A stretch of 64,000 nt of DNA, from NCBI GenBank assembly GCA_017480035.1, contig JAFVBJ010000002.1:248001-312000 (forward strand), written 5' to 3'. Below are positions 1-64,000 of this stretch, in pieces. Positions within the stretch are counted from its first letter, which is position 1. Every line of letters starts with the position of its first letter. The DNA is from Candidatus Saccharimonadota bacterium (GTDB lineage: Bacteria > Patescibacteriota > Saccharimonadia > Saccharimonadales > Saccharimonadaceae). Made by a program: the position numbers and the translations under genes. The notes beneath the pieces are model-generated. The model did no database searches, was not told the origin of the DNA, and worked only from the letters and a program-made list of their open reading frames with translations.

Positions 1-1
1 C

Positions 2-61
2 GGCGACCAAGCTGTCGCGAATGTTTATCAAGACGCAATTGACTTTCTCCTCTTACTCTAA
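2..61 (+). CDS. C-terminal end of a gene cut by the window edge
   Basis: An open frame enters from the left edge and gives 19 residues ending in DAIDFLLLL before a TAA. It is followed at once by a GC-rich hairpin with a T-run, so it looks like a real gene end. The fragment is too short to assign a family. It is convergent with the ribosomal operon on the other strand. Confidence 0.5.
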   Translation, partial: GDQAVANVYQDAIDFLLLL

Positions 62-66
62 AAATT

Positions 67-95
67 ATCCCCGCCTTTCTCGCGGGGATTTTTCT
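67..95 (+). terminator. Rho-independent terminator of the left-edge gene
   Basis: An 8-bp perfect stem ATCCCCGC/GCGGGGAT with a 7-nt loop is followed by TTTTCT. It lies 6 nt after the stop codon of the partial plus-strand gene. Confidence 0.85.
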
Positions 96-110
96 GGCCT
101 TGTACCATAA

Positions 111-139
111 AAAGAAACCTCCGGAGAGGTTTCTTTTTT
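111..139 (-). terminator. Terminator of the L6-to-S9 operon
   Basis: A perfect stem (AGAAACCTC/GAGGTTTCT with A and T flanks on each side) lies just downstream of rpsI. It is symmetric and could work in both directions, but it is placed to end the long minus-strand ribosomal transcript. Confidence 0.85.
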
Positions 140-147
140 GAAACGAA

Positions 148-543
148 TTAACGTTTGCTGAACTGCTCTTTCTTGCGAGCGGAGCGAAGACCGTATTTCT
201 TGCGCTCTTTTTCGCGTGGATCGCGCTTGACGAAGCCAGCTTTCTTCAAAATTGGGCGAAGATCTGGGAATTCGGTTTGAAGCGCTTTTGAAATAGCGAG
301 CTTAATTGCGTCAACTTGGCCAGCAAGTCCACCACCAGAAACACGAATTGTGATGTCGTATTCCTTTTGCTTCTGAGTTAAAGCGAGCGGATCGGTAATC
401 TCTGCAAGGTAGGTTTTATTTCCTGAGAGATAATCGAGGGCTGGTTTGTCGTTGATGGTGATGTTTCCTTTGCCTTTATAGAGACGTGCGCGAGCTGTAG
501 CAGCTTTGCGGCGTCCGAGACCATAAGTATATTTCTCTGCCAT
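148..543 (-). CDS. rpsI: 30S ribosomal protein S9
   Basis: A 131-residue protein of the usual S9 length. It has the N-terminal YGLGRRKAATAR segment, the central GGGLAGQ motif and the basic C-terminal tail ending KKEQFSKR, which reaches the P-site tRNA in the small subunit. The ATG overlaps the rplM stop by one base (TAATG type), so the two are translationally coupled. It is the last gene of the operon. Confidence 0.97.
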   Translation of the reverse strand: MAEKYTYGLGRRKAATARARLYKGKGNITINDKPALDYLSGNKTYLAEITDPLALTQKQKEYDITIRVSGGGLAGQVDAIKLAISKALQTEFPDLRPILKKAGFVKRDPREKERKKYGLRSARKKEQFSKR

Positions 544-968
544 TATTTAATCTCCTTTGGATTTTGGGCTGCGTGGGTGTGTTCAGCACCATCGAAAACA
601 CGAAGGCGAGCCAAACGGTCTGCAGCGAGCTTGTTCTTTGGGAGCATACCCTTGACAGCTTCTTTAATAGCAACAGAAGGATCCTTCTCGACGACTTCTT
701 CGAGCTTCAAAGAAGTAAGGCCTCCAGGGAAACCACTATGACGGTGGTACATTTTATCGGTCATTTTGTTGCCAGTAACTTTGAGTTCTTTGGCGTTGAT
801 GACGACAACATAGTCACCATTGTCGATATGTGGGGTGTAGGTAACTTTCGATTTACCCATGAGCTTATCTGCGATAACTACAGCGAGTTTACCGAGAGGA
901 AGGCTCTTGGCGTCGATAAGATACCATTCACGCTTGATTTCTGATGATTTTTGAGAATAAGTCTTCAT
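543..968 (-). CDS. rplM: 50S ribosomal protein L13
   Basis: A 141-residue protein matching L13, an early-assembly 23S rRNA-binding protein. It carries WYLIDAKSLPLGKLA near the start, the YVVVINAKELKVTGNK core, YHRHSGFPGG and the AVKGMLPKNKL motif. It overlaps by one base both with rplQ upstream and rpsI downstream. The L13-S9 pair is the normal bacterial arrangement; here it follows L17 directly. Confidence 0.97.
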   Translation of the reverse strand: MKTYSQKSSEIKREWYLIDAKSLPLGKLAVVIADKLMGKSKVTYTPHIDNGDYVVVINAKELKVTGNKMTDKMYHRHSGFPGGLTSLKLEEVVEKDPSVAIKEAVKGMLPKNKLAADRLARLRVFDGAEHTHAAQNPKEIK

Positions 969-1351
969 TATTTATTCTCCTTCTTTGCGGTATCAATGTC
1001 ATCGACAAAGCTGATGGTTGCCATTTCGGAGTTGTCTCCGGTTCTGAAACCAGCTTTTTCGATACGAAGATATCCAGAGTTACGCTTAATCTGCGGAGCG
1101 ATAACGTCCATGAGTAAATCTGCAACTTCGATATCATCAAGGCGAGAGATGAGGAGTCGACGATTAGCGAGGCCACCTTTCTTTGCGATGGTGATAAGTT
1201 TTTCAGTTTCACGGCGCATTTCTTTTGCACGAGCAAGCGTAACGGTAATTGATTGATATTTGATCAAAGAGCACTCGAGCCCACGAAGGAGAGCGCGTCT
1301 CTGGTCGGTTTCACGGCCGAACTTGCGGCCTTTATATCCGTGGCGGTGCAT
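968..1351 (-). CDS. rplQ: 50S ribosomal protein L17
   Basis: A 127-residue protein with the L17 start MHRHGYKGRKFGRETDQRRA followed by the LTLARAKEMRRE-like helix region. L17 binds 23S rRNA near the exit tunnel. The start codon abuts the rpoA stop, in the conserved alpha-operon order RpoA-L17. Confidence 0.97.
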   Translation of the reverse strand: MHRHGYKGRKFGRETDQRRALLRGLECSLIKYQSITVTLARAKEMRRETEKLITIAKKGGLANRRLLISRLDDIEVADLLMDVIAPQIKRNSGYLRIEKAGFRTGDNSEMATISFVDDIDTAKKENK

Positions 1352-2302
1352 TTAAACATTTAACTCCGTTAACTTTTCTTTAACTTCGTCAAGCGCTTTT
1401 TGTCCGAAACCTTTAAGTTCTTTGAGGTCGGAGTCGCTTAAGACTACGAGATCGCGGATAGTTTTGATTTCGTTGTTGACAAGAGCGTTGGCAGTACGAG
1501 CAGAAAGGCCGAGCTCTTCGATTGGAAGAGTGAGACCGGTATCTTCTTGCTCGTCATTGGTGCCTGGAGCTGGAGCAGATTCGACCTTGGTTGATCCAGC
1601 AAGGGCGCTATATTGGTTGACTAAGATAGCTGCAGCTTCCTCAAACGCTTCACGAGGGGTGATAGTGCCATCAGTATCAATAGTGATGGTGAGTTGTTGC
1701 AAGTTAGTATCTTGACCAACACGAGTGTTCTCAACTTTGTAGCGAACACGAAGAACTGGGGTAAAGACAGCATCGAGAGCAATCATGTCGCTGTGAATGC
1801 GATCTTCGCCAGATTTTTCAATTGTGAGGTAACCACGACCAGCTTCGACGACAAAATGCATCTTTAAGGTGTAGTTTGGATCGTCGATATGACAAATGGT
1901 CTGGTTTGGGTTAGCGATTTCAACTTCAGCAGGAAGTTTGATGTCGCCAGCGACGACACGAGGATCGCCGTCTTTGGTGCTTTGGTCTTTACCTTTAATT
2001 GAAAGCTCAAGTTCGACTGGATTGTCGGTGTGGCTCTTAAAACGAATGTTTTTAAGATTCAACATGATGTCGACAATGTCTTCACGAACACCTTTAACGG
2101 TGGTAAATTCGTGAGTTGCGCCTTCGATACTGAAAGAGGTGATTGCAGCACCTTTGATGCTTGAAAGCAAAACGCGACGGAGGGAGTTTCCGAGAGTGTT
2201 GCCATAGCCATAGTAAAGTGGCTTGATAACAAATGCAGCACTTGTTTTTGAAAGCTCTTTGACTTCGGCAAGATTTGCTTCGTGGATTAATTTTGTAGTC
2301 AT
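1352..2302 (-). CDS. rpoA: DNA-directed RNA polymerase subunit alpha
   Basis: A 316-residue alpha subunit. The N-terminal dimerisation domain has GYGNTLGNSLRRVLLSS and the KGVREDIVDIMLNLK region. An acidic linker (about residues 235-250) precedes a C-terminal domain with the helix-hairpin-helix ELGLSARTANALVNNEI and LKELKGFGQKALDEVKEKL, which contacts UP elements and activators. It sits in the usual place between S4 and L17. An intact CTD implies that promoter UP-element recognition is retained. Confidence 0.98.
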   Translation of the reverse strand: MTTKLIHEANLAEVKELSKTSAAFVIKPLYYGYGNTLGNSLRRVLLSSIKGAAITSFSIEGATHEFTTVKGVREDIVDIMLNLKNIRFKSHTDNPVELELSIKGKDQSTKDGDPRVVAGDIKLPAEVEIANPNQTICHIDDPNYTLKMHFVVEAGRGYLTIEKSGEDRIHSDMIALDAVFTPVLRVRYKVENTRVGQDTNLQQLTITIDTDGTITPREAFEEAAAILVNQYSALAGSTKVESAPAPGTNDEQEDTGLTLPIEELGLSARTANALVNNEIKTIRDLVVLSDSDLKELKGFGQKALDEVKEKLTELNV

Positions 2303-2310
2303 TTTCCTCC

Positions 2311-2928
2311 TTAGCGTGAGTAATACTCAACGATTAATTGTTCGTTAATGCCCGCCTCTGCTTCCTCGCGCTTTGGCAAACCAGTTACTTCAATTTTCAT
2401 CTTCTTTGCGTCAGCTTTCATCCAGGAAAGTGCAGGTTGCGATGCAGCTGCAACGACATTATCAAGATTCTTGAAATATTCAGATTTCTGGCTTTTTGCA
2501 CGGACTTCGAGTACATCACCCGGTTTCAAACGGATTGATGGGATGTCAATGCGACGACCATTAAGCGTAAAGTGTCCGTGAGAGACAAGTTGACGTGCTT
2601 GACGACGAGTAGTCGCGAATCCTGCACGGTAAACTGCGTTATCAGCACGGCGCTCAAGATATTGAAGGAGGTTTTCACCGGTAAGACCTTCAGCTTTTTG
2701 AGCTTCTTTCATGAGTTTAGCAAATTGCTTCTCAAGAAGACCGTAAAGACGACGGACTTTTTGTTTCTCACGCATTTGAGTGAGGTAAAGGCTTCCTCCA
2801 CGGACGCGCATGTCGCCGTGTTCACCCGGGATACCGGATTTTTTAGCCATTACTTTGTGCGCTTTTGGTGCGAGAGCCCAGCTCTCACGGCGCGATTGTT
2901 TTACGATAGGAGATATATCACGTGCCAT
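2311..2928 (-). CDS. rpsD: 30S ribosomal protein S4, zinc-free form
   Basis: A 205-residue S4 (16S rRNA-binding assembly initiator). The S4 RNA-binding domain is clear at RRADNAVYRAGFATTRRQAR and the following SHGHFTLNGRRIDIPS. The N-terminal region, which in many bacteria has a four-cysteine zinc site, begins MARDISPIVKQSRRESWALA and has no cysteine anywhere, so this is the C-minus type. The gene overlaps rpsK by one base. Confidence 0.97.
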   Translation of the reverse strand: MARDISPIVKQSRRESWALAPKAHKVMAKKSGIPGEHGDMRVRGGSLYLTQMREKQKVRRLYGLLEKQFAKLMKEAQKAEGLTGENLLQYLERRADNAVYRAGFATTRRQARQLVSHGHFTLNGRRIDIPSIRLKPGDVLEVRAKSQKSEYFKNLDNVVAAASQPALSWMKADAKKMKIEVTGLPKREEAEAGINEQLIVEYYSR

Positions 2929-3362
2929 TATGGTTTCCTTTCTCCTTTAGGACGTACACCGCCATGAGCGATTGGCGTCTTGTCGGTAATACTGTCGATT
3001 TTAATGCCAAGAGATGAGATGGCGCGGATTACGCTATCACGACCGAGGCCAACGCCTTTAACGTAAACGTCAACGGAGTTTAGACCGTAGTCTTTCTTAG
3101 CGATTTCACCAGCTTTTTCGGCGGCGATTTGTGCGGCATAGGCGGTTCCTTTCTTTGAACCACGGAAACCGTTTGCGCCAGCACTTGAGGCTGCAAGAAC
3201 GCGACCTTTTTTGTCGGAAATGCTGATGATTGTGTTGTTGAAGGTTGCTTGGATGTGAACTTGTCCAGAAGTCACAACGCGTTTACCCTTCTTTGCTTTT
3301 TTAGCTGCAGCTGGAGCTTCAACAGGAGCTTCAGGCGCAGTAGTTTTAACATCTTCTGCCAT
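2928..3362 (-). CDS. rpsK: 30S ribosomal protein S11
   Basis: A 144-residue S11, which lines the mRNA exit (platform) of the small subunit. The core has GQVHIQATFNNTIISISDKK, AYAAQIAAE and the C-terminal HGGVRPKGERKP-type end. It carries an Ala/Lys-rich N-terminal extension of about 30 residues beyond a minimal S11. A 20-nt gap to rpsM contains a Shine-Dalgarno-like GGA. Confidence 0.97.
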   Translation of the reverse strand: MAEDVKTTAPEAPVEAPAAAKKAKKGKRVVTSGQVHIQATFNNTIISISDKKGRVLAASSAGANGFRGSKKGTAYAAQIAAEKAGEIAKKDYGLNSVDVYVKGVGLGRDSVIRAISSLGIKIDSITDKTPIAHGGVRPKGERKP

Positions 3363-3382
3363 ATTCTATTCCTTTCTACTCC

Positions 3383-3769
3383 TTATGTCTTACTTGCTGC
3401 TTTTGGTTGTGCACCACCGACCGCGATCGCCTTACCCTTACGAGTACGTGCGTTCGTGCGGGTACGTTGGCCGTTGACTGGAAGACCAGCCTTGTGGCGG
3501 ACACCTTTGTATGAATTGATGTCCTTGATGCGTTTAATGTTGTTTGTCACGAGGCGTCTGAGATCACCTTCGACCTGATATTTCGATGAAATAATGTCGT
3601 TCAGTTTCTGTTCCTCAGCCTCGGTGAGATCTTTCACCCGAGTGGTAGGCTCAATTTTGGCCTCCGCAAGGATGGCTTTAGAGGTCGTACGACCGATTCC
3701 ATAGACGTAAGTAAGGGCAATCCAAACTTGCTTCTCGGAAGGGATGACGACGCTTGCAATTCTTGCCAT
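3383..3769 (-). CDS. rpsM: 30S ribosomal protein S13
   Basis: A 128-residue S13 (head protein touching P-site tRNA and bridging to L5). It begins [19 protein letters not shown] and has [14 protein letters not shown], the [20 protein letters not shown] motif and the basic tail. It follows rpmJ with a 2-nt gap, the conserved L36-S13 order. Confidence 0.97.
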
Positions 3770-3771
3770 GC

Positions 3772-3888
3772 TTAACCCTGCCTTTGCTTGTTCTTAGGTT
3801 TTTTCTTGTTGATGACACGAAGTACACCTTTACGGCGAACAATGATGTCATCAGGTGAAATTTTTTTAACACTTGCGCGTACTTTCAT
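3772..3888 (-). CDS. rpmJ: 50S ribosomal protein L36, zinc-free form
   Basis: A 38-residue reading frame beginning [20 protein letters not shown] and ending [12 protein letters not shown]. It matches L36 end to end in position, length and both termini. The canonical CxxC...C...H zinc site of L36 is absent: the usual CDKCKV-like segment reads SPDDIIV and the usual later Cys/His positions are not Cys/His. This is therefore a cysteine-less L36. It lies between infA and rpsM as expected. Confidence 0.93.
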
Positions 3889-4011
3889 AGAAGTGTCAAA
3901 ATCCTTTCTTATTAAGTCTTTTCAGGTACTTTCGATAACAAAGAGACACGAGTAGCGGAAAATTACTCGTATCCAGCTTTAATATCAATTTCGCCGTCAA
4001 GACGGTTGATA

Positions 4012-4233
4012 TTATTTCAGGCGGAAACTGATTCTACCCTTTGTCAGATCGTAAGGGGTAAGCTCAACTTCTACCTTATCACCAGGCACTAAACGGATAA
4101 AGTTTTTGCGCATTTTTCCGCTCATGTGCGCAATGATAATATGACCGTTCTCAAGTTCCACGCGAAATTGCGTGTTCGGCAAAGCCTCAACGACTTTACC
4201 GGCGAGTTTAATCACTTCCTTTTGACTAGCCAT
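4012..4233 (-). CDS. infA: Translation initiation factor IF-1
   Basis: A 73-residue single OB-fold protein. It shows the IF-1 signature [20 protein letters not shown] followed by [20 protein letters not shown] and RISFR near the end. IF-1 blocks the A site during initiation. The start is 13 nt after a TATAAT box, so the 5' UTR can be only a few bases long. It leads the L36-S13-S11-S4-RpoA run. Confidence 0.97.
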
Positions 4234-4246
4234 AAATTACTAGAAC

Positions 4247-4275
4247 ATTATATCAAAGAATTATATAAAATTCAA
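4247..4275 (-). promoter_or_regulatory. Promoter for infA and downstream genes
   Basis: TTGAAT and TATAAT are separated by 17 bp, and an extended -10 TGA precedes the -10. It lies between the sortase terminator and infA, so the IF1-to-S9 genes can be transcribed independently of secY. Confidence 0.75.
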
Positions 4276-4283
4276 TAGGTTTT

Positions 4284-4368
4284 TTAAGAAAATATCTTTT
4301 ATAGCCGACCTAAAGACTTGGCCCTAGCGGCCCGGAGCGGGGAGGCTATAAAATGATATTTTTCTTAA
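4284..4368 (-). terminator. Composite terminator hairpin carrying the 39-bp GC-rich element (copy A)
   Basis: AT-rich arms (TTAAGAAAATATC and its near complement) continue into a TATAGCC/GGCTATA stem. They enclose a GC-rich insert, of which positions 4306-4344 are shared exactly, in inverted orientation, with 6586-6624. The sortase stop codon lies within the right arm. Placement and the T-run indicate a terminator for secY-sortase. Confidence 0.75.
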
Positions 4369-5051
4369 ACCCTAGTGGCTCTTAAGAATTGTCTTGATAG
4401 ATAGGTTTGCTGCTTTAGGCTCCATTCGCCGATACAGCTAATAATAGAGATGGATTCCTCGCCAGAGACAGGCGAGACGGTCAGCATTGACATTTTTTTG
4501 TCAGCCTCGGAAAGTTTAACTTCAAAATTATCGTAAACACGATAAGTATAGACTGTGCCGTCGCCCATTTCAATTTTGATTTGGTCCCCAGCAACAAGAG
4601 TGTTGAGCTTTTTGAAGATGCCGTAAGAATTCGGGCCGCCGTTATGGCCGTTCAAGATGGCTGTTCCACCAGTTCCAGGAACACTTGAACCGGTATACCA
4701 AGCGGCGTCATAATTCGTGTTTGGAGTTTCCATTTGACCTTTTGAATTTGTCCCAACTGGGAAAATGCGGGCTTTTTTCACACCAAGTTTTTCGATGTAG
4801 AGATAGCGCGGTTTATCAGGGGCAACTGTGTATTCGTTTTGCTGTTCTTCAGTGACAACTTCGTCTGAAACGGTACCAGTATCGAGATCACCTTTAACGG
4901 TAACGGCACGTTCAGAGCCTTCTTTTTCGGCGTAATATTGTTTTTCCCAGAAATAAACTCGAGCGACGAAAATGGCGATTATGAGCAGAATGACGCCAAA
5001 AATAATCTTTGGAATGTATTTTTTGATTGATTTTTTGACTTCTAAACTCAT
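4365..5051 (-). CDS. Sortase family transpeptidase
   Basis: A 228-residue membrane-anchored sortase. One N-terminal transmembrane segment (about residues 13-34) precedes a linker and the sortase barrel. The catalytic set is visible: His in ILNGHNGG (about 136), Cys in SIISCIGEW (about 206) and Arg in TYLSRQFLR (about 220). Sortases attach LPxTG-type proteins to the cell wall or link pilins. I chose the ATG at 5051 because a GTG six bases upstream would overlap the Shine-Dalgarno GGGTGAGG. It follows secY by 17 nt, where most bacteria have adk and map. A class E/F-like assignment is possible but not firm. Confidence 0.9.
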   Translation of the reverse strand: MSLEVKKSIKKYIPKIIFGVILLIIAIFVARVYFWEKQYYAEKEGSERAVTVKGDLDTGTVSDEVVTEEQQNEYTVAPDKPRYLYIEKLGVKKARIFPVGTNSKGQMETPNTNYDAAWYTGSSVPGTGGTAILNGHNGGPNSYGIFKKLNTLVAGDQIKIEMGDGTVYTYRVYDNFEVKLSEADKKMSMLTVSPVSGEESISIISCIGEWSLKQQTYLSRQFLRATRV

Positions 5052-5068
5052 CCTCACCCTTTTATATG

Positions 5069-6484
5069 TTATTTATAATCGTCGTATGTTACCATGAGAG
5101 CGCGTGAATCGAGAGAACGGAGATTTTCGAGAGCGACTGTCACGACGATAAGAAGACCGGTACCAGAAATCGAGAGGCCGAGCGGTTGGCCGGTGAGCAT
5201 AATGAAAATATAATCGGTAACAAACGGAATCATTGCGATAAAGCCAAGCGTGAGTGAACCGAAGAAGTTCAAACGAATAACCGTGCGGTCAAGATACTTA
5301 GCGGTCGTAAGGCCCGGGCGGACACCTTCGATAAAGCCACCTTGTTTTTGGAGATTGTCAGCAATTTCTTTGGTGTTGAAGATGATTGAAGTATAGAAAT
5401 AAGTGAACATCACAACCAAGATGAAATAGAGCGCAGGGTAGATAAACCATTGCGGCGTGATGCCGTCAGGATACATCGTGCTGAAGTTCTGGGAGCTCGG
5501 AGCAGTGAAAATTGTCACGAGAGTATTGCCGAATTCGTTGCTGGAATCGGTGGAAGTAAGGAATTGTCCGATAAGAGCCGGGAGCGAGAGGAATGCGGTC
5601 GCGAAAATGACCGGGATAACACCAGCTGCAATGAGCTTGATTGGAAGAATTGACTCGATGCCACCGTATTCTTGGTTACCGTGAACACGTTTTGCGTAGT
5701 GAATTTTAATAATACGTTGTGCTTCGTTGACTTTAACGAGGAAATAGAATGCGATGAGGAGCGCAAGACCAAAGCCAATCAAAATCCAGAAAACCGTCGG
5801 GTTAACCGGGAGTTCAAGCCAGCCAAACATGCTAAGTGTGCCGTTTGAAGTATCGAAGAGAGCGGCGCCGAGCTGCGAAGCGGTAGTTTGGAACTGAGAG
5901 ACGATTGAGAGGAAAATGATAGTCGAGATACCGTTGCCGATTCCCTGTTCAGTAATAAGCTCACCGAGCCACATCAAGATGATTGAACCGGCAGACATGG
6001 CCGTTACGGCGATAAACCAATCGTGGAAAGTCGGCGTAAATGCGGTCGTCGAATATGAACCCATCGATTGGAAAAGAATATAACAATAAGCGATAGACTG
6101 GACAATCGCCAGAGGAACAGAGAGGACGCGAGTCCATTGATTGATTTTGCGGCGGCCAGATTCACCATCTTCAGAAAGCTCCTCAAGGCGCGGAATGGCT
6201 TTCGTCATGAGCTGGGAAATAATCGAGGCGGTGATGTATGGCGACATACCGACGAGAATAATCGAGAAGTTCGCGAGACCGCCACCAGAGATGAGGTTAA
6301 TGAAGTTTCCGAAGTCGGATTTAGAAATTAAGTTCGCCATCGCATCTTTGAAAGTCGTTGCATCACCCATTGGGACTGGGATGTGTGCCAAGAAGCGATA
6401 GACAACAAGAATACCGATCACAATACCGATGCGTTTTAACATGTCTTTATTTTTGAATGATTTGAAAATCGTCTTAAAATGCAT
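5069..6484 (-). CDS. secY: Preprotein translocase subunit SecY
   Basis: A 471-residue polytopic membrane protein forming the SecYEG channel. It has the signature GGGLANFSIILVGMSPYITA region, the cytosolic loop IKIHYAKRVHGNQEYGG, FKTIFKSFKNKDMLKRI at the N terminus, and around ten hydrophobic segments. It is transcribed separately from L15 upstream, because a composite terminator lies between them. It shares a unit with the sortase, a logical pairing of export and surface anchoring. Confidence 0.98.
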   Translation of the reverse strand: MHFKTIFKSFKNKDMLKRIGIVIGILVVYRFLAHIPVPMGDATTFKDAMANLISKSDFGNFINLISGGGLANFSIILVGMSPYITASIISQLMTKAIPRLEELSEDGESGRRKINQWTRVLSVPLAIVQSIAYCYILFQSMGSYSTTAFTPTFHDWFIAVTAMSAGSIILMWLGELITEQGIGNGISTIIFLSIVSQFQTTASQLGAALFDTSNGTLSMFGWLELPVNPTVFWILIGFGLALLIAFYFLVKVNEAQRIIKIHYAKRVHGNQEYGGIESILPIKLIAAGVIPVIFATAFLSLPALIGQFLTSTDSSNEFGNTLVTIFTAPSSQNFSTMYPDGITPQWFIYPALYFILVVMFTYFYTSIIFNTKEIADNLQKQGGFIEGVRPGLTTAKYLDRTVIRLNFFGSLTLGFIAMIPFVTDYIFIMLTGQPLGLSISGTGLLIVVTVALENLRSLDSRALMVTYDDYK

Positions 6485-6561
6485 TAAAATAGCCTCTCTG
6501 TAATATATTCTTTATTAATCATATCACAAAAAAGAGCAAAAAAGAATATCAAATAGAAAAA

Positions 6562-6652
6562 TATAACAAAAAATCGGCTTTTACGCTCCCCGCTCCGGGC
6601 CGCTAGGGCCAAGTCTTTAGGTCGCGCAAAATGCCGATTTTCTTGTTATATA
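6562..6652 (-). terminator. Composite terminator hairpin carrying the 39-bp GC-rich element (copy B)
   Basis: Arms AACAAGAAAATCGGC and GCCGATTTTTTGTT form the outer stem downstream of rplO. The GC-rich insert at 6586-6624 is the exact reverse complement of 4306-4344. It is the terminator of the L6-L18-S5-L15 unit. Confidence 0.75.
6586..6624 (-). repeat. 39-bp inverted repeat, copy B (copy A at 4306-4344)
   Basis: The 39-bp GC-rich sequence includes GGCCCTAGCGGCC and CCCGGAGCGGG. It occurs exactly at 4306-4344 on the plus strand and here on the minus strand, so the two copies flank secY-sortase as inverted repeats. Both copies sit in terminator loops. Surrounding DNA is much more AT-rich. 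Confidence 0.9.
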
Positions 6653-7117
6653 TTATTTCTCAGATTTTTTTGCTCTTTGTGGAACGTTTACTTTTGTAAA
6701 CTTACCGCCGGCTTTTTCGATAGCTTTAATTGCTGTCTTTGAAGCGAATTGAGTGCTGAGATTGATTTTTGCAGTTACTTCACCGCGAAGGATGACTTTG
6801 ACTTTGTTGAATGGGCTTTTAATTAAGCTGTTTTCAGCAAGTACGAAGTTATCAACATCGCCAGAAAGCGTGTTTAAGTTGTCAGTATAAACAACTTCTG
6901 CCTTAGGTTGAAGGGATTTGAAACCTTTAAGCTTCGGGATAGCTTGCATGATTGCACGTTGGCCGCCCATGAAGCCTGCTGGCATCTTATGATGACCAGT
7001 ACGAGATTTCTGACCTTTTGTACCACGTCCAGCGGTCTTGCCAAGTCCGGCAGAGATACCGCGACCAGCACGGGTTGGACGAGTATTTTTATTAACAGTG
7101 AGATCGTTGTATTTCAT
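6653..7117 (-). CDS. rplO: 50S ribosomal protein L15
   Basis: A 154-residue L15 with the glycine-rich start GRGISAGLGKTAGRGTKGQK and SRTGHHKMPAGFMGGQ. It binds 23S rRNA late in assembly. The ATG overlaps the rpsE stop by one base. L30, normally between S5 and L15, is absent here, a common trait of CPR bacteria. Confidence 0.97.
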   Translation of the reverse strand: MKYNDLTVNKNTRPTRAGRGISAGLGKTAGRGTKGQKSRTGHHKMPAGFMGGQRAIMQAIPKLKGFKSLQPKAEVVYTDNLNTLSGDVDNFVLAENSLIKSPFNKVKVILRGEVTAKINLSTQFASKTAIKAIEKAGGKFTKVNVPQRAKKSEK

Positions 7118-7755
7118 TACTTAGCCTCCTTCTTTGCAGCTTTTTTAGTAGCTGTTGTATTCCATTGTTCACGAGGAACTTGCTGGCGGAGGCCTTCAAC
7201 AACTGCATAAGCGATGTTGACTTTGTTGGTCGAGCCTAGAGACTTCGAGATGAGGTTCTTGACGCCAGTAAGGCCGATAATTGAACGAACGACACCACCG
7301 GCAATAATACCGGTACCAGGAGCAGCAGGTTTCATAAGAACGTCTGCACCAGTGACTTTCGTTTCAACTTCGTGACAGATAGTTTCGCCATCCATGTTGA
7401 AGGTGATCATGTTTTTCTTAGCGACTGCGGTTGCTTTTGCGACAGCAGTGGTAACGTCGTTACCTTTTGCAACACCAACACCAACTTTGTTTTTCTTGTT
7501 TCCGATAGCGACGAGAGCTTTGAAGCGCATACGACGACCACCAGCAACAGTACGAGAAACGCGATCGATGTTGATTGTGACTTCTTCGAATTCTTTCGGA
7601 GCGGCATCAGCTTTGACGCGGTCGCGGCGATTGCCACGGCGCATTGGACGGCCAGACATATCGCGAGTTTCTTTTTGAGCTGCGACCTTGTCGGTCATCT
7701 TAAGCGTGCCAGATTTATTAATAACACGTGGTTCTTTTGCAGTATTTTCAGCCAT
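7117..7755 (-). CDS. rpsE: 30S ribosomal protein S5
   Basis: A 212-residue S5 (decoding-fidelity protein). It has the double-stranded RNA-binding-like domain starting FEEVTINIDRVSRTVAGGRR, then GVGVAKGNDVTTAVAKA and a C-terminal domain with PGTGIIAGGVVRSI. An N-terminal Lys/Ala-rich arm of about 60 residues is longer than usual. I use MAENTAKEPR as the start. A longer frame reaches 7830 but would overlap rplR by about 70 nt, whereas this start leaves a 1-nt gap. Confidence 0.96.
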   Translation of the reverse strand: MAENTAKEPRVINKSGTLKMTDKVAAQKETRDMSGRPMRRGNRRDRVKADAAPKEFEEVTINIDRVSRTVAGGRRMRFKALVAIGNKKNKVGVGVAKGNDVTTAVAKATAVAKKNMITFNMDGETICHEVETKVTGADVLMKPAAPGTGIIAGGVVRSIIGLTGVKNLISKSLGSTNKVNIAYAVVEGLRQQVPREQWNTTATKKAAKKEAK

Positions 7756-7756
7756 A

Positions 7757-8086
7757 TTAAAACTCCAATCCTTCCTTGCGAGCTGCGTCTGCGAGAGCAG
7801 AGAGGCGGCCTGCATAAGCGTTTGCACCACGATCGAAGACTACTTTCGAGACTTTAGCTTTTTTAGCTTTTGCTGCGATTTCTTTACCGATTTCAGCACA
7901 TTTCTCAGTTTTTGTGCCTTTAAGCTTCGAACCGACAGTAGTTGCGTATGCTAAAGTTTTCTTTGCGTCATCGTCGATGATTTGTGCAGTAATATGTAAG
8001 TTGCTGATTTTCACCGTGAGGCGTGGACGTTCAGCAGTACCATGAATTTTTGCGCGGGTGCGATTTGCACGATATTCAGCTTTCAT
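7757..8086 (-). CDS. rplR: 50S ribosomal protein L18
   Basis: A 109-residue L18, which binds 5S rRNA with L5. It has RPRLTVKISNLHITAQIIDD, the KVVFDRGANAYAGRLSALAD motif and the C-terminal AARKEGLEF. It overlaps rplF by one base. Confidence 0.97.
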   Translation of the reverse strand: MKAEYRANRTRAKIHGTAERPRLTVKISNLHITAQIIDDDAKKTLAYATTVGSKLKGTKTEKCAEIGKEIAAKAKKAKVSKVVFDRGANAYAGRLSALADAARKEGLEF

Positions 8087-8622
8087 TATTTCTTACCTGC
8101 CTTTCCAGCCTTGCGGACGATATATTCGTCAACATATTTAATACCTTTACCCTTGTATGGTTCAGGTTTCTTCAAAGCACGGATCTCTGCTGCGACTTGG
8201 CCGACTTTTTGTTTGTCAATGCCAGAAACAGTGATTTCCATCTTATCAGTTTTAAGTTCGACACCTTCTGGAGCGGTATATTTCACAGGGTGTGAAAAAC
8301 CGAGTGCCATTTCGATTTGTTTGCCACCGCCAGAAAGACGGAAGCCAACACCGTTGATTTCGAGTTTTTTCTCAAAACCTTTAGTGACGCCTTCGACAGC
8401 GTTTTGGAGTAAGGCGCGTTGAAGACCATGCCAAGCTTTCGACTTTGGCTCGTCATCTTTGCGGGTTACTACGATTTTGTTTTCTTCTACCTTTGTGGTA
8501 GTGTTCTGTTGAACAGGGACAGTGAGCGTGCCTTTTGGGCCTGCGACAGTAATATCTTTGTCGCCGACCGTGATTGTCACGCCTGCTGGAATGTCAACAG
8601 GTAGTTTTCCGATACGACTCAT
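8086..8622 (-). CDS. rplF: 50S ribosomal protein L6
   Basis: A 178-residue L6 of normal length. It begins MSRIGKLPVDIPAGVTI, has two repeated L6 folds, and contains the C-terminal PEPYKGKGIKYVDEYIVRK signature. L6 sits near the GTPase centre. In nearly all bacteria it directly follows S8; here S8 is about 20 kb away and rplF has its own promoter and AAGGAAG ribosome-binding site. Confidence 0.98.
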   Translation of the reverse strand: MSRIGKLPVDIPAGVTITVGDKDITVAGPKGTLTVPVQQNTTTKVEENKIVVTRKDDEPKSKAWHGLQRALLQNAVEGVTKGFEKKLEINGVGFRLSGGGKQIEMALGFSHPVKYTAPEGVELKTDKMEITVSGIDKQKVGQVAAEIRALKKPEPYKGKGIKYVDEYIVRKAGKAGKK

Positions 8623-8654
8623 TAAAAAACTTCCTTTTAGTTAATATCCCCGTC

Positions 8655-8683
8655 ATTTTATCATAAAATTCGGATTTTTGCAA
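8655..8683 (-). promoter_or_regulatory. Promoter for the L6-L18-S5-L15 unit
   Basis: TTGCAA and TAAAAT are separated by 17 bp, with an extended -10 TGA. It gives a leader of about 25 nt before rplF. It replaces read-through from S8. Confidence 0.75.
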
Positions 8684-8706
8684 GGATTTCAGGCGGGATT
8701 TTGAGA

Positions 8707-8732
8707 TAAAAAAAGACGCTTTTTCAAGCGGC
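8707..8732 (-). terminator. Terminator after the tRNA-Asp-like gene
   Basis: On the minus strand CGCTT-GAAA-AAGCG is followed by a run of seven T residues, 5 nt after the encoded CCA end. Confidence 0.8.
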
Positions 8733-8736
8733 TTAT

Positions 8737-8814
8737 TGGCGGATCTGACTAGACTCGAACTTGCGACATGTGCCGTGACATGGGCAGTGCTCTAACCTAT
8801 TGAGCTACGAATCC
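8737..8814 (-). tRNA. tRNA-Asp(GTC)-like gene with 8-nt anticodon loop and stem mismatches
   Basis: The cloverleaf is recognisable: D-stem GCTC/GAGC is perfect, the T-loop TTCGAGT is canonical, and a CCA end is encoded. The anticodon arm reads CTGCC-CATGTCAC-GGCAC, so the loop has eight bases with GTC after a T. There are mismatches at 6-67 (C/A), 27-43 (C/C) and 51-63 (A/A). It has a promoter and terminator of its own. Either it is an unusual functional tRNA or a decaying copy. Asp identity is inferred from the GTC triplet only. Confidence 0.65.
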
Positions 8815-8830
8815 ATCGTGGACTTTTTAT

Positions 8831-8858
8831 ACTATAACTTATGTTTTGGATATTTCAA
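8831..8858 (-). promoter_or_regulatory. Promoter for the tRNA-Asp-like gene
   Basis: TTGAAA and TATAGT are separated by 16 bp, ending 17 nt before the first tRNA base. Confidence 0.6.
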
Positions 8859-8866
8859 GAGCAAAC

Positions 8867-8894
8867 TTGAGAAAACGTGGCGGCGGGTTAAAAT
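8867..8894 (+). promoter_or_regulatory. Promoter for the tRNA-Pro gene
   Basis: TTGAGA and TAAAAT are separated by 16 bp. The predicted start is about 5 nt before the tRNA 5' end. Confidence 0.6.
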
Positions 8895-8905
8895 TAGAGT
8901 GGCGT

Positions 8906-8981
8906 CAAAGTATGGCGCAGTTGGTAGCGCGCAGCGTTCGGGACACTGAGGACGTCGGTTCAAGTCCGATTACCCTGACCA
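8906..8981 (+). tRNA. tRNA-Pro(CGG) with three A/C mismatches
   Basis: It is a 76-nt cloverleaf with encoded CCA. The D-stem GCGC/GCGC is perfect, the anticodon loop is TTCGGGA (CGG, Pro), the T-arm is GTCGG-TTCAAGT-CCGAT, and the C1-G72 pair is typical of tRNA-Pro. The acceptor stem CAAAGTA/TACCCTG has A/C mismatches at 3-70 and 4-69, and the anticodon stem has C/A at 30-40. Length, loops and promoter argue for a real gene; three mismatches of the same kind are unusual. Confidence 0.75.
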
Positions 8982-9001
8982 TTTTTGTCAATATCTGTTT
9001 A

Positions 9002-9030
9002 TTGACAAAAAACTGCTACCTTGATATAAT
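9002..9030 (+). promoter_or_regulatory. Consensus promoter of a candidate small RNA
   Basis: A perfect TTGACA and TATAAT are spaced by exactly 17 bp. The next feature is a structured non-coding stretch ending in a terminator. Confidence 0.85.
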
Positions 9031-9035
9031 TAATG

Positions 9036-9126
9036 TGTGCTTGTTTGAGCGCAAGCTCGTGTCTCCGCTATGAATTCTACGCGGGAAATGCAGGCACACT
9101 AAAAGAGACGACCTTGAGTCGCCTTT
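9036..9126 (+). ncRNA. Candidate small structured RNA of unknown family
   Basis: From the predicted start, a terminal stem GTGTGC/GCACAC (9035-9040 with 9094-9099) closes a domain with two hairpins. These are GAGC-GCAA-GCTC and CCGC...GCGG, and GAAA follows the second. A terminator GACGAC-CTTGA-GTCGCC with a T-run ends the unit at about 9126. No open frame of useful length lies inside. I looked for the SRP GGAAGGAAGC-type core and hammerhead or riboswitch cores and did not find them. Confidence 0.65.
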
Positions 9127-9237
9127 TTTAGATTCTATTTTTCTTGTAATATCGAATGCTATAGAAATGGAGATTGCCGCCTTCGCCAATCCTTCTCGCG
9201 ATTACAGATACGGCAGTTTTATCGTTGAGCCGATATG

Positions 9238-9557
9238 TCAGTTCATAATATAGACTGGCTTACGATATTTATTTTCATCTGGGCTCATTATTCTTTCTTC
9301 AGAGCCAAAGTCTTTCGCAAAACGAATCACTCTTCTTGCATAAGACATAAGATTGAGACGCATTCTCTGGTCACTCTCTTTTCTGATCTTGTTTCGCCCG
9401 TTGTGAGTTAAGTGATAAAACCCATTTTGTTAAAATGGACGAGCTCGTCGTTTAGCAAAGGGCATTTTACGGGTTCAAGACGTTTATATTCGAGACGTTT
9501 CAGCTCAATGAGCTCTCTTATACTTAATTTACTTGTATCAACACGAAATTTTTCCAT
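9238..9557 (-). pseudogene. Small gene with a -1 frame change (about 106 aa if joined)
   Basis: An ATG at 9557 with AAGGA 6 nt upstream opens a frame starting MEKFRVDTSKLSIRELIELK. It stops after 49 codons at 9411-9413. Moving to the -1 frame at the GGGTTTT at about 9417-9423 continues without stop for 59 more residues (YHLTHNGRNKIRKESDQRMR onward) to a TGA at 9238. The join falls on G-GGT-TTT in the zero frame, which fits the X-XXY-YYZ pattern of programmed -1 frameshifting. A simple loss of one T is the other explanation. The family is not recognised; the second half is rich in basic helices. Confidence 0.6.
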
Positions 9558-9624
9558 AATTTTCCTTTTTTGTTTAACTTTTACCTCTGTTTTAACGGTT
9601 AAAGAAAATTATATCACACTAAAC

Positions 9625-9652
9625 TTGACATGTAAATAAATTATTTTATAAT
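9625..9652 (+). promoter_or_regulatory. Consensus-like plus-strand promoter
   Basis: TTGACA and TATAAT are separated by 16 bp. It points into 9660-9767, which holds only a 30-codon frame before the convergent end of the defence-like operon. Confidence 0.6.
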
Positions 9653-9670
9653 ACTTATGCTTATCAATTG

Positions 9671-9763
9671 ATGACAAAAGATGACGGGGATTTTCCCGCC
9701 GAACGATGGGACCAAAGACCTTTTAGTCAGACTCTACATTTTTATAACGTACCGTTAACATAA
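9671..9763 (+). CDS. Possible 30-residue peptide or small-RNA region
   Basis: An ATG frame of 30 residues, starting MTKDDGDFPAERWD, lies just downstream of the promoter at 9625. It has no Shine-Dalgarno sequence, and the stop overlaps the tail of the neighbouring convergent operon. It may be a peptide, an untranslated small RNA or nothing. Confidence 0.25.
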   Translation: MTKDDGDFPAERWDQRPFSQTLHFYNVPLT

Positions 9764-9767
9764 AGTG

Positions 9768-10355
9768 TCAAGAGTAAATTATACTATATCGCTGTTCATT
9801 TAATTCTTTAATTGCTTTAATCGCACTCTTTCCTAAACGCTCTATAACCTTTTCATCTAGATTTATTGTAGAATTAATAATCGTATTATCGTATAATTCG
9901 ACTTGATCTATGTCAGCCCATATAGTCGAGCATGTCTTTAACGTCTTTATATACTTAGAATACTTCTCTTTGAGTTCCTTATATGCTCCATTAGCATGTT
10001 TAATTGCATTCGATAGGATTCGGAGTTCCTCATAGTTTACTCTAATATCATATCTTCCGTAAAAAGAGATTACCCTTTTCATGGAGGTATTTTTATTCTT
10101 TTCATTTAAGGCTATAGCATCCATTTTTGCATATTTTATAACCTCTTGCTCGACCATTTCGCGCATTAGAATAATTAGCGCACACTTAAGTTGGTATTCA
10201 AAGTCATCTATATATATTCTTCTAGCTATAGAGTCCTTGTCATCTAGACTATGTTCTTTTTCGGCTCTAAAAAGTACTGCTACCTTATCATTATATGCAT
10301 CCATTATGAATTTTATTTTGTTCGTAAATAATTCAGTTTCTCTGATTTTAGTCAT
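9768..10355 (-). CDS. Third gene of the AAA/subtilase operon: HEPN-like helical protein
   Basis: A 195-residue, highly charged, mostly helical protein with no signal peptide. The segment RVNYEELRILSNAIKHANGA resembles the Rx..N.xKHA signature seen in HEPN-type and related small proteins of defence loci, but I cannot place it firmly in a family. Its start overlaps the end of the subtilase gene by 8 nt, so it is translationally coupled and should act with the ATPase and protease. It could be a toxin, an adaptor or the protease substrate. Confidence 0.7.
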   Translation of the reverse strand: MTKIRETELFTNKIKFIMDAYNDKVAVLFRAEKEHSLDDKDSIARRIYIDDFEYQLKCALIILMREMVEQEVIKYAKMDAIALNEKNKNTSMKRVISFYGRYDIRVNYEELRILSNAIKHANGAYKELKEKYSKYIKTLKTCSTIWADIDQVELYDNTIINSTINLDEKVIERLGKSAIKAIKELNEQRYSIIYS

Positions 10356-12606
10356 CGAATTCTATTTCTTGTTGGAGATGATTATCAAGCTCTATGCGGT
10401 TCTCAATATCAATTTCATTAACGACAAAATGTCTCAATCGGCACAATTGCATAAAAACATCGCTTCTGTTCTGGCCATGTAATTCCTTCAATGTTATAAC
10501 TATTCCTACGTTGATTTTTTTATCTTCAGATTTGCTATTCCTATTAGCAAGTTTAATATCTACGCCCCATGATTGATCGCCAAATCTAGATTTATCCCTG
10601 AGTCTTGGCGAATAGTTTTGGACTATTGTCTTAACATTATCCCATTTTCTGAATAGCTTTCTAGAATCTTCTTCATATGTAAAGTGCCCTAGTTCGTATT
10701 GCTGATCGTCATTTATTGCCTTAATATGTCCAGACATACCGTCTTTCTTTACTCGTCCGAACTTGAAGTCAAGTTCTGTATTCGTGTAATCGACGCCCTG
10801 GTTTCTTGAGCAATCAGTAGCATAGCACATTGTCGCTTTTGCGATAAACGGAAATTTTTCATTAACAGTTGGCATCGGAATGTCATATAGGTAAGTACGA
10901 TACGAGCTAATATTTATATTGAAATAAAATTTTATTTCATCTCTCTTGGAGTTGATTACATCTTCTATTCTGGTTGGTACAATTCCGTATCCATAATAAT
11001 CCGGCTCTTTTTTAGCTACATCAGTAGGATCCCAAGATATGGCTGAATCGATAATCAATGCTTTAGCAACTGGTACCGAGAGATTCATTTTGTCTATAAG
11101 GTATGCCATTTTACGAGATATCCAAGGTGCTGCAAACGACGTTCCGTAGCTTTTTCGCGTTCCGAGAAAGCCATAAACGGTCATTTCATCACCAACATCT
11201 CCACCAAAGACGCATACATCTGGTTTTTGAAAGAATGCCAGCACAGGACCTTTTCTAGCATAACTAACCTTCTTATTCATTGAATTAACAGCATTTACAA
11301 CAAGTGAATTAATTGAATCCGCGGGTGCTCCAATCTTTTTATTATTTTTTCCTTCAATAAAATTAGTACCAGCAATGACAAAAATAATATTTCTATTTTC
11401 CGATTGAATCTCATCTAGTTTTGCAGCCAAAAAAGAGATCGAATTAGGGTCTGCTTCCAAAATTGAGCCCAGACTTATATTCCATACATGGATATCTGGA
11501 TTTTCAGACAACCATTCGTCTATGTGTTTTACAATTGTATGTACACTTACACTGCCATCTGTGGCGACGCCAAAATGTTTGACACGAAAACTCCCGCACC
11601 CGTCGTCAAGACGAGGGTTCAGTCTTGGTCCGTCCACAATTATTGATGTCACAGCGGTGCCATGATAATAGTCCCTTTCTTCTAGCTTTATTCCCTCATG
11701 GTTAAGGACGTTTTCATACTCAACCCAATCCTTAAAATATACCGTATTTTTAAACTGCGTATCAATAACGCCAATTATAGGTTCGTTTTTAGGATCTTTT
11801 ATAAAATATGATTGATCCTCATTACTAGCCATGGACGGTATTTCAGGAATTTCAGAAATGTCTTTTACGTCCATAGACACAAGATATGGGGCGTTCTTCT
11901 CCAGTATCTTCTGCTGCAGTGGGGTTAATAAAACGCTTCCATCTATTATATCATTGCTATTTATTATAGTGCTTAACCCAGCTATTCTTAACAGCTTATC
12001 CATGTCGTCAATATTGTAGAAAGTCACAATTTTACCTTCATTGCTTGATCTAAAACTTTTCGGGATACTAAAGCTCTCAACGTAATTAGCATCCACAATA
12101 ATGCGGATAAATACTGACTTGCTCAATTGGAATTCCGCTAAATCATCACAGTTATCTTTATGTTGCAAATCAAAATCAATAAGACTCTCTCGGTCAAATA
12201 TGTCATACCCACAGTTTTGCATATACTCAATACATTGATTTATCCGCACTATAGTTTTTTCTAAGTACTCCATCGACAATGCATAAGAGATTATATGTTT
12301 ATTTGTTCCTGTTTTAAATTTTGCTCCTACGATATCATTATTTGACGGCATGTTACCCGGAAAGAATAAGAGTTTTTCGATGCGCCTACTTTTTGCTATT
12401 GTTTTATTGTAATGAGCGTCGACTATTATCTTTTCTAAATCTTTCGATTTGTTACTCCAATATTTTTCTACATTAACCAAGTCTTTCTTAAGACCAATCA
12501 GACTTTCAACAGTAACACTACCATCAGCAGGTAGTTCCGGCGTTCCCGGCTTACTATAGTTCTTTGAACTCGAAAAATTTGCCTTTAGCTCAATTAAGTT
12601 TGGCAT
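10348..12606 (-). CDS. Subtilisin-like (S8) protease of an IetAS-like pair
   Basis: A 752-residue cytoplasmic subtilase without signal peptide. About 270 residues of unknown N-terminal domain precede the protease domain. The catalytic triad is intact: Asp282 in GVIDTQ, His315 in YYHGTAV and Ser490 in YGTSFAAP, with an oxyanion Asn near 415 in IAGTNF. A C-terminal domain of about 200 residues follows. The preceding gene is an AAA ATPase and overlaps it by 17 nt. AAA ATPase plus S8 protease is the layout of the IetAS exclusion/anti-phage system. That function is inferred from architecture. Confidence 0.88.
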   Translation of the reverse strand: MPNLIELKANFSSSKNYSKPGTPELPADGSVTVESLIGLKKDLVNVEKYWSNKSKDLEKIIVDAHYNKTIAKSRRIEKLLFFPGNMPSNNDIVGAKFKTGTNKHIISYALSMEYLEKTIVRINQCIEYMQNCGYDIFDRESLIDFDLQHKDNCDDLAEFQLSKSVFIRIIVDANYVESFSIPKSFRSSNEGKIVTFYNIDDMDKLLRIAGLSTIINSNDIIDGSVLLTPLQQKILEKNAPYLVSMDVKDISEIPEIPSMASNEDQSYFIKDPKNEPIIGVIDTQFKNTVYFKDWVEYENVLNHEGIKLEERDYYHGTAVTSIIVDGPRLNPRLDDGCGSFRVKHFGVATDGSVSVHTIVKHIDEWLSENPDIHVWNISLGSILEADPNSISFLAAKLDEIQSENRNIIFVIAGTNFIEGKNNKKIGAPADSINSLVVNAVNSMNKKVSYARKGPVLAFFQKPDVCVFGGDVGDEMTVYGFLGTRKSYGTSFAAPWISRKMAYLIDKMNLSVPVAKALIIDSAISWDPTDVAKKEPDYYGYGIVPTRIEDVINSKRDEIKFYFNINISSYRTYLYDIPMPTVNEKFPFIAKATMCYATDCSRNQGVDYTNTELDFKFGRVKKDGMSGHIKAINDDQQYELGHFTYEEDSRKLFRKWDNVKTIVQNYSPRLRDKSRFGDQSWGVDIKLANRNSKSEDKKINVGIVITLKELHGQNRSDVFMQLCRLRHFVVNEIDIENRIELDNHLQQEIEFDD

Positions 12607-13651
12607 GCTCTTTTATCCTTCTACTAACACTACTCTTGGAAATTCCCGTTATCTGCTCAATCTCCCTTAGCGTAAATCCAACGTCACTTAGCTGTTTTTC
12701 ATCTATAGATATTTTTATCGCCATCCTCTTAATAAGTTCCGACAGCAAGCTAGATGAGTTGTTTTTTTCCGACAATGCAACAGTGACCCTTATTAAATTT
12801 TTAAGTTCACCAGGGCTGGGCATATCGTCTACAAGATTAAAGATTTTTCTTGATACTTTTTCTATGCTATTTATAGATTTATGTTGGTCTTTGATCTCTT
12901 TTAACAACATTTTAATTGCTAAATCAATTAGGTCATTTTTTGTGTAGCGGTCGAAATCAACAACCATATCAAATCTACGCATAAGTGCACGATCCATATG
13001 GTCTTTTAGGTTTGTTGTAGCTATTATAGTAATGTTACTACTTAAGTTATCTAATCCCTGCAATATTTCAGTAGTAGCACGTCCCATTTCTCTATGATCA
13101 CGCTCGTTAACTCTATCCAATGCTATCGCATCGATCTCGTCAAAAACTATGATTATCCTGTTTTGGTTTGATAACGTGTTTATACAATCAAAAAGCCTTA
13201 ATATATTTTTCGCCGTTTGGCCTAGTTTGCTGTCAATAATTGTAGAAAAATCAACTGATAGTATTTCCCTGCCAGTAATTCGCCCGAGCTGTTTGACTGC
13301 CTCTGTCTTTCCTGTGCCCGGCGCACCAACGAACAAAAACTTATTTAGGAATGTTTTTTCATCATTTAGTATTTTACTAATGGCAACGATTTCGTCTGCT
13401 ATTACATCTGGTAAGTATAGAGGATCTGATGACTGAGGTAATATTCTAAAGAAATCCGGTAAAAGATAATTGAACTGGGGAGCTAGTGATACATTATCCG
13501 AAAGCAGAGATATTATATATTCAGATACAATCTCATCTCCTTCATTACTTAAGTCACACGCAATATTGTAGGCTTCATCTCGAAATGCCTTATCATCCCT
13601 TTCGACATGAGCCCTAATCAAGCTTGTTATACTTTGTTTTTTTATACCCAT
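12590..13651 (-). CDS. AAA ATPase with C-terminal HTH, IetA-like
   Basis: A 353-residue ATPase. Walker A is GAPGTGKT (about 109-116), Walker B is IIVFDEID (about 167-174), sensor-1 Asn is in TTNLKDH, and DRALMRRFD supplies the arginine-finger region. After the lid domain the last 30 residues form a helix-turn-helix (LREIEQITGISKSSVSRRIK), suggesting DNA binding or self-regulation. It opens the three-gene operon and overlaps the protease gene. The ATG lies 6 nt after the -10 box, so the mRNA should be leaderless. Confidence 0.9.
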   Translation of the reverse strand: MGIKKQSITSLIRAHVERDDKAFRDEAYNIACDLSNEGDEIVSEYIISLLSDNVSLAPQFNYLLPDFFRILPQSSDPLYLPDVIADEIVAISKILNDEKTFLNKFLFVGAPGTGKTEAVKQLGRITGREILSVDFSTIIDSKLGQTAKNILRLFDCINTLSNQNRIIIVFDEIDAIALDRVNERDHREMGRATTEILQGLDNLSSNITIIATTNLKDHMDRALMRRFDMVVDFDRYTKNDLIDLAIKMLLKEIKDQHKSINSIEKVSRKIFNLVDDMPSPGELKNLIRVTVALSEKNNSSSLLSELIKRMAIKISIDEKQLSDVGFTLREIEQITGISKSSVSRRIKEHAKLN

Positions 13652-13657
13652 GTCTAT

Positions 13658-13686
13658 ATATTAATTCTCAAGGCGAAAAAAGTCAA
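13658..13686 (-). promoter_or_regulatory. Promoter of the AAA/subtilase operon (leaderless)
   Basis: TTGACT and TAATAT are separated by 17 bp. Only ATAGAC separates the -10 from the ATG, so transcription should begin at or next to the start codon. Confidence 0.8.
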
Positions 13687-13745
13687 CATTTTGGGACAGT
13701 TTTCGTTAATGTGGCGACTTTTTTTACTTTTTTTGGAAATAAACC

Positions 13746-13774
13746 TTGTATTTACTTGAACACCATGTTATGAT
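13746..13774 (+). promoter_or_regulatory. Plus-strand promoter upstream of the Cys/His-rich small gene
   Basis: TTGTAT and TATGAT are separated by 17 bp. The transcript would run through a 9-codon frame and a GC-rich hairpin toward the gene at 13965. Confidence 0.55.
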
Positions 13775-13795
13775 GTTCTTAGGTCGAGAGGTAAT

Positions 13796-13825
13796 ATGCC
13801 TTGGAACCGCAAGGTTAACAATTAG
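13796..13825 (+). CDS. Possible 9-residue leader peptide
   Basis: ATG with AGAGGT 5 nt upstream encodes MPWNRKVNN and a stop. A small hairpin CCTTG-GAAC-CGCAAGG overlaps it, and a strong hairpin at 13836-13867 follows. The arrangement is like an attenuation leader for the gene at 13965. No more than suggestive. Confidence 0.35.
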   Translation: MPWNRKVNN

Positions 13826-13830
13826 GTATA

Positions 13831-13900
13831 GAAAAACGCCGTCTCATGAATTGGTCGATGGCGGCGTCTTCCAGATAAGAAACGTTGTAGTGCTTCTTAA
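13831..13900 (-). ncRNA. Candidate small RNA, antisense to the 13796-13860 leader
   Basis: A minus-strand promoter at 13906-13934 directs a roughly 70-nt transcript. It contains a TTCCA...TGGAA hairpin and ends in a terminator, stem ACGCCG/CGGCGT followed by TTTTTC (13832-13867). No open frame is present. It is convergent with and antisense to the plus-strand leader transcript. Confidence 0.6.
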
Positions 13901-13905
13901 TTGGA

Positions 13906-13934
13906 ATTATATACTTTTATTGTTGCTTTGTCAA
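13906..13934 (-). promoter_or_regulatory. Perfect consensus promoter of the antisense small RNA
   Basis: TTGACA and TATAAT are spaced by 17 bp, both hexamers perfect. Confidence 0.85.
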
Positions 13935-13964
13935 TATTAACTAACAAAAGAAAAAGCCTCAATT

Positions 13965-14207
13965 ATGGAGTTCTATTTTCTTAATTCGAACGAACAACCA
14001 CCAGAGAGTTCTACCCACAAGCATGAACATGAATTGCATCGAGTAGACTGTCCGTTCTTTCCAGACGAAAGTGAAAAATTTGGTCCATACAAGACGTCAC
14101 AAGAAGCACTCTTAGCAGCAAGGATCTGGACGTCGATGAAAGGATATGACTGGTTTGTCGACGGTTGTGCGGAATGCTGCCCTGAAATTGACAGCGATAA
14201 GCAATAA
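13965..14207 (+). CDS. Small Cys/His-rich protein of unknown function
   Basis: An 80-residue protein. The N-terminal part has HKHEHELHRVDCPFFPDE and the C-terminal part has FVDGCAECCPEID. The pattern of a His-x-x-x-Cys start, a central alanine-rich helix (SQEALLAARIW) and a closing DGC..CC occurs in small bacterial proteins of unknown role that probably bind a metal or hold a disulfide. It is one of few plus-strand genes in the block and ends at a strong symmetric terminator. The Shine-Dalgarno sequence is weak. Confidence 0.65.
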   Translation: MEFYFLNSNEQPPESSTHKHEHELHRVDCPFFPDESEKFGPYKTSQEALLAARIWTSMKGYDWFVDGCAECCPEIDSDKQ

Positions 14208-14210
14208 CAA

Positions 14211-14244
14211 AAAATATGCGCGAGATGCCTCGCGCATATTTTTT
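14211..14244. terminator. Symmetric terminator between convergent units
   Basis: A 14-bp perfect stem AAAATATGCGCGAG/CTCGCGCATATTTT has a 4-nt loop. It follows the plus-strand small gene and sits at the end of the minus-strand remnant, so it can serve both. Confidence 0.9.
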
Positions 14245-14419
14245 AATCTCTCGCGAACAAATCGCGCGTATAAACCTTGTTGTGTACATCGAGCAAGTCA
14301 TCGCTCAAACGGTTCGCCAGAATGACAGACGACATGCCCTTAAACTTGTCGATATTGTTTATGACGGGACGGCCATTGAATTCTGGCTCGTTAAGGCTAG
14401 CTCGTAGATCACAAATCAA
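14243..14419 (-). pseudogene. 3' remnant of a UDP-glucose/GDP-mannose dehydrogenase gene
   Basis: The minus strand reads EPEFNGRPVINNIDKFKG, then SSVILANRLSDDLLDV and KVYTRDLFARD before a TAA. This is the C-terminal end of the nucleotide-sugar 6-dehydrogenase family (Ugd-like), whose members typically end NRxxxxLxDVxxKVYTRDLFxxD. About 55 residues remain. An in-frame stop lies at 14420-14422 and no start codon is present, so the rest of the gene is missing. It marks the left edge of the polysaccharide locus and suggests deletion of a sugar-precursor gene. Confidence 0.8.
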
Positions 14420-14426
14420 TTACAAT

Positions 14427-14837
14427 TCAAGCTCTGATACCACGTGGGATTATTGCGTACCTTAACTCAGCCTGTTTTTTACCGTCATTATATCTGCAGT
14501 CAATGAGAATACCATTATCGTCGTCATTCATGCTTTGGATTACAGATTTAATTTCGCGGTCAAGACCATAGTAGATTTTTCTGTTCATTCTATCAATAAA
14601 TGGGCTAACAAGCATGTACAGCTCATGACTATCGATTTTCTTCCAAAACTCCTTTTCCGAGTCGGATGGATTTATATCTTTAATTATGAGAATTAGGCAT
14701 GAATCCGACAACAACTCGTCGTCTACGAGGCACCTAACGACATACCTCACTTCGTCCTCGAACTCTATTTTTCTATGGCACAAGTCTGGTTCTCCGACAG
14801 GCAACTTGATTTCTCGAAAATACTTTGTTCCTTTCAT
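14427..14837 (-). CDS. Hypothetical protein
   Basis: A 136-residue acidic soluble protein from the ATG at 14837, which has AAAGG upstream. A longer frame begins at 14879, but that codon lies inside a CATAAT -10-like box. Notable segments are DEVRYVVRCLVDDELLSD and a C-terminal KKQAELRYAIIPRGIRA. No signal peptide or membrane segment is present, and I do not recognise the family. It lies between the dehydrogenase remnant and the first glycosyltransferase. Confidence 0.6.
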   Translation of the reverse strand: MKGTKYFREIKLPVGEPDLCHRKIEFEDEVRYVVRCLVDDELLSDSCLILIIKDINPSDSEKEFWKKIDSHELYMLVSPFIDRMNRKIYYGLDREIKSVIQSMNDDDNGILIDCRYNDGKKQAELRYAIIPRGIRA

Positions 14838-14969
14838 ATTTTTTAGCCTTTCTTTATTAGTTAGCCTACTTACCCTCATTATGACATAAAAAATACGTTT
14901 TCAAAACTCCTAAACACTTTAATGCAAAAATATCTGCACGATAATAGTTTTGATACCACAATCAATGTT

Positions 14970-15908
14970 CTAAGCAGTTATTATTTTCTTACCTGCATAG
15001 CGAGCCATATAGTACAGTTTTAACGCCATTATATTTTTGCTTCTATAAAATCTAGAAAACACCTTTAAATATTTTCTTTTGCCTGTATATTTTTTTAAAT
15101 GGAATCTATCTATTATACCCATAAACTCCCGTCTGTCAACTTTTGCTATTTCGGCTTCAAAAATACGAATCTTCATGTTTTCAATTTCTTCGTCATATTT
15201 ATGTTCCGCTGTTTCTTTTAATATATTAGTTGCGTTCACAATACTCTCTAATTTATTATTAATATTCTTATTGCTTTTTGTGACGCTATTATCGTTCTCA
15301 TAATAATAATAAATACCTGAACTCTTTGGAATAAATTTAATGCTTTTTATCTTATTCCTTCTTATATATTCAACAAGAAATATCACATCCTCAAGATAAT
15401 TGATATTTTCATTATACATAGCACATTTATCTCGCTCAAACAGATATCCCCACGAGAATCCTTGCAGTTCGTCGCAAGCAATCTTTTTTATGATATCCTC
15501 ACTACGGTATGAAGACTCGCGGTGTATTTCCGTTTCTCTTTTTTTATCCTTAAAAAATATTCTACTACTATTTAGCGTTCCTTCTTCTCGCGAATTAATC
15601 AATGCCATGATAACACCGACATCGATTGTGTCGTCAGAGTCAAGAAAAAAAATATATTCTCCTGATGCCTTTTTAATGCCATTATTTCGCGCCGAAGAAA
15701 CGCCGCGATTCTCCTGAAAGATATATTTTATCTGTGTATTCTTTTTTGCAAGTTTTTTACCTATTTCGGCAGTTTTATCTGTAGAACCGTCGTTAATAAT
15801 AATGATTTCGAGATTGTTATAAGTCTGCTCTAATACGCTATTTATGCAACGTTCAAGAGTATCCTCGGCATTAAAGGTTGGGATAATTATTGATACTTTA
15901 GGATTCAT
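14970..15908 (-). CDS. Glycosyltransferase family 2
   Basis: A 312-residue GT2 (GT-A fold, inverting). It has VSIIIPTFNAEDTLERCINS, IIINDGSTDKT and FLDSDDT for sugar-nucleotide and metal binding. The start at 15908 has AAGGAG 5 nt upstream and overlaps the preceding gene by 11 nt; a longer frame at 15929 is less likely. It is the last gene of the polysaccharide operon. Donor and acceptor cannot be told from sequence. Confidence 0.9.
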   Translation of the reverse strand: MNPKVSIIIPTFNAEDTLERCINSVLEQTYNNLEIIIINDGSTDKTAEIGKKLAKKNTQIKYIFQENRGVSSARNNGIKKASGEYIFFLDSDDTIDVGVIMALINSREEGTLNSSRIFFKDKKRETEIHRESSYRSEDIIKKIACDELQGFSWGYLFERDKCAMYNENINYLEDVIFLVEYIRRNKIKSIKFIPKSSGIYYYYENDNSVTKSNKNINNKLESIVNATNILKETAEHKYDEEIENMKIRIFEAEIAKVDRREFMGIIDRFHLKKYTGKRKYLKVFSRFYRSKNIMALKLYYMARYAGKKIITA

Positions 15909-16878
15909 AGAGCTCCTTAATTTTTCCATAATATGCTTTTTTATCAGTAAATCTGTCGATATTTACTTTCGGCTTTTCTGGATTTTCGAGATAATTTAAG
16001 ATTTTCTCGATATATTCTTCGTCGGTTTTGCAGATATATTCTTCATTTTCTGCGAAAATTTCAGAAAGTCCACCAACGCCAGAGTTAAAAACTGGAACAT
16101 TTAGACTAAGACATTCAATGGCGGTGAGACCAAAGCCTTCCCATCTTGACGGCATAACGACACATTTGCAGTCTTTAAGAACTCTATATGGGTTTTCGAG
16201 ATAGCCAGTTTTTTTGATGTCGAGTTTTTTCGTATCGATTTCGCCAGCACCAATCATTACGGCTTTAACATTTTTCTTTTCAGAGATTTTTTCGACGATT
16301 CTAACGAATTGTTCTGGATTTTTTTGTTCTGTGATACGGCCGATAAATCCAACGTCGAATTTTCCGTATTCATTTGTTTCTTGTGATAATTTTTTAATCT
16401 TTTCTTTATCAATGATATTCGGAAGGACGAGTGATTTTTCCTCTACGGATTTCTTATAAACCGCTTCGTCAAAAGTCGCGGTCGAAACAAAAACTATATT
16501 ATCGAATTTTCTGCTGACGGTTTTAAAAATAATAGTGTATTTGTTCCATTTTTTTGCGAATGGCCAATTGTTATGTATATGAGAGATGATTTTTCCTTTA
16601 AAGCCGGTGAGTGCAGTAAATGTACTAGCACGATAGTCATGTGCATGAATAATATCTGGTTTTTCTTCTTCGATAATTTTTTTGACGGATTTCAGATTTA
16701 TTTCGGAGACAAGATGATGATTGATTCCCTTTTCGTCGAGAACTTTGCGGATTTCTCCATCTTTGCTAACATAGACAAATTCGTAGTTGTCGTTGTCGCG
16801 GAGATTTTCGATTATTGAAATTGCGACGTTTTCCGCGCCAGAGAAGCTATCAGAAGAGAGTAGATGAAGAACTTTCAT
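15898..16878 (-). CDS. Glycosyltransferase family 4
   Basis: A 326-residue GT-B retaining enzyme. The N-terminal domain begins MKVLHLLSSDSFSGAENVAI and contains PDIIHAHDYRAS. The C-terminal domain has VGFIGRITEQKNPE and the EX7E motif in PSRWEGFGLTAIECL. It overlaps its upstream neighbour by ATGA. It likely adds one sugar to the lipid-linked repeat unit on the cytoplasmic face. Confidence 0.92.
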   Translation of the reverse strand: MKVLHLLSSDSFSGAENVAISIIENLRDNDNYEFVYVSKDGEIRKVLDEKGINHHLVSEINLKSVKKIIEEEKPDIIHAHDYRASTFTALTGFKGKIISHIHNNWPFAKKWNKYTIIFKTVSRKFDNIVFVSTATFDEAVYKKSVEEKSLVLPNIIDKEKIKKLSQETNEYGKFDVGFIGRITEQKNPEQFVRIVEKISEKKNVKAVMIGAGEIDTKKLDIKKTGYLENPYRVLKDCKCVVMPSRWEGFGLTAIECLSLNVPVFNSGVGGLSEIFAENEEYICKTDEEYIEKILNYLENPEKPKVNIDRFTDKKAYYGKIKELYES

Positions 16879-17738
16879 TTTTCAAATGCCTTCTTTTTCA
16901 TATTGGAAGTTCTAAGCCCTAGGCGCTCCTTTATGTAGTGTATTTTTACATACATATAGCACTGCATTTTTTTAAAGAAATTCATTCTCATGGAACCTAA
17001 AACGTGCATTAAAATGTCTTCATGTGCTTTCGATTTTTCTATTTTTTCGTCAATTTTCTTTGCAGAGCGGGACATACTATTTGGGGTTACCCTGTAATTT
17101 AATACTATTTTATCAAGATAACCATACTTTCCAGTTTTGTCATAAAAAATAGGTAATAGCAACTGCCAATTTTGACCAGCTTTAGATTCGTATATATTGC
17201 GGTTTAAAATAACCTTGTCAAAGAAATTGGTTTTTACCATGTATACTCCGCTATACTGATAATCGTCTTTATGAAAAAAGAATATGTCAAAAATGTTTTT
17301 TGCATTTGGGTATTTACTTTTCATTATTCCAATTTCTTTTAGGTTTTTTTCATCAATGTGTCTTGAGCAGCCACGGATATAGTCATATCCTCCATCAACC
17401 ATAAACTTAAGCATCTGTTCGATAGCATCTAGCTCATAAAAATCATCACTGTCAATCCATGCAAAATACTCTCCCTGGATTTCTTTTAAGCCACGATTCA
17501 TAGCGCTACCAACGCCATTATTTTTTTGGTAAACGTATTTTAGTGTTTCCCCTTTTTTCTTAAAAATATTTTCATATGATTTTATTATTTTCGCACTATT
17601 ATCAGTTGAACCGTCATCGACAATAATAACCTCAATGTTTTTATACGTTTGATTTGCTAGATTATCGAGATTTTTACCAATATATTCGTCACTGTTATAA
17701 CAAGTAATAACTACACTTACTAGCGGATTATTTTTCAT
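16875..17738 (-). CDS. Glycosyltransferase family 2
   Basis: A 287-residue GT2 with LVSVVITCYNSDEYI, VIIVDDGSTDNS and WIDSDDF. The C-terminal quarter is basic and may associate with the membrane. Overlaps of 4 nt with the GT4 gene and 11 nt with the flippase gene show a tight operon. It is a probable repeat-unit assembly enzyme; the sugar is unknown. Confidence 0.9.
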   Translation of the reverse strand: MKNNPLVSVVITCYNSDEYIGKNLDNLANQTYKNIEVIIVDDGSTDNSAKIIKSYENIFKKKGETLKYVYQKNNGVGSAMNRGLKEIQGEYFAWIDSDDFYELDAIEQMLKFMVDGGYDYIRGCSRHIDEKNLKEIGIMKSKYPNAKNIFDIFFFHKDDYQYSGVYMVKTNFFDKVILNRNIYESKAGQNWQLLLPIFYDKTGKYGYLDKIVLNYRVTPNSMSRSAKKIDEKIEKSKAHEDILMHVLGSMRMNFFKKMQCYMYVKIHYIKERLGLRTSNMKKKAFEK

Positions 17739-19257
17739 TTTTTCGCCTCAACATCTTAACCATATTTTTATAATCATCACTGTTGTGATATACAGCAATA
17801 ATAGCAATTGCAAATAAGACAACCGTAAATATACCATAAATAATCAACTTAGCTACAAGCGAATTAATCGTAATTGCGCCAAGCGCAAAGTAGCTAATCA
17901 CTGCAAGAATAACAACAATAAAGATGTATAATAAGTGTCTTTTTATATATTCTGACATTGATTTATTAAAAACATTTTTATAAATTAGATATGGCCTTTG
18001 CCATGATGGTAATACAATACTACTGACGACTGTACCGATGACTACGCCTAAAACTCCAATCTGCTGAACTAATATAATCGACACAGTAAGATTCACTAGC
18101 GCCTGGATAAGCGGAGTATATCTATCTTCTTTATATATACCAGCAGATTGTTTAATTGTATTCGCAATAACGCGCATACCGACTAGATAGAAGTTAAAGA
18201 TCATCAAAATCACAACCCAAAAATTCATAACATAGGATTCGCCAGCCCAAAGCTCTATAAATGGAGTTATCAAATTAAATAGTGCGATAGCGCAGAAGGC
18301 ATAAATAATAAAACCAACAAAGTCGAGTTTTTTATATGCCGCATATTGATAGTCCTTATTTTCAGTCACAATAATATTACCAAAAGATGAAACTAGAGAA
18401 TTAAATATTAATGTTGTGACGGAAATCAGCATTGTAATAATTGTCAAATAGTTCGTATAGACCGCAACTGCACTAATCGAAATAAATGCAGAAATTATAA
18501 TATTATCTGTACTGTTCACACAGTAATCTCCAATTTTGTGAAGAAACAATGCTTTAATATTTGTTTTCAATGTCGATAGTTCTTTTTTCTCAATTTTTTC
18601 ATCCGTATAAAAATCAATATCATTGTATTTTTTTGTTATATATCGATTCACAACTCCTCGATAAATTATCTGCATCACAATTTGTGCCATTAAGTACAAA
18701 ATATAATTTTGAGATATTAATAACACAAGAAGAAGAACTACATTAGCGATCACATCAGAAATGATTTGGATTTTTAAAATCTCACTGGCACGTTGGTCTG
18801 CGGTAATGAGAACTTCTTTATACGAGATTAAATAAGTAATAACGACATTAACTAAGAATAAGAGATATATTAATAATGCATTATCGATAGTTTGATATTC
18901 TTTAATTATAACTGGCAAAAATGGGATAAGAAATAATCCCAAAACTAACACTATTATCGCAATTAAGCCGTAGGCTTTTCGGAAAAAGCTCATAATAGCA
19001 CTAATTGTTTTTTTATCGTTCTTCGAAAGCGGAGAGTAGAGACTGTAGCCAACTGCTGAACTGATACCTAACTCCGCGAGAGACAGCATTGAAATAATAT
19101 TAGTAAATAGACTATTTACACCTAAGATTTTTTGACCAAGAACATGGATAAAGAACGTCCGCGTAACAAAAGTGATGGCAATTTTAATAAATTGACTAAT
19201 CATGCCATACTTGACATTTTTAAGAGCTTTTCCTGTTCTTCTCGTCTTAACTTCCAT
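17728..19257 (-). CDS. Wzx-type oligosaccharide flippase (MATE/PST family)
   Basis: A 509-residue polytopic protein with about 12-14 hydrophobic segments. It starts GKALKNVKYGMISQFIKIAI and has an early SLAELGISSAVGYSLY region typical of polysaccharide transporters. Such proteins flip undecaprenyl-linked repeat units across the membrane for a Wzy-type polymerase; the EpsG-like gene four genes upstream would be the partner. The ATG overlaps the nitroreductase-like stop. Confidence 0.92.
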   Translation of the reverse strand: MEVKTRRTGKALKNVKYGMISQFIKIAITFVTRTFFIHVLGQKILGVNSLFTNIISMLSLAELGISSAVGYSLYSPLSKNDKKTISAIMSFFRKAYGLIAIIVLVLGLFLIPFLPVIIKEYQTIDNALLIYLLFLVNVVITYLISYKEVLITADQRASEILKIQIISDVIANVVLLLVLLISQNYILYLMAQIVMQIIYRGVVNRYITKKYNDIDFYTDEKIEKKELSTLKTNIKALFLHKIGDYCVNSTDNIIISAFISISAVAVYTNYLTIITMLISVTTLIFNSLVSSFGNIIVTENKDYQYAAYKKLDFVGFIIYAFCAIALFNLITPFIELWAGESYVMNFWVVILMIFNFYLVGMRVIANTIKQSAGIYKEDRYTPLIQALVNLTVSIILVQQIGVLGVVIGTVVSSIVLPSWQRPYLIYKNVFNKSMSEYIKRHLLYIFIVVILAVISYFALGAITINSLVAKLIIYGIFTVVLFAIAIIAVYHNSDDYKNMVKMLRRKNEK

Positions 19258-20243
19258 TAGACAACCTTATATACGTCCTTTAAAGATTTTCTCGGACTCT
19301 TTGTGATTGCTACATTATCTGGATAATATCCTGCTGCAATTAGGACGCCAACTCTCTCGCTTTTTTTTGCACCAATTATCCGCTTAACTGTTTCTTCATC
19401 TTCTGAGCTATTGCCAAACTGACAAAAACACGATCCGATACCAAGAGAATGAAGCGCATTAACAAAATTCATTGAGACTAAGCCAGTATTTAACCATCCT
19501 TGATTTCTTTCACCAATAAAATAATTTGCACTAACATCAAAAGTTACAACGAAAAGGTTAATAGTTTCTTTTTCAAAACCGCCAAAACCTTGAGCAAGAG
19601 CTATAATTTTCTTAGCTTTTTGGTCATCCTTTACGTAATACACTTTACACATTTGACGATTACAAGCAGTAGGTGAAAATAATACTGCTTCCATAGCTTT
19701 TTCGACATCCTTTTCATGCAATTTCTTAGATTGAAATTCACGAATTGAGTGACGGCTTTTTACAAACTCAAAGTAATCTATTTTTTTCTCGTTGGAATAT
19801 CTAAAATATTCCGTAGCGAGGTTAACTTTTTCTATTTTTTCTTTCGTTTTCAAAAAATTGAAAACTTTAATATACTCATCAGTATCTTGCCATCCTCGTT
19901 TTTTATAGAACTCAGTATATTCTCGGAGAATATTAATTCCTACGATATAAGCAAAATCGTCGGTATCAAAATTATTCGATTCATATCTTTCGATAAGCTC
20001 TATCAGATTATTTACTTTTTCAATACCAAATCTTCTAGGGTTTTTATTTATCATAGCTTTTTCTAAAGAATGTGCTATTAATAAAATGTTATATCCATTT
20101 TTTTCTTTAGTGTCTCCTTCTGAGTGAAAATAATTAGAAAGGAAGAATTTTTTATCATACAAAAATTCCTTTCTGTTCTGATTCCAGAAGTATATCTTTT
20201 TTATTAATGGATTCTTTCCCAAGGTTTTTTTAATCGAGTCCAT
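19257..20243 (-). CDS. Nitroreductase-family flavoprotein in the polysaccharide locus
   Basis: A 328-residue protein. About 140 residues of unknown N-terminal sequence precede a nitroreductase fold: SRHSIREFQSK (FMN phosphate contact), SPTACNRQMCKVY, QGWLNTGLVSMNFVNALHSLG and VGVLIAAGYYP. Such proteins recur in capsule loci, often beside pyruvyl transferases as here, with uncertain roles. I choose the ATG at 20243, 7 nt after TATAAT (leaderless), rather than the longer frame at 20348 that would run into the upstream gene. Confidence 0.87.
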   Translation of the reverse strand: MDSIKKTLGKNPLIKKIYFWNQNRKEFLYDKKFFLSNYFHSEGDTKEKNGYNILLIAHSLEKAMINKNPRRFGIEKVNNLIELIERYESNNFDTDDFAYIVGINILREYTEFYKKRGWQDTDEYIKVFNFLKTKEKIEKVNLATEYFRYSNEKKIDYFEFVKSRHSIREFQSKKLHEKDVEKAMEAVLFSPTACNRQMCKVYYVKDDQKAKKIIALAQGFGGFEKETINLFVVTFDVSANYFIGERNQGWLNTGLVSMNFVNALHSLGIGSCFCQFGNSSEDEETVKRIIGAKKSERVGVLIAAGYYPDNVAITKSPRKSLKDVYKVV

Positions 20244-20251
20244 GTCTATTA

Positions 20252-21235
20252 TTATACCATAATTACAAACAATCTCGCCTTTGCGTCGCTCACAACTTTG
20301 TAGGCAAAATATCTCATTTTCACAAATAGATATCCAGGGAAATTCCATGTTTTTCTAAACATTGCGATATTAGTTCCAATTTTATTATTCTTCATTTTTT
20401 CAACAAAGTTCTTGTAATCCTTATATGACTTATTTTGTAACGCTAGGTACACTACGTTCATTATTGCGTCATCGTATTTTCTCTTGATATATTTCGCCTT
20501 AATAAATTTTGATAAGTTAGTTTCCATTTCATTTCGCAAATAAATAAGGTTCTGGATATTTTTTTCATCAGAAAAACTTTCAGTAGCTTCATTCTCACTA
20601 TAGATGTAATAATATAACGGTTTAGAGACATACATAATACGCTTTGACTGATTTACTGCTTTTGCCATAAAAACAGTGTCTTCGCCATAAACTAGTTTTT
20701 CATCGAATTTTACACTTCTTGCAATTGTAGTTTTTATTAGCGCAAAACATGACGAATCAACAGTTACGCCTTTGCCAAAGTATGAAAAGATTTTCTTATC
20801 ATATTCATTTTTTTCTATGACAGTATCTTCTTCTATTAAAGTTTCAGCGATTAGTGAGTGTTTTTTACCTTTTCTCATCATTCGGCATTTTACAATGTCT
20901 AGATTGTTCTTTTTTGCTTCTTGCGTCAATTCTTTTAAAAAGTCTTCATGTAGTACGTCGTCAGCATCCAAGAAAGACACAAATTCGCCCATTGCCACAT
21001 TTAAAGCACTATTTCTAGCCGACGATACGCCTCCGTTTTGTTTACGTATAACAACTATGTTGCCATTTTCTTGAGCAAATTTTTCAGCAATTTTGCCAGT
21101 TTTATCTTCTGAACCATCATCAACAATAATAATCTCATAGCTATCAAAAGTTTGGTTTAGAACCGATTCTACAGCTCTTTTGAGATATTTTTCCGAATTA
21201 TAGGCGGGAATTATCACACTAACAAATGGTTTCAT
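20252..21235 (-). CDS. Glycosyltransferase family 2
   Basis: A 327-residue GT2 with VSVIIPAYNSEKYLKRAVES, IIVDDGSEDKTG and FLDADDV. A basic C-terminal third includes WNFPGYLFVKMRYF. The ATG is 7 nt after a TGATATAAT box, so it has its own predicted leaderless start inside the locus. Confidence 0.9.
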   Translation of the reverse strand: MKPFVSVIIPAYNSEKYLKRAVESVLNQTFDSYEIIIVDDGSEDKTGKIAEKFAQENGNIVVIRKQNGGVSSARNSALNVAMGEFVSFLDADDVLHEDFLKELTQEAKKNNLDIVKCRMMRKGKKHSLIAETLIEEDTVIEKNEYDKKIFSYFGKGVTVDSSCFALIKTTIARSVKFDEKLVYGEDTVFMAKAVNQSKRIMYVSKPLYYYIYSENEATESFSDEKNIQNLIYLRNEMETNLSKFIKAKYIKRKYDDAIMNVVYLALQNKSYKDYKNFVEKMKNNKIGTNIAMFRKTWNFPGYLFVKMRYFAYKVVSDAKARLFVIMV

Positions 21236-21248
21236 AAGCTTTATTATA

Positions 21249-22301
21249 TCACTTTAAATTATCACGAAGGAATGCTACGCTTTTCTTCTTTTCTGCTTCT
21301 AAGATTTTATATGCCTCCGTGTAGTTGTGTTTAAAGCACTTATCAGTTATTTCATTATTATATGCATGTTCTTTAAGATTGAATTTTCTCAATAGCGTTT
21401 CAATACGGCTATTCATTTTTTCTACGCCAGGTTCAATACGATCAAATACAACAAATGGTCTGTTGAAAATAATTGCAAATACGCAGGAGTGGAACGAATC
21501 AGTACAAACCAATTCAGCATGTTTTTCCAGATATAAAAATTCGCTCGGACCGGTATTATAAAATAGGCCATTTTTATCAAGGATATTAATTATCTCACAG
21601 TTTCGTTCTTTTGCGAGCTTTTCAATCGCTTCTTTTCTATTATCAGTTAAATTACCGAGAAAATAATTTAAAATATATTTTTTTGGTACTTGCTCTGGTT
21701 TTTTAGCAATTTTGTCCCATTCTTCTGCTGCGAGCAACATGGTCGGGTCAATAAGAACTTCCGCATCTTTTCTTCCGGACAATTCCTTAACTAACTCTTT
21801 CCCTCTTTCTTCACGAACTGAAATCGCATTTAACTCAAGTAGGCCTTTTTTATAATCATTCTTCTTATTTTCTGGTATATTATTAACGCCAAAGCTAGCA
21901 CTGAAAGAAATTTTTTTCTTTTTAACACCCGTAAGTAGATACACTGAATTATTTGTGAAGTAATCTGGATTCCAAACTTGGTCAGAACCCACGAGTAAAG
22001 CGTCATATTTTTTCGCAACCTTACACATATCTTTTTTGAAGAGAACGTGATTTTTAATATTTAAATATTTATTAAATGATTTAAATATTCTACTTCTTTT
22101 TGGGTTAACTATAATGTCTTGTTTCTTTCGCCAATAAAAATCACCGAGATTTGATTTTATTCCATTTTTAGCACTATAAATCCAAATGGTCTCAGGATCA
22201 TAGCCATTCTGTTCTAGCGTTTTGATAATTGCATAATTCTGTAGCTTATTACCGTAATTATTATTACCGCAAAGAGTAATTATCCCGATCTTTTTTTTCA
22301 T
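21249..22301 (-). CDS. Polysaccharide pyruvyl transferase family protein
   Basis: A 350-residue protein starting KKKIGIITLCGNNNYGNKLQ. It has the family motifs LLVGSDQVWNPDYF, FSASFG, VREERG, DPTMLL and the C-terminal CTDSFHSCVFAIIFNRPFVV. Members transfer pyruvate from phosphoenolpyruvate to a sugar, giving an acidic ketal; some act as related transferases. It overlaps the EpsG-like gene by 4 nt. A negatively charged surface polymer is the likely outcome. Confidence 0.9.
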   Translation of the reverse strand: MKKKIGIITLCGNNNYGNKLQNYAIIKTLEQNGYDPETIWIYSAKNGIKSNLGDFYWRKKQDIIVNPKRSRIFKSFNKYLNIKNHVLFKKDMCKVAKKYDALLVGSDQVWNPDYFTNNSVYLLTGVKKKKISFSASFGVNNIPENKKNDYKKGLLELNAISVREERGKELVKELSGRKDAEVLIDPTMLLAAEEWDKIAKKPEQVPKKYILNYFLGNLTDNRKEAIEKLAKERNCEIINILDKNGLFYNTGPSEFLYLEKHAELVCTDSFHSCVFAIIFNRPFVVFDRIEPGVEKMNSRIETLLRKFNLKEHAYNNEITDKCFKHNYTEAYKILEAEKKKSVAFLRDNLK

Positions 22302-23413
22302 TCATCCTCCAATAAATGCTCTTTTTTAATTATATCGTCTCTTTCCCATGGACCACCTTGGCTATAAACACTGTCATATGGAATAACATTATAGCTGTCC
22401 GAACGAATTGCTTGATTATAAACAACAACGCCCATGAATACGTAGAGAACAGAAGTTACGATTAGTTTTAATCGGATATCTTTATACGCGTCAATTATTC
22501 TTGGGATGAGAAAAATATTTTGAATTGAAAAATACCAAATGATACGATCTGTAGTTGGAAGAAATGCCGATAGCAATGCAACTATAAAGACTATAATTTC
22601 CATTTTGAAGAAGACTTCGCTGTCTTCAACATTTCTTTTGGAAATCAAATAAAATAATATAATTGCAATGCTAATAAATAACTCTGAGACGACAATTTCG
22701 CCATCATTACCAAACATCAAGTCAAAATATTTTAAATATCCAGTAGTATTTACAATAGCTCCAATAGCTAATATAACTAGCGTAAACAGTGCGGCAAACT
22801 TAATATAATCTTTCTTTTTCCGGAGATTAAGAGGTAGGATGAAGATGAGTGGCAAGAATATAAGTGCAAATTGATGTATTGTTGAGGCTAATAAAATATA
22901 CATTATACTCTTTATGTAGTCTTCTTTTCTTCGTTTTTTCTTCGAAATAAAATTAAGGGAATACAAAATAATCATCATTGCGAGAGCCTGTCTAATAATA
23001 TTCAGGGAACAAAAATAAAATCTACCAACGAAAAACAACAATATATATTGCATAAGATGCTCTTTTTTGCCATAAGCGGCATAGCAGCGAGAAAAGAAAA
23101 AGGCAGTTGCGACACTAAACACGACGAATAGAATCGTCCAGTCTTGTGTAAAGATGGATAGCCCCCGAATCAGGATATTCATACCTGGCTCGCTAAAATT
23201 TAGTGCACCCTCTCCGTAAAGATTATATTCCTGGTATTTTCTGGAATACGATTCGTAATCCCAGCCAACATTAAACCTTAACGCTGACGCCACGGTCAAT
23301 GGTAGGAGCGCGATAAACATGCTTAAAGTTTTATGTTTATCAAACCATTTATTTTTTTTAACAACAAAAGCAATTAATAATGAGACTGCAACGAGAAGCG
23401 CATATGTCTCCAT
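22298..23413 (-). CDS. EpsG-family polysaccharide polymerase
   Basis: A 371-residue membrane protein with about ten hydrophobic segments. The signature VASALRFNVGWDYESYSRKY near residues 40-60 and a following GMNILIRGLSIF are typical of the EpsG family. EpsG-type proteins are Wzy-like polymerases of exopolysaccharide repeat units. It overlaps its neighbours on both sides (1 and 4 nt). Confidence 0.9.
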   Translation of the reverse strand: METYALLVAVSLLIAFVVKKNKWFDKHKTLSMFIALLPLTVASALRFNVGWDYESYSRKYQEYNLYGEGALNFSEPGMNILIRGLSIFTQDWTILFVVFSVATAFFFSRCYAAYGKKEHLMQYILLFFVGRFYFCSLNIIRQALAMMIILYSLNFISKKKRRKEDYIKSIMYILLASTIHQFALIFLPLIFILPLNLRKKKDYIKFAALFTLVILAIGAIVNTTGYLKYFDLMFGNDGEIVVSELFISIAIILFYLISKRNVEDSEVFFKMEIIVFIVALLSAFLPTTDRIIWYFSIQNIFLIPRIIDAYKDIRLKLIVTSVLYVFMGVVVYNQAIRSDSYNVIPYDSVYSQGGPWERDDIIKKEHLLEDE

Positions 23414-24495
23414 TATTGATTACTCCTTTTATATATTTTTTCCATAGATTCTAGGACTGATTTTCTCAAAAATAGTGTTATATCGTTTTTTTGATTATTG
23501 AACTTTTTCTCGCGAACTACATCAAAGAAATCCGTTCTGCTGTATGTATTAATTATATCACGGTTTCCGCGACATCCAGTCGCGACGATTGGGACTCCGG
23601 CGATTGTGGCTTCAATTAGATTCACTGGTAACCCCTCGCGCTTACTTGCAGAAAGCGCAACGTCGGAGATGTTCAAAAGCTCGACGATATCGCTACGTTT
23701 TCCAAGGAAATGAACGTGATCTTTTATGTCTTCCGCCTGTTCTTGAAAACGGCCACTATTTTCATCTGGACCGACAAGAAGAAGATGATATTTGTTATCT
23801 TCTTTTAAAAGCTCGCGAGTTATATCAATCAAGAAGCCTTGATTTTTATTAGTATCAAGACGACCAACACAAATCATCACAAAATCATCATCCTTCAAAC
23901 CGAGGGATTTTCTGAGTTCACCTTTTTCGGTTGCGGAGAGCTTCTTACTGAATTTCTTCTCGTCAACTCCAACACCTGGAACATATTGAATATCTTTGCA
24001 ACGCTTTCCGAACTTCTTCTTTGCGCGTTCAAAGTCTTCGTGATTAATCGTAATGAGTGTGTCGGTATATTTCGCAAGATATTTCTCTACCGGATAGAAT
24101 AGTAACCAATTTTTCTTTGGCGCGCCAGTATAAAAATGAAAGCCGTGAGCGGTATAGATAACGCGAGCGCCAGTTTTTCGGGCTTTTTTCGCTGCAAGAC
24201 GGGCAACAACGCCGCCCATTGGAGTATGACAGTGAACAATATCGAATTTCTCGGTCTTAACGATCTTTTTTAGCTCACGAATCGCTTTCAAGTTGCGAAG
24301 ATTGAACGGATTTCGTTCGATACTAATTTTATGTTTTTTATCACAATACTCTATCTTTTTATCTGTATTTGTCGCGACGTGGACTTCATAGCCCTTATCT
24401 TTGAACATTTTGAGATATGGCAAATGAAAAAGCTCGATGTGCGAATCCACCGTTGCAACGAAAAGGACTTTTTTGCGACTTTTTCCCAATTTCAC
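23413..24495 (-). CDS. Glycosyltransferase family 4
   Basis: A 360-residue GT-B enzyme starting VLFVATVDSHIELFHLPYLK, with FDIVHCHTPMGGVVARLA, TAHGFHFYTGAP, ICVGRLDTNKNQG and the late SASKREGLPVNLIEA (EX7E region). This layout matches EpsD/CapM-like enzymes that act early in repeat-unit synthesis. The start is GTG, or a TTG two codons later that fits GAGGTG better. Transcribed from the recurrent 36-bp promoter just upstream. Confidence 0.9.
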   Translation of the reverse strand: MKLGKSRKKVLFVATVDSHIELFHLPYLKMFKDKGYEVHVATNTDKKIEYCDKKHKISIERNPFNLRNLKAIRELKKIVKTEKFDIVHCHTPMGGVVARLAAKKARKTGARVIYTAHGFHFYTGAPKKNWLLFYPVEKYLAKYTDTLITINHEDFERAKKKFGKRCKDIQYVPGVGVDEKKFSKKLSATEKGELRKSLGLKDDDFVMICVGRLDTNKNQGFLIDITRELLKEDNKYHLLLVGPDENSGRFQEQAEDIKDHVHFLGKRSDIVELLNISDVALSASKREGLPVNLIEATIAGVPIVATGCRGNRDIINTYSRTDFFDVVREKKFNNQKNDITLFLRKSVLESMEKIYKRSNQ

Positions 24496-24519
24496 CTCTG
24501 TTATAATTAGCTTGCTATA

Positions 24520-24555
24520 TACTTATATTATAGCACATAACAGATAAAAAGTCAA
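24520..24555 (-). promoter_or_regulatory. Recurrent 36-bp promoter (copy 1) for the glycosyltransferase operon
   Basis: TTGACT and TATAAT are spaced by 17 bp, with an extended -10 TGC and a constant downstream ATAAGTA. The spacer resembles that of the other copies at 27352, 35341 and 45704. Confidence 0.85.
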
Positions 24556-24598
24556 TAAAAGCTAGCGCTTATCAAACATAGAAAGGGGTAACAAAAAG

Positions 24599-24682
24599 CT
24601 ATTTAGTTTCTGCTTTGGCTTTTTTCTTTTTCTCGCGCTCAAAAGCGTCAGATAAGATTTTTTTCATTTCTTTTACGTTCAT
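24599..24682 (-). CDS. Possible 27-residue basic peptide
   Basis: A short frame reading MNVKEMKKILSDAF followed by a Lys/Glu/Ala-rich tail lies 16 nt after the alarmone-synthetase gene on the same strand. There is AAAGG about 12 nt upstream. It is too short for a family call; it may be a real microprotein or chance. Confidence 0.35.
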   Translation of the reverse strand: MNVKEMKKILSDAFEREKKKKAKAETK

Positions 24683-24698
24683 TATTTATATTATACCT

Positions 24699-25688
24699 TT
24701 ATTTAATAGCTTTGTCAAGGATAAACTTTATGATTGACAAGAAAGCGTTGAGATCCATAAAATAGTTTGGATAGGCATTTCTTAGCTCTTTAATCTGGCT
24801 AACTGCAACAAGTACAGTATTCGAACCAGTTTTTGCCTTCTTTTCTAATGCCTCGTATTTAGAAAAGGCTGCATCATATTCTTCCTCTCTGTACGTAGTA
24901 ACTACGGCTTCTTTTTTCTTAAAATCCAAAAACATCACTGCATAATATGCATTTTTAACTTTATCATTCAAAATGAATGGTTGTGTCAAGGCAAAAGTCG
25001 AAATATCCCGAAAAATCTTATGTTTTGATACATTTTCTTCAAGCGATGAACATACTTCCGAGAGCTCTTTACCTTTATAATCTGGTAATGTTTTTTCGTT
25101 CTCAGCGATAGCAAAAACGGTGGAGACCTGAATAAAGAAATCATGCCAATATGTTTTCTCATCAAGAGTCTTCATAGATGAGCCGCGAAACACGTCTGTG
25201 GTTTCGACTGAAGTAGCCCATAGATGCTGCAACTGGGTACGGATTTGAACTTCAACAAACATATTATTTTCCCTAAAAATAAAATGTTTTCCGCGATAGC
25301 CACTATTTTTTGGATTTTTGATATAATCTGAAATTTTATACAAATTGGAGAGTTTTCCTATCTCTTTTTCTACGGCGGTTAGCTCTTCCATGTCTTTTAC
25401 GATTACACGGACACCGGCAATATCTTGCATTGAAGATAATCTCATTTTATCAAAACGTTTCAATTTGCCAATTATGGTCGGAAGGCGCTTCAACCGCTGC
25501 GCAACAACAATATTTTTATTGATTTTCGCAGAAATCGCCATACACTTGTCATAATAAGAGTCCATGATGGCGCCGTGTTTCTCGCGCCATTCGTTTAGAG
25601 CAAAAATAGCCTCATCATACGTCTCGTCATGTTTTTCTTGACGAATTATGTCACCGATTCGGTTAATTGCGGAATTTGATAATTTCAT
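24699..25688 (-). CDS. RelA/SpoT-domain protein, single-domain alarmone synthetase type
   Basis: A 329-residue protein. The synthetase domain is recognisable: RLSSMQDIAGVRVIVKDMEE, NPKNSGYRGKHFIF and VEVQIRTQLQHLWATSVE. There is no N-terminal HD hydrolase and no TGS/ACT region, so it is a small alarmone synthetase or a toxSAS/CapRel-like toxin. The C-terminal 130 residues (ending near LRNAYPNYFMDLNAFLSII) form an extra domain found in such stand-alone proteins. It lies inside the polysaccharide locus and has its own leaderless promoter (TGCTAGAAT 6 nt before ATG). Confidence 0.87.
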   Translation of the reverse strand: MKLSNSAINRIGDIIRQEKHDETYDEAIFALNEWREKHGAIMDSYYDKCMAISAKINKNIVVAQRLKRLPTIIGKLKRFDKMRLSSMQDIAGVRVIVKDMEELTAVEKEIGKLSNLYKISDYIKNPKNSGYRGKHFIFRENNMFVEVQIRTQLQHLWATSVETTDVFRGSSMKTLDEKTYWHDFFIQVSTVFAIAENEKTLPDYKGKELSEVCSSLEENVSKHKIFRDISTFALTQPFILNDKVKNAYYAVMFLDFKKKEAVVTTYREEEYDAAFSKYEALEKKAKTGSNTVLVAVSQIKELRNAYPNYFMDLNAFLSIIKFILDKAIK

Positions 25689-25730
25689 GCATTTATTCTA
25701 GCATTCGAAAAGTATGCAGGCAAGATTATA

Positions 25731-26612
25731 TTACCATCTTAAAAGAATTGAGTGGATTTTCAGCCCCCGCGAAGTATAGGGATTTTTGCGAATTTCGGTC
25801 CTTTTTTCCCTTAAAAACTCCTCTAGCTGCGGGCTTTTCGTCAGTTTATAGAGATAAAACTTCTGGTTTAACTCATAGGCCTCGAGCTCACGAGCAAGAA
25901 TCTTGTCGAGTTTCTTCGTTTTTAAAAACTTTTTCGTGTCTTCGATCGCATCAAGCGCGTCTTTTAGACGCTTTTTTGTCATTTTCGAGGTGATTGCGCC
26001 CTCGGTTTTACGATAAAAATAGAGTTTTTCGGGTATGACGACAACTTTTTTCGCTCTTTCTAACGCTTGTGGAGTGAAATAATTATCCTCATGGAGCCGG
26101 TTTTTCGGGAATTTTAGCCCCTTTAAGACCGCTTTTTCATACATTTTGTTCCAAACGACCGCGCCAGTGCCAAGTTTTTGTGTCAAAAAATCCGCAATCG
26201 CCTCTTCGCGCGAGAGAACCTTACCAGTTTTGACGAATTTTCGCGCACCAGAATAGCCACAAACAGAGATATCTGCGCTTGTACGAGTCAAGGCCTCATA
26301 AAGTTTTGCCACATAGTCCTTGTCGATTGTATCATCACCATCAACAAAAACAATATATTCCCCTTTTGCGAGTTTCAATCCGTTATTTCTTGCTTCGGAC
26401 AAACCCAAGTTTTTCTGATTTATAACCCTAATACGACGATCACGGCTCGAAAAGCGCTCGATTCTCTCGGAGGTTTTGTCGGTCGAGCCGTCATTTACTA
26501 CGATTATTTCAAGATTGCCGTAAGATTGAAAAGCGACACTCTCGAGGCAATCGTCGATATATTTTTCGATGTTATAAGCCGGAATGATGACGGAAATTAA
26601 AGGAGATTTCAT
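25731..26612 (-). CDS. Glycosyltransferase family 2
   Basis: A 293-residue GT2 with LISVIIPAYNIEKYIDDCLE, IVVNDGSTDKTSER and FVDGDDT. The ATG lies 7 nt after TGCTATAAT, so a leaderless start is likely. It follows the phosphoglycosyl transferase by 20 nt and may add the second sugar. Confidence 0.9.
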   Translation of the reverse strand: MKSPLISVIIPAYNIEKYIDDCLESVAFQSYGNLEIIVVNDGSTDKTSERIERFSSRDRRIRVINQKNLGLSEARNNGLKLAKGEYIVFVDGDDTIDKDYVAKLYEALTRTSADISVCGYSGARKFVKTGKVLSREEAIADFLTQKLGTGAVVWNKMYEKAVLKGLKFPKNRLHEDNYFTPQALERAKKVVVIPEKLYFYRKTEGAITSKMTKKRLKDALDAIEDTKKFLKTKKLDKILARELEAYELNQKFYLYKLTKSPQLEEFLREKRTEIRKNPYTSRGLKIHSILLRW

Positions 26613-26632
26613 TAGGGATATTATAGCACACC

Positions 26633-27349
26633 CTAAATATATCGCATATTCTCGGTTTTAAGGTCCGCGATTTCGTCGTGGATGATGTTTTTGCCGGCAT
26701 CGGCGTCCTCTTTCGAGAGAACCGCTCTGACCGAGTCAAAAACAACGCGAACGTCCATCAAAATTCCGTATTTCTTCACATATTCAGTGTCATAACCGAT
26801 TTTATCGAAAATCGAGATGCCGTTTCGGCCGTTGGCTTGGGCGAGGCCGGTAATTCCTGGGCGAACGAGCGTACGAGTTCTCTCGTGTGAGTTCATTGTG
26901 TCGAAATACTCTGTAATCCAAGGGCGTGGGCCAATAAATGCCATGTCACCTTTCAGAACGTTTAAGAGCTGTGGCAGCTCGTCAATCGAAGTACTACGCA
27001 AGATTTTGCCGATTTTAGTATGTTTGTCGGCACAAGAAACGTCGCGGACGTCGTTATCGACCACCATTGTGCGAAACTTATAGATTAAAAATTCTTTACC
27101 AAAGAGACCGGTGCGGCGTTGCTTAAAGAAAACCGGGCCACCATCCTCGAGCTTAATCAAAATCGCGACGATAAGAAAGACTGGAGAAAGCAAAATCAGG
27201 CCTAAAATTGCGAAAAATAGGCCAAGAATACGCTTCAAAAACGAATAAAAGACGAAGTGAATGAGCCAAGAAAGACGGATTCTCGGAGTTAAAAACAGAG
27301 ACGCGCCAGACGTCTGATAAATCTCAGCGGTTCTTCCAATGAAACTCAT
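26633..27349 (-). CDS. Phosphoglycosyl transferase (bacterial sugar transferase)
   Basis: A 238-residue monotopic sugar transferase. One hydrophobic helix (about residues 38-62) is followed by FKQRRTGLFGKEFLIYKFRT, SIDELPQLLNVLKGDM, IGPRP and VRPGITGLAQANGR, all hallmarks of the WcaJ/PglC superfamily. It transfers a sugar-1-phosphate to undecaprenyl phosphate and so starts repeat-unit synthesis. It is first in its transcription unit, 9 nt after the -10 of the recurrent promoter. Confidence 0.94.
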   Translation of the reverse strand: MSFIGRTAEIYQTSGASLFLTPRIRLSWLIHFVFYSFLKRILGLFFAILGLILLSPVFLIVAILIKLEDGGPVFFKQRRTGLFGKEFLIYKFRTMVVDNDVRDVSCADKHTKIGKILRSTSIDELPQLLNVLKGDMAFIGPRPWITEYFDTMNSHERTRTLVRPGITGLAQANGRNGISIFDKIGYDTEYVKKYGILMDVRVVFDSVRAVLSKEDADAGKNIIHDEIADLKTENMRYI

Positions 27350-27351
27350 AT

Positions 27352-27387
27352 TACTTATATTATATCACATAAGCGGAATAAAGTCAA
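27352..27387 (-). promoter_or_regulatory. Recurrent 36-bp promoter (copy 2) for the sugar transferase
   Basis: TTGACT and TATAAT are spaced by 17 bp with extended -10 TGA and downstream ATAAGTA. The spacer has the TTCCG...TGTG block seen in the other copies. Confidence 0.85.
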
Positions 27388-27416
27388 TAACATAAGCATA
27401 ATCGCGCCGAGAATGC

Positions 27417-27444
27417 AAAAAGCCACGTCTGTTCGTGGCTTTTT
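27417..27444 (-). terminator. Terminator after the membrane-anchored protein gene
   Basis: AAAAAGCCACG/CGTGGCTTTTT forms a perfect 11-bp stem with a 6-nt loop, flanked by A and T runs. Confidence 0.9.
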
Positions 27445-27506
27445 GGCTGGGGGGATTTTGAGGCCCCGAGCTCCATAGATTGCGAATTTTCTGGGAGAAT
27501 CAGTCG

Positions 27507-28523
27507 CTAGAGACGTTCGATTTTCTTGAAGTGAAAATCTTTGTCGAAAGTGTAGCGGTATGTATTAACGTTTTCGGCGTCCGCTTCGCTCAGTGTGAAG
27601 TCGGCAGAGCCATCAGATTTAGCAGTACAGGTCTTATAGACGCGAGAATCGCTTGCGTCTTTCTTATTATCCCAGTCGTCAAGCATCTGGAAACCTTTGA
27701 AAACGTAGCATTTTTCTCCTCTATACACCGAGGTAACGAGCGCGTCAACAGTGTAAGCGTCGGCAGTTTCTTCGTACTTAGTCTTCAAAACTTGGATTTC
27801 GCGGAAGTCCATGCCGCCACAACCGCCAATGACGTCGGCGTAATAATATTCGGTATCCTCGCTATAGAATGCGCCGCCACAGGCGTCAACGGTTTTGTGT
27901 TTGACCGTTTCACCGAATATCTCTTCGTATTTCTCAGCGACGGTTTCAGCTTTGATGCGGGTTGCATATTCGGCAAAAGTGTCAGAATCGACTCTGTCAC
28001 CGAGCTCTTTGATTGCTGCTGCGGAAAAATCTTTCGCAGTGACACGCTCGAACTCGTTGTCGATTTCGTGAAGTTTCTTGATAACGATGAAGAGTTTCTC
28101 ATCGTCGGTAAGCCCTTGATTTTTGAATAACAAATCGTTATCTGTGTAAGCATATAGGACAGTTAGCGGGTTTTTACCTGTGTTGTTTTTTCCGACAAGA
28201 TGAATTGTCTCGATTTGTTCGTCGAGTTTGGCTTTTATCGTTGTATCCTCAATTGTACTAGCGCTTGAAGCGGTGCTAGTTGGAGTTTGGGTATTGTCGC
28301 CAGCATTCGGGTTCTTGCTTTTATTAAGTGCAACTACGACACAAGCGCAAGCAATCATGAGAAGAAGCACGATTACGGCCGCGATTAAACCTTTCTTGCC
28401 CTTCGGCGCAGGTTTCGTTTCCTCTTTAAGTTTAATTTCGTTTAATTTTGCTTCGAGCTCAGGTGTAAGTTCGACGGCCGGTTCGGTCGGGGTTTCCGGC
28501 TGATTAACATTAGCATTATCCAT
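27507..28523 (-). CDS. Membrane-anchored extracellular protein of unknown function
   Basis: A 338-residue protein. A Pro/Glu-rich cytoplasmic start (about 45 residues) is followed by a transmembrane helix (GLIAAVIVLLLMIACACVVV, about 46-65), a Ser/Thr/Asn-rich linker and an extracellular domain of about 250 residues with several cysteines. No family is recognised. It lies between the polysaccharide locus and the ribosomal genes. ATG is 6 nt after TGATAAAAT, hence leaderless. Confidence 0.7.
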   Translation of the reverse strand: MDNANVNQPETPTEPAVELTPELEAKLNEIKLKEETKPAPKGKKGLIAAVIVLLLMIACACVVVALNKSKNPNAGDNTQTPTSTASSASTIEDTTIKAKLDEQIETIHLVGKNNTGKNPLTVLYAYTDNDLLFKNQGLTDDEKLFIVIKKLHEIDNEFERVTAKDFSAAAIKELGDRVDSDTFAEYATRIKAETVAEKYEEIFGETVKHKTVDACGGAFYSEDTEYYYADVIGGCGGMDFREIQVLKTKYEETADAYTVDALVTSVYRGEKCYVFKGFQMLDDWDNKKDASDSRVYKTCTAKSDGSADFTLSEADAENVNTYRYTFDKDFHFKKIERL

Positions 28524-28547
28524 AGCTTAATTTTATCATAGAAAAAC

Positions 28548-28576
28548 AAAAATTCCCCGAAAAACGAGGAATTTTT
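28548..28576 (-). terminator. Terminator after rpsH, ending the upstream ribosomal half-operon
   Basis: A 9-bp stem AAAAATTCC/GGAATTTTT extends with CG/CG inside. It lies 18 nt after the rpsH stop and closes the L3-to-S8 transcript where L6 would normally follow. Confidence 0.9.
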
Positions 28577-28593
28577 GCGAAAAGCTTATAAAA

Positions 28594-28995
28594 TTAGTAA
28601 ACTTTTACGAGGATCTCGCCACCAAGACGGTTTTTGCGAGCCTCTTCGCCAGACATGATTCCTTTTGAAGTCGAGACGAGGACGATACCACGACCAGATT
28701 TCACTTTTGGAATTTCGTCGGCTGCAGCGTAAACGCGGCGGCCTGGTTTACTGACTTTCGAGATTTCGTTAATCTTAGCGATTTCACCAGCTTTATTGAT
28801 GGTGACGTGAAGAATTCCACGAGGTTTTGCCTCTTCAACTTCGACAGCTTCGAGGTAGCCACCTTTTTTGAGACCTTCAGCGACTGCAACTTTAAGCTTT
28901 GAGGTAGGAACGCGAATTTCGGTCTTACCGACAAGAATAGCGTTGCGGATACGGGTGATAAGGTCTGCGATTTGATCTGTTGATTGTAATGACAT
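28594..28995 (-). CDS. rpsH: 30S ribosomal protein S8
   Basis: A 133-residue S8 (16S central-domain binder and classic spc-operon autoregulator). It starts MSLQSTDQIADLITRIRNA and has KVSKPGRRVYAAADEIPKVK and the end GIVLVSTSKGIMSGEEARKN. It is followed by a terminator, not by L6. Confidence 0.97.
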   Translation of the reverse strand: MSLQSTDQIADLITRIRNAILVGKTEIRVPTSKLKVAVAEGLKKGGYLEAVEVEEAKPRGILHVTINKAGEIAKINEISKVSKPGRRVYAAADEIPKVKSGRGIVLVSTSKGIMSGEEARKNRLGGEILVKVY

Positions 28996-29012
28996 ACTTT
29001 ACTCCTTTCTCC

Positions 29013-29282
29013 TTACCAGCTACTCTTTGTCACACCAGGGATTTCACCCTTGCTTGCTTTTTCACGGAAGGTAATACGGCTCATACCAAAGCGGCGCATA
29101 TAACCACGCGGACGACCATCAAGGAGGTCACGGTTTTTAAGGCGTGTTGGTGAAGAGTTGCGTGGAAGCTTTTGGAGACCTTCAAGGTCGCCAGCTGCTT
29201 TCAAAGCTTCACGTTTCGCTTTGTATTTCTCGTACATTTTTTGCCTTTTTTGATCACGAAGAACTGCAGATGTTTTAGCCAT
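29013..29282 (-). CDS. rpsN: 30S ribosomal protein S14, zinc-free long form
   Basis: An 89-residue S14 of the long type. It has [20 protein letters not shown], then [20 protein letters not shown] and [18 protein letters not shown]. No CxxC zinc motif is present: the usual CxxC region reads LPRNSSP. The start at 29282 overlaps the rplE stop region; an upstream frame to 29315 would lie within rplE. Confidence 0.96.
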
Positions 29283-29283
29283 A

Positions 29284-29853
29284 CTACTTATCTCCTTTCT
29301 CAAATGGCATTCCAAAGAGCTCTAACAATTTAGTGCTTCCTTCCTTTGAACCATTCTTAATGATGAAAGTAACTTCGAGGCCGTGAAGAACTGAACTGTC
29401 TTCGAAAGTGACTTCTGGGAAGACGGTCTGTTCGCGGAGACCGAGCGAGTAGTTACCTTGTTTATCGAACGAAGAGCGTGGCACGCCGTGGAAGTCACGA
29501 ACGTGTGGGAGAGCGACGTTAATCAAACGGTCAACGAATTCATACATCTTGTCGTTTCGAAGAGTAACGAGGTATCCTACTGGATCACCCATACCTTTAC
29601 GAATTTTGAAGGTCGCGATGGACTTCTTTGCAAGACGAGAAGTTGGTGCTTGGCCAGTGATTTTCTCGAGAGTGAGATTCACGGTCTCGATAAAACGCTT
29701 GTCTTCACGCTTCTTACCTACACCACAAGAGATAACGACTTTCTCGAGTTTTGGAAGTTTATTGACGTTGTCGATTTTAAGTTCCTTCTCAAGAGTTTTG
29801 ACGTATTCTTTGTTGTAAGCTTCTTTTAATCTTGGGATATATTTATCAGCCAT
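29284..29853 (-). CDS. rplE: 50S ribosomal protein L5
   Basis: A 189-residue L5 (5S rRNA binder, contacts S13). It has [40 protein letters not shown], and [20 protein letters not shown]. Conserved place between L24 and S14. Confidence 0.97.
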
Positions 29854-29855
29854 AA

Positions 29856-30080
29856 TTACTTACCCTCCTTTTTGAGGTTTGAAAGGTCGATACCGACGTG
29901 AATGTCTTTTTTGCCACCTTGGCGATATGCGTTCTTTGACAAATGACGTTCACGGATGCCGATTCCTTCAATCATTGCTTTACCGTTCTTTCGGTCCATT
30001 TTGACAATTTTGCCAGATTGACCTTTGTTTTTACCTGCAATGATAGTGACTTTATCACCGGATTTCAAATTCTGTGCCAT
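29856..30080 (-). CDS. rplX: 50S ribosomal protein L24, short form
   Basis: A 74-residue L24 with a KOW motif: GDKVTIIAGKNKGQSGKIVK. It is shorter than the roughly 100 residues of typical bacterial L24, lacking part of the C-terminal half, as is seen in reduced genomes. It lies in the standard order L14-L24-L5. Confidence 0.94.
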   Translation of the reverse strand: MAQNLKSGDKVTIIAGKNKGQSGKIVKMDRKNGKAMIEGIGIRERHLSKNAYRQGGKKDIHVGIDLSNLKKEGK

Positions 30081-30081
30081 A

Positions 30082-30450
30082 TTAGAGTACCTCCGGTGCT
30101 AAGCTGATAATCTTATTAAAGCCGAGTTCACGAAGTTCCCTAGGGACTGGTCCGAAGACACGAGTTCCGCGTGGAGTTTTGTCGTCGTTAATAAGAACTG
30201 CGGCATTGTCGTCGAAGCGGATGGTCGAACCATCTGGACGGCGGATTTGGCCACGAGTACGAACGATGACTGCACGAACGACAGCTTTTTTCTTGACACC
30301 ACCGGTTGGGGAGGCATCTTTTACGCTTGCGGTGACGATGTCACCAACGCGTGCGTAGCGGGCGCGAGTACCACCGAGGACACGGATCACTCCAAGTTCC
30401 TTGGCGCCACTGTTGTCAGCGACGTGTAATCTAGTTTCCTGTTGGATCAT
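30082..30450 (-). CDS. rplN: 50S ribosomal protein L14
   Basis: A 122-residue L14 of standard length, beginning [20 protein letters not shown] and ending near [12 protein letters not shown]. It sits at bridge B8 beside L19. It overlaps rpsQ by one base. Confidence 0.98.
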
Positions 30451-30779
30451 TATTTATCTCCTTCTTCAGCGTCTTTTTCGACCTTTGTATCGTTGACGCC
30501 TTCGACTGTGTTAATATCTTCTTTGAGCGCGACAGTGCCGTGAGACTTCTCGAGGACCTTGACTAATTTATAGCTAACGGTCTTAGAGAATGGGCGGCAT
30601 GCTTCGATTTCGACTTTGTCACCGAGTCCGGCCTCATTTTTCTCATCGTGAGCGGTATATTTACGAGTATGTGAATATTGCTTGCGATAGAGAGGATGAG
30701 TTTCACGAGAGGTGATAGAGACGGTGATAGTTTTGTCACGCTTGTCTGAAGTAACGGTACCAATAAGAGTCTGTGCCAT
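30450..30779 (-). CDS. rpsQ: 30S ribosomal protein S17 with acidic tail
   Basis: A 109-residue S17 with [40 protein letters not shown] and [20 protein letters not shown]. The usual S17 ends soon after this; here an extra acidic tail of about 25 residues ends [13 protein letters not shown]. It overlaps both neighbours by one base. Confidence 0.96.
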
Positions 30780-30988
30780 TACTTATCTCCTTTCTCTGCT
30801 GCGTTTTCTGCAGTTAATTTACGAGCAATCTCTTTTCTGATAGCTTTAATGTGATGTGGATTAGCAAGAGTGCCGTCATAGAGACCCTTGCGAGCGAGAA
30901 GAAGGTCAGCCTTCAACTCTGCAACAGTCTTTTTTGACATATCAGCTGCTTTTGGAGTGGTCTTCTTAGTAGCTTTTTTATCTGCCAT
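30779..30988 (-). CDS. rpmC: 50S ribosomal protein L29
   Basis: A 69-residue L29 with a short Lys/Thr-rich start, then MSKKTVAELKADLLLARKGL and the HHIKAIRKEIARKLT helix. It lies at the tunnel exit beside L23. Position between L16 and S17 is canonical. Confidence 0.95.
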   Translation of the reverse strand: MADKKATKKTTPKAADMSKKTVAELKADLLLARKGLYDGTLANPHHIKAIRKEIARKLTAENAAEKGDK

Positions 30989-30990
30989 AA

Positions 30991-31410
30991 TTAGAACTCC
31001 TCTCTCTTGATAATTTTACAGCGAACTGGAAGCTTGTGAGATGCGAGGCGGAGAGCTTCTTTTGCTTGCTCATCGGTCACATCTGCAAGTTCAAACATCA
31101 CAGTACCAGCTTTTACTTTTGCGACGAAGAATTGTGGTTCACCTTTACCAGAACCCATTTTCACATCAAGAGGTTTCTTGGTGACAGGGGTGTGCGGGAA
31201 AATGCGAATCCAAATCTTTCCACCACGTTTGATGTAGCGGGTGATAGCCTGACGAGCGGCCTCGATTTGTTTCGAGTTAATACGCTCGTTGTCGAGTGAC
31301 ATAAGACCGTAATCACCGAATGCGACATAGTTACAACGGGTTGCGACACCTTCGTTTTTGCCCTTGCGGACCTTGCGGTGAGAGGTTTTCTTTGGAAGTA
31401 AAATTGCCAT
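30991..31410 (-). CDS. rplP: 50S ribosomal protein L16
   Basis: A 139-residue L16 with [49 protein letters not shown] and the late [19 protein letters not shown]. It organises the A-site region of the large subunit. Confidence 0.98.
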
Positions 31411-31412
31411 AA

Positions 31413-32039
31413 TTATTTCTCTCCTTTATAGATCCAAACCTTCACGCCGACGATACCAGCAATTGTTGGTGCGTGATGGCAGTAGAAGTCGATGTCAGCA
31501 CGGAGAGTGTGGAGAGGGACTGAACCCTCGATGAATTTCTCGCGGCGAGACATTTCGGCGCCGTTAAGACGACCGCCAACTTCGATACGAACACCTTTTG
31601 CGCCAGCTGCCATTGTGCTTTGGCAAGCCATTTTGACTGCGCGACGGAAGTTCATACGTTTGCCGAGTTGGAAACCAATGTTTTCTGCAACTAATTTTGC
31701 GGAAAGTTCTGGTTTTTTCACTTCTTCTACGTTCAAACGAACTGGTTGAGAAACGAATTTCTCGAGTTCTTTTCTTAATTCATTGATACCAGCGCCTTGC
31801 TTTCCGATAACTGCACCAGCTTTTGCGGTTAAAATCGTAATAGTAGTGAGATTATCAGTGCGTTCGATGTTAATCTTAGCGATGGTTGGGCGAGCTTTGA
31901 AGCGTTCTTCAATAACTTCGCGAATCTTAATATCTTCAATTAACCATTTTTTGAAATCGGTTTTCTTAGTGAACCACTTTGAAGACCAATCTTTGCTGAT
32001 TTGAAGACGGTAAGATACTGGGTTGACTTTCTGTCCCAT
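31413..32039 (-). CDS. rpsC: 30S ribosomal protein S3
   Basis: A 208-residue S3. It starts MGQKVNPVSYRLQISKDWSS, has a KH domain with AGAVIGKQGAGINELRKELE, and a C-terminal domain with GRLNGAEMSRREKFIEGSVP. It forms part of the mRNA entry site. Confidence 0.98.
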   Translation of the reverse strand: MGQKVNPVSYRLQISKDWSSKWFTKKTDFKKWLIEDIKIREVIEERFKARPTIAKINIERTDNLTTITILTAKAGAVIGKQGAGINELRKELEKFVSQPVRLNVEEVKKPELSAKLVAENIGFQLGKRMNFRRAVKMACQSTMAAGAKGVRIEVGGRLNGAEMSRREKFIEGSVPLHTLRADIDFYCHHAPTIAGIVGVKVWIYKGEK

Positions 32040-32434
32040 TACTTCTCCTCCTTCTTAGCTTCTGCCTTTGGAGCAGCTTTTTTAGCTTTTTCTTCACCAG
32101 CAACTTCGACGAAGATGTTTGATGAAACTTTCTCAAACGGCAAAGCGCGGCCACGAGAAGCTGGAACATAGCGACGAATGCGAGTACCAGCCGTAACCGA
32201 GATACGAGAGACGCGGATTGTCTTTGGGTCGATTGAAGCGCCAGAGTTCAAAAGATTTGCTTTGGCAGATTCAATTGCTTTCTTCACCGGGCGAGCAGCA
32301 CGGCGAGGAGTGTTTTCCAAGATAACGAGTGCGTCGGCGACGTAACGGTCGCGAGCGAGGCTAGCAACGATGCTAGTTTTTCTAGGCATCGAATCGATAC
32401 CTTTGATGTATGCGTGTGCAAATTTAGTAGCCAT
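32039..32434 (-). CDS. rplV: 50S ribosomal protein L22 with Lys/Ala tail
   Basis: A 131-residue L22 that lines the exit tunnel. It has RKTSIVASLARDRYVADAL, the beta-hairpin region with IRVSRISVTAGTRIRRYVPA and SRGRALPFEKVSSNIFVEV. The last 20 residues are an added Lys/Ala/Glu-rich tail. It overlaps rpsC by one base. Confidence 0.97.
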   Translation of the reverse strand: MATKFAHAYIKGIDSMPRKTSIVASLARDRYVADALVILENTPRRAARPVKKAIESAKANLLNSGASIDPKTIRVSRISVTAGTRIRRYVPASRGRALPFEKVSSNIFVEVAGEEKAKKAAPKAEAKKEEK

Positions 32435-32436
32435 AA

Positions 32437-32730
32437 TTAGTTACCTCCCTTTGCAGCAGCAGCTTCAGCGGCTTTCTTACCACCGTGACGTTTGAATGTA
32501 CGAGTTGGAGCAAACTCACCGAGTTTGTGACCGACCATGTTTTCCGAGATAAGAACTGGGATGTGTTTACGACCGTTGTGAACAGCGATTGTACGACCAA
32601 CCATTTCTGGAGAGATGGCTGAATTACGTGCCCAAGTCTTAATGATGGTACGATCCTCGAGCGAGAGAGCCTTGATTTTCTTCTCAAGTTTGTAGTCCAC
32701 GAAAGGACCTTTTTTAAGGCTTCTTCCCAT
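32437..32730 (-). CDS. rpsS: 30S ribosomal protein S19
   Basis: A 97-residue S19 that starts [20 protein letters not shown] and has [20 protein letters not shown] and [20 protein letters not shown]. It lies in the head and contacts S13. Confidence 0.98.
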
Positions 32731-32733
32731 AAA

Positions 32734-33570
32734 CTATTTCCTCTTTCCTTCGTGACGACTACGCACGATCATTTTATTAGTTTTCTTATTATGACGAGTA
32801 CGGTAACCAAGTGTCAACTGACCCCATGGAGTGCGTGGAGCTTTACCTGAACCGTGACGACCACCGTCACCACCACCGTGTGGGTGATCTGTTGCGTTCA
32901 TAACGACACCACGGACTGTTGGGCGAATACCTTTGCGGCGATTACGGCCAGCAGCACCTTTTTTGACGTTCTGGTGTTGGACATTTGAAACTGTACCGAT
33001 GGAAGCTTCGCAAGCTGCGAGAACTTTACGAACTTCACCACTTGGCATACGAAGAGTAGCGTAGCCATCTTCTTTTGCCATGAGCTGTGCACTTGCGCCA
33101 GCTGCGCGAACCATTTGTGCGCCGCGGCCCGGAGTGAGCTCGATTGCATAAACGACAGTACCGACTGGGATTTGCTCGAGTGGGAGACGGTTTGAAGTCT
33201 CAACCGGGGCTTCGTCGCCAGTGTTGATAGTTTGACCTTTGGTCATTTCAGTATCGGCGGTAATGTAATAATATGTACCATTTTGATCTTTCACGCGAGC
33301 GATACGTGCGCTGCGGTTTGGATCGTATTCAATTTCCTCAACGATCAATTTAAGACCTTTTGGAAGATTGTGGGTAAGAAGACGATAGTGGCGTTTCACG
33401 CCTCCACCACGATGGCGGACAGTGATGCGGCCTTGGTTGTTCTTACCTGCGTTCTGCTTCTTAGCTTTTGTCAAAGACTTAAGAGGTTTTTTCGTTGTAA
33501 TTTGATCGAAATCCTGTGTAGTCTTTTGGCGTTGAGCAGGAGTAGTTGGACGATAAGCTTTAATTGCCAT
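32734..33570 (-). CDS. rplB: 50S ribosomal protein L2
   Basis: A 278-residue L2 close to the peptidyl-transferase centre. It has GRITVRHRGGGVKRHYRLL, KVLAACEASIGTVSNVQHQN and the key NATDHPHGGGDGGRHGSG loop with its conserved histidine. It overlaps rplW by one base. Confidence 0.98.
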   Translation of the reverse strand: MAIKAYRPTTPAQRQKTTQDFDQITTKKPLKSLTKAKKQNAGKNNQGRITVRHRGGGVKRHYRLLTHNLPKGLKLIVEEIEYDPNRSARIARVKDQNGTYYYITADTEMTKGQTINTGDEAPVETSNRLPLEQIPVGTVVYAIELTPGRGAQMVRAAGASAQLMAKEDGYATLRMPSGEVRKVLAACEASIGTVSNVQHQNVKKGAAGRNRRKGIRPTVRGVVMNATDHPHGGGDGGRHGSGKAPRTPWGQLTLGYRTRHNKKTNKMIVRSRHEGKRK

Positions 33571-33884
33571 TACTTCTTCTCCTTTTCTTCTTTCTTAGTT
33601 TCCTCTTCGAATACACGGATTTTGTCGCCTTCTTTTAGAGTTACATAGGCGAGTTTCTTATCGCGGCGGTAAGTTGTGCCTGGATAAGCGTGTTTACCCT
33701 TTGAAAAGCGGGTAGCTTTGCCCTTGCGGGTCAAGACGCGAATATCTTCTACGGTGACATTGAATTGTTCTTCGACGGCCTTAGCGATAGATTGCTTTGA
33801 ACCACCTTCAGGAACATTAAAGACATATGTGCGTTTTGCTTGTTCAGCATAGGTTTTTTCAGTTGCGCGTGGGATAACTAACAT
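33570..33884 (-). CDS. rplW: 50S ribosomal protein L23
   Basis: A 104-residue L23 (trigger factor and SRP docking site at the tunnel exit). It has VIPRATEKTYAEQAKRTYVF, IAKAVEEQFNVTVEDIRVL and a lysine-rich end. It overlaps rplD and rplB by one base each. Confidence 0.96.
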   Translation of the reverse strand: MLVIPRATEKTYAEQAKRTYVFNVPEGGSKQSIAKAVEEQFNVTVEDIRVLTRKGKATRFSKGKHAYPGTTYRRDKKLAYVTLKEGDKIRVFEEETKKEEKEKK

Positions 33885-34489
33885 TATTTATTCTCCTTTC
33901 CGAGCAACCAGGATTCGATATCCTTCATTGCATCTTTAACGATGACAACTTTGTCTGCGTTCATAAGATCGAAGACGTTGAGGTAAGTCGGGCGAACAAC
34001 TTTCACATTTGCGATGTTTGAAGTTGCGCGAAGAGTCAAATCATCTTTCTCTTTAACGACGAGAAGAACATTCTCTTTGTCAGCAATTTTGTTAGCTTCG
34101 AGAGTTTTAACGACTTCTTTGACTTTACCAGTTTTGACGCCGAGGTCAGCAATCGTGATGACAGCTTTGTCTGCGTTTTTAACTGAAAGTGCTTGCATAA
34201 CGGCAACTTTCTTTGCGTTTCTAGCGAGGTTCTTTGTGAAGTTTTCTTCACCAGTACGACCGCCAGCAATACCACCATGACGCCAGATAGGGTTTCTAGT
34301 CGAGCCGAAACGTGCACGACCGGTACCTTTCTGTTTCCAAGGTTTCTTGCCACCGCCACGAACTTCGCCACGTTTCAAAGTTTTAGCGTGTGAAGAACGA
34401 CTGTTTGCAAGATAGCTGTCGTAAGCGACCTTAATTAATTCGTAATTTGTAACTTCGAGACCGAAGATTTCTGGATTCAAATCTGCCAT
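33884..34489 (-). CDS. rplD: 50S ribosomal protein L4
   Basis: A 201-residue L4 with the tunnel-lining loop around RGEVRGGGKKPWKQKGTGRA and STRNPIWRHGG. L4 is an autoregulator of the S10 operon in gamma-proteobacteria; no such claim is made here. Gap to rplC is 1 nt. Confidence 0.97.
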   Translation of the reverse strand: MADLNPEIFGLEVTNYELIKVAYDSYLANSRSSHAKTLKRGEVRGGGKKPWKQKGTGRARFGSTRNPIWRHGGIAGGRTGEENFTKNLARNAKKVAVMQALSVKNADKAVITIADLGVKTGKVKEVVKTLEANKIADKENVLLVVKEKDDLTLRATSNIANVKVVRPTYLNVFDLMNADKVVIVKDAMKDIESWLLGKENK

Positions 34490-34490
34490 A

Positions 34491-35102
34491 TTACTCCTTT
34501 CCCTCCACAGTTACAATGCCCTTCTTTGGACCAGGGACTGCGCCCTTGAGACCAATAAGGTTGTTTTCTTTATCGATGTAGGCGACGATGAGGTTTTTAA
34601 CTGTAACCTGATCATGTCCCATGCGACCTGGCATGCGTTTGCCTTTGAAGACTTTTTGTGGGTACATCGAGCCGATTGAACCGACTTTTCTGATGTCGCC
34701 TTTGAAACCGTGGGTATTACGGGATTCTTCAAAGTTCCAACGTTTGACGGTACCAGCGAAGCCTTTTCCTTTGCTCGTGCCAGTCACAGTAACCTTATCG
34801 CCAATCTCAAATGCTTCGACAGTGATATTGTCTCCGACCTTGAGGTCTGCTGCGGAATCCGTACGAAATTCCTTTAAGATTTTTGGAGTGACACTAGCCT
34901 TTTTGACGTGGCCAGTAACCGACTTGCTCAGATTCTTACCCTGACCGTAACCGAATTGAACAGCGTTATAACCGTCAGTTTCGACAGTTTTAATCTGAGT
35001 CGCTGTAATCGGGCCGGCTTGGAGGATCGTCACAGGAGTAACGAGGCCATCTTCACCGATGATCTGGGTCATACCAATTTTGGTGCCGATGATAACTTTC
35101 AT
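34491..35102 (-). CDS. rplC: 50S ribosomal protein L3
   Basis: A 203-residue L3 with MKVIIGTKIGMTQIIGEDG, GTSKGKGFAGTVKRWNF, GSIGSMYPQKVFKGKRMPGR and HDQVTVKNL. It is the first gene of the cluster; S10, normally just upstream, is not in this window. It is preceded by a long structured leader. Confidence 0.98.
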   Translation of the reverse strand: MKVIIGTKIGMTQIIGEDGLVTPVTILQAGPITATQIKTVETDGYNAVQFGYGQGKNLSKSVTGHVKKASVTPKILKEFRTDSAADLKVGDNITVEAFEIGDKVTVTGTSKGKGFAGTVKRWNFEESRNTHGFKGDIRKVGSIGSMYPQKVFKGKRMPGRMGHDQVTVKNLIVAYIDKENNLIGLKGAVPGPKKGIVTVEGKE

Positions 35103-35272
35103 CTTATCCTTTCCTTTATTAGTGCACTCTTATAGCTAGACAATATGAGCAGTTCCGTTGCGATTCACTGTTTTTAGGCCTTTTTTCTCTAAAATATAGA
35201 GAAAAATACAGTAGGAGCCGCAAGGCTTTCCCTCTTGTCTAGTTATTCAAATGTCACCTTGATAAACTATAC
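35103..35272 (-). promoter_or_regulatory. Structured 5' leader of the L3 operon
   Basis: The untranslated region of about 170 nt is closed by the perfect 8-bp long-range stem TTGTCTAG/CTAGACAA (35235-35242 with 35136-35143). Inside are CCTTGCG paired to CGCAACGG, an ACTGT/ACAGT extension and a TTTTCTCTA/TAGAGAAAA hairpin. The nested design suggests a regulatory leader, perhaps a ribosomal-protein autoregulation site. No known riboswitch core was recognised. Confidence 0.65.
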
Positions 35273-35278
35273 TTTCAT

Positions 35279-35307
35279 ATTATAGCACAAGAAAACTTAA
35301 AAAACAA
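35279..35307 (-). promoter_or_regulatory. Promoter of the L3-to-S8 operon
   Basis: TTGTTT and TATAAT are spaced by 17 bp with an extended -10 TGC. Confidence 0.8.
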
Positions 35308-35340
35308 GGGGTGAATATCTATTTTCTCCTCCCTGTTTTA

Positions 35341-35376
35341 TTGACTTTTTATTCCGTTTGTGCTATAATATAAGTA
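35341..35376 (+). promoter_or_regulatory. Recurrent 36-bp promoter (copy 3) for the exported protein
   Basis: TTGACT and TATAAT are spaced by 17 bp with extended -10 TGC. All 36 bp are identical to the minus-strand copy at 45704-45739, including the spacer block ATTCCGTTTGTGC. It is divergent from the L3 promoter. Confidence 0.9.
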
Positions 35377-35435
35377 TGTAGCTTATCGATGGGAGTTTAA
35401 CGCTCCTAGCACATTAGAGAAGGGAGGTTGGTTTT

Positions 35436-35948
35436 ATGAGAGAAATAAAATCAATCACGAAACTGTTGACCGTCGCACTAATAATGAGTTTATTTATTAG
35501 TGCAACTACCCCTGTTGTTGCAGAGGCGAAAGTAACATACACTAACGGTTCCGGGACGTCTTCAAGCAAGAAGTCTGGGAAGTATTTCAGTGATGTGAAA
35601 TCTAAGACCGAATACTGCAAACAGATTGAGTGGTTAGCAAAAAAGGGTGCTTACGCTGGTATTGCGAAAAAAGGCGGAAAGTTCCAGCCAACATGCACTA
35701 TCACCCGCAAGCAGTTTGGAATGATTCTAAATAACCTCTATGGAGATAGAATCAATCTTAAGATTACCAATTCTTCTGCTGGCGCAACACAGAAATTCGT
35801 CACATCAACCTTGACCGAAGTATCAAAACAACTCGGATACAAAGTGACGTGGAATGGTGGAGCGCCAAAAGCCAAAGTATCGAGAGCAAATGCCTCGCAT
35901 TACTTAAGACAGATGATAGCTTGTGCTGAAGGCGCGCTTGACCCGTAA
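35436..35948 (+). CDS. Exported protein with an SLH-like region
   Basis: A 170-residue protein with a clear signal peptide (basic start, hydrophobic TVALIMSLFISA, cleavage near VVAEA). A Ser/Gly linker precedes KYFSDVKSKTEYCKQIEWLA and FQPTCTITRKQFGMILNNLY. The latter resemble an S-layer homology module (F-x-DV...I.WLA..G...G...F.P...ITR.QF). Such modules bind cell-wall polymers. The match to SLH is moderate. It has a strong GGGAGG ribosome-binding site and a hairpin leader. Confidence 0.75.
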   Translation: MREIKSITKLLTVALIMSLFISATTPVVAEAKVTYTNGSGTSSSKKSGKYFSDVKSKTEYCKQIEWLAKKGAYAGIAKKGGKFQPTCTITRKQFGMILNNLYGDRINLKITNSSAGATQKFVTSTLTEVSKQLGYKVTWNGGAPKAKVSRANASHYLRQMIACAEGALDP

Positions 35949-36006
35949 CTCACTTCTAATTGCACTTCTGGCATTTCGCCAGTCGGTCCCAACAGTTTTT
36001 TCCAAC

Positions 36007-36036
36007 AAAAAGGGCCAGAATCTCTGACCCTTTTTT
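36007..36036. terminator. Bidirectional terminator between the exported-protein gene and rpoC
   Basis: AAAAAGGG and CCCTTTTT flank CAGA/TCTG with one mismatch between them. It serves the plus-strand gene and the convergent rpoBC operon. Confidence 0.85.
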
Positions 36037-36048
36037 CATGCCTTGTTA

Positions 36049-39000
36049 TTAGGCGTTGTCGACTTCTTCAGCGACTGGCTCGGAAGCTTCGACGATTTCT
36101 TCGCCAGCTTCTTTTGCATCAATGCGAGCTTGGACTTCTGCTGGATCTTCGGCAGGGATTGGGTCCTTGCCAGTACCAACAGGAATCTTGCGACCGATGA
36201 TGACGTTTTCCTTCAAGCCATGGAGCTTATCGACGCGACCGTTGATAGCGGCGTTGATAAGAACGCGAGTGGTGTCTTGGAAGGAAGCAGCCGAGAGGAA
36301 CGAATCGCTCCAAATCGAAACTTTGGTAATACCGAGGAGAAGTTGAGTGAACTTCGCAGGAGTTTTACCAGCTTTCACGAGCTCTTCGTTTTCAGCGGTG
36401 GCAGCTGCGAGAGAGACGATGTCGCCCATCACGAAGCTTGAATCACCTTCTTCGTCAATAATGACGCGGCTGAACATCTGGCGGACGATAATCTCAAGGT
36501 GTTTTGCTGAGATTTCGTGGCCTTGTGCAGCGTAAACTGCGAGAACATCGTTCATGATGTAACGGGCAGTTTCTTCAGCGCCTTTATATTTCAATTGGTC
36601 TTGAAGATTCAAAGAACCAGTTGTCAAGCGATCACCAGCAGCAACGGTATCACCAGATTTCACGAGCATTTCAGCGTCGTTTGGAATCTCGATTTTGACT
36701 GGACCACCAGCGTTTGCAGTTAAGACGATTGCGCCTTCAACGAGTTGTGCGATACCGTCAAAGCTTGCAATAATTGGGTCAACACCCTTGTTGCGAGAAG
36801 CAATGACGTCGCCAGTTTTGACGTTTGCGCCGTCTTTAACTTTTGCACGACGACCTTCAAGTTCAACTTTTTCGGTCTTGCCGGCAGTTGGAGTGATTTG
36901 GACGATGTAGTGATTACCATCTTCCCAAACTTCACAAGTACCATCAATGGTTGAAATCCAAGCTTGACCCTTTGGCGAACGAGCTTCGAGAAGCTCCTCA
37001 ACACGAGGAAGACCACGAGCGATTGCACCAGAACCAGCAACACCAGAACCGTGTTTCGTATCGAGGGTAAGCTGAGTACCAGGCTCACCGAGAGATTGTG
37101 CAGCGATCACACCGACAGGTTGGTTTGCGGCGACGAGGTCACGAGTTGACATATCGATACCGTAAGCTTTCTGTGGGATACCGTTAACAGCTTTGGTAGT
37201 CAAGATTGACTGGATTTTAACTTGTTCGACATTTTCATCAGCTGCGAGTTGAGCGGCAATTTCTGGAGTGATGAGTTCATCAGCTTCGAGATAACCTGGA
37301 ACTGGAGCAGCAGTGTAGCGACCAGAAATCCATGCGTTAAATTCAACGCCAGCGGCTTCAACTTCAGATTTAATGACGGTGAAACCAGGATCTTCGGCAA
37401 CTTCGTCGGTTGTGAAGACATCTTGAGCGACATCGACGAGACGACGAGTGAGGTAACCAGAGTCTGCAGTACGAAGAGCGGTCGAGACCTGACCTTGACG
37501 TGCACCACGAGTGGCGATGAAGGATTCGAGGGTGTTGAGACCTTTCTTATATGAAGATTTGACTGGGAGCTCGATTTCGTTGTTGTTAATATCGACCATG
37601 ATACCGATTTCGGCGGAAGCGAGCTTAATGTTCGAGATTGAACCACGAGCACCAGAGTTCGTCATCACAGCGATATCAGTGTCGAGGTCGCTGAGTTTGT
37701 CTTTCAAGAAGTCAGAAATCTTCTTGTCGATGTCACGCCAGTTAGCGATTGTGAGTTTTTGACGCTCTTCTTCAGTGACAAGACCTTGATTGAATTGGTC
37801 TTGGATGAGAGCAGTCTTTGAATCACCTTCGGCGATGAAATCTTGGATTTCTGGGTAGGTTGGATAGTCGTCTTTACAAGTCGAGACTGAAGCAATAGTT
37901 TCATACTCGAAGGCAAGATTCTTGAGAGCATCAGCAGTCTTAACAGTAACTTCGGAGCCGTATTGGTCGAAGATGTTTGCCATGACTTTCTTGAGTTGCT
38001 TCGAAGTCTGGACGCTGTTGTCGTATGGGTAGTCTTCAGGGAGAATCTCGTTGAAGATAACACGACCGAGAGTCGTATTCCTAATTTCCTTCTTCGCGAA
38101 GACGCGAATTGGGGTTTGGAGGGCGATATCGCCGTTGTCGTAAGCCATTTCAGCTTCATAGATGCTTGAGAAGGCTTTGACTTTTTCGGTATCGGTACCA
38201 GGTTTGTCGTAAGTGAGGTAATAAATACCGAGCACGACGTCCTGATAGATAGCGAGTACTGGGGCGCCGTCAGCTGGTTTCAAGAGGTTCTTGCCAGCAG
38301 ACATGAGTTCACGAGCCTCGGCTTGTGCTTCGTCAGAGAGAGGAAGGTGGACAGCCATCTGGTCACCATCGTAGTCGGCGTTGAAGCCGGAAGCGACGAG
38401 TGGATGAAGTTGGATTGCTTTGCCATCGATGAGCTTTGGTTGGAAAGCTTGAATCGAGAGACGGTGAAGCGACGGAGCGCGGTTTAAGAGAACGTAGCGA
38501 CCTTTAATGACTTCATCGAGTGCATCCCAGACGACAGATTCGCCGTTTTCAATCATACGAGAAGCGATGCGTGGGTTGGTGGCATATTCGTTGCCGATGA
38601 GCCAGCTCACGACGAATGGCTTGAAGAGTTCAAGAGCCATTTGTTTTGGCAAACCGCATTCGTTGAGCTTCAAATCTGGACCAACGACAATCACGGAACG
38701 GCCAGAATAGTCGACACGTTTACCGAGAAGGTTCTGACGGAAGCGACCTTGCTTACCTTTCAAGAGGTCAGAGAGTGATTTAAGCTTTCTGCGTCCGTTT
38801 TGAGAGTTGGCAGAGCGTCCATGAGATGCGTTGTTATCGATAAGAGCGTCGACAGCTTCTTGGAGCATACGCATTTCGTTGTGTACGATAACTTCAGGAG
38901 CGTTAAGATCGAGAAGTTTCTTCAAACGGTTGTTGCGGTTAATCACACGACGATAGAGGTCGTTGAGGTCAGATGTTGCGAAACGACCGCCAGGGAGGCT

Positions 39001-39927
39001 AATCATTGGGCGAAGATCTGGTGGAATAACCGGAATTACAGTGAGAACGAGATCTGCAGGTTTGATGCCGGCAGCTTTCATGCCTTCGACGAGTTTCAAG
39101 CGTTTGATGAGTTTGCGTTCTTTCTGGCCTTTGGCTTTTTCAGCTTCTTCGGAAAGATTTGCGATCATCTCATCGACATCAATTTCGTCGAGCATTTTCT
39201 TGATTGCGGAGGCGCCCATTTCAGCTTCGATGAAATCTTCGTATTCTTCAGGGAGATTACGATAATCAACTTCGCTAATCACTGCGCCTTTGTGTAAGCT
39301 CTCAAGGATTGCTTTCTTTTCAAAGTAATCTTTCTCGAGCTCTTCGAGTTCTTTGCTTTCAGCTTCAGCAAGTTTCTTTGCATCAGCGCCTTCGGCTTTT
39401 GCTTCCTCTTCATAGCGAAGTTTGATAGCGGAAACGCCAGCTTCGTATTGGGCGGTTGCATCGTCGAGGGTTTGTTTGATTTCGTCATCTTTACTGTCGG
39501 TAACAAGATATGATGCGAAATAAACGACTTTTTCAATGTTTCTAACGGTCAAATCCAAGAGCAAAGATAATGCTGATGGAGTGCCGCGCATAAACCAAAC
39601 GTGCGCAACAGGGGCGGCAAGTTTGATGTGGCCCATACGTTCACGACGAACGATGGATTTGGTGACGAGGTTGCCGTCTTTATCAACAGCAGCTTCGCGA
39701 GAACGCACACCTTTTAATTTTGAATCGTGCGGGTTAATGTCTTTGACTGGACCGAAAATACGTTCACAGAAGAGACCGTCGCGTTCAGGTTTTTGGGTGC
39801 GGTAGTTGATTGTTTCTGGCTTTGTGACTTCACCATAAGACCAACTCAAGATGTCTTCGGCACTTGCGATACTAAGACGGATTGAGTCAAAGTCAGAAGC
39901 TGAGATATAATTATCCATCCAAGCCAT
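36049..39927 (-). CDS. rpoC: RNA polymerase beta' subunit lacking both zinc sites
   Basis: A 1292-residue beta' subunit from the ATG at 39927, 1 nt after rpoB; a longer frame to 40005 lies within rpoB. The catalytic [12 protein letters not shown] (about residues 514-525) is intact. The N-terminal zinc-ribbon region (about 61-90) between [13 protein letters not shown] and [11 protein letters not shown] has no cysteine. The second site, normally SVLTC...GVCAxCYG, reads [17 protein letters not shown] (about 907-923). The trigger loop is [16 protein letters not shown] (about 945-960), differing from the common TMRTFH. A coiled-coil rich insertion sits near residues 150-270. Confidence 0.97.
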
Positions 39928-39928
39928 A

Positions 39929-42900
39929 TTAGAGCTCCTCTCCTTCATCGCCAAAGTCGACTGCGCCGTCATCATAGGATTCCTCCTCTGCGACTTCTTC
40001 GGCAATCTCTTCGCCTTCAGCGTTTGTTATTGTTATACCTTCTTCATCTAGGACGGCTTGTGATTCTTCGCTTGTCAAATCGATTGTATCATCGCCGTTA
40101 GCTGCGAGGTTATGTTTGTCGTAGATTAAGCGGTCATCTTGAGCGCGTTCAATCTCACGCGAAGTTCTCTCGATAGCAGAATCAGCGTCAGTTGATTCAC
40201 CATTGTCGAGAAGGTCAACTTTAAGACCGAGACCTTGAAGTTCTTTTACAAGAACGTTGAAACCTTCAGGAAGTTTCGGACCTTCGATTGCTTCGTGTTT
40301 GATGATTGATTCGTAAGCTTTTGCACGACCGTAGACATCATCAGATTTAATAGTCAACATCTCTTGGAGGGTGGCAGATGCACCGTAAGCTTCAAGTGCC
40401 CAAACCTCCATTTCACCAAAGCGCTGACCACCGTTTTGAGCTTTACCACCGAGTGGCTGTTGAGTAACCATAGTGTATGGACCAGTTGAACGAGCATGGA
40501 TTTTATCTTCGACCATATGATGAAGTTTAATCATGTGCATGACGCCAACAGAGGTCTTTTCGTTGAATGGTTCACCAGTAAGGCCGTCGTAAAGTTGAAT
40601 GCGACCGTTGCGGTCAATACCAGCTTTTTCGAGTTCGTCGCTGATTACTTCGTCAGGAACACCGTTGAAGGACGGGGTTGCAACTTCGTAACCAAGAGCG
40701 CGAGCAGCCATGCCGAGGTGAATTTCAAAGAGCTGACCGAGGTTCATACGTGAAGGTACACCCATTGGAGAAAGTACGATGTCGATTGGAGTACCATCTT
40801 CGGTGAATGGCATATCTTCGACTGGGAGGATACGCGAGACAACACCTTTGTTACCGTGACGGCCGGAGAGCTTATCACCAACTTGAATCTTGCGCATTTC
40901 AGCGACAAAGATTTTGATTTGCATAATGACGCCAGCTTTGAGTTCGTGATTTTCATCGTCGCGGGTGTAGACACGAACGCCAACGACTTTGCCGGAAGTA
41001 CCGGAAGTCATGCGAACTGAAGTGTCGCGGACATCTTTCGCTTTTTCACCAAAGATTGCGCGAAGCAAGCGTTCCTCAGAGCTAAGTTCAGTTTCACCTT
41101 TCGGAGTGATTTTACCGACGAGGATGTCGCCAGAAGAAACTTCTGAGCCAACAGTCACGATACCGTTTTCGTCAAGATGACGGAGAGCGTGTTCGCTGAC
41201 ATTTGGAATGTCGCGAGTGACTTGCTCTGGACCAAGTTTAGTTTCGCGGACTTCGACGTCGAAATCTTTAATGTTGATTGAGGTCAAAGAATCGTCTTCG
41301 ACGAGGCGACGAGAGATGACGATAGCATCATCCATGTTGTAGCCGCGCCATGGCATGAAGGCGACGAGCAAGTTTTTACCAAGAGCAAGTTCGCCATTAG
41401 CGATTGAGGCGCCTTCGATAAGGTCTTCGCCTTTCTTGACTTTTTGACCGCGAGCAACGACTGTGCGCATATTATAACAGCGGTCGTCGTTAGTCTTTTC
41501 AAAGTGAGTAAGTTTATATTCTTTCTTGCCGAGTTTAGCGCCGTAGTTGACGATGACAGAATCACCATCGGCTTTTTCGACGACACCGTCAGCTTCAGCC
41601 ATGACAATTTGGCTAGTGTTTTTCGCGACTTCGCGTTCAATACCGGTACCGACAGTCGGTGCATCAGTGTGGAGTAGAGGCACTGCCTGTTTCTGCATAG
41701 CGCAAGCCATGAGTGAGCGGTCAACACGGTTTTTCTCGACGAATGGAATGAGTGATGCACTGACACCTAGAATTTCCTTGTGTGCGGCATCAATGTGAGT
41801 GACACGTGACGATTCAACCTGAGCCGGTTGGCCGTGGACACGAGCGGAAACCCATTCATCAACGAATTTGCCGTTTTTGTCGAGATTAACAGAAGTGTCA
41901 GCAATAATCATGTTTTCTTCTTCGGCTGCGTCAACATAGACGACTTCGTCTGTCACTTTACCGTTTTTCACTACGCGATATGGGGCTTCGATGAAGCCGT
42001 ATTCATTAATACGGGCGTAAGTTGCAAGGTTGAGCACGAGACCGACGTTACCACCTTCTGGGGTTTCAACGGTACAGATACGACCGTAGTGAGTCGGGTG
42101 AGCATCGCGGACATCGAAGCCTGCGCGTTCACGAGTAAGGCCACCAGGACCCATCGAGCTGAGACGGCGTTTGTGCGCGATTTCGCCAAATGGGTTTGTT
42201 TCGTCCATGAGCTGGCTGAGCTGAGAAGTACTGAAGAATTCTTTCACAGCAGCAACGACTGGACGAGAATTCAAGAGTTGGCTCGGGGTGATTTGCTCTG
42301 GGTTTGCGCTTGACATACGGTCCAAGATGTTGCGTTGCAAGCGAAGCATACCGAGGCGGAATTGACGTTGGACGAGTTCGCCAACGAGTTTGACGCGACG
42401 GTTTGCGAGAGAGTCGATATCATCGGCTGGCTCTTGAGTGTTATTCAAGCGGATAATTTCACTAATGATTGCGACCAAATCTTGCATTTGGAGAGTGCGG
42501 TGTTCGCTGTTGTTTGGAGTATCAAAGCCGAGGCGTTGATTCATCTTGAAGCGACCGACACGAGAATAATCGTAGCGTTTGTAATCAAAGAATGTACGCT
42601 CAATCATCGATTTAGCGTTTTCAACAGTGGCGAGATCACCTGGGCGAAGACGGCGGTAGACTTCAAGAAGTGCCGCAGCTTGCGAAGTCGAAGTGTCTTT
42701 GTCGAGAGTAGCTTCGATATATTTGATTGGGCCGTTATCAACAGATTCGAAAGATTTTTTAATTTCAGCGTCTTTCATACCAAGACTACGAAGAAAAGTC
42801 GTAACTGGGATTTTGCGGCGACGGTCGATTTTAACAGAGATACAACCATTTGTTGCGGTCTCAAATTCGAGCCATGCGCCACGGCCAGGGATAACTTTTG

Positions 42901-43369
42901 CGCCATAGTAATTCTTTCCTGCGACGTTGTCGGCAGTAAAGAAAACACCAGCGGAACGAATAAGTTGCGAAACAACAACACGTTCAGTACCGTTGATGAT
43001 GAAAGTCGCGCGATCGGTCATCCAAGGATAATCACCGAAGTAAATATCCTGTTCTTTCTTTTCGCCGGTTACTTTGTTTTGGAGTTCAACAGTGACGTGA
43101 AGCGGTGCTTCATAGGTCGTCATATTGTATTTTGCTTCTTCGACGGTCATTTTCGGTTCTTTGAACTCGTAGTCGCGGAAGCTCAAGCTAAACCTCTGAC
43201 CGGTGTAATCATCGATCGGGTTGAGCTCGGTAAAGACCTCACGGAGGCCAGATTTGACGAAGTCCTCAAAAGAATCCTTTTGGTGGGCAGTCAAATCAGG
43301 AATTGGGAGCTCGTCTCCTTCAGTGAAAAAGACACGCTTCCCTGCTTTTGCAGTGGTTTTTGTACTCAC
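39929..43369 (-). CDS. rpoB: RNA polymerase beta subunit
   Basis: A 1146-residue beta subunit. The start is GTG with AGAGG upstream. The rifampicin-pocket region SQLSQLMDETNPFGEIAHKR and LSSMGPGGLTRERAGF keeps the main drug-contact residues. Later motifs include KNLLVAFMPWRGYNMDDAI, KLSGRHGNKGVVSRILPVED and the C-terminal QPLGGKAQNGGQRFGEMEVW. It forms one operon with rpoC behind a structured leader. The L10/L7-L12 genes usually upstream are not here. Confidence 0.98.
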   Translation of the reverse strand: MSTKTTAKAGKRVFFTEGDELPIPDLTAHQKDSFEDFVKSGLREVFTELNPIDDYTGQRFSLSFRDYEFKEPKMTVEEAKYNMTTYEAPLHVTVELQNKVTGEKKEQDIYFGDYPWMTDRATFIINGTERVVVSQLIRSAGVFFTADNVAGKNYYGAKVIPGRGAWLEFETATNGCISVKIDRRRKIPVTTFLRSLGMKDAEIKKSFESVDNGPIKYIEATLDKDTSTSQAAALLEVYRRLRPGDLATVENAKSMIERTFFDYKRYDYSRVGRFKMNQRLGFDTPNNSEHRTLQMQDLVAIISEIIRLNNTQEPADDIDSLANRRVKLVGELVQRQFRLGMLRLQRNILDRMSSANPEQITPSQLLNSRPVVAAVKEFFSTSQLSQLMDETNPFGEIAHKRRLSSMGPGGLTRERAGFDVRDAHPTHYGRICTVETPEGGNVGLVLNLATYARINEYGFIEAPYRVVKNGKVTDEVVYVDAAEEENMIIADTSVNLDKNGKFVDEWVSARVHGQPAQVESSRVTHIDAAHKEILGVSASLIPFVEKNRVDRSLMACAMQKQAVPLLHTDAPTVGTGIEREVAKNTSQIVMAEADGVVEKADGDSVIVNYGAKLGKKEYKLTHFEKTNDDRCYNMRTVVARGQKVKKGEDLIEGASIANGELALGKNLLVAFMPWRGYNMDDAIVISRRLVEDDSLTSINIKDFDVEVRETKLGPEQVTRDIPNVSEHALRHLDENGIVTVGSEVSSGDILVGKITPKGETELSSEERLLRAIFGEKAKDVRDTSVRMTSGTSGKVVGVRVYTRDDENHELKAGVIMQIKIFVAEMRKIQVGDKLSGRHGNKGVVSRILPVEDMPFTEDGTPIDIVLSPMGVPSRMNLGQLFEIHLGMAARALGYEVATPSFNGVPDEVISDELEKAGIDRNGRIQLYDGLTGEPFNEKTSVGVMHMIKLHHMVEDKIHARSTGPYTMVTQQPLGGKAQNGGQRFGEMEVWALEAYGASATLQEMLTIKSDDVYGRAKAYESIIKHEAIEGPKLPEGFNVLVKELQGLGLKVDLLDNGESTDADSAIERTSREIERAQDDRLIYDKHNLAANGDDTIDLTSEESQAVLDEEGITITNAEGEEIAEEVAEEESYDDGAVDFGDEGEEL

Positions 43370-43492
43370 TTTTACCTCTAAGTTATTATTAGTTTGTTAT
43401 CTTCAGGGGCTGAAGATACTGTTTAGATTTTACGAACACGCCGTCCCCTTGAGCGTGCCGCTCCACAAAAAAATCTAAACAAACTACTTCTA
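43370..43492 (-). promoter_or_regulatory. Structured 5' leader of rpoBC
   Basis: The leader has an 11-bp perfect stem GTTTAGATTTT/AAAATCTAAAC (43421-43431 with 43470-43480). An outer AGTTTGTT/AACAAACT (43391-43398 with 43478-43485) overlaps it by 3 nt. Between them lies a hairpin ATCTTCAG-GGG-CTGAAGAT, and a GC-rich GAGCG/CGCTC-type apical part carries GGGGACGG. The overlap of the two long stems suggests alternative folds. No known leader family was recognised. Confidence 0.7.
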
Positions 43493-43498
43493 TGGAGT

Positions 43499-43527
43499 AT
43501 TTTAGCACAAAAAATCGCCAATTACAA
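43499..43527 (-). promoter_or_regulatory. Promoter of rpoBC
   Basis: TTGTAA and TAAAAT are spaced by 17 bp with an extended -10 TGC. Confidence 0.75.
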
Positions 43528-43548
43528 GAGTTAATTCAGCTTTTTCAC

Positions 43549-43647
43549 CAAAAAACCGCTCTCTCTCAAAGCGGTTTATTAGTCATATAAGCTCTCAACT
43601 TATTTTCTAAGCTAAGACTCGCAGTTTAGCTTGGTTCGTTAGAACTT
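43549..43647 (-). ncRNA. Candidate small RNA upstream of rpoB
   Basis: A promoter at 43654-43682 drives a transcript of about 100 nt with successive hairpins: GTTC-TAAC-GAAC, AAGCTAA/TTAGCTT and ATAAG/CTTAT. It ends in the terminator AAACCGCT/AGCGGTTT with a T-run at about 43550. No coding frame is evident. The RNA family is unknown; it lacks the SRP and 6S signatures I know. Confidence 0.65.
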
Positions 43648-43653
43648 ATTATT

Positions 43654-43682
43654 AGTATATATGAGACAGAAAATTTCGTCAA
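43654..43682 (-). promoter_or_regulatory. Promoter of the small RNA upstream of rpoB
   Basis: TTGACG and TATACT are spaced by 17 bp. Confidence 0.7.
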
Positions 43683-43700
43683 TAAGATTTTAGAATAATT

Positions 43701-43850
43701 TTATGTATTTTTTACAACATTATGGCATTTTTTACCTGTTATTTCTGTGGATAATACTTATGTATTTTTTACAACAAGTGCCTGTGGCACTTGGTGAAGG
43801 GCAAACTCGCGAGGAAACGAGCGAGGAAACCTACAACAAGTGCCTGTGGC
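43701..43850. repeat. Two pairs of short direct repeats in a gene-free stretch
   Basis: A 19-bp unit beginning TTATGTATTTTTTACAAC occurs at 43701-43719 and 43758-43776. An 18-bp unit ACAACAAGTGCCTGTGGC occurs at 43771-43788 and 43833-43850. Together they form an overlapping ladder with periods of 57 and 62 bp. A GC-rich CGAGCGAGGAAA is in between. Nothing coding is seen. Confidence 0.8.
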
Positions 43851-43861
43851 GCTAGAAAGCA

Positions 43862-43898
43862 AAATAGCAGACGGTGGGGGGGGTGGTGTCTGCTATTT
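43862..43898. terminator. Perfect 11-bp hairpin with a G8 loop, downstream of the KH gene
   Basis: AAATAGCAGAC pairs with GTCTGCTATTT. The 15-nt loop reads GGT, eight G, then TGGT on the plus strand. On the minus strand it follows a smaller CCGGAT/ATCCGG hairpin with GTTTT after the KH gene, so it may be a tandem terminator. The G-run could form a quadruplex in single-stranded DNA or antisense RNA. Confidence 0.6.
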
Positions 43899-43949
43899 CA
43901 AAACCCGGATTGGCGTATCCGGTAGTCAATTGACTATTTAATTATATTC

Positions 43950-44369
43950 TTAAATATCCAAATCGTCAAGGTCGGCAAGATCAGCGCGGGTCTTTTCGGC
44001 CAAATCAGAGGTCGGCTCTTCAATATTTTCGTCAATATCAGGGACAGTGCGAGCTTCAGTTGGCTCAGTGTTTTCATAATCAGAGCCGTCTTTGTCGCTC
44101 GAAATCATACCAACGCGTTCGCCATCAGTGTTGACGATTTTCAAGTTGTAGCGAGCGTCGTTTTTCGTGCCGAGAGCGCGAAGAAGCGTGCGAATTGACT
44201 GTGCGGTGGCACCACGACGACCAATTACACGACCGACATCTTCTGGGTCGACAGTGAGGCTAAGAAGGACACCTTTTTCGTCGATTTGACGTTCAATGTT
44301 AACTTTGTCAGGATTGTTGACGAGGGTTTTTACGATATATTCTACGAATTGCTGGTCAATAGTTGCCAT
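43950..44369 (-). CDS. KH-domain RNA-binding protein
   Basis: A 139-residue protein. A single KH domain occupies the first 75 residues, with the GxxG loop in EDVGRVIGRRGATAQSIRTL. An acidic tail of about 60 residues follows. It resembles KhpA/YlqC, which binds RNA and affects cell-division and sRNA stability, but the acidic tail is additional. A TTG at 44384 is an alternative start; ATG at 44369 with GGAG upstream is better. It follows S16, the usual KhpA neighbour. Confidence 0.85.
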   Translation of the reverse strand: MATIDQQFVEYIVKTLVNNPDKVNIERQIDEKGVLLSLTVDPEDVGRVIGRRGATAQSIRTLLRALGTKNDARYNLKIVNTDGERVGMISSDKDGSDYENTEPTEARTVPDIDENIEEPTSDLAEKTRADLADLDDLDI

Positions 44370-44427
44370 AGGAATTTTCTCCAAGTTGTTAAATTTTTCT
44401 TATTTTTATTATAGCATAATCATTTAG

Positions 44428-44456
44428 AAAAAATCTCGCAAAATTGCGAGATTTTT
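44428..44456 (-). terminator. Terminator after rpsP
   Basis: AAAATCTCGC/GCGAGATTTT forms a 10-bp perfect stem flanked by A and T runs, directly after the S16 stop codon. Confidence 0.9.
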
Positions 44457-44458
44457 CG

Positions 44459-44824
44459 TTAGGCTTCAGCCGGAGCTTCGGCAGCTGGTTCTTCAGCTGG
44501 GGCTTCTTCTTTTGGCTGATTTTTGCGAAGCTTGTCAGCGTGTTTTGCTTTAGTTTGCTTCTTTGGAGCTGCTTTAACCCAAGCTGGAAGCTTAATCTTC
44601 TCGAGGGTTAAGATGCGAGCAACACGAGTTGATGGTTGTGCGCCATTTTTAAGATAGAACTCGATTTTTTCTTTGTCGAGGACGGTCTTTTTGGTTTGTG
44701 GATCGTAGGAACCGACCTCAGCCACAACGCGTCCTGAAAGAGGATGACGCTGCGATTCTTGGACGATTATCCTGTACACAGGAAGGTGTGTACGGCCATT
44801 ACGCTGTAAACGAATAGCGAGCAT
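44459..44824 (-). CDS. rpsP: 30S ribosomal protein S16
   Basis: A 121-residue S16. It starts MLAIRLQRNGRTHLPVYRII, has HPLSGRVVAEVGSYDPQTKK and FYLKNGAQPSTRVARIL. A C-terminal Ala/Pro/Glu-rich tail of about 25 residues is extra. The promoter (TTGAAA, 17 bp, TAAAAT) is just upstream. Confidence 0.97.
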   Translation of the reverse strand: MLAIRLQRNGRTHLPVYRIIVQESQRHPLSGRVVAEVGSYDPQTKKTVLDKEKIEFYLKNGAQPSTRVARILTLEKIKLPAWVKAAPKKQTKAKHADKLRKNQPKEEAPAEEPAAEAPAEA

Positions 44825-44891
44825 TTTTTCTCCTTAAATTATTAATACTTTGCTTATTTTATCATAGTTTTCCATTTTTTTCAAGAGAAAA

Positions 44892-44912
44892 GGCCCCGGA
44901 TTTTCCGGAGCC
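44892..44912 (-). terminator. Terminator after the hypothetical gene at 44928
   Basis: GGCTCCGG and CCGGGGCC pair with one mismatch around a short AAAAT loop, followed by TTTTCTC on the minus strand. Confidence 0.8.
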
Positions 44913-44927
44913 TCTAGTGATTTGGGC

Positions 44928-45671
44928 TTATTCATTTTTTCGACGCCTTTCGACGTTTTTCTTGCGCCATGCTTCGTACGCTTCTTCGATATAAACGAGA
45001 GAGTACGGCTCAGAGTAGCCAGTTTCCTTGATTTTCTCAAGTGCTGGCTTTACGAAGTGATCTTTGTAGTATGAACGTCGTTTTACCGCTTGTCGATTGT
45101 CGTTGATTAGTATAAACTTCAACATCCATTCGCGTCTCTCTTTGTCATTCAGATGAACTGCGACATCGGCTTTCTCCGCTTTCTCAAGAAGCACTTTGAA
45201 ACGGTACTTGTATCCGTTCCAGTCGCTATGAGCCTTGTCATAAACTTGAGCGAGATCGTCGCAGTGCATTCGACTTCTCATGACGACTTCACGTCGAACA
45301 ACACCTTCTTTTATCTCCTGAAGCTGTTTTAGTCGTTCGAGCGAGATGCCAGGTTCGTTCATCTGTTCATTGAGTTCATTGATGTCGGGATCTTTTTTGA
45401 TCTGTGAATATAAATTCCAGGTCCGTGTAAAGACTCCCGATGCATCAAGAAAAAGCTTAAAACTTTCCCAGTAAGCACGAGAGACTTCTGGGGTGCAGGC
45501 AGTGGTAGTTGACGATTCGACACCATTCTCTTCGACGATTTTCAATAAATCATCGTCTAGCTGAAATTTCAGCTGCCCCGGATAAGTTTTATCTTTTTTC
45601 CTTGATGATGGCTTTTTAGTAGCCATCTCTCTGTCCCAATCCGTATAATAATGTGCTTTTACTTTTGACAT
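44928..45671 (-). CDS. Hypothetical protein
   Basis: A 247-residue charged soluble protein with no signal peptide or membrane segment. Long helical stretches rich in Lys, Arg and Glu include GISLERLKQLQEIKEGVVRR and end in a basic WRKKNVERRRKNE. The start at 45671 has AAAGGGGTG upstream; a frame starting at 45722 would begin inside the promoter. It has its own recurrent 36-bp promoter and terminator, so it is a single-gene unit. The family is not recognised. Confidence 0.7.
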   Translation of the reverse strand: MSKVKAHYYTDWDREMATKKPSSRKKDKTYPGQLKFQLDDDLLKIVEENGVESSTTTACTPEVSRAYWESFKLFLDASGVFTRTWNLYSQIKKDPDINELNEQMNEPGISLERLKQLQEIKEGVVRREVVMRSRMHCDDLAQVYDKAHSDWNGYKYRFKVLLEKAEKADVAVHLNDKERREWMLKFILINDNRQAVKRRSYYKDHFVKPALEKIKETGYSEPYSLVYIEEAYEAWRKKNVERRRKNE

Positions 45672-45703
45672 TTTTTTCACCCCTTTCAAAAGTGCCAAAT
45701 CAC

Positions 45704-45739
45704 TACTTATATTATAGCACAAACGGAATAAAAAGTCAA
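45704..45739 (-). promoter_or_regulatory. Recurrent 36-bp promoter (copy 4)
   Basis: Identical over all 36 bp to the plus-strand promoter at 35341-35376 (TTGACT, 17 bp, TATAAT, extended -10 TGC, ATAAGTA downstream). It drives the hypothetical gene at 44928-45671. Confidence 0.9.
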
Positions 45740-45742
45740 GTA

Positions 45743-46594
45743 TTACAAGCTGTTTGGAGATAATTTACCAGTGTCAACCACTTGTTTGCGGTAGTATTTG
45801 ATGGCTTCTTTGGCGGCAGTAGCTTGGGCCTCTTGCTTGGATTGCCCGGTGCCACGACCTCTGATAATGCCAGAGACTTCGACGACGATTTCAAAAGTGC
45901 GTGCGTGGTCTGGGCCATCTTCCTTGACGGTGCGATACGTCGGGATAACGTTTTCAGCCTTTTGAGTTAGCTCTTGGAGATAAGATTTTGGGTCGCGCCA
46001 GGCTTCTTCTTCAACCATCTTCCCCATTTTCGAGAGAATATACTTATAGATGTGCTTTTTGGCAGTTTCGTAGCCTTGGTCCATATAAATTGCACCTGTG
46101 ACAGCTTCAAAACAGTCGGCAACAATCGAGATGTGTGCGCGTTTACCGCCGTTTTTCTCACCTTTACTGAGGCGAATCAGGTCGACATAGCCAATTTCGA
46201 CCGAAGCGTCATAAATCGACTCGGTACGAACAAGTGCGGAGCGCCACGCAGTCATAATTCCCTCTGGCTCAGAGAAGTTGCGATAGAGAAAATCAGAGGT
46301 GACGAGCTCCAAAATCGCGTCGCCCAAGAATTCGAGGCGTTCGTTATGCTCGATTTTGGTGTTGCGATGCTCGTTAACATAACTTTTATGCGTCAGAGCG
46401 GTGATAAAAAGCGTGATATCATTAAATTCGAACCCGAGGTGTTCTTTAGCGAAATTCTGATATTCCTCGAGCGTGGTGCGCGTAAATTGTTCGCCAGGGC
46501 GATTGTCATCACCTTTTAAGCTAAATAAGTTGATTTGATTTTGGATTTCTTCGATTTTGATACCAAATTCGTTTGGATTTAATCCTTCGTTCAT
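45743..46594 (-). CDS. rnc: Ribonuclease III
   Basis: A 283-residue RNase III that cleaves double-stranded RNA in rRNA and mRNA processing. The catalytic signature is NERLEFLGDAILEL, with the second acidic set in VADCFEAVTGAIYMDQG. A C-terminal double-stranded RNA-binding domain contains RGRGTGQSKQEAQATAAKEA. An N-terminal extension of about 40 residues is longer than in E. coli RNase III. AAAGGA precedes the ATG. Confidence 0.96.
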   Translation of the reverse strand: MNEGLNPNEFGIKIEEIQNQINLFSLKGDDNRPGEQFTRTTLEEYQNFAKEHLGFEFNDITLFITALTHKSYVNEHRNTKIEHNERLEFLGDAILELVTSDFLYRNFSEPEGIMTAWRSALVRTESIYDASVEIGYVDLIRLSKGEKNGGKRAHISIVADCFEAVTGAIYMDQGYETAKKHIYKYILSKMGKMVEEEAWRDPKSYLQELTQKAENVIPTYRTVKEDGPDHARTFEIVVEVSGIIRGRGTGQSKQEAQATAAKEAIKYYRKQVVDTGKLSPNSL

Positions 46595-46665
46595 TTTTTT
46601 CCTTTCCGGAATTCATTCCGGCGCCGAACCTGCCCTAGTTAGACGCCTTTTGATTTCCCGAATTA

Positions 46666-47247
46666 TTAATTAAATTCGCCTGCGCGGATTTTCTTCTTTG
46701 CAATTAACATCAATTTCTCGATGTCTTCATATTCAATCGCTTCGAGAGCGTCATTGAATTTGAACCATCTGATTCCGTTCATCCATTTTTCTTTCGTCGG
46801 GGTCTCACTTTTATCGACGGCGCGTACGAGATAAACTTGAGTCGTCATCAAGACAAGTTTATCGAGGCGGCGATATTTAAAGTGAATTTTGCCAAGCCAA
46901 GTCAGAACTTGAATGTGCAAAAGACCAGCTTCTTCGCCAATTTCACGAATCGCGGTCTGTTTCGCGGTTTCGCCCTGCTCGATATGTCCTTTTGGGATAG
47001 TCCAACGATTCTTTGAATCCTGAATCAAGAGAACTTCGATATCTTTACTGTCCGGCGTGAGGCGAAAAACGATTCCGCCAGAGGTCGGCTCACGGACGAT
47101 TTCTTGAATGGCAGGTTTTTTGCGAAAGTTTTTAGGATGCTTAGAATTAGATGTTTCGTCGTATTTATCTGGTAACGCTTCAGGAATCTTACGCGTCAAC
47201 CTTTTTGGCGTCGGTTTTTTCCGACTTCTTGGAGTTTGACTCTGCAT
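46666..47247 (-). CDS. Nudix hydrolase
   Basis: A 193-residue protein. A basic, disordered N-terminal 55 residues precede a Nudix domain with the box [20 protein letters not shown] and AG after it, matching GX5EX7REUXEEXGU. Substrate is not predictable; the family hydrolyses nucleoside-diphosphate-linked compounds. The ATG at 47247 has AAGGA upstream; another ATG at 47265 is possible. It overlaps the nusB end by about 59 nt in either case. Confidence 0.88.
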
Positions 47248-47692
47248 CTTTCTTTTCCTTGTCATCTCCTAGACCAAGCTCTTTGAAGGCTGTGCCAAGC
47301 ACGCCGTTGATGAATTTCGAGGAATTATCCGAGCCAAAAGCTTTTGCAAGCTCAACAGCTTCGTTGATTGCAACTTTCGGTGGAACATTCCTAGACTCGA
47401 GTTCAAAAAGACCAATGCGAAGGACATTTCTATCGATCGCAGCAATAGTGTCGATTGGCCATTCTGGAGCGAGCGGACGAAGCTCTTCGTCGAGCTTTTT
47501 CATGTTGTCAACTACGCCTTTTGAAAGACCATAAACGAACTCGGTATCTCCGAGAGCTTTGGAATAGGGTTCAATATTTTTTGCGACAATCGTGTCAATA
47601 TCGGCTGTGGCGTCGCCCGCCTTGAGACGAAACTCGTATTCATACAAGCTTTGTAACGATATTATTCTGCCGAGGTGCCGATTACTTGCCAT
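47189..47692 (-). CDS. nusB: Transcription antitermination factor NusB
   Basis: A 167-residue NusB. It has [20 protein letters not shown], the [15 protein letters not shown] helix and [20 protein letters not shown]. It binds boxA RNA with S10 in rRNA antitermination. A lysine-rich C-terminal tail of about 25 residues is extra. It overlaps the L32 gene by one base. Confidence 0.94.
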
Positions 47693-47928
47693 TATTTACC
47701 GCTTTTCTTACAATTTTTGCATTTACAATCTTTGCAGTCACATTTTTTGCAATCGCAACCGCAAGCTTTGCATTTATTCGTCTTGACTTTGACGTTTGGG
47801 GTTTTCTTCGCAGTCTCAAAAGCTTTGACTGGAGATTTCTTGTTTACCATACGAGCGAGCTTCAAACGAAGATGTGAACGGCGAAGGCCGGTCTTACGTG
47901 GGCTGCTCTGTTTTTTAGGTTCAGGCAT
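47692..47928 (-). CDS. rpmF: L32-like ribosomal protein with a nine-cysteine metallothionein-like tail
   Basis: A 78-residue protein. The N-terminal [20 protein letters not shown] and following [12 protein letters not shown] match the L32 start (basic, PKKxxS...RRxH). After a Lys/Val linker the last 28 residues hold nine cysteines in CxxC, CxC and CxxC steps ([15 protein letters not shown] and DCKCKNCKK). Bacterial L32 normally has two CxxC pairs or none, so this density recalls metallothioneins. L32 next to NusB/RNase III genes is common. The identity is good for the first half; the tail function is inferred. Confidence 0.8.
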
Positions 47929-48013
47929 TAATGCTCCTTTTTTAATACATAATTTAAGCTATAATACCACCAAATCTTGTATTTTTCAAGGGGGTTCGCG
48001 CTTTTTCGAGGAT

Positions 48014-48949
48014 TTATCGCATAATAATATCTGGTTGAGCGAGAAAAGCGTTTGAATTGTCTACATCAGAATCGACATCATCGCGTGGACGGTGTTCGTC
48101 GTCGGTGTTTTCCATCTTGAATCGCAAATAATCCATGATACTATCGAAGTATTCTTCGCTACCACGGGTTAGGTTAGTCGCAAGAATGATAGTCGGGTCA
48201 AAAAGTTTGCGGCCAATATGTGTTTTGCTTTCATCAAATGTCGCGGCGATATTGAATAGTGAATTCGAAAGTACGCCTTCGTGGTTTGACTGCGTGCGGG
48301 TTAGACGACTGCGAGTTTCTTTTGTCGGCTCATTCACATATCCGATAATGGCACGAGCAAAATTCGTGCGATACTCTACAATGCTGTCGGATAAATGACG
48401 CAAAGAATCGGCAATATGAAGGTCATTCTGCGAACCGTCGATACGAAAAAGTTTTGCAATTTCGTCGGTATTTTCGCCTAGGATATTCCCTTCACGCATT
48501 GAAGCACGAATAAAATTATCTTCGGCTTCATCAAGCTTCTTGCGACCATATTCGTCGACATCCGGAACGATTTCACTGGAGTTTTTATATGGTGACGGAA
48601 ATTTTGAATCGATATACTCAAAAAGCATTTCTAATGTTTCCTGGCCGGAGCCCTTTGCGCTACCAGTCATCGAATCAAAAGCTTGGTCGAAACGATTCGC
48701 GAAGGGATGCTCGGCTGCATGGAAGATTCTACCGCATTCTTCGGCAGCTTCAAATAGATTCCTCGCGCGGCCGTCTACGATTGACTCGAGTTCACTTTTT
48801 AAAGAACGCTCACGAGCTTCGTATTGCTTCTCTTCCTCGGATTTTTCATCACCATATTCAAAAGAATTCTCAGCATCAGACATATCCCACGAATTCGCCG
48901 CATCGTTTGGCGAATCATCAGACGTAAACATTTCCGCATTACTAACCAT
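48014..48949 (-). CDS. Hypothetical protein, predicted leaderless
   Basis: A 311-residue acidic, soluble, mainly helical protein from the ATG at 48949. That codon is 7 nt after TGCTATAAT, and no Shine-Dalgarno sequence exists. Segments include RARNLFEAAEECGRIFHAAE and LHIADSLRHLSDSIVEYRTN. No membrane segment or known motif was seen. It follows leuS by 19 nt but has its own promoter in the leuS 3' end. Confidence 0.7.
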   Translation of the reverse strand: MVSNAEMFTSDDSPNDAANSWDMSDAENSFEYGDEKSEEEKQYEARERSLKSELESIVDGRARNLFEAAEECGRIFHAAEHPFANRFDQAFDSMTGSAKGSGQETLEMLFEYIDSKFPSPYKNSSEIVPDVDEYGRKKLDEAEDNFIRASMREGNILGENTDEIAKLFRIDGSQNDLHIADSLRHLSDSIVEYRTNFARAIIGYVNEPTKETRSRLTRTQSNHEGVLSNSLFNIAATFDESKTHIGRKLFDPTIILATNLTRGSEEYFDSIMDYLRFKMENTDDEHRPRDDVDSDVDNSNAFLAQPDIIMR

Positions 48950-48968
48950 TAGCAATATTATAGCATAT

Positions 48969-51416
48969 TTATGCAACAATGTTGATGAGTTTAGCGTGTG
49001 GAGGAATAATTACTTTCTTTGGCTCGCCAGAAACGTATTTTTTGACGTTTTCTTCGGAGAGAGCAAGGCTCGTGAGTTTTTCGGTGTCAGTTAAATCATC
49101 GACGGCGACTTCGAGTTTAGCGCGAAGCTTGCCGTTCACTTGGACAACGACTTCGACAGTATCGGCGACAAGCGCTTTTTCATCCCACGTCGGCCATTCA
49201 TCATCAGATTTCAGCTCTTCGAGCATTTCTGAAGCGAGATGCGGAGCAAATGGCTTCAAAAGTTTTGCGAGAACGACCAAATCTGCGCTGTTTGCGCCAT
49301 TTTTATAAAGTTCGTTGACAAATTCCATCAAAGCTGCGACAGCGGTATTGAATCCGGCACGATGCATATCTTCGGTGACTTTTTTCGTAGTTTTGTTACG
49401 AATTACAATATTTACTTTCTCATCAACAGTCTTTTCTGGGTTGAAAACGAGGTTATAGCAGCGATTTAAGAAACGATAGACGCCACCAATAGCTTTTGTC
49501 GACCACGCTGCGTCTTCATTGTATGGGCCAATGAAGAGTTCGTAAGTGCGGAGAGTGTCGGCGCCATAGCCAGAATTAATCACATCGAGCGGGTCGATAA
49601 CGTTGCCTTTTGATTTACTCATCTTTTTGCCATCTGGGGCGTTGATGTAGCCGTTATAGAGAAGGCGTTTGATTGGTTCGCGGAACGGGAGATAACCAAG
49701 ATCAGCAAAGAATTTACACCAGAAACGGACATAAAGGAGATGTGCCACAGCGTGGTCGCCACCACAATAAATGTCGGTCGGAGCCCAATATTCAATTTCA
49801 TCTTTGTCCCAAGCTGCGTCGTCGCAATCTGGAGAGACGTAGCGCCAGAGGTACCAGCTTGAACAAGCATAGCCATCAAGCGTGTCGGTTTCGCGCATCA
49901 TTTCTTCGCCGTCGATTGTCACTTTGAGCCAATCTTTCGCTTTTGCGAGAGCGGAACGGCCAGTTGAATCTGGAGCGTAGTCATCGACGTGTGGATGAAT
50001 GACTGGAAGTTGATCTTCTGGGATGGCATGCGGATTACCGTCTTTATCGTAAGCGATTGGAATTGGACAACCCCAATAGCGCTGACGAGAAATCAGCCAG
50101 TCGCGCATTTTATAAGTGACACGAGATTTGCCAATGCCTTGGCTTTCGAGCCACTCGATGATGCCGTCACGAGCATCGGAACTATCAACGCCGTTGAAAC
50201 GGTCAGAATTAATCAATTTCCCTTCACCATGATAACAAATCTTTTTACCGTCAATATTTTCGCCAGAACTCATCGAAACAGCGTCGGCATCGTCGTTTGT
50301 TTCTGGTGTTTCAATCACTTCAATCACAGGAAGGTCGAATTTGTTAGCAAATTCAAGATCGCGTTCGTCGTGGGCCGGAACAGCCATAATTGCGCCTTCA
50401 CCATAACCCATCAAAACATAATCGGAAACCCAAATCGGGATTTCCTTGCCGGTTGCCGGGTTGATAGCGTACGCACCGGTGAAAACACCGGTTTTTTCTT
50501 TATTTTCTTGGCGCTCAATTTCAGACTTTTTGATTGCATTTTTGCAATATTCGAGAACTTTCTCTTTAGCATTTTCAGTCATGACTCTCGCGACCATCGG
50601 GTGTTCAGGGGCGAGTACGAGAAAAGTTGCGCCAAAAAGTGTGTCTGGGCGAGTCGTGAAAACTTTAATCGTGGAAGTTTCATTGCCAGATACGGCAAAA
50701 TCAATTTCTGCACCTTCAGAGCGGCCAATCCAGTTTTTCTGGGCAGTTTTAATTTTTTCTGGCCAATCGAGGCTGTCTATCTCATCAAGAAGTTCGTCAG
50801 CATATTCAGTGATTTTGAAAAACCACTGTTTCATTTTCTTCTTCTCGACTTCGGTCCCACAGCGCCAACAATGGCCGTTTTCGACCTGTTCGTTCGCGAG
50901 GACGGTCTGGTCGACCGGACACCACCACTGATAGCTCTCTTTTTGGTAAGCGAGGCCTTTTTCAAAGAGTTTCAAGAAACACCACTGTGTCCATTTATAA
51001 TATTTTGGGTCAGAGGTATTAATTTCGCGAGACCAATCGATTGCGAAGCCGAGGCGTTTGGCTTGTTTTCTAAAGTTATCGATATTTTGCTTCGTCGCAA
51101 CTTCTGGGGAAATACCAGTTTTAATCGCATAATTTTCGGCCGGAAGACCAAAAGTATCATAACCGAATGGGCGGAGAACATTAAGGCGCTGTTGAGTGTA
51201 GAAACGAGTTAAAGCATCGACAATGCTGAAATTCCGGACGTGTCCGACGTGAAGTCCAGCACCAGAAGGGTATGGAAACATCTCGGCGAGATACATTTTT
51301 TGGATATTTTCGCCGCCAGATTTTGTTTCTTTAGAAGTTTTTGCTTTAAACTCTTCGTTTTCTTCCCATTTTTTTTGCCATTTTTCTTCGATTTTGATTG
51401 GATCATACTTTTTCAT
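48969..51416 (-). CDS. leuS: Leucyl-tRNA synthetase
   Basis: An 815-residue class I synthetase that charges tRNA-Leu. HIGH is HVGH in SGAGLHVGHVRNFSIVDALT, KMSKS is in DGKKMSKSKGNVIDP, and the zinc-ribbon-like WWCPVDQTVLANEQVENGHC plus WRCG is present. The CP1 editing domain and an anticodon-binding C-terminal part follow the normal plan. The start abuts the stop of the TrmH-like gene. Confidence 0.98.
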   Translation of the reverse strand: MKKYDPIKIEEKWQKKWEENEEFKAKTSKETKSGGENIQKMYLAEMFPYPSGAGLHVGHVRNFSIVDALTRFYTQQRLNVLRPFGYDTFGLPAENYAIKTGISPEVATKQNIDNFRKQAKRLGFAIDWSREINTSDPKYYKWTQWCFLKLFEKGLAYQKESYQWWCPVDQTVLANEQVENGHCWRCGTEVEKKKMKQWFFKITEYADELLDEIDSLDWPEKIKTAQKNWIGRSEGAEIDFAVSGNETSTIKVFTTRPDTLFGATFLVLAPEHPMVARVMTENAKEKVLEYCKNAIKKSEIERQENKEKTGVFTGAYAINPATGKEIPIWVSDYVLMGYGEGAIMAVPAHDERDLEFANKFDLPVIEVIETPETNDDADAVSMSSGENIDGKKICYHGEGKLINSDRFNGVDSSDARDGIIEWLESQGIGKSRVTYKMRDWLISRQRYWGCPIPIAYDKDGNPHAIPEDQLPVIHPHVDDYAPDSTGRSALAKAKDWLKVTIDGEEMMRETDTLDGYACSSWYLWRYVSPDCDDAAWDKDEIEYWAPTDIYCGGDHAVAHLLYVRFWCKFFADLGYLPFREPIKRLLYNGYINAPDGKKMSKSKGNVIDPLDVINSGYGADTLRTYELFIGPYNEDAAWSTKAIGGVYRFLNRCYNLVFNPEKTVDEKVNIVIRNKTTKKVTEDMHRAGFNTAVAALMEFVNELYKNGANSADLVVLAKLLKPFAPHLASEMLEELKSDDEWPTWDEKALVADTVEVVVQVNGKLRAKLEVAVDDLTDTEKLTSLALSEENVKKYVSGEPKKVIIPPHAKLINIVA

Positions 51417-51947
51417 TTAATTTTCCTCGCATAATAATTTATATAGTGCAATTCCGGTTGCGACCGAGACGTTGAAGCTTTCCTTGCGTCCTTTCATCGG
51501 GATTTCTAGGAAAACGTCGACAAGGTCGTGGAGATCTTCTGGGATGCCGGACACTTCCTCTCCGAGCAGTAGGACGGTCTTATTTCCGAAAGTAGCGGCG
51601 CGTCCTAGAGCGGATTGTAGCTCCGGCGAATTAAGTTTCTTTAGTCGCCGGTCGCTGAGGTTGTTTTCAAGGCCGATGATGCGATATTTATCTTTCTTTA
51701 GCTCCTCGATAGCTGACCTGACAGAGCTAGTATATTCAGTTTTAACCATTTCTTCGGCACCGAGTGCGGTTTTATGGATCGATTCTTTGATTTTTTCTTT
51801 GATATGAGGAAGATAAGTTGGGTTATCAGCACAAGGTGTATAGCCCGAGAAGATTACTTTTTGCACGCCAAAACCTTCGGCGGTGCGTAAAATCGAGCCG
51901 ACGTTATAGAGAGAACGAATATTATGAACCACAACAATTGTCTTCAT
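51417..51947 (-). CDS. SpoU/TrmH-family RNA 2'-O-methyltransferase
   Basis: A 176-residue SPOUT methyltransferase. It shows NIRSLYNVGSILRTAEGFG, TVLLLGEEVSGIPEDL and the knot segment IPMKGRKESFNVSVATGIAL. The family methylates ribose in tRNA or rRNA; the exact target is not clear. It forms an operon with leuS. ATG is 8 nt after TGATATAAT, so a leaderless mRNA is likely. Confidence 0.92.
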   Translation of the reverse strand: MKTIVVVHNIRSLYNVGSILRTAEGFGVQKVIFSGYTPCADNPTYLPHIKEKIKESIHKTALGAEEMVKTEYTSSVRSAIEELKKDKYRIIGLENNLSDRRLKKLNSPELQSALGRAATFGNKTVLLLGEEVSGIPEDLHDLVDVFLEIPMKGRKESFNVSVATGIALYKLLCEEN

Positions 51948-52007
51948 TATCTGTTATTATATCATATTTTTTCTGATTTTTTTCATCTGATGTGATACAA
52001 TATGCTT

Positions 52008-52727
52008 ATGAATATAGATTTAGAAACACAAACAAAATACTTGAGCGAATACGGATTGAATGAAGAAGACATTAAACGCTCTCTGAAATATGCCCATGAC
52101 CTCGGTCGAGGCTTGAAAATTTTGCGCACTTTTTCGCAAGGTGTGACGGTTTTTGGGTCAGCAAGAGTGCCGGAAGACCATAGATACTACAAACTCGCAC
52201 GCGAGCTCGGACGCAGACTAGCTGAAAACGGACATGCTGTGATTACCGGTGGCGGTCCGGGGATTATGGAAGGTGCTAACAGAGGTGCTTTTGAATACGG
52301 CGGACGCTCGGTGGGGTTGAATATCACACTCGACCACGAGCAATTCCCGAATCCATATCTGACCGACACGATGGAATTTCATTATTTCTTCTCAAGAAAA
52401 GTAATGCTTGTGATGGCATCAAAAGTTTTTGCGTTTTTCCCTGGTGGATTCGGAACTTTAGACGAACTATCCGAAGTGATGATTCTCGAGCAAGAAGATA
52501 AAATGCCGAAACAGCCAGTTTTCTTAGTCGGAAAGAGTTATTGGAAGCCACTTTACAAAGTTTGGGAGAAAAAATTGCTCGCCGAGGGGATGATTAAAGC
52601 GAAAGATTTGAAATTAGTGCAACTAACGGACGATATTGGAGACATCGTGAAGGCTGCAAACAAACAAGGCCACGTCAAAATCGATGAAAATATCTACGAC
52701 GATTACTACACTACTAGAAAAAAATAA
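52008..52727 (+). CDS. LOG-family nucleoside monophosphate phosphoribohydrolase
   Basis: A 239-residue Rossmann-type protein with GGGPGIMEGANRGAFEYG and the catalytic PGGFGTLDELSEVM. LOG proteins release the base from nucleotide 5'-monophosphates (cytokinin-type or AMP-like substrates). The ATG at 52008 is 6 nt after TGATACAAT; another ATG at 52002 touches the -10 and cannot be transcribed. It is divergent from the TrmH-like gene with back-to-back leaderless promoters in 60 bp. Confidence 0.9.
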   Translation: MNIDLETQTKYLSEYGLNEEDIKRSLKYAHDLGRGLKILRTFSQGVTVFGSARVPEDHRYYKLARELGRRLAENGHAVITGGGPGIMEGANRGAFEYGGRSVGLNITLDHEQFPNPYLTDTMEFHYFFSRKVMLVMASKVFAFFPGGFGTLDELSEVMILEQEDKMPKQPVFLVGKSYWKPLYKVWEKKLLAEGMIKAKDLKLVQLTDDIGDIVKAANKQGHVKIDENIYDDYYTTRKK

Positions 52728-52734
52728 CCAATAA

Positions 52735-52765
52735 AAATGCCCCCGGAAATGTCCGGGGGATTTTT
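52735..52765 (+). terminator. Terminator after the LOG gene
   Basis: CCCCCGGA/TCCGGGGG is an 8-bp perfect stem with a 4-nt loop, flanked by AAAAATG and ATTTTT. Confidence 0.92.
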
Positions 52766-52868
52766 CAAGGTGCAATAATTGCGTGGGGTTCATTCGTTCT
52801 TAAGATGTCAATATTCAATTTTCAAGGTATGTCGAGCTTCCTTAGAGCTCAGTTTCAAGTTGTCGAAG

Positions 52869-53156
52869 TTACCTAAATTTGTCGATACGATTACCAACAA
52901 ACTGTTTTCCGCTAAGTTGTTGAAGGAGCATTTTGTAATCGTCCGATTTCAACATATCGCGGTGCTTCTTTTCATGAAGCATTTCTTCCCGTTGGGCGTC
53001 TTCGAGCATGCGTTTAAACTCAGGCGTATGCGTACGGTTCGGATTTTCATCCTTATAATACGCGCTGGAGCTGGCTGTGCCAAGTGCTGATTCAACGGGC
53101 CGTTTTGTTTCATTTTCAAGGCTATTAAGGCCGTAAGTTATACCCGAGATTAGCAT
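52869..53156 (-). CDS. Small hypothetical protein
   Basis: A 95-residue protein, MLISGITYGLNSLE at the start and then a charged helical region with EDAQREEMLHEKKHRDMLKS. A strong GGAGGAGGTG ribosome-binding site lies 6 nt before the ATG, and a TGATATAAT promoter lies at 53238-53243 with a leader containing GATTG/CAATC. No family was recognised. The control signals make it likely to be real. Confidence 0.65.
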   Translation of the reverse strand: MLISGITYGLNSLENETKRPVESALGTASSSAYYKDENPNRTHTPEFKRMLEDAQREEMLHEKKHRDMLKSDDYKMLLQQLSGKQFVGNRIDKFR

Positions 53157-53259
53157 CTAAACACCTCCTCCGCGTCAAAGAGCTGCAACTACTACATCCT
53201 AGAACGTTCCGATTGCCCCTTGACAATCATACATTCTATTATATCATATTTCATCAAAA

Positions 53260-53280
53260 AAGTCCAGACTTTCTGGACTT
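53260..53280 (-). terminator. Terminator after the PfkB-family kinase operon
   Basis: AAGTCCAGA/TCTGGACTT is a 9-bp perfect stem with a 3-nt loop between A and T runs. Confidence 0.9.
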
Positions 53281-53283
53281 TTC

Positions 53284-54246
53284 TTAAATCTTTTGGATTG
53301 GCATCGGGTGGAGTTCTTCGTCGCCATAGAGGATACCAGCCTTCGCGCCGAGTTTTCCGACGACGGAAGTGCTGTTAGCGGAGCCAAAAATTAGCGATTC
53401 TTTGAAAGATTTTCCGGCAGCAAGATGAGCGAGGAAGCCGGAGCCAAAACTATCGCCAGCACCAGTCGTGTCTTTTACGGGGACATCTTCGTAAATACCG
53501 AAACGATAAGTCTCTTCGCCACTTCTCGCGATAGCGCCCATCGAGCCGGTCGTGATGATGACGGTTTTGCAATATGCACAGAGGTGCGAAACAAGTTCTT
53601 CGAGAACTTTCCCAGGGACGATTTCGGAAGCTTCGGTTTTATTAACAAGCAAAACGTCAACCAAATCAAGCAAGCCTAGTAATTTCTTATTTTCTTTAAT
53701 TTCGAGTTTTCCGGGATTGAACATGATTTTTGTGCCTATATCTTTCGCTTTTTCGAAGAAACGGAGTAAAGTATCCATGTCACCGCGCAGACTCGTCACG
53801 TACATCCAATCAGGGTTGATAGTGTCGAGGTCATCTTCAGAGAGATTATTGAATTTTGCGGAAGCACCACGATAGGTCAAAATTGTACGCTCGCCAGATT
53901 TAGTATCGAGCAAAACGACCGAAACGCCGGTCTTAGATTTTTTGAGATGTGTAATATAACTCGTATCGACACCTTCGTCGTTTAAAAGCGACTCGATAGC
54001 TTCGCCGGCCGGGTCTTCCCCAAGGTTGCCGAGGAAAATCGTTTCGTGACCATGACGTGCAAAAGTGACTGCAGAATTAGTCCCACCGCCACCAACTTCG
54101 AAAGAGATTTTGTCGATGTCGACTTTCGAGCCGACGACAATTTGGCCGAGCTTTTCGACTTCGCCTTCTTTTGTACTAACGAAATCGTCGTGGTCGATAA
54201 GATAAATGTCTTGCAGAGCTGAACCGAGAGAAAGAATGCGCGCCAT
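53284..54246 (-). CDS. PfkB-family carbohydrate or nucleoside kinase
   Basis: A 320-residue ribokinase-like protein. The substrate side has EVGGGGTNSAVTFARHGHET and GNLGEDPAGEAIESLLNDEG. The catalytic DTTGAGDSFGSGFLAHL includes the base Asp and anion hole. Ribokinase, adenosine/inosine kinase or fructokinase are all possible. With Rpe and RpiB beside it, ribose or nucleoside entry into the pentose phosphate route is the likeliest job. Its ATG overlaps the rpe stop. Confidence 0.9.
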   Translation of the reverse strand: MARILSLGSALQDIYLIDHDDFVSTKEGEVEKLGQIVVGSKVDIDKISFEVGGGGTNSAVTFARHGHETIFLGNLGEDPAGEAIESLLNDEGVDTSYITHLKKSKTGVSVVLLDTKSGERTILTYRGASAKFNNLSEDDLDTINPDWMYVTSLRGDMDTLLRFFEKAKDIGTKIMFNPGKLEIKENKKLLGLLDLVDVLLVNKTEASEIVPGKVLEELVSHLCAYCKTVIITTGSMGAIARSGEETYRFGIYEDVPVKDTTGAGDSFGSGFLAHLAAGKSFKESLIFGSANSTSVVGKLGAKAGILYGDEELHPMPIQKI

Positions 54247-54920
54247 TAGATTTTTACTCCACGTCCGCCTTTTTCTTCCATCAAAGCTTCCCAGGAAGCT
54301 TTCGGGTCTTCGGACTTAAAGATAGCAGAGCCGACGTTTAGAATGTTAATGTCGGAATGAGCGAGTGTTCGGACATTATCCATATTAACACCACCGTCCC
54401 AACCGATTTCGACTTCTGGATTGATAGCGCGGATTAGTTTCACCTTTTCAACTTGGAGCAGGTCGGCTGAACCGCCGTTTTTACCGAGAGCGCCGGCAAA
54501 AATCAAGACGTGATCAGCGGCTTTAATGTATTGCTCGACAGAACCGGGGTAAGTGCGCTGGAGGAGCGCGACGCCTGCTTTTATTCCAGCTTGTTTGAGC
54601 TGAGCAAAAACCGGGAGCAAATCTTCGGTCGCTTCAGCGTGGAAGATACAGAGATGCGGTTTTAAGCGCAAAATATGCGGAAGATGTTCACTAGGTCGCG
54701 CGACCATCATGTGAAAATCGACCGGAATCTCCGTCGGGAGAGCAGTAATAGCAGATTCTTGGATGGTGGTTGTCGCGACAAAGCTGCCGTCAACAACGTC
54801 AATTTGCATACGTTTAGCAAAAGTCGGAAAAAGTCCGATGAATTTGGTGAATTCGTTCGCGTCAGCGGTGAGGAGCGTCGGCGCGATTATAACATCACTT
54901 GAGTCAACAGCAGGTTGCAT
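54246..54920 (-). CDS. rpe: Ribulose-phosphate 3-epimerase family protein
   Basis: A 224-residue TIM barrel with IIAPTLLTADANEF, RMQIDVVDGSFVATTTI, PVDFHMMVARPSEHL, CIFHAEATEDL and IGWDGGVNMDNV. Metal-ligand positions (D in IDVVDG, H in FHMM, H in FHAE, D in WDGG) are kept, supporting interconversion of ribulose and xylulose 5-phosphates. The barrel is somewhat divergent from standard Rpe. Confidence 0.88.
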   Translation of the reverse strand: MQPAVDSSDVIIAPTLLTADANEFTKFIGLFPTFAKRMQIDVVDGSFVATTTIQESAITALPTEIPVDFHMMVARPSEHLPHILRLKPHLCIFHAEATEDLLPVFAQLKQAGIKAGVALLQRTYPGSVEQYIKAADHVLIFAGALGKNGGSADLLQVEKVKLIRAINPEVEIGWDGGVNMDNVRTLAHSDINILNVGSAIFKSEDPKASWEALMEEKGGRGVKI

Positions 54921-54931
54921 TTTTCTCCTTT

Positions 54932-55393
54932 TTAATAAATTGTTTCTTCATCAAGGCGAGCATTTCGGCGGATATAACGCTCTTCTGGCAAAAATTCAGC
55001 CGAAAGGAACATCGAGACCGAACGATCCATGGTCGTTTCATCCATAAAATCCGACGAGAGGCAAAGAACGTTGGCATCATTATGGAGACGACCGAGATGG
55101 ACGAGTTCTGGGGTGTAGCCACAGATAGCGCGGATGCCTTTGAAGCGGTTAGCCTGGATAGCGATACCATGAGCCGAGCCGCAGATGAGAATTCCGCGCG
55201 AAGCGGCGTTGCTTTGAACGCTTCTCGCGACGTTAATCGCAGCATCGTTAAAATCATCTTCTGGCTTCAGAGTGGTCGGGCCGAGGTCAATGATTTCGTA
55301 AGAATCTTTGACATTCGAGCTTCCGAGAACTTGGAGCAAGCGCTGTTTGTCAGCGAAACCGCGATGATCTGATGCGATAAAGAGGCGTGGCAT
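54932..55393 (-). CDS. rpiB: Ribose-5-phosphate isomerase B
   Basis: A 153-residue RpiB/LacAB-type isomerase. It starts RLFIASDHRGFADKQRLLQV and has the catalytic cysteine loop GILICGSAHGIAIQANRFKG followed by RAICGYTPELVHLGRLHNDA and NVLCLSS. It interconverts ribose and ribulose 5-phosphates. It lies 11 nt before rpe and 10 nt after gap, so the enzymes are co-made. Confidence 0.92.
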   Translation of the reverse strand: MPRLFIASDHRGFADKQRLLQVLGSSNVKDSYEIIDLGPTTLKPEDDFNDAAINVARSVQSNAASRGILICGSAHGIAIQANRFKGIRAICGYTPELVHLGRLHNDANVLCLSSDFMDETTMDRSVSMFLSAEFLPEERYIRRNARLDEETIY

Positions 55394-55403
55394 TATTTAC
55401 TCC

Positions 55404-56408
55404 TTATTTTCTTTTTCCAAAATCAGCAGTTAATTCGACGAGACGGTTTGAGTAACCCCATTCGTTGTCATACCAAGCGACAACTTTAATGAGGTTTCCA
55501 CCGACGACATCAGTGAGAGGCAAATCGACGATACAAGAATGAGAGTTGCCGCGGAAGTCGCAAGAGACGAGCTCTTCCTTCGAAATACCGAGGATTCCTT
55601 CGTAGTATGGTTCCTTAGCGGCTTTTTCGAAAACTTCGTTGATTTCTTCGACTGTGACGTCTTTTTTCAAAACGGCAGTGATATCAGAAAGCGAAACGAC
55701 AGGGGTCGGAACGCGGACTGAAAGACCATTAAACTTGCCTTTGAGGCTCGGGATAGTGAGTGCAGCAGCTTTTGAGGCACCGGTCGTTGTCGGGACGATA
55801 TTTTCGGCAGCAGCGCGAGCTTCGCGAAGGTCTTTTGCCGGAGCATCTTGAAGACGCTGAGAAGCAGTGTAGGAATGGACGGTCGTCATCATGGCTTTTT
55901 CGATGCCGAAGTTGTCTTCGAGGACACGCATGACTGGGGCGATACAGTTCGTCGTGCAGGAAGCGTTGCTGATGATTTCATCAGAATCTTCGACGACTTC
56001 TTCATTTACGCCGAGGACGACAGTTTTTGCGCCTTCACCTTTAGCTGGAGCGGAAATGACGACACGGCGGGCGCCAGCGTCGATATGAGCGCGAGCTTTT
56101 TCTGAGTCAGTAAAGAGGCCAGTCGACTCAATCACAATGTCGACGCCGAGGTCTTTCCACGGCAAAGTAGCTGGGTCTTTTTCGGCTAAAACGCGGATTT
56201 TGGTACCATCGACGATGATATTTTCATCATCAAAATCAACCTCACGGTCATAAGTGCCATAGCTTGAATCGTATTTTAACAAGTGTGCGAGAGTTTTTGT
56301 GTCGGTTAAATCGTTGACAGCGACGATTTCGAGGTCTCGCCTCTCAAAAGCGATTTTGAACGCATTGCGACCAATACGACCGAAACCGTTAATTGCTACT
56401 TTAATCAT
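55404..56408 (-). CDS. gap: Glyceraldehyde-3-phosphate dehydrogenase
   Basis: A 334-residue GAPDH. NAD binding is at INGFGRIGRNAFKIAFERRD, the catalytic cysteine at SNASCTTNCIAPVM, and the C-terminal YDNEWGYSNRLVELTADFGK is conserved. It is the glycolytic step oxidising G3P. It is the first gene of the gap-rpiB-rpe-pfkB operon, with AGGAGG upstream. Confidence 0.98.
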   Translation of the reverse strand: MIKVAINGFGRIGRNAFKIAFERRDLEIVAVNDLTDTKTLAHLLKYDSSYGTYDREVDFDDENIIVDGTKIRVLAEKDPATLPWKDLGVDIVIESTGLFTDSEKARAHIDAGARRVVISAPAKGEGAKTVVLGVNEEVVEDSDEIISNASCTTNCIAPVMRVLEDNFGIEKAMMTTVHSYTASQRLQDAPAKDLREARAAAENIVPTTTGASKAAALTIPSLKGKFNGLSVRVPTPVVSLSDITAVLKKDVTVEEINEVFEKAAKEPYYEGILGISKEELVSCDFRGNSHSCIVDLPLTDVVGGNLIKVVAWYDNEWGYSNRLVELTADFGKRK

Positions 56409-56427
56409 TTTGCCTCCTAATTATTGC

Positions 56428-56461
56428 CTATATTTTACCACAAACGGAATTAAAAATAAAG
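56428..56461 (-). promoter_or_regulatory. Degenerate copy of the recurrent promoter, for the gap operon
   Basis: TAAAAT (56432-56437) is preceded by the same AATTCCGTTTGTG block as the 36-bp promoters, but the -35 is TTTATT and the downstream part differs. It is consistent with the same promoter class, weakened. Confidence 0.6.
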
Positions 56462-56485
56462 GTTTTATATAAGAAAATCCTTATC

Positions 56486-56514
56486 TTTACTTGAATGTAA
56501 AAATGTGGTATAAT
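56486..56514 (+). promoter_or_regulatory. Promoter of the hypothetical gene at 56595
   Basis: TTTACT and TATAAT are spaced by 17 bp, with ATAAGTA downstream of the -10 as in the recurrent promoter. Confidence 0.65.
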
Positions 56515-56520
56515 ATAAGT

Positions 56521-56594
56521 AATGGGCTACACGCCCGCACATCTAATTACTGGGGTGAGATTCCCCTTGTTGCACATTAAGAGGAGGATGGTAT
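56521..56594 (+). promoter_or_regulatory. Structured leader with hairpins and a GCACATTA motif
   Basis: Two hairpins (GGGC-TACAC-GCCC and GGGG-TGAGATT-CCCC) are followed by TTGCACATTA and then GAGGAGG 7 nt before the ATG. The leader of the exported-protein gene at 35377-35435 has the same order: a hairpin (GGGAG/CTCC), AGCACATTAGAG, then GGGAGG. Confidence 0.5.
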
Positions 56595-57335
56595 ATGAGA
56601 ACTAACCTGCACCACGTCAACATCAGAATTCAGGCAATTAAAGTACTTTTCATGTCCGATAACGTTGCGCCAGAGAATATCAAGCTGGCGGAACAAGGAA
56701 TCCAGGATATCGAGAAGCTCGTCACGGCAATTCTCACGCAAGATGTTTTGCCGCACGCAGTAGCTATCGATGATGCTGCCGAAATTGCTGGCGGGAATCC
56801 GCGCAAAATGCGCAGGAATATTCGCGAAGCAATTAAAGCCGGGCAGGAGCATTATGATGGAACTTATGGGAGGCCGATGATAACGAATGTTGATAACTTG
56901 GTCTACCTCGTGACAGCGTTGACGATTCGCGAGTCCGGTCGCAAATCTGACGACATCAACATTTTCGTCGTCCGCACTGAGTTGTTCGATTTTATTAATC
57001 CCGAGACAATTGAGACGGCCTACGATATGTCGTGCTACGCTTTCCTGGTTGAGTATTTTGAGAATGCGCTTGACTTCGAGAAGAAGCCTTTGATGAAGTT
57101 TTTGCAAGATTATAACAACAAGTTCGTCACAAAAACTCGCATCATACGTTTGTTCGAGAAGCAGGAGTGGTATTTCGACGCGGCTCAATGTAAGGCACTG
57201 CTTAAAATCGACTCTGAACAGCCGAAACTACTGGATGTCACGAAAGAATTCTACAAGAAGCTGCTCGACATCAAAAAGGTTGAGCAAGAGATTGCCGAGG
57301 ATTACGAACTGAACCAGACTTTCGATAAGGCATGA
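56595..57335 (+). CDS. Hypothetical protein
   Basis: A 246-residue soluble, largely helical protein starting MRTNLHHVNIRIQAIKVLF. Segments include DAAEIAGGNPRKMRRNIREA, which could be helix-turn-helix-like, and HYDGTYGRPMITNVDNLVYL. Codon use is more GC-rich than most neighbours. A strong ribosome-binding site, its own promoter and a terminator make it a single-gene unit. The family is not recognised; a DNA- or RNA-binding role is only a guess. Confidence 0.7.
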   Translation: MRTNLHHVNIRIQAIKVLFMSDNVAPENIKLAEQGIQDIEKLVTAILTQDVLPHAVAIDDAAEIAGGNPRKMRRNIREAIKAGQEHYDGTYGRPMITNVDNLVYLVTALTIRESGRKSDDINIFVVRTELFDFINPETIETAYDMSCYAFLVEYFENALDFEKKPLMKFLQDYNNKFVTKTRIIRLFEKQEWYFDAAQCKALLKIDSEQPKLLDVTKEFYKKLLDIKKVEQEIAEDYELNQTFDKA

Positions 57336-57354
57336 ACTCATCATCCACCAAAAA

Positions 57355-57376
57355 CTCCCCCATATCTACGGGGGAG
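57355..57376 (+). terminator. Terminator after the hypothetical gene at 56595
   Basis: CTCCCCC/GGGGGAG with an 8-nt loop is followed by CTTTTTT. Confidence 0.9.
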
Positions 57377-57390
57377 CTTTTTTAAGAGGT

Positions 57391-57480
57391 GGCTAAAACC
57401 ATTCAGATGGCCATTTTCTCCGAGCGAAGCGCGTCTTTCGACGAGCGAGCGAGGAAAAATGGTGAGATGGATGGTTTTAG
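57391..57480 (-). repeat. Long imperfect hairpin at the end of rpsG with a GC-rich insert
   Basis: CTAAAACCAT (57393-57402) pairs with ATGGTTTTAG (57471-57480), and CCATTTTCTCC pairs imperfectly with GGAAAAATGG further in. The apex is a GC-rich sequence of CGAGCGA units. The rpsG stop codon lies in the right arm. It probably terminates S12-S7 transcription and, in design, resembles the two composite hairpins near secY. Confidence 0.65.
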
Positions 57481-57956
57481 GCCCTCGCAAAGTGTGCGAA
57501 TGCACGGTTTGCTTCGGCCATACGGTGACAGTCTTCTTTCTTCTTGAAGGCTGCGCCGGTTTCGTTGTAAGCGTCAACGATTTCAGCTTCGAGACGTTTT
57601 GCATATGGCATACCGCCGCGAGCGCGAGCAGATTGGACGAGCCATGAGAATGCGAAGTGCATTTGGCGGTGACCAGAAATTGGAAATGGAATCTGGTAGT
57701 TTGCACCACCAACACGGCGAGATTTAACTTCAAAATCTGGAGAAACGTTTGCGATTGCTTTTTCAAGCACTTCGACAGGGTTTTCTGATTTCAAAGTCTT
57801 TGCTGCGCCTTCGATTGCTTCATAAACAGCACGTTCTGCAGCTTGTTTTTTACCGTCAAGCATGGATTTGTTGATAAGACGTTGAACCATGATTGATTGG
57901 TATTTACGATCTGGATTAACTTTTCTCTCTAATGAGGTAGTAGTTTTACGTGGCAT
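57477..57956 (-). CDS. rpsG: 30S ribosomal protein S7
   Basis: A 159-residue S7, organiser of the 30S head. It has VQRLINKSMLDGKKQAAERA, RRVGGANYQIPFPISGHRQM and a C-terminal EDCHRMAEANRAFAHFARA. It overlaps the rpsL stop by one base. EF-G and EF-Tu genes do not follow in this window. Confidence 0.97.
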   Translation of the reverse strand: MPRKTTTSLERKVNPDRKYQSIMVQRLINKSMLDGKKQAAERAVYEAIEGAAKTLKSENPVEVLEKAIANVSPDFEVKSRRVGGANYQIPFPISGHRQMHFAFSWLVQSARARGGMPYAKRLEAEIVDAYNETGAAFKKKEDCHRMAEANRAFAHFARA

Positions 57957-58369
57957 TACTTGTCCTCCTTCTTTGCACCGTACTTCGAACGGCCTTGCTT
58001 ACGACCTTGGACACCTTGCAGATCGAGGGTACCACGGACGATGTGATAACGAACACCTGGAAGATCTGGAACACGACCACCACGAACGAGCACAACTGCG
58101 TGCTCCTGGAGGTTATGGCCTTCACCACCGATGTAGGCCCAAACTTCCTGACCGTTAGTAAGGCGGACACGAGCAACTTTACGAAGAGCTGAGTTTGGTT
58201 TCTTTGGAGTTTTAGTAGTAACTTTGATACAAACACCGCGTTTTAATGGAGCTGGTTGATCGTAATACTTGGTTTTAAGAGTATTAACGATTGAGCCAAG
58301 AGCCGGAGCTTTTGACTTCTTTGCAGCTTTTTTGCGAGGTTTGCGAATCAATTGATTGATTGTTGGCAT
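57956..58369 (-). CDS. rpsL: 30S ribosomal protein S12
   Basis: A 137-residue S12 at the decoding centre. It has [40 protein letters not shown], and [20 protein letters not shown] followed by [11 protein letters not shown]. The streptomycin-contact Lys positions are present. A 14-residue stretch, longer than usual, precedes [11 protein letters not shown] possible attenuator lies upstream. Confidence 0.98.
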
Positions 58370-58453
58370 TAAAATTTCCTCTTTAATTAACTTATAGATT
58401 GTCCGGAGTTCAGATTAAACTCGGACCTGTTCGCGGTTGGTAAGACCGCTATT

Positions 58454-58506
58454 GCTAGTTTTTTGTACAGCAATAAAAACTAGCGAGAAACTCTTACTCG
58501 CTAGTT
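58454..58506 (-). promoter_or_regulatory. Overlapping terminator/antiterminator hairpins upstream of rpsL
   Basis: AACTAGCGAG (58478-58487) pairs with CTCGCTAGTT (58497-58506) to form a terminator with a T-run. The shared segment AAAAACTAGC (58475-58484) can instead pair with GCTAGTTTTT (58454-58463), a perfect 10-bp alternative. The two folds exclude each other. Position between the truncated gene and rpsL suggests attenuation of the S12-S7 operon, or simply a terminator followed by a chance repeat. Confidence 0.55.
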
Positions 58507-58520
58507 TATCATATTTTACC

Positions 58521-58859
58521 TTATTTTTCAAGCTTTTTAGCGTACTTTTTAGCCTTCTTCTCGGCTTTTTCGTAAGCTTTCTTATCTGCTTTCTTATCCG
58601 CTTCTGCGGCTTTAGCGTCCGCCTTAGCCTCAGCTTCAGCTTTCTTCTTCTCTTCTTTTTCGAAGATTTTATCGAGATTTTTCTCAGGGAAGATATTTTC
58701 ATCAGGACAGAAATGTTCGATTGCGGTTTTGATGATTGACCATGCAACAACATTCATTGCCCCAGAGATAAGACAGATGAGAGGAACAATTAAAAACGAA
58801 ACGCCAACAGCTTGGTTGATGAGTGCGATTAGACCAGCGACGAGCGCGCGAGGACTTTT
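58521..58859 (-). pseudogene. 5'-truncated gene for a small membrane protein with a Lys/Ala tail
   Basis: The frame is open from a TGA at 58860-58862 with no usable start codon until ATG at 58757. The upstream codons still encode a clear membrane helix (ALVAGLIALINQAVGVSFLI and VPLICLISGAMNVVAW). The rest is IIKTAIEHFCPDENIFPEKN and a Lys/Ala/Glu-rich tail. So the natural start has probably been lost. A 78-residue product from 58757 is possible. The family is unknown. Confidence 0.6.
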
Positions 58860-59323
58860 TCAGTCAACTGACAGGAGAAGAGCTTTCGGCTTATGAGATG
58901 CTCGACAGCTTCGTGAACTGCCCGCCGGCTGGGCTGCCGGACGACATCGACTCGCTTGAATCGAGAGTCGAGCACGCAGAATGGAACACGCCGGAGTACC
59001 GCGAAGGAATTGCGCTGACAGTGTCCTATTTCGATGGGACTCTGACGCAATATCTCTACCTCCAGGAGACACTCGGCGAAGAGAACAAGTTCGCGCCGGA
59101 TTTTCTGTCTGACCTACAGGAGCAGCTGGATGAGATGGTACTCTTGGCGCGCGAACTGGAATGCTATTTCCAGATTGAGCGGGTCAGCATGAAGGTCGAC
59201 CAGGTGAGTGTCGAGTTCGACAACGACTTGACGGAGCTCGACATCTTGAGAGAGATGCTCAGTGAAGTACAGGGACAGCTAAGCGGCAACGATGAAGTCG
59301 ACGACGAGGACGATGGCGACTAA
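58823..59323 (+). CDS. Acidic coiled-coil protein, probably 5'-truncated
   Basis: A 166-residue acidic protein from a GTG at 58823, with no Shine-Dalgarno sequence or promoter in front. Its first codons overlap the antisense membrane-protein remnant, so the true N terminus may be missing. The body (LTGEELSAYEMLDSFVNCPP and later helices such as FLSDLQEQLDEMVLLARELE) is strongly helical, and the tail is Asp/Glu-rich. Base composition is clearly more GC-rich than its neighbours, which suggests recent origin elsewhere. The family is not recognised. Confidence 0.55.
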   Translation: MRLDQRRAREDFFSQLTGEELSAYEMLDSFVNCPPAGLPDDIDSLESRVEHAEWNTPEYREGIALTVSYFDGTLTQYLYLQETLGEENKFAPDFLSDLQEQLDEMVLLARELECYFQIERVSMKVDQVSVEFDNDLTELDILREMLSEVQGQLSGNDEVDDEDDGD

Positions 59324-59346
59324 TCCCAAAGTTTTTCAACAAAAAT

Positions 59347-59366
59347 CCCCCGGTTTCATCCGGGGG
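59347..59366. terminator. Bidirectional terminator between the acidic protein gene and tig
   Basis: CCCCCGG/CCGGGGG with a 6-nt loop is flanked by AAAAAT and AATTTTTT, between convergent genes. Confidence 0.9.
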
Positions 59367-59372
59367 AATTTT

Positions 59373-60653
59373 TTATTTCGAGTTGACTTTGACGAGATAG
59401 TCGAGAGTCTTTTCGATAGTTAAGCGGTTTTTGATGTCTTGGCGGACGTTTGGCTCTTTCAAATTTTTAAGAGCTTCTTTTGATTTTTTGTAAACTTCGC
59501 GGAGTTCAGCGATTTTAGCGTCGACAGTGTCATCATCGGCTTCGATTTTTTCGTCGCGAGCGAGGATTTGGAGACAGAGTGAAGCTTTGACGCGTTTTTC
59601 AGCGATGTCGCGAGCCTGTTTTTCCCAATCTTCCTCGGTTTGACCAGTCTGTTTAAGATAATCTTCAAATTTCAAACCTTGACGAGCGGCGTTTGCCGAG
59701 ATGTCATTTTTGATGACGTTTAGTTGGTCTTTAATCATGATTTCCGGAGCGGAAACTTTCGACTTTTCAACTAATTTCAAAACGAGGTCATCTTTAAACT
59801 TGTCTTCGGCTTTAGCATTGTTTTGAGCTTCAAGATTTTTCTTGATGTCGGCTTTTAGCTCGTCGATAGTCTTGAATGGACCACATTTCTTTGCGAGTTC
59901 ATCGTCAAGAGCTGGTTTAATATTCTCATTAACTTGCTTCACGAGGACACTAAAGACAGTTTTCTTGCCGGCAAGATTGTCAGCGTGATAATCTTTCGGA
60001 AAAGTAAGTTCAAGGTCGAAACGGTCGCCAGATTCGTGACCGACGATTCCCTCTTCAAAACCAGAAATAAATTGTTTTGAGCCGAGACCGAGATGAAAAT
60101 CTTTAGCAGCGCCACCTTCGAATTTTTCGCCATTTAGAGAACCTTCGAAGTCAATCACAACTTCGTCACCCATTTCAGCTTTTTTCTTGGCAACTTTTTT
60201 CTCGGCATAAGCGTTCTGGATGTTTTCGAGGATTTCTTTAACGTCTTTTTCGGCAACTTTAACGACTTCTTTTTTCACGCCGAGTTTTTTATAATCGCCG
60301 AGCTTCACTTCAGGGAGAATATCAGCTTTAGCGGTGTATTCGACGGTTTCGCCCGGGATATATTTCGTTACTTCGACGTTCGGAATCATGAGCGGAGAAG
60401 ATTTGCCTTCTTCGAATGCTTTCGGCACAGAAGTACGAACTGCGATGTCGAGCGTGACCGATGCGAGATCGTTTGGATTAATATTCTTTTTAGCAATATC
60501 AAGAGGAGCCTTCCCCTTACGGAAGCCTTCAACCTTCACGTCTTTTGCGAGACGATTGACGGCTTTTTCTTCGGCGACTTTCAAATCGTCCTTACCTAGA
60601 ACAACTTTAATTTCGACCGAAGTGTCAGATGTTTTCTTCGTATTAACTTTCAT
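59373..60653 (-). CDS. tig: Trigger factor
   Basis: A 426-residue chaperone. The ribosome-binding signature GFRKGKAP is at about 45-52, the FKBP-type domain at about 150-240 (GDEVVIDFEGSLNGEKFEGG and GLGSKQFISGFEEGIVGHES), and the helical substrate-binding C-terminal region completes it. It binds L23 at the tunnel exit. I choose the ATG at 60653, which lies 7 nt after TGTTAAAAT with TTGAAT 17 bp further up (leaderless). A frame to 60689 would cross the promoter. Confidence 0.95.
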   Translation of the reverse strand: MKVNTKKTSDTSVEIKVVLGKDDLKVAEEKAVNRLAKDVKVEGFRKGKAPLDIAKKNINPNDLASVTLDIAVRTSVPKAFEEGKSSPLMIPNVEVTKYIPGETVEYTAKADILPEVKLGDYKKLGVKKEVVKVAEKDVKEILENIQNAYAEKKVAKKKAEMGDEVVIDFEGSLNGEKFEGGAAKDFHLGLGSKQFISGFEEGIVGHESGDRFDLELTFPKDYHADNLAGKKTVFSVLVKQVNENIKPALDDELAKKCGPFKTIDELKADIKKNLEAQNNAKAEDKFKDDLVLKLVEKSKVSAPEIMIKDQLNVIKNDISANAARQGLKFEDYLKQTGQTEEDWEKQARDIAEKRVKASLCLQILARDEKIEADDDTVDAKIAELREVYKKSKEALKNLKEPNVRQDIKNRLTIEKTLDYLVKVNSK

Positions 60654-60698
60654 ACCAAAGATTTTAACACAAAATAAGGGAAGATTCAAACATTAGGA

Positions 60699-62288
60699 TT
60701 ATTTCAAACCCTGATTTTCAGAAGTGCGGAGATGACGCACGACATCGGCAAAAGTGGCACCGAGTTTTGTTTCTGGGTTGAGGTAGTCATTTGGATCGAA
60801 AATCCGTTTCAAATCAGCATAAAGTGTCTGTTCACGTTTAGTAAGCTCTGGGGTTGAGACTAAACCTTTAACGCGACCTTCAGAGCGGCCACCAGTAAAT
60901 GAGCCTCCGCATTCCTTTACGACTTTACTGAAATAGCGGAGGAACTGCATGGCACGTTTTCTTTCACTGACGTCGGAGAGGTCAAAATCTGGACGAACAC
61001 TATAAATGCTAGTGGCATAGGAGCCAAAAATTGGGAGTTCTTGGTCTAAAACTTTTTCAATAGTTTTAACTTTTTCGGCAAATTTCACTAGGCCATCGCC
61101 GGTGATGTAGAATTCATCGACAAGACTCGGACGCTCCATGGAGTTTTCGTCATTCAGATAGCTTTCGACAAGAGTGTAGATTTCTTTAAAATCATCGGAA
61201 TTGACGTTATTTTCAGCGGTAATTGAGGCAGCGTTAGCACCAATGCCGAGGGCTTGACGAATTTTCTTGTTTGAGGAGAAGAAACTATCGTTGAACTCGG
61301 CGAGGACGTAATAACCTTGGTCGATGAGTGGTTCGAGTAGGCCGAGATATTTACCATGTTTAGCGGCAATTTTGAAAATTCGCGAGTCAAAGACATCGAG
61401 CGTTACAGGTTCGAGCTTAGCGATTTTTTTCATGTATTCGTTAGCTTTATCGAGGCCTGGGAAAGTAGCGAGAACGTGCTTACCGGAGCGTAAAATCGGC
61501 TCGACGCGAAGAATGACTTCGGTAATAACGCCGAGTGTGCCTTCGGCACCGAAGAAAAGCGGGAGTAAATCAAAAGTATGTTGGTCGTTCTTCTTAACTT
61601 GAGAAATCATCGGATAGCCGGCGCGAGAATGCACTCCACTAGCGAGATTTTCGATGAGGTCGGAGTTTGACGTGACAAGTTCATCGACTTTTTGATAGAT
61701 TTTTCCTTCAAAATTATCGGATTTTTCGGCGAGTTTCAGGCCGTGCGGAGTATAACTGACGGTTTGGATGAGGTCGCCATTACTGAGGACAGCTTCAAGA
61801 CGCTCGACAAAATAGAAAATACTACCGTATTTTTTGGCATATGGGTCGGTCGGGAAAGTCGAGATAAGACCGCCGATAGTCTCCTTTTCGCTAGCTTTGA
61901 CCGGAAGACAGAGGTGATATGCGGCGAGCACGGCATTTAATTTTTCGAGAGTGACGCCAGCTTGGACACGAACAAGACGGCCAGATTCGTCGACTTCTTC
62001 GATGCGATTCAATTTTTCGGTCGAAATAATCATACCTTCACCAAGACACGCGCCGGTTTTGCTCTGACCGGCGCCTCTAACGGTGACCGGAAGTTTGAAG
62101 TTCTTTTCGGCAATATCGTTTGAAAAACGCATCAAGAATTTAATATCATCAGTGTCGTACGGAATCGCAACTAAGCGCGGAGTGATTTCAACGACTGACT
62201 TGTCGCGTGAATAAGCATGCAGAATGGAAGGGCGGTCAAAAACTTGACCGTTAATGTGTTGATTGAGATATTTTGTGATTTTATTCAA
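60699..62288 (-). CDS. FAD-binding oxidoreductase (GlcD/D-lactate dehydrogenase type)
   Basis: A 529-residue flavoprotein. The PCMH-type FAD domain has PVTVRGAGQSKTGACLGEGM, VRVQAGVTLEKLNAVLAAYH and ASEKETIGGLISTFPTDPYA. A C-terminal FAD-oxidase domain ends with IFDPNDYLNPETKLGATF. The family oxidises 2-hydroxy acids such as D-lactate or glycolate. The start is a TTG preceded by GGTGG; no ATG fits. The substrate is not settled by sequence. Confidence 0.88.
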   Translation of the reverse strand: MNKITKYLNQHINGQVFDRPSILHAYSRDKSVVEITPRLVAIPYDTDDIKFLMRFSNDIAEKNFKLPVTVRGAGQSKTGACLGEGMIISTEKLNRIEEVDESGRLVRVQAGVTLEKLNAVLAAYHLCLPVKASEKETIGGLISTFPTDPYAKKYGSIFYFVERLEAVLSNGDLIQTVSYTPHGLKLAEKSDNFEGKIYQKVDELVTSNSDLIENLASGVHSRAGYPMISQVKKNDQHTFDLLPLFFGAEGTLGVITEVILRVEPILRSGKHVLATFPGLDKANEYMKKIAKLEPVTLDVFDSRIFKIAAKHGKYLGLLEPLIDQGYYVLAEFNDSFFSSNKKIRQALGIGANAASITAENNVNSDDFKEIYTLVESYLNDENSMERPSLVDEFYITGDGLVKFAEKVKTIEKVLDQELPIFGSYATSIYSVRPDFDLSDVSERKRAMQFLRYFSKVVKECGGSFTGGRSEGRVKGLVSTPELTKREQTLYADLKRIFDPNDYLNPETKLGATFADVVRHLRTSENQGLK

Positions 62289-62327
62289 CTTCCACCCTTT
62301 ATTACTTTTATTATTTTAGCACGGATG

Positions 62328-64000
62328 TTATTTAAGCACAACCGCTTTTTCGCCGACAATGGACTTAATTTTAGCGACAAGTTCGGGAGTTGTTTCGACC
62401 TTGAATGGCATCACGACTGGCTTTTTCTCGTCACCATCTTTCAAAACTAGAATGACTGGCGAAAGCCCTGGGCAAATATCGCAGGCCTCTTTGATATTCG
62501 TGAGTTTTTCGGTATCATCGACGTCTTCGATTAAGATATAAAGTTTATGGTCGCGAGGATTGTCAGGTTGATTGATTGGCGGTAAAACTGGTGAGGCGAT
62601 TTCTTCTTTTTGGGGTTTCGGAGTGTATTTGCGTCGTTTTGGCGCGTCGGCGAGGTCTGGTAATTTTTCACCGGCAGATTGATATGAATCCAGGACGTCA
62701 TTTGAGATGACTTGGATTTCTTTGGCGAGAATTTTGATGTCGGAAGTCGGATTGCCGTTTTGGTCGGTGGCGCTGATGTCGCCTGTGATTTTGACAATGT
62801 TATCGACGGCTAACTTGTCGCCGAGTTCTTCGAAAAGTTTCGCAAAAACTAGAACTTCGGCGCTTTCGGATTTGCTCTCTACCGTAACGAAGGCCATTTT
62901 TTTCTTAGTAGCTTTCGTTAGGATGACTTTGATGTTTGTGATAATGCCGCCGATGATAATGCGTTTATTGTCATTTTCTTGAGTGATAAGAGAATATGGG
63001 TGAGTCTGCTCGTTAAAGAAAGTGTCGTATTTGTCGAGCGGATGGGCGGAAAGATAGAGCCCCATCAAGTCGCGCTCCCAGAGCAATTGCTCTTTGTCGG
63101 AAGCTTTGTCTGGGGATGGCACAATTTCTGGTTCTGGAATCAGGCCAACTTCTCCCATCATACCAAAGAGGTCGGTCTGACCGTTAGCATGATCTTTTTG
63201 ACATTTAGCACCATAAGCTTGGATTTGCTCGAGATTAAAAAGCAAGTCCGAACGGTCGCCAAAACGGTCGAAAGCGCCAGTTTTGATGGAAGCTTCCCAA
63301 GATTTTTTATTAAATTTAGTCGAATCGACGCGTTTTGCGAAGTCACAAACGGATTTGAATGGGCCATTTTCGTCGCGTTCAGGAATCACAATATCTTCGA
63401 TGAGCGATTTTCCGACGCCTTTGATGGCAGAAAGTCCAAAACGAATAGTTTTTTCGCCACCGACAATTGCGAAGTCAGCATAAGATTGGTTGATGTCTGG
63501 ACCGAGGACTTTAATCCCCATCTGTTTGCATTCGTTCATCTCGATTGCGAGACGGTCGGTATCGCGCATATCTGAAGTCATGAGTGCAGCCATGAAGGCG
63601 TCTGGGTAATGTGCCTTTAGGTAAGCTGTCCAATATGCAATCAAGGCATAACACGCAGCGTGGGACTTATTGAAACAATAATTCGCAAATTCAAGTAGCT
63701 GATTCCAGAAAGTCTCAGCAATTTCTTCAGTCGCACCACCAACCTCAACGGCACCTTTGATGAATTTTGGCTTCAATTCCTCCATCAATTTTACTTTTTT
63801 CTTACCGACGGCTTTTCGAAGTGTATCCGACTCACCGCCCGTAAAGCCACACCATTCACGCGAAATCTGCATGAACTGCTCTTGATAAATCATAATGCCA
63901 TAAGTTGATTTTAAGGCGTTTTCGAGGCCAGGGTGAAGATAAGTGATTGGCTCTTCGCCATGTTTGCGTTTAATGAAACTGTCGATAAATTGCATCGGTC
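62328..64000 (-). CDS. dnaE: DNA polymerase III alpha subunit, C-terminal part (cut by window edge)
   Basis: At least 555 residues of the replicative polymerase. Visible parts are the late palm/fingers (YGIMIYQEQFMQISREWCGF, KAVGKKKVKLMEELKPKFIK, FNKSHAACYALIAYWTAYLK), a helix-hairpin-helix region (RFGLSAIKGVGKSLIEDIVI) and a C-terminal OB fold (IIIGGIITNIKVILTKATKK, MAFVTVES). The N-terminal PHP and catalytic portions lie beyond the right edge. The C-terminal 100 residues after the OB fold are Pro/Lys-rich and then structured. Confidence 0.96.
   Translation of the reverse strand, partial: PMQFIDSFIKRKHGEEPITYLHPGLENALKSTYGIMIYQEQFMQISREWCGFTGGESDTLRKAVGKKKVKLMEELKPKFIKGAVEVGGATEEIAETFWNQLLEFANYCFNKSHAACYALIAYWTAYLKAHYPDAFMAALMTSDMRDTDRLAIEMNECKQMGIKVLGPDINQSYADFAIVGGEKTIRFGLSAIKGVGKSLIEDIVIPERDENGPFKSVCDFAKRVDSTKFNKKSWEASIKTGAFDRFGDRSDLLFNLEQIQAYGAKCQKDHANGQTDLFGMMGEVGLIPEPEIVPSPDKASDKEQLLWERDLMGLYLSAHPLDKYDTFFNEQTHPYSLITQENDNKRIIIGGIITNIKVILTKATKKKMAFVTVESKSESAEVLVFAKLFEELGDKLAVDNIVKITGDISATDQNGNPTSDIKILAKEIQVISNDVLDSYQSAGEKLPDLADAPKRRKYTPKPQKEEIASPVLPPINQPDNPRDHKLYILIEDVDDTEKLTNIKEACDICPGLSPVILVLKDGDEKKPVVMPFKVETTPELVAKIKSIVGEKAVVLK

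What the first reader, a model, noticed from the sequence alone, without database searches (positions are those of the whole stretch)
8737..8981. Two divergent tRNA genes with matching A/C mismatches, one with an 8-nt anticodon loop
tRNA-Pro(CGG) has A/C mismatches at 3-70, 4-69 and C/A at 30-40. The tRNA-Asp-like gene has C/A at 6-67, further mismatches and an extra base in the anticodon loop. Both have CCA ends and promoters, and one has a terminator. Four of the mismatches are A opposite C, which would be repaired by C-to-U or A-to-I conversion; alternatively these are decaying duplicates. An eight-base anticodon loop is typical of +1 frameshift-suppressor tRNAs.
Basis: partly seen in the sequence, partly recalled or inferred. 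Interest (0 to 1): 0.65.

Follow-up and report, generated by a model that had tools for sequence, protein, structure and literature searches.

The report
Decaying spare copy of two tRNAs
Two tRNA genes beside a ribosomal-protein gene in a rumen Saccharibacterium are a spare copy that is rotting away, because the same genome keeps a perfect pair elsewhere while its closest relative kept this copy and lost the other; this is ordinary gene turnover, not RNA editing or frameshift suppression.

Summary
A tRNA-Asp-like gene (8814-8737, minus strand) and a tRNA-Pro(CGG) gene (8906-8981, plus strand) stand back to back upstream of rplF, with the mismatches and the 8-base anticodon loop that were described. 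They are the two lowest-scoring of 46 tRNAs in the genome (40.6 and 47.5 bits; next lowest 49.6). The genome also has a normal divergent Asp/Pro(CGG) pair at C3:94427-94665 (69.7 and 65.2 bits), so neither window gene is needed. The normal pair sits at the home site shared with relatives (LytR - tRNAs - glycosyltransferase - pyk). The sister genome G161 has the mirror image: no tRNAs at the home site and an intact pair upstream of rplF. The pair was therefore copied to rplF in the common ancestor, and the two lineages lost opposite copies. In the window lineage the rplF copy is decaying: 12 private substitutions, 10 of them GC-to-AT and none AT-to-GC, plus one insertion. A.C mismatches are what single transitions in a helix produce. 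Editing fails because C.C, A.A and the insertion would remain, and no TadA or Thg1 was found. Ordinary tRNA pseudogenes; transcription is untested.

The parts
8737..8814 (-). Decayed tRNA-Asp(GUC) copy (psi-tRNA-Asp): mismatches C6.A67, C27.C43, A51.A63; G15A, T17A, G26A, G45T; extra A between positions 32 and 33; CCA at 8739-8737
   Evidence: Rfam RF00005 40.6 bits, lowest of 46 in the genome; not called by ARAGORN; 8 substitutions + 1 insertion against the genus Asp sequence, which is identical in 21 fetched loci, its own intact copy included
8906..8981 (+). Decayed tRNA-Pro(CGG) copy: private changes G3A, G4A, G40A, C47A giving A3.C70, A4.C69, C30.A40; CCA at 8979-8981; shares A7-T66 with the G161 ortholog
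   Evidence: Rfam 47.5 bits, second lowest of 46; ARAGORN Pro(cgg); comparison with the other Pro(CGG) sequences of the genus
8815..8905 (.). 91-bp spacer of the divergent pair; promoter-like boxes for both genes (Asp: TTGAAA 8858-8853, TATAGT to 8831; Pro: TTGAGA 8867, TAAAAT to 8894)
   Evidence: alignable with the spacers of the intact pairs (alignment score 57.5 against 25 for shuffles with G161)
8717..8730 (-). Terminator-like hairpin with T run after the tRNA-Asp copy
8086..8622 (-). rplF (ribosomal protein L6), the gene that anchors the insertion site
   Evidence: Pfam PF00347; the intact pair lies upstream of rplF in G161 too

Best explanation
The two genes are pseudogenes, or genes far along the way, left from a segmental duplication of a divergent tRNA-Asp/tRNA-Pro(CGG) pair. 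Shown by comparison: the home site of these tRNAs in the genus is LytR - tRNAs - glycosyltransferase - pyk - pgk; G161 has an intact pair upstream of rplF and an empty home site; this genome has an intact pair at the home site and a degraded pair upstream of rplF. Inferred: the pair was copied to rplF in the common ancestor of the two, by an unknown mechanism; G161 kept the rplF copy and lost the home copy; this genome kept the home copy, and its rplF copy lost selection and gathers AT-biased mutations. Also inferred: the decayed copies make no usable tRNA and any transcript is degraded. The A.C mismatches are the footprint of transitions (mostly G-to-A) in G-C pairs, and the 8-base loop is an indel in an unselected gene.
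For: (1) Intact divergent Asp/Pro(CGG) pair in the same genome at C3:94427-94665 (69.7 and 65.2 bits). (2) G161 has an intact divergent pair at the orthologous place upstream of rplF. Its Pro gene shares the A7-T66 pair with the window copy; no other fetched intact Pro(CGG) has it. (3) At the home site of G161, LytR and the glycosyltransferase abut with no tRNA and no remnant, while G039, G055, G028, G157 and others keep Asp and/or Pro(CGG) there. (4) G161 is the sister genome: rpsH 98% identical (next best 83%), bootstrap 99 / SH-aLRT 92. (5) The window copies are the two worst-scoring of 46 tRNAs, and their counterparts in relatives score 61.9-69.9 (Asp) and 60-67 (Pro CGG). (6) Private substitutions: 10 GC-to-AT, 0 AT-to-GC (sign test p = 0.002), and 6 mismatches, where the ancestors have none. 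(7) The neighbouring protein gene in 9130-9570 is broken too.
Against: The copies are still recognisable (90-92% identical to G161) while the spacer between them has drifted much more, so decay is recent or constraint ended late. Promoter-like boxes survive. Anticodons, D-arms and CCA ends are intact. The Pro copy has only four private changes. No expression data exist. G161 is 81% complete, so a further copy in its missing part cannot be excluded, although both relevant sites were read.
Confidence: 0.93

Rival explanations
1. Functional tRNAs whose A.C mismatches are repaired after transcription by A-to-I or C-to-U editing, or by 5'-end repair.
For: Four of six mismatches are A.C; seven of twelve private substitutions are G-to-A in the tRNA sense, all formally reversible by A-to-I; promoters and CCA ends persist.
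Against: C27.C43, A51.A63, G45T and the extra loop base cannot be repaired this way. A transition in a Watson-Crick pair can only give G.U or A.C, so A.C is the expected mismatch: simulated decay gives an A.C share of 0.30-0.64 and at least 4 A.C in 4-21% of runs when transitions are favoured two- to six-fold. The only PF00383/PF14437 protein found is dCMP-deaminase-like; no tRNA-Arg(ACG), the usual TadA substrate, is present; no Thg1. Intact Asp and Pro(CGG) genes make editing unnecessary.
Confidence: 0.02
2. The Asp copy with its 8-base anticodon loop is a +1 frameshift-suppressor or four-base decoder.
For: The loop is 8 bases with GUC retained.
Against: Classical suppressors are otherwise sound tRNAs; this one also has C.C and A.A mismatches, a broken 15-48 pairing (A15, C48) and C6.A67. 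No relative shows it: all other fetched Asp genes have the 7-base loop, and rplF and the ribosomal genes nearby are intact. No gene needing such a suppressor was looked for.
Confidence: 0.015
3. The copies no longer serve translation but are kept as tRNA-like regulatory RNAs or as an attachment or insertion landmark for the island between rpsH and rplF.
For: Promoter-like boxes remain; the rpsH-rplF gap is an insertion hotspot; G161 has extra tRNA-Pro 3' ends right after its Pro gene.
Against: No second copy of the window Pro 3' end exists in the window and no integrase gene was recognised among the island ORFs read; the changes are strictly AT-drifting; none of the 85 other rplF loci fetched (most with 1.5-4 kb of flank) has an Asp or Pro tRNA there.
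Confidence: 0.03
4. Sequencing or assembly error.
For: The source is an assembled genome of 3 contigs, not confirmed by reads here.
Against: 12 scattered private substitutions plus a non-homopolymer insertion in about 150 nt, beside an intact rplF reading frame; shared derived A7-T66 with G161.
Confidence: 0.005

Closest known systems
Bacterial tRNA pseudogenes (tRNAscan-SE class 'possible pseudogene'; discussed in PMC8450103 and PMC9858662)
   Same: Low covariance score, mismatched stems, insertion, functional isoacceptor elsewhere in the genome.
   Different: Here the intact ortholog and the mirror-image loss in a sister genome are both visible, so the history can be read.
Gene movement by duplication and reciprocal loss
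   Same: Two sites, opposite copies kept in sister lineages, one copy still decaying.
   Different: Concerns a divergent pair of tRNA genes in a reduced Saccharibacteria genome, not protein genes after genome doubling.
+1 frameshift-suppressor tRNAs (from general knowledge)
   Same: 8-base anticodon loop.
   Different: Those are otherwise intact and charged; this copy has several other lesions.
Edited tRNAs (TadA I34; archaeal C-to-U at position 8; mitochondrial 5' editing; from general knowledge)
   Same: A.C mismatches in genomic stems occur in some edited tRNAs.
   Different: Not all lesions are repairable, and the known enzymes TadA and Thg1 were not found in this genome.

Membership tests
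tRNA pseudogene by duplication | Derived from a tRNA gene | tested here: met
   RF00005 above gathering score for both genes
tRNA pseudogene by duplication | Intact functional-looking copy elsewhere in the same genome | tested here: met
   C3:94427-94665 pair
tRNA pseudogene by duplication | Lesions absent from orthologs and paralogs | tested here: met
tRNA pseudogene by duplication | Not charged or used in translation | not testable with these tools
   needs tRNA sequencing or charging assays
Edited tRNA | All mismatches repairable by one known conversion | tested here: not met
   C27.C43, A51.A63 and the loop insertion remain
Edited tRNA | Known editing or repair enzyme encoded in the genome | tested here: not met
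   no TadA-type or Thg1 hit; an unknown enzyme cannot be excluded
Edited tRNA | Edited reads | not testable with these tools
   no reads available
+1 frameshift suppressor tRNA | 8-base anticodon loop | tested here: met
+1 frameshift suppressor tRNA | Otherwise sound tRNA body | tested here: not met

The most novel reading that the evidence does not exclude
The decayed pair is still transcribed and has been kept for a role outside translation, for example as tRNA-like regulatory RNAs or as an insertion landmark at the rpsH-rplF hotspot.
Probability: 0.03. Interest if true: 0.45.

Novelty: new member of a known kind. Interest (0 to 1): 0.13.

Why it matters
It is a clear snapshot of how tRNA genes change place in a reduced genome: one sister species kept the new site, the other the old site, and the discarded copy is still readable. 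It also shows why A.C mismatches in a lone tRNA gene should not be taken as a sign of RNA editing before the genome has been searched for an intact copy.

Tried and rejected
Attachment-site idea: no second copy of the Pro 3' end in the window and no useful flanking repeats. Compensatory change at Pro 2-71 (A-T against T-A in G161): rejected as evidence of selection, since both states are common in the genus. Editing enzymes: only a dCMP-deaminase-like protein and no Thg1. A first mismatch simulation had wrong D-stem indices and was replaced; the substitution lists and sign tests are unaffected. The small RNA and broken ORF next door were searched in viral contigs without result. Paper searches found no report of this locus.

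Full report
What is there. The window is G000:C2:248001-312000 of a rumen-type Saccharibacteria genome of 772,806 bases in 3 contigs. Upstream of rplF lie two divergent tRNA-like genes: tRNA-Asp-like 8814-8737 (minus) and tRNA-Pro(CGG) 8906-8981 (plus). Two further mismatches of the Asp copy are C27.C43 and A51.A63.

Are they needed? No. The genome holds 46 Rfam tRNA hits. Reading them with ARAGORN shows one intact tRNA-Asp(GUC) and one intact tRNA-Pro(CGG), standing as a divergent pair at C3:94427-94665. They score 69.7 and 65.2 bits. The window copies score 40.6 and 47.5, the lowest two of the genome. In relatives, Asp genes score 61.9-69.9 and Pro(CGG) genes 60-67.1. The Asp sequence is identical in 21 fetched loci (the own intact copy and several overlapping loci are counted among them) and differs in the window at 8 positions plus an insertion.

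Where they came from. The two pairs of this genome are homologous over their whole length, spacer included. Among the 174 genomes of the genus searched, joint divergent pairs were seen in G000 (twice), G161, G135 and G173; the Pro gene of G173 has anticodon GGG. In G161 the pair sits upstream of rplF, as in the window, and is intact. Its Pro gene carries the A7-T66 pair otherwise seen only in the window copy, which marks these two as orthologs. G161 is the nearest relative by rpsH: 98% identity against 83% for the next, and a two-member clade with support 99/92.

The home site. The C3 pair lies beside LytR, a membrane glycosyltransferase, pyk and pgk. The same neighbourhood carries tRNA-Asp and tRNA-Pro(CGG) in G039, G055 and G028, tRNA-Asp in G157, and tRNA-Pro(CGG) in about ten more genomes. 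This is taken as the ancestral place. In G161 the two flanking genes abut there, with no tRNA and no remnant. None of the 85 other rplF loci fetched has an Asp or Pro tRNA near rplF. The simplest history is one copying of the pair to rplF in the common ancestor of G000 and G161, then loss of opposite copies. The copying and its mechanism are inferred; the four site states are observed.

Decay signature. With the inserted base set aside, the window copies carry 12 private substitutions: Asp G15A, T17A, G26A, G43C, G45T, G51A, C63A, G67A; Pro G3A, G4A, G40A, C47A. Ten are GC-to-AT and none AT-to-GC (sign test p = 0.002). A transition in a Watson-Crick pair can only give G.U, which is tolerated, or A.C. 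So A.C is the mismatch that ordinary decay shows first. In simulated decay with transitions favoured two- to six-fold, A.C makes up 30-64% of mismatches; four of six is unremarkable. A mild excess of G-to-A over C-to-T in the tRNA sense (7 to 0, p = 0.02) is unexplained.

Editing and suppression. Undoing all A.C pairs would leave C.C, A.A and the inserted base. The only deaminase found resembles a dCMP deaminase; TadA and Thg1 were not found, and there is no tRNA-Arg(ACG). The 8-base loop is one lesion among several.

Limits. Promoter-like boxes remain, so transcripts may still be made; no expression data are available. G161 is 81% complete. The decay was not dated: the tRNA copies are 90-92% identical to G161, while the spacer has 73% identity with many gaps against 61% for shuffled sequence, which suggests that selection was lost late.

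Noticed in passing
window 9002-9133, plus strand; G064 C2:3161-3224 (L221): A perfect promoter (TTGACA-17-TATAAT) precedes a stably folded RNA-like stretch of about 98 nt (z = -3.3) ending in a hairpin with a T run; its 64-nt core is 91% conserved in one relative, and no Rfam family matches.
   Followed up: partly
window about 9130-9570, minus strand; L221 1023-1490: A broken reading frame homologous to an intact 155-aa protein of unknown family that lies beside the same RNA-like stretch in G064; the two may form one module.
   Followed up: partly
window 8623-28593: The spc ribosomal operon is split between rpsH and rplF by about 20 kb of glycosyltransferase, flippase and other surface-polysaccharide genes; the gap ranges from 13 bp to several kb in relatives, an insertion hotspot inside a ribosomal operon.
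   Followed up: partly
window 10348-13651, minus strand: Subtilase plus AAA ATPase matching the IetS and IetA models of the IetAS anti-phage system.
   Followed up: partly
window 24699-25688, minus strand: RelA/SpoT-domain protein matching the PADLOC candidate defence model PDC-S33.
   Followed up: no
L048 857-905 (G161): Two partial tandem copies of the tRNA-Pro 3' end with CCATTTTT directly after the intact tRNA-Pro, like remnants of integration or slippage.
   Followed up: no
window 8737-8981: Seven G-to-A and no C-to-T changes in the tRNA sense of two genes on opposite strands (p = 0.02), an unexplained strand bias.
   Followed up: partly
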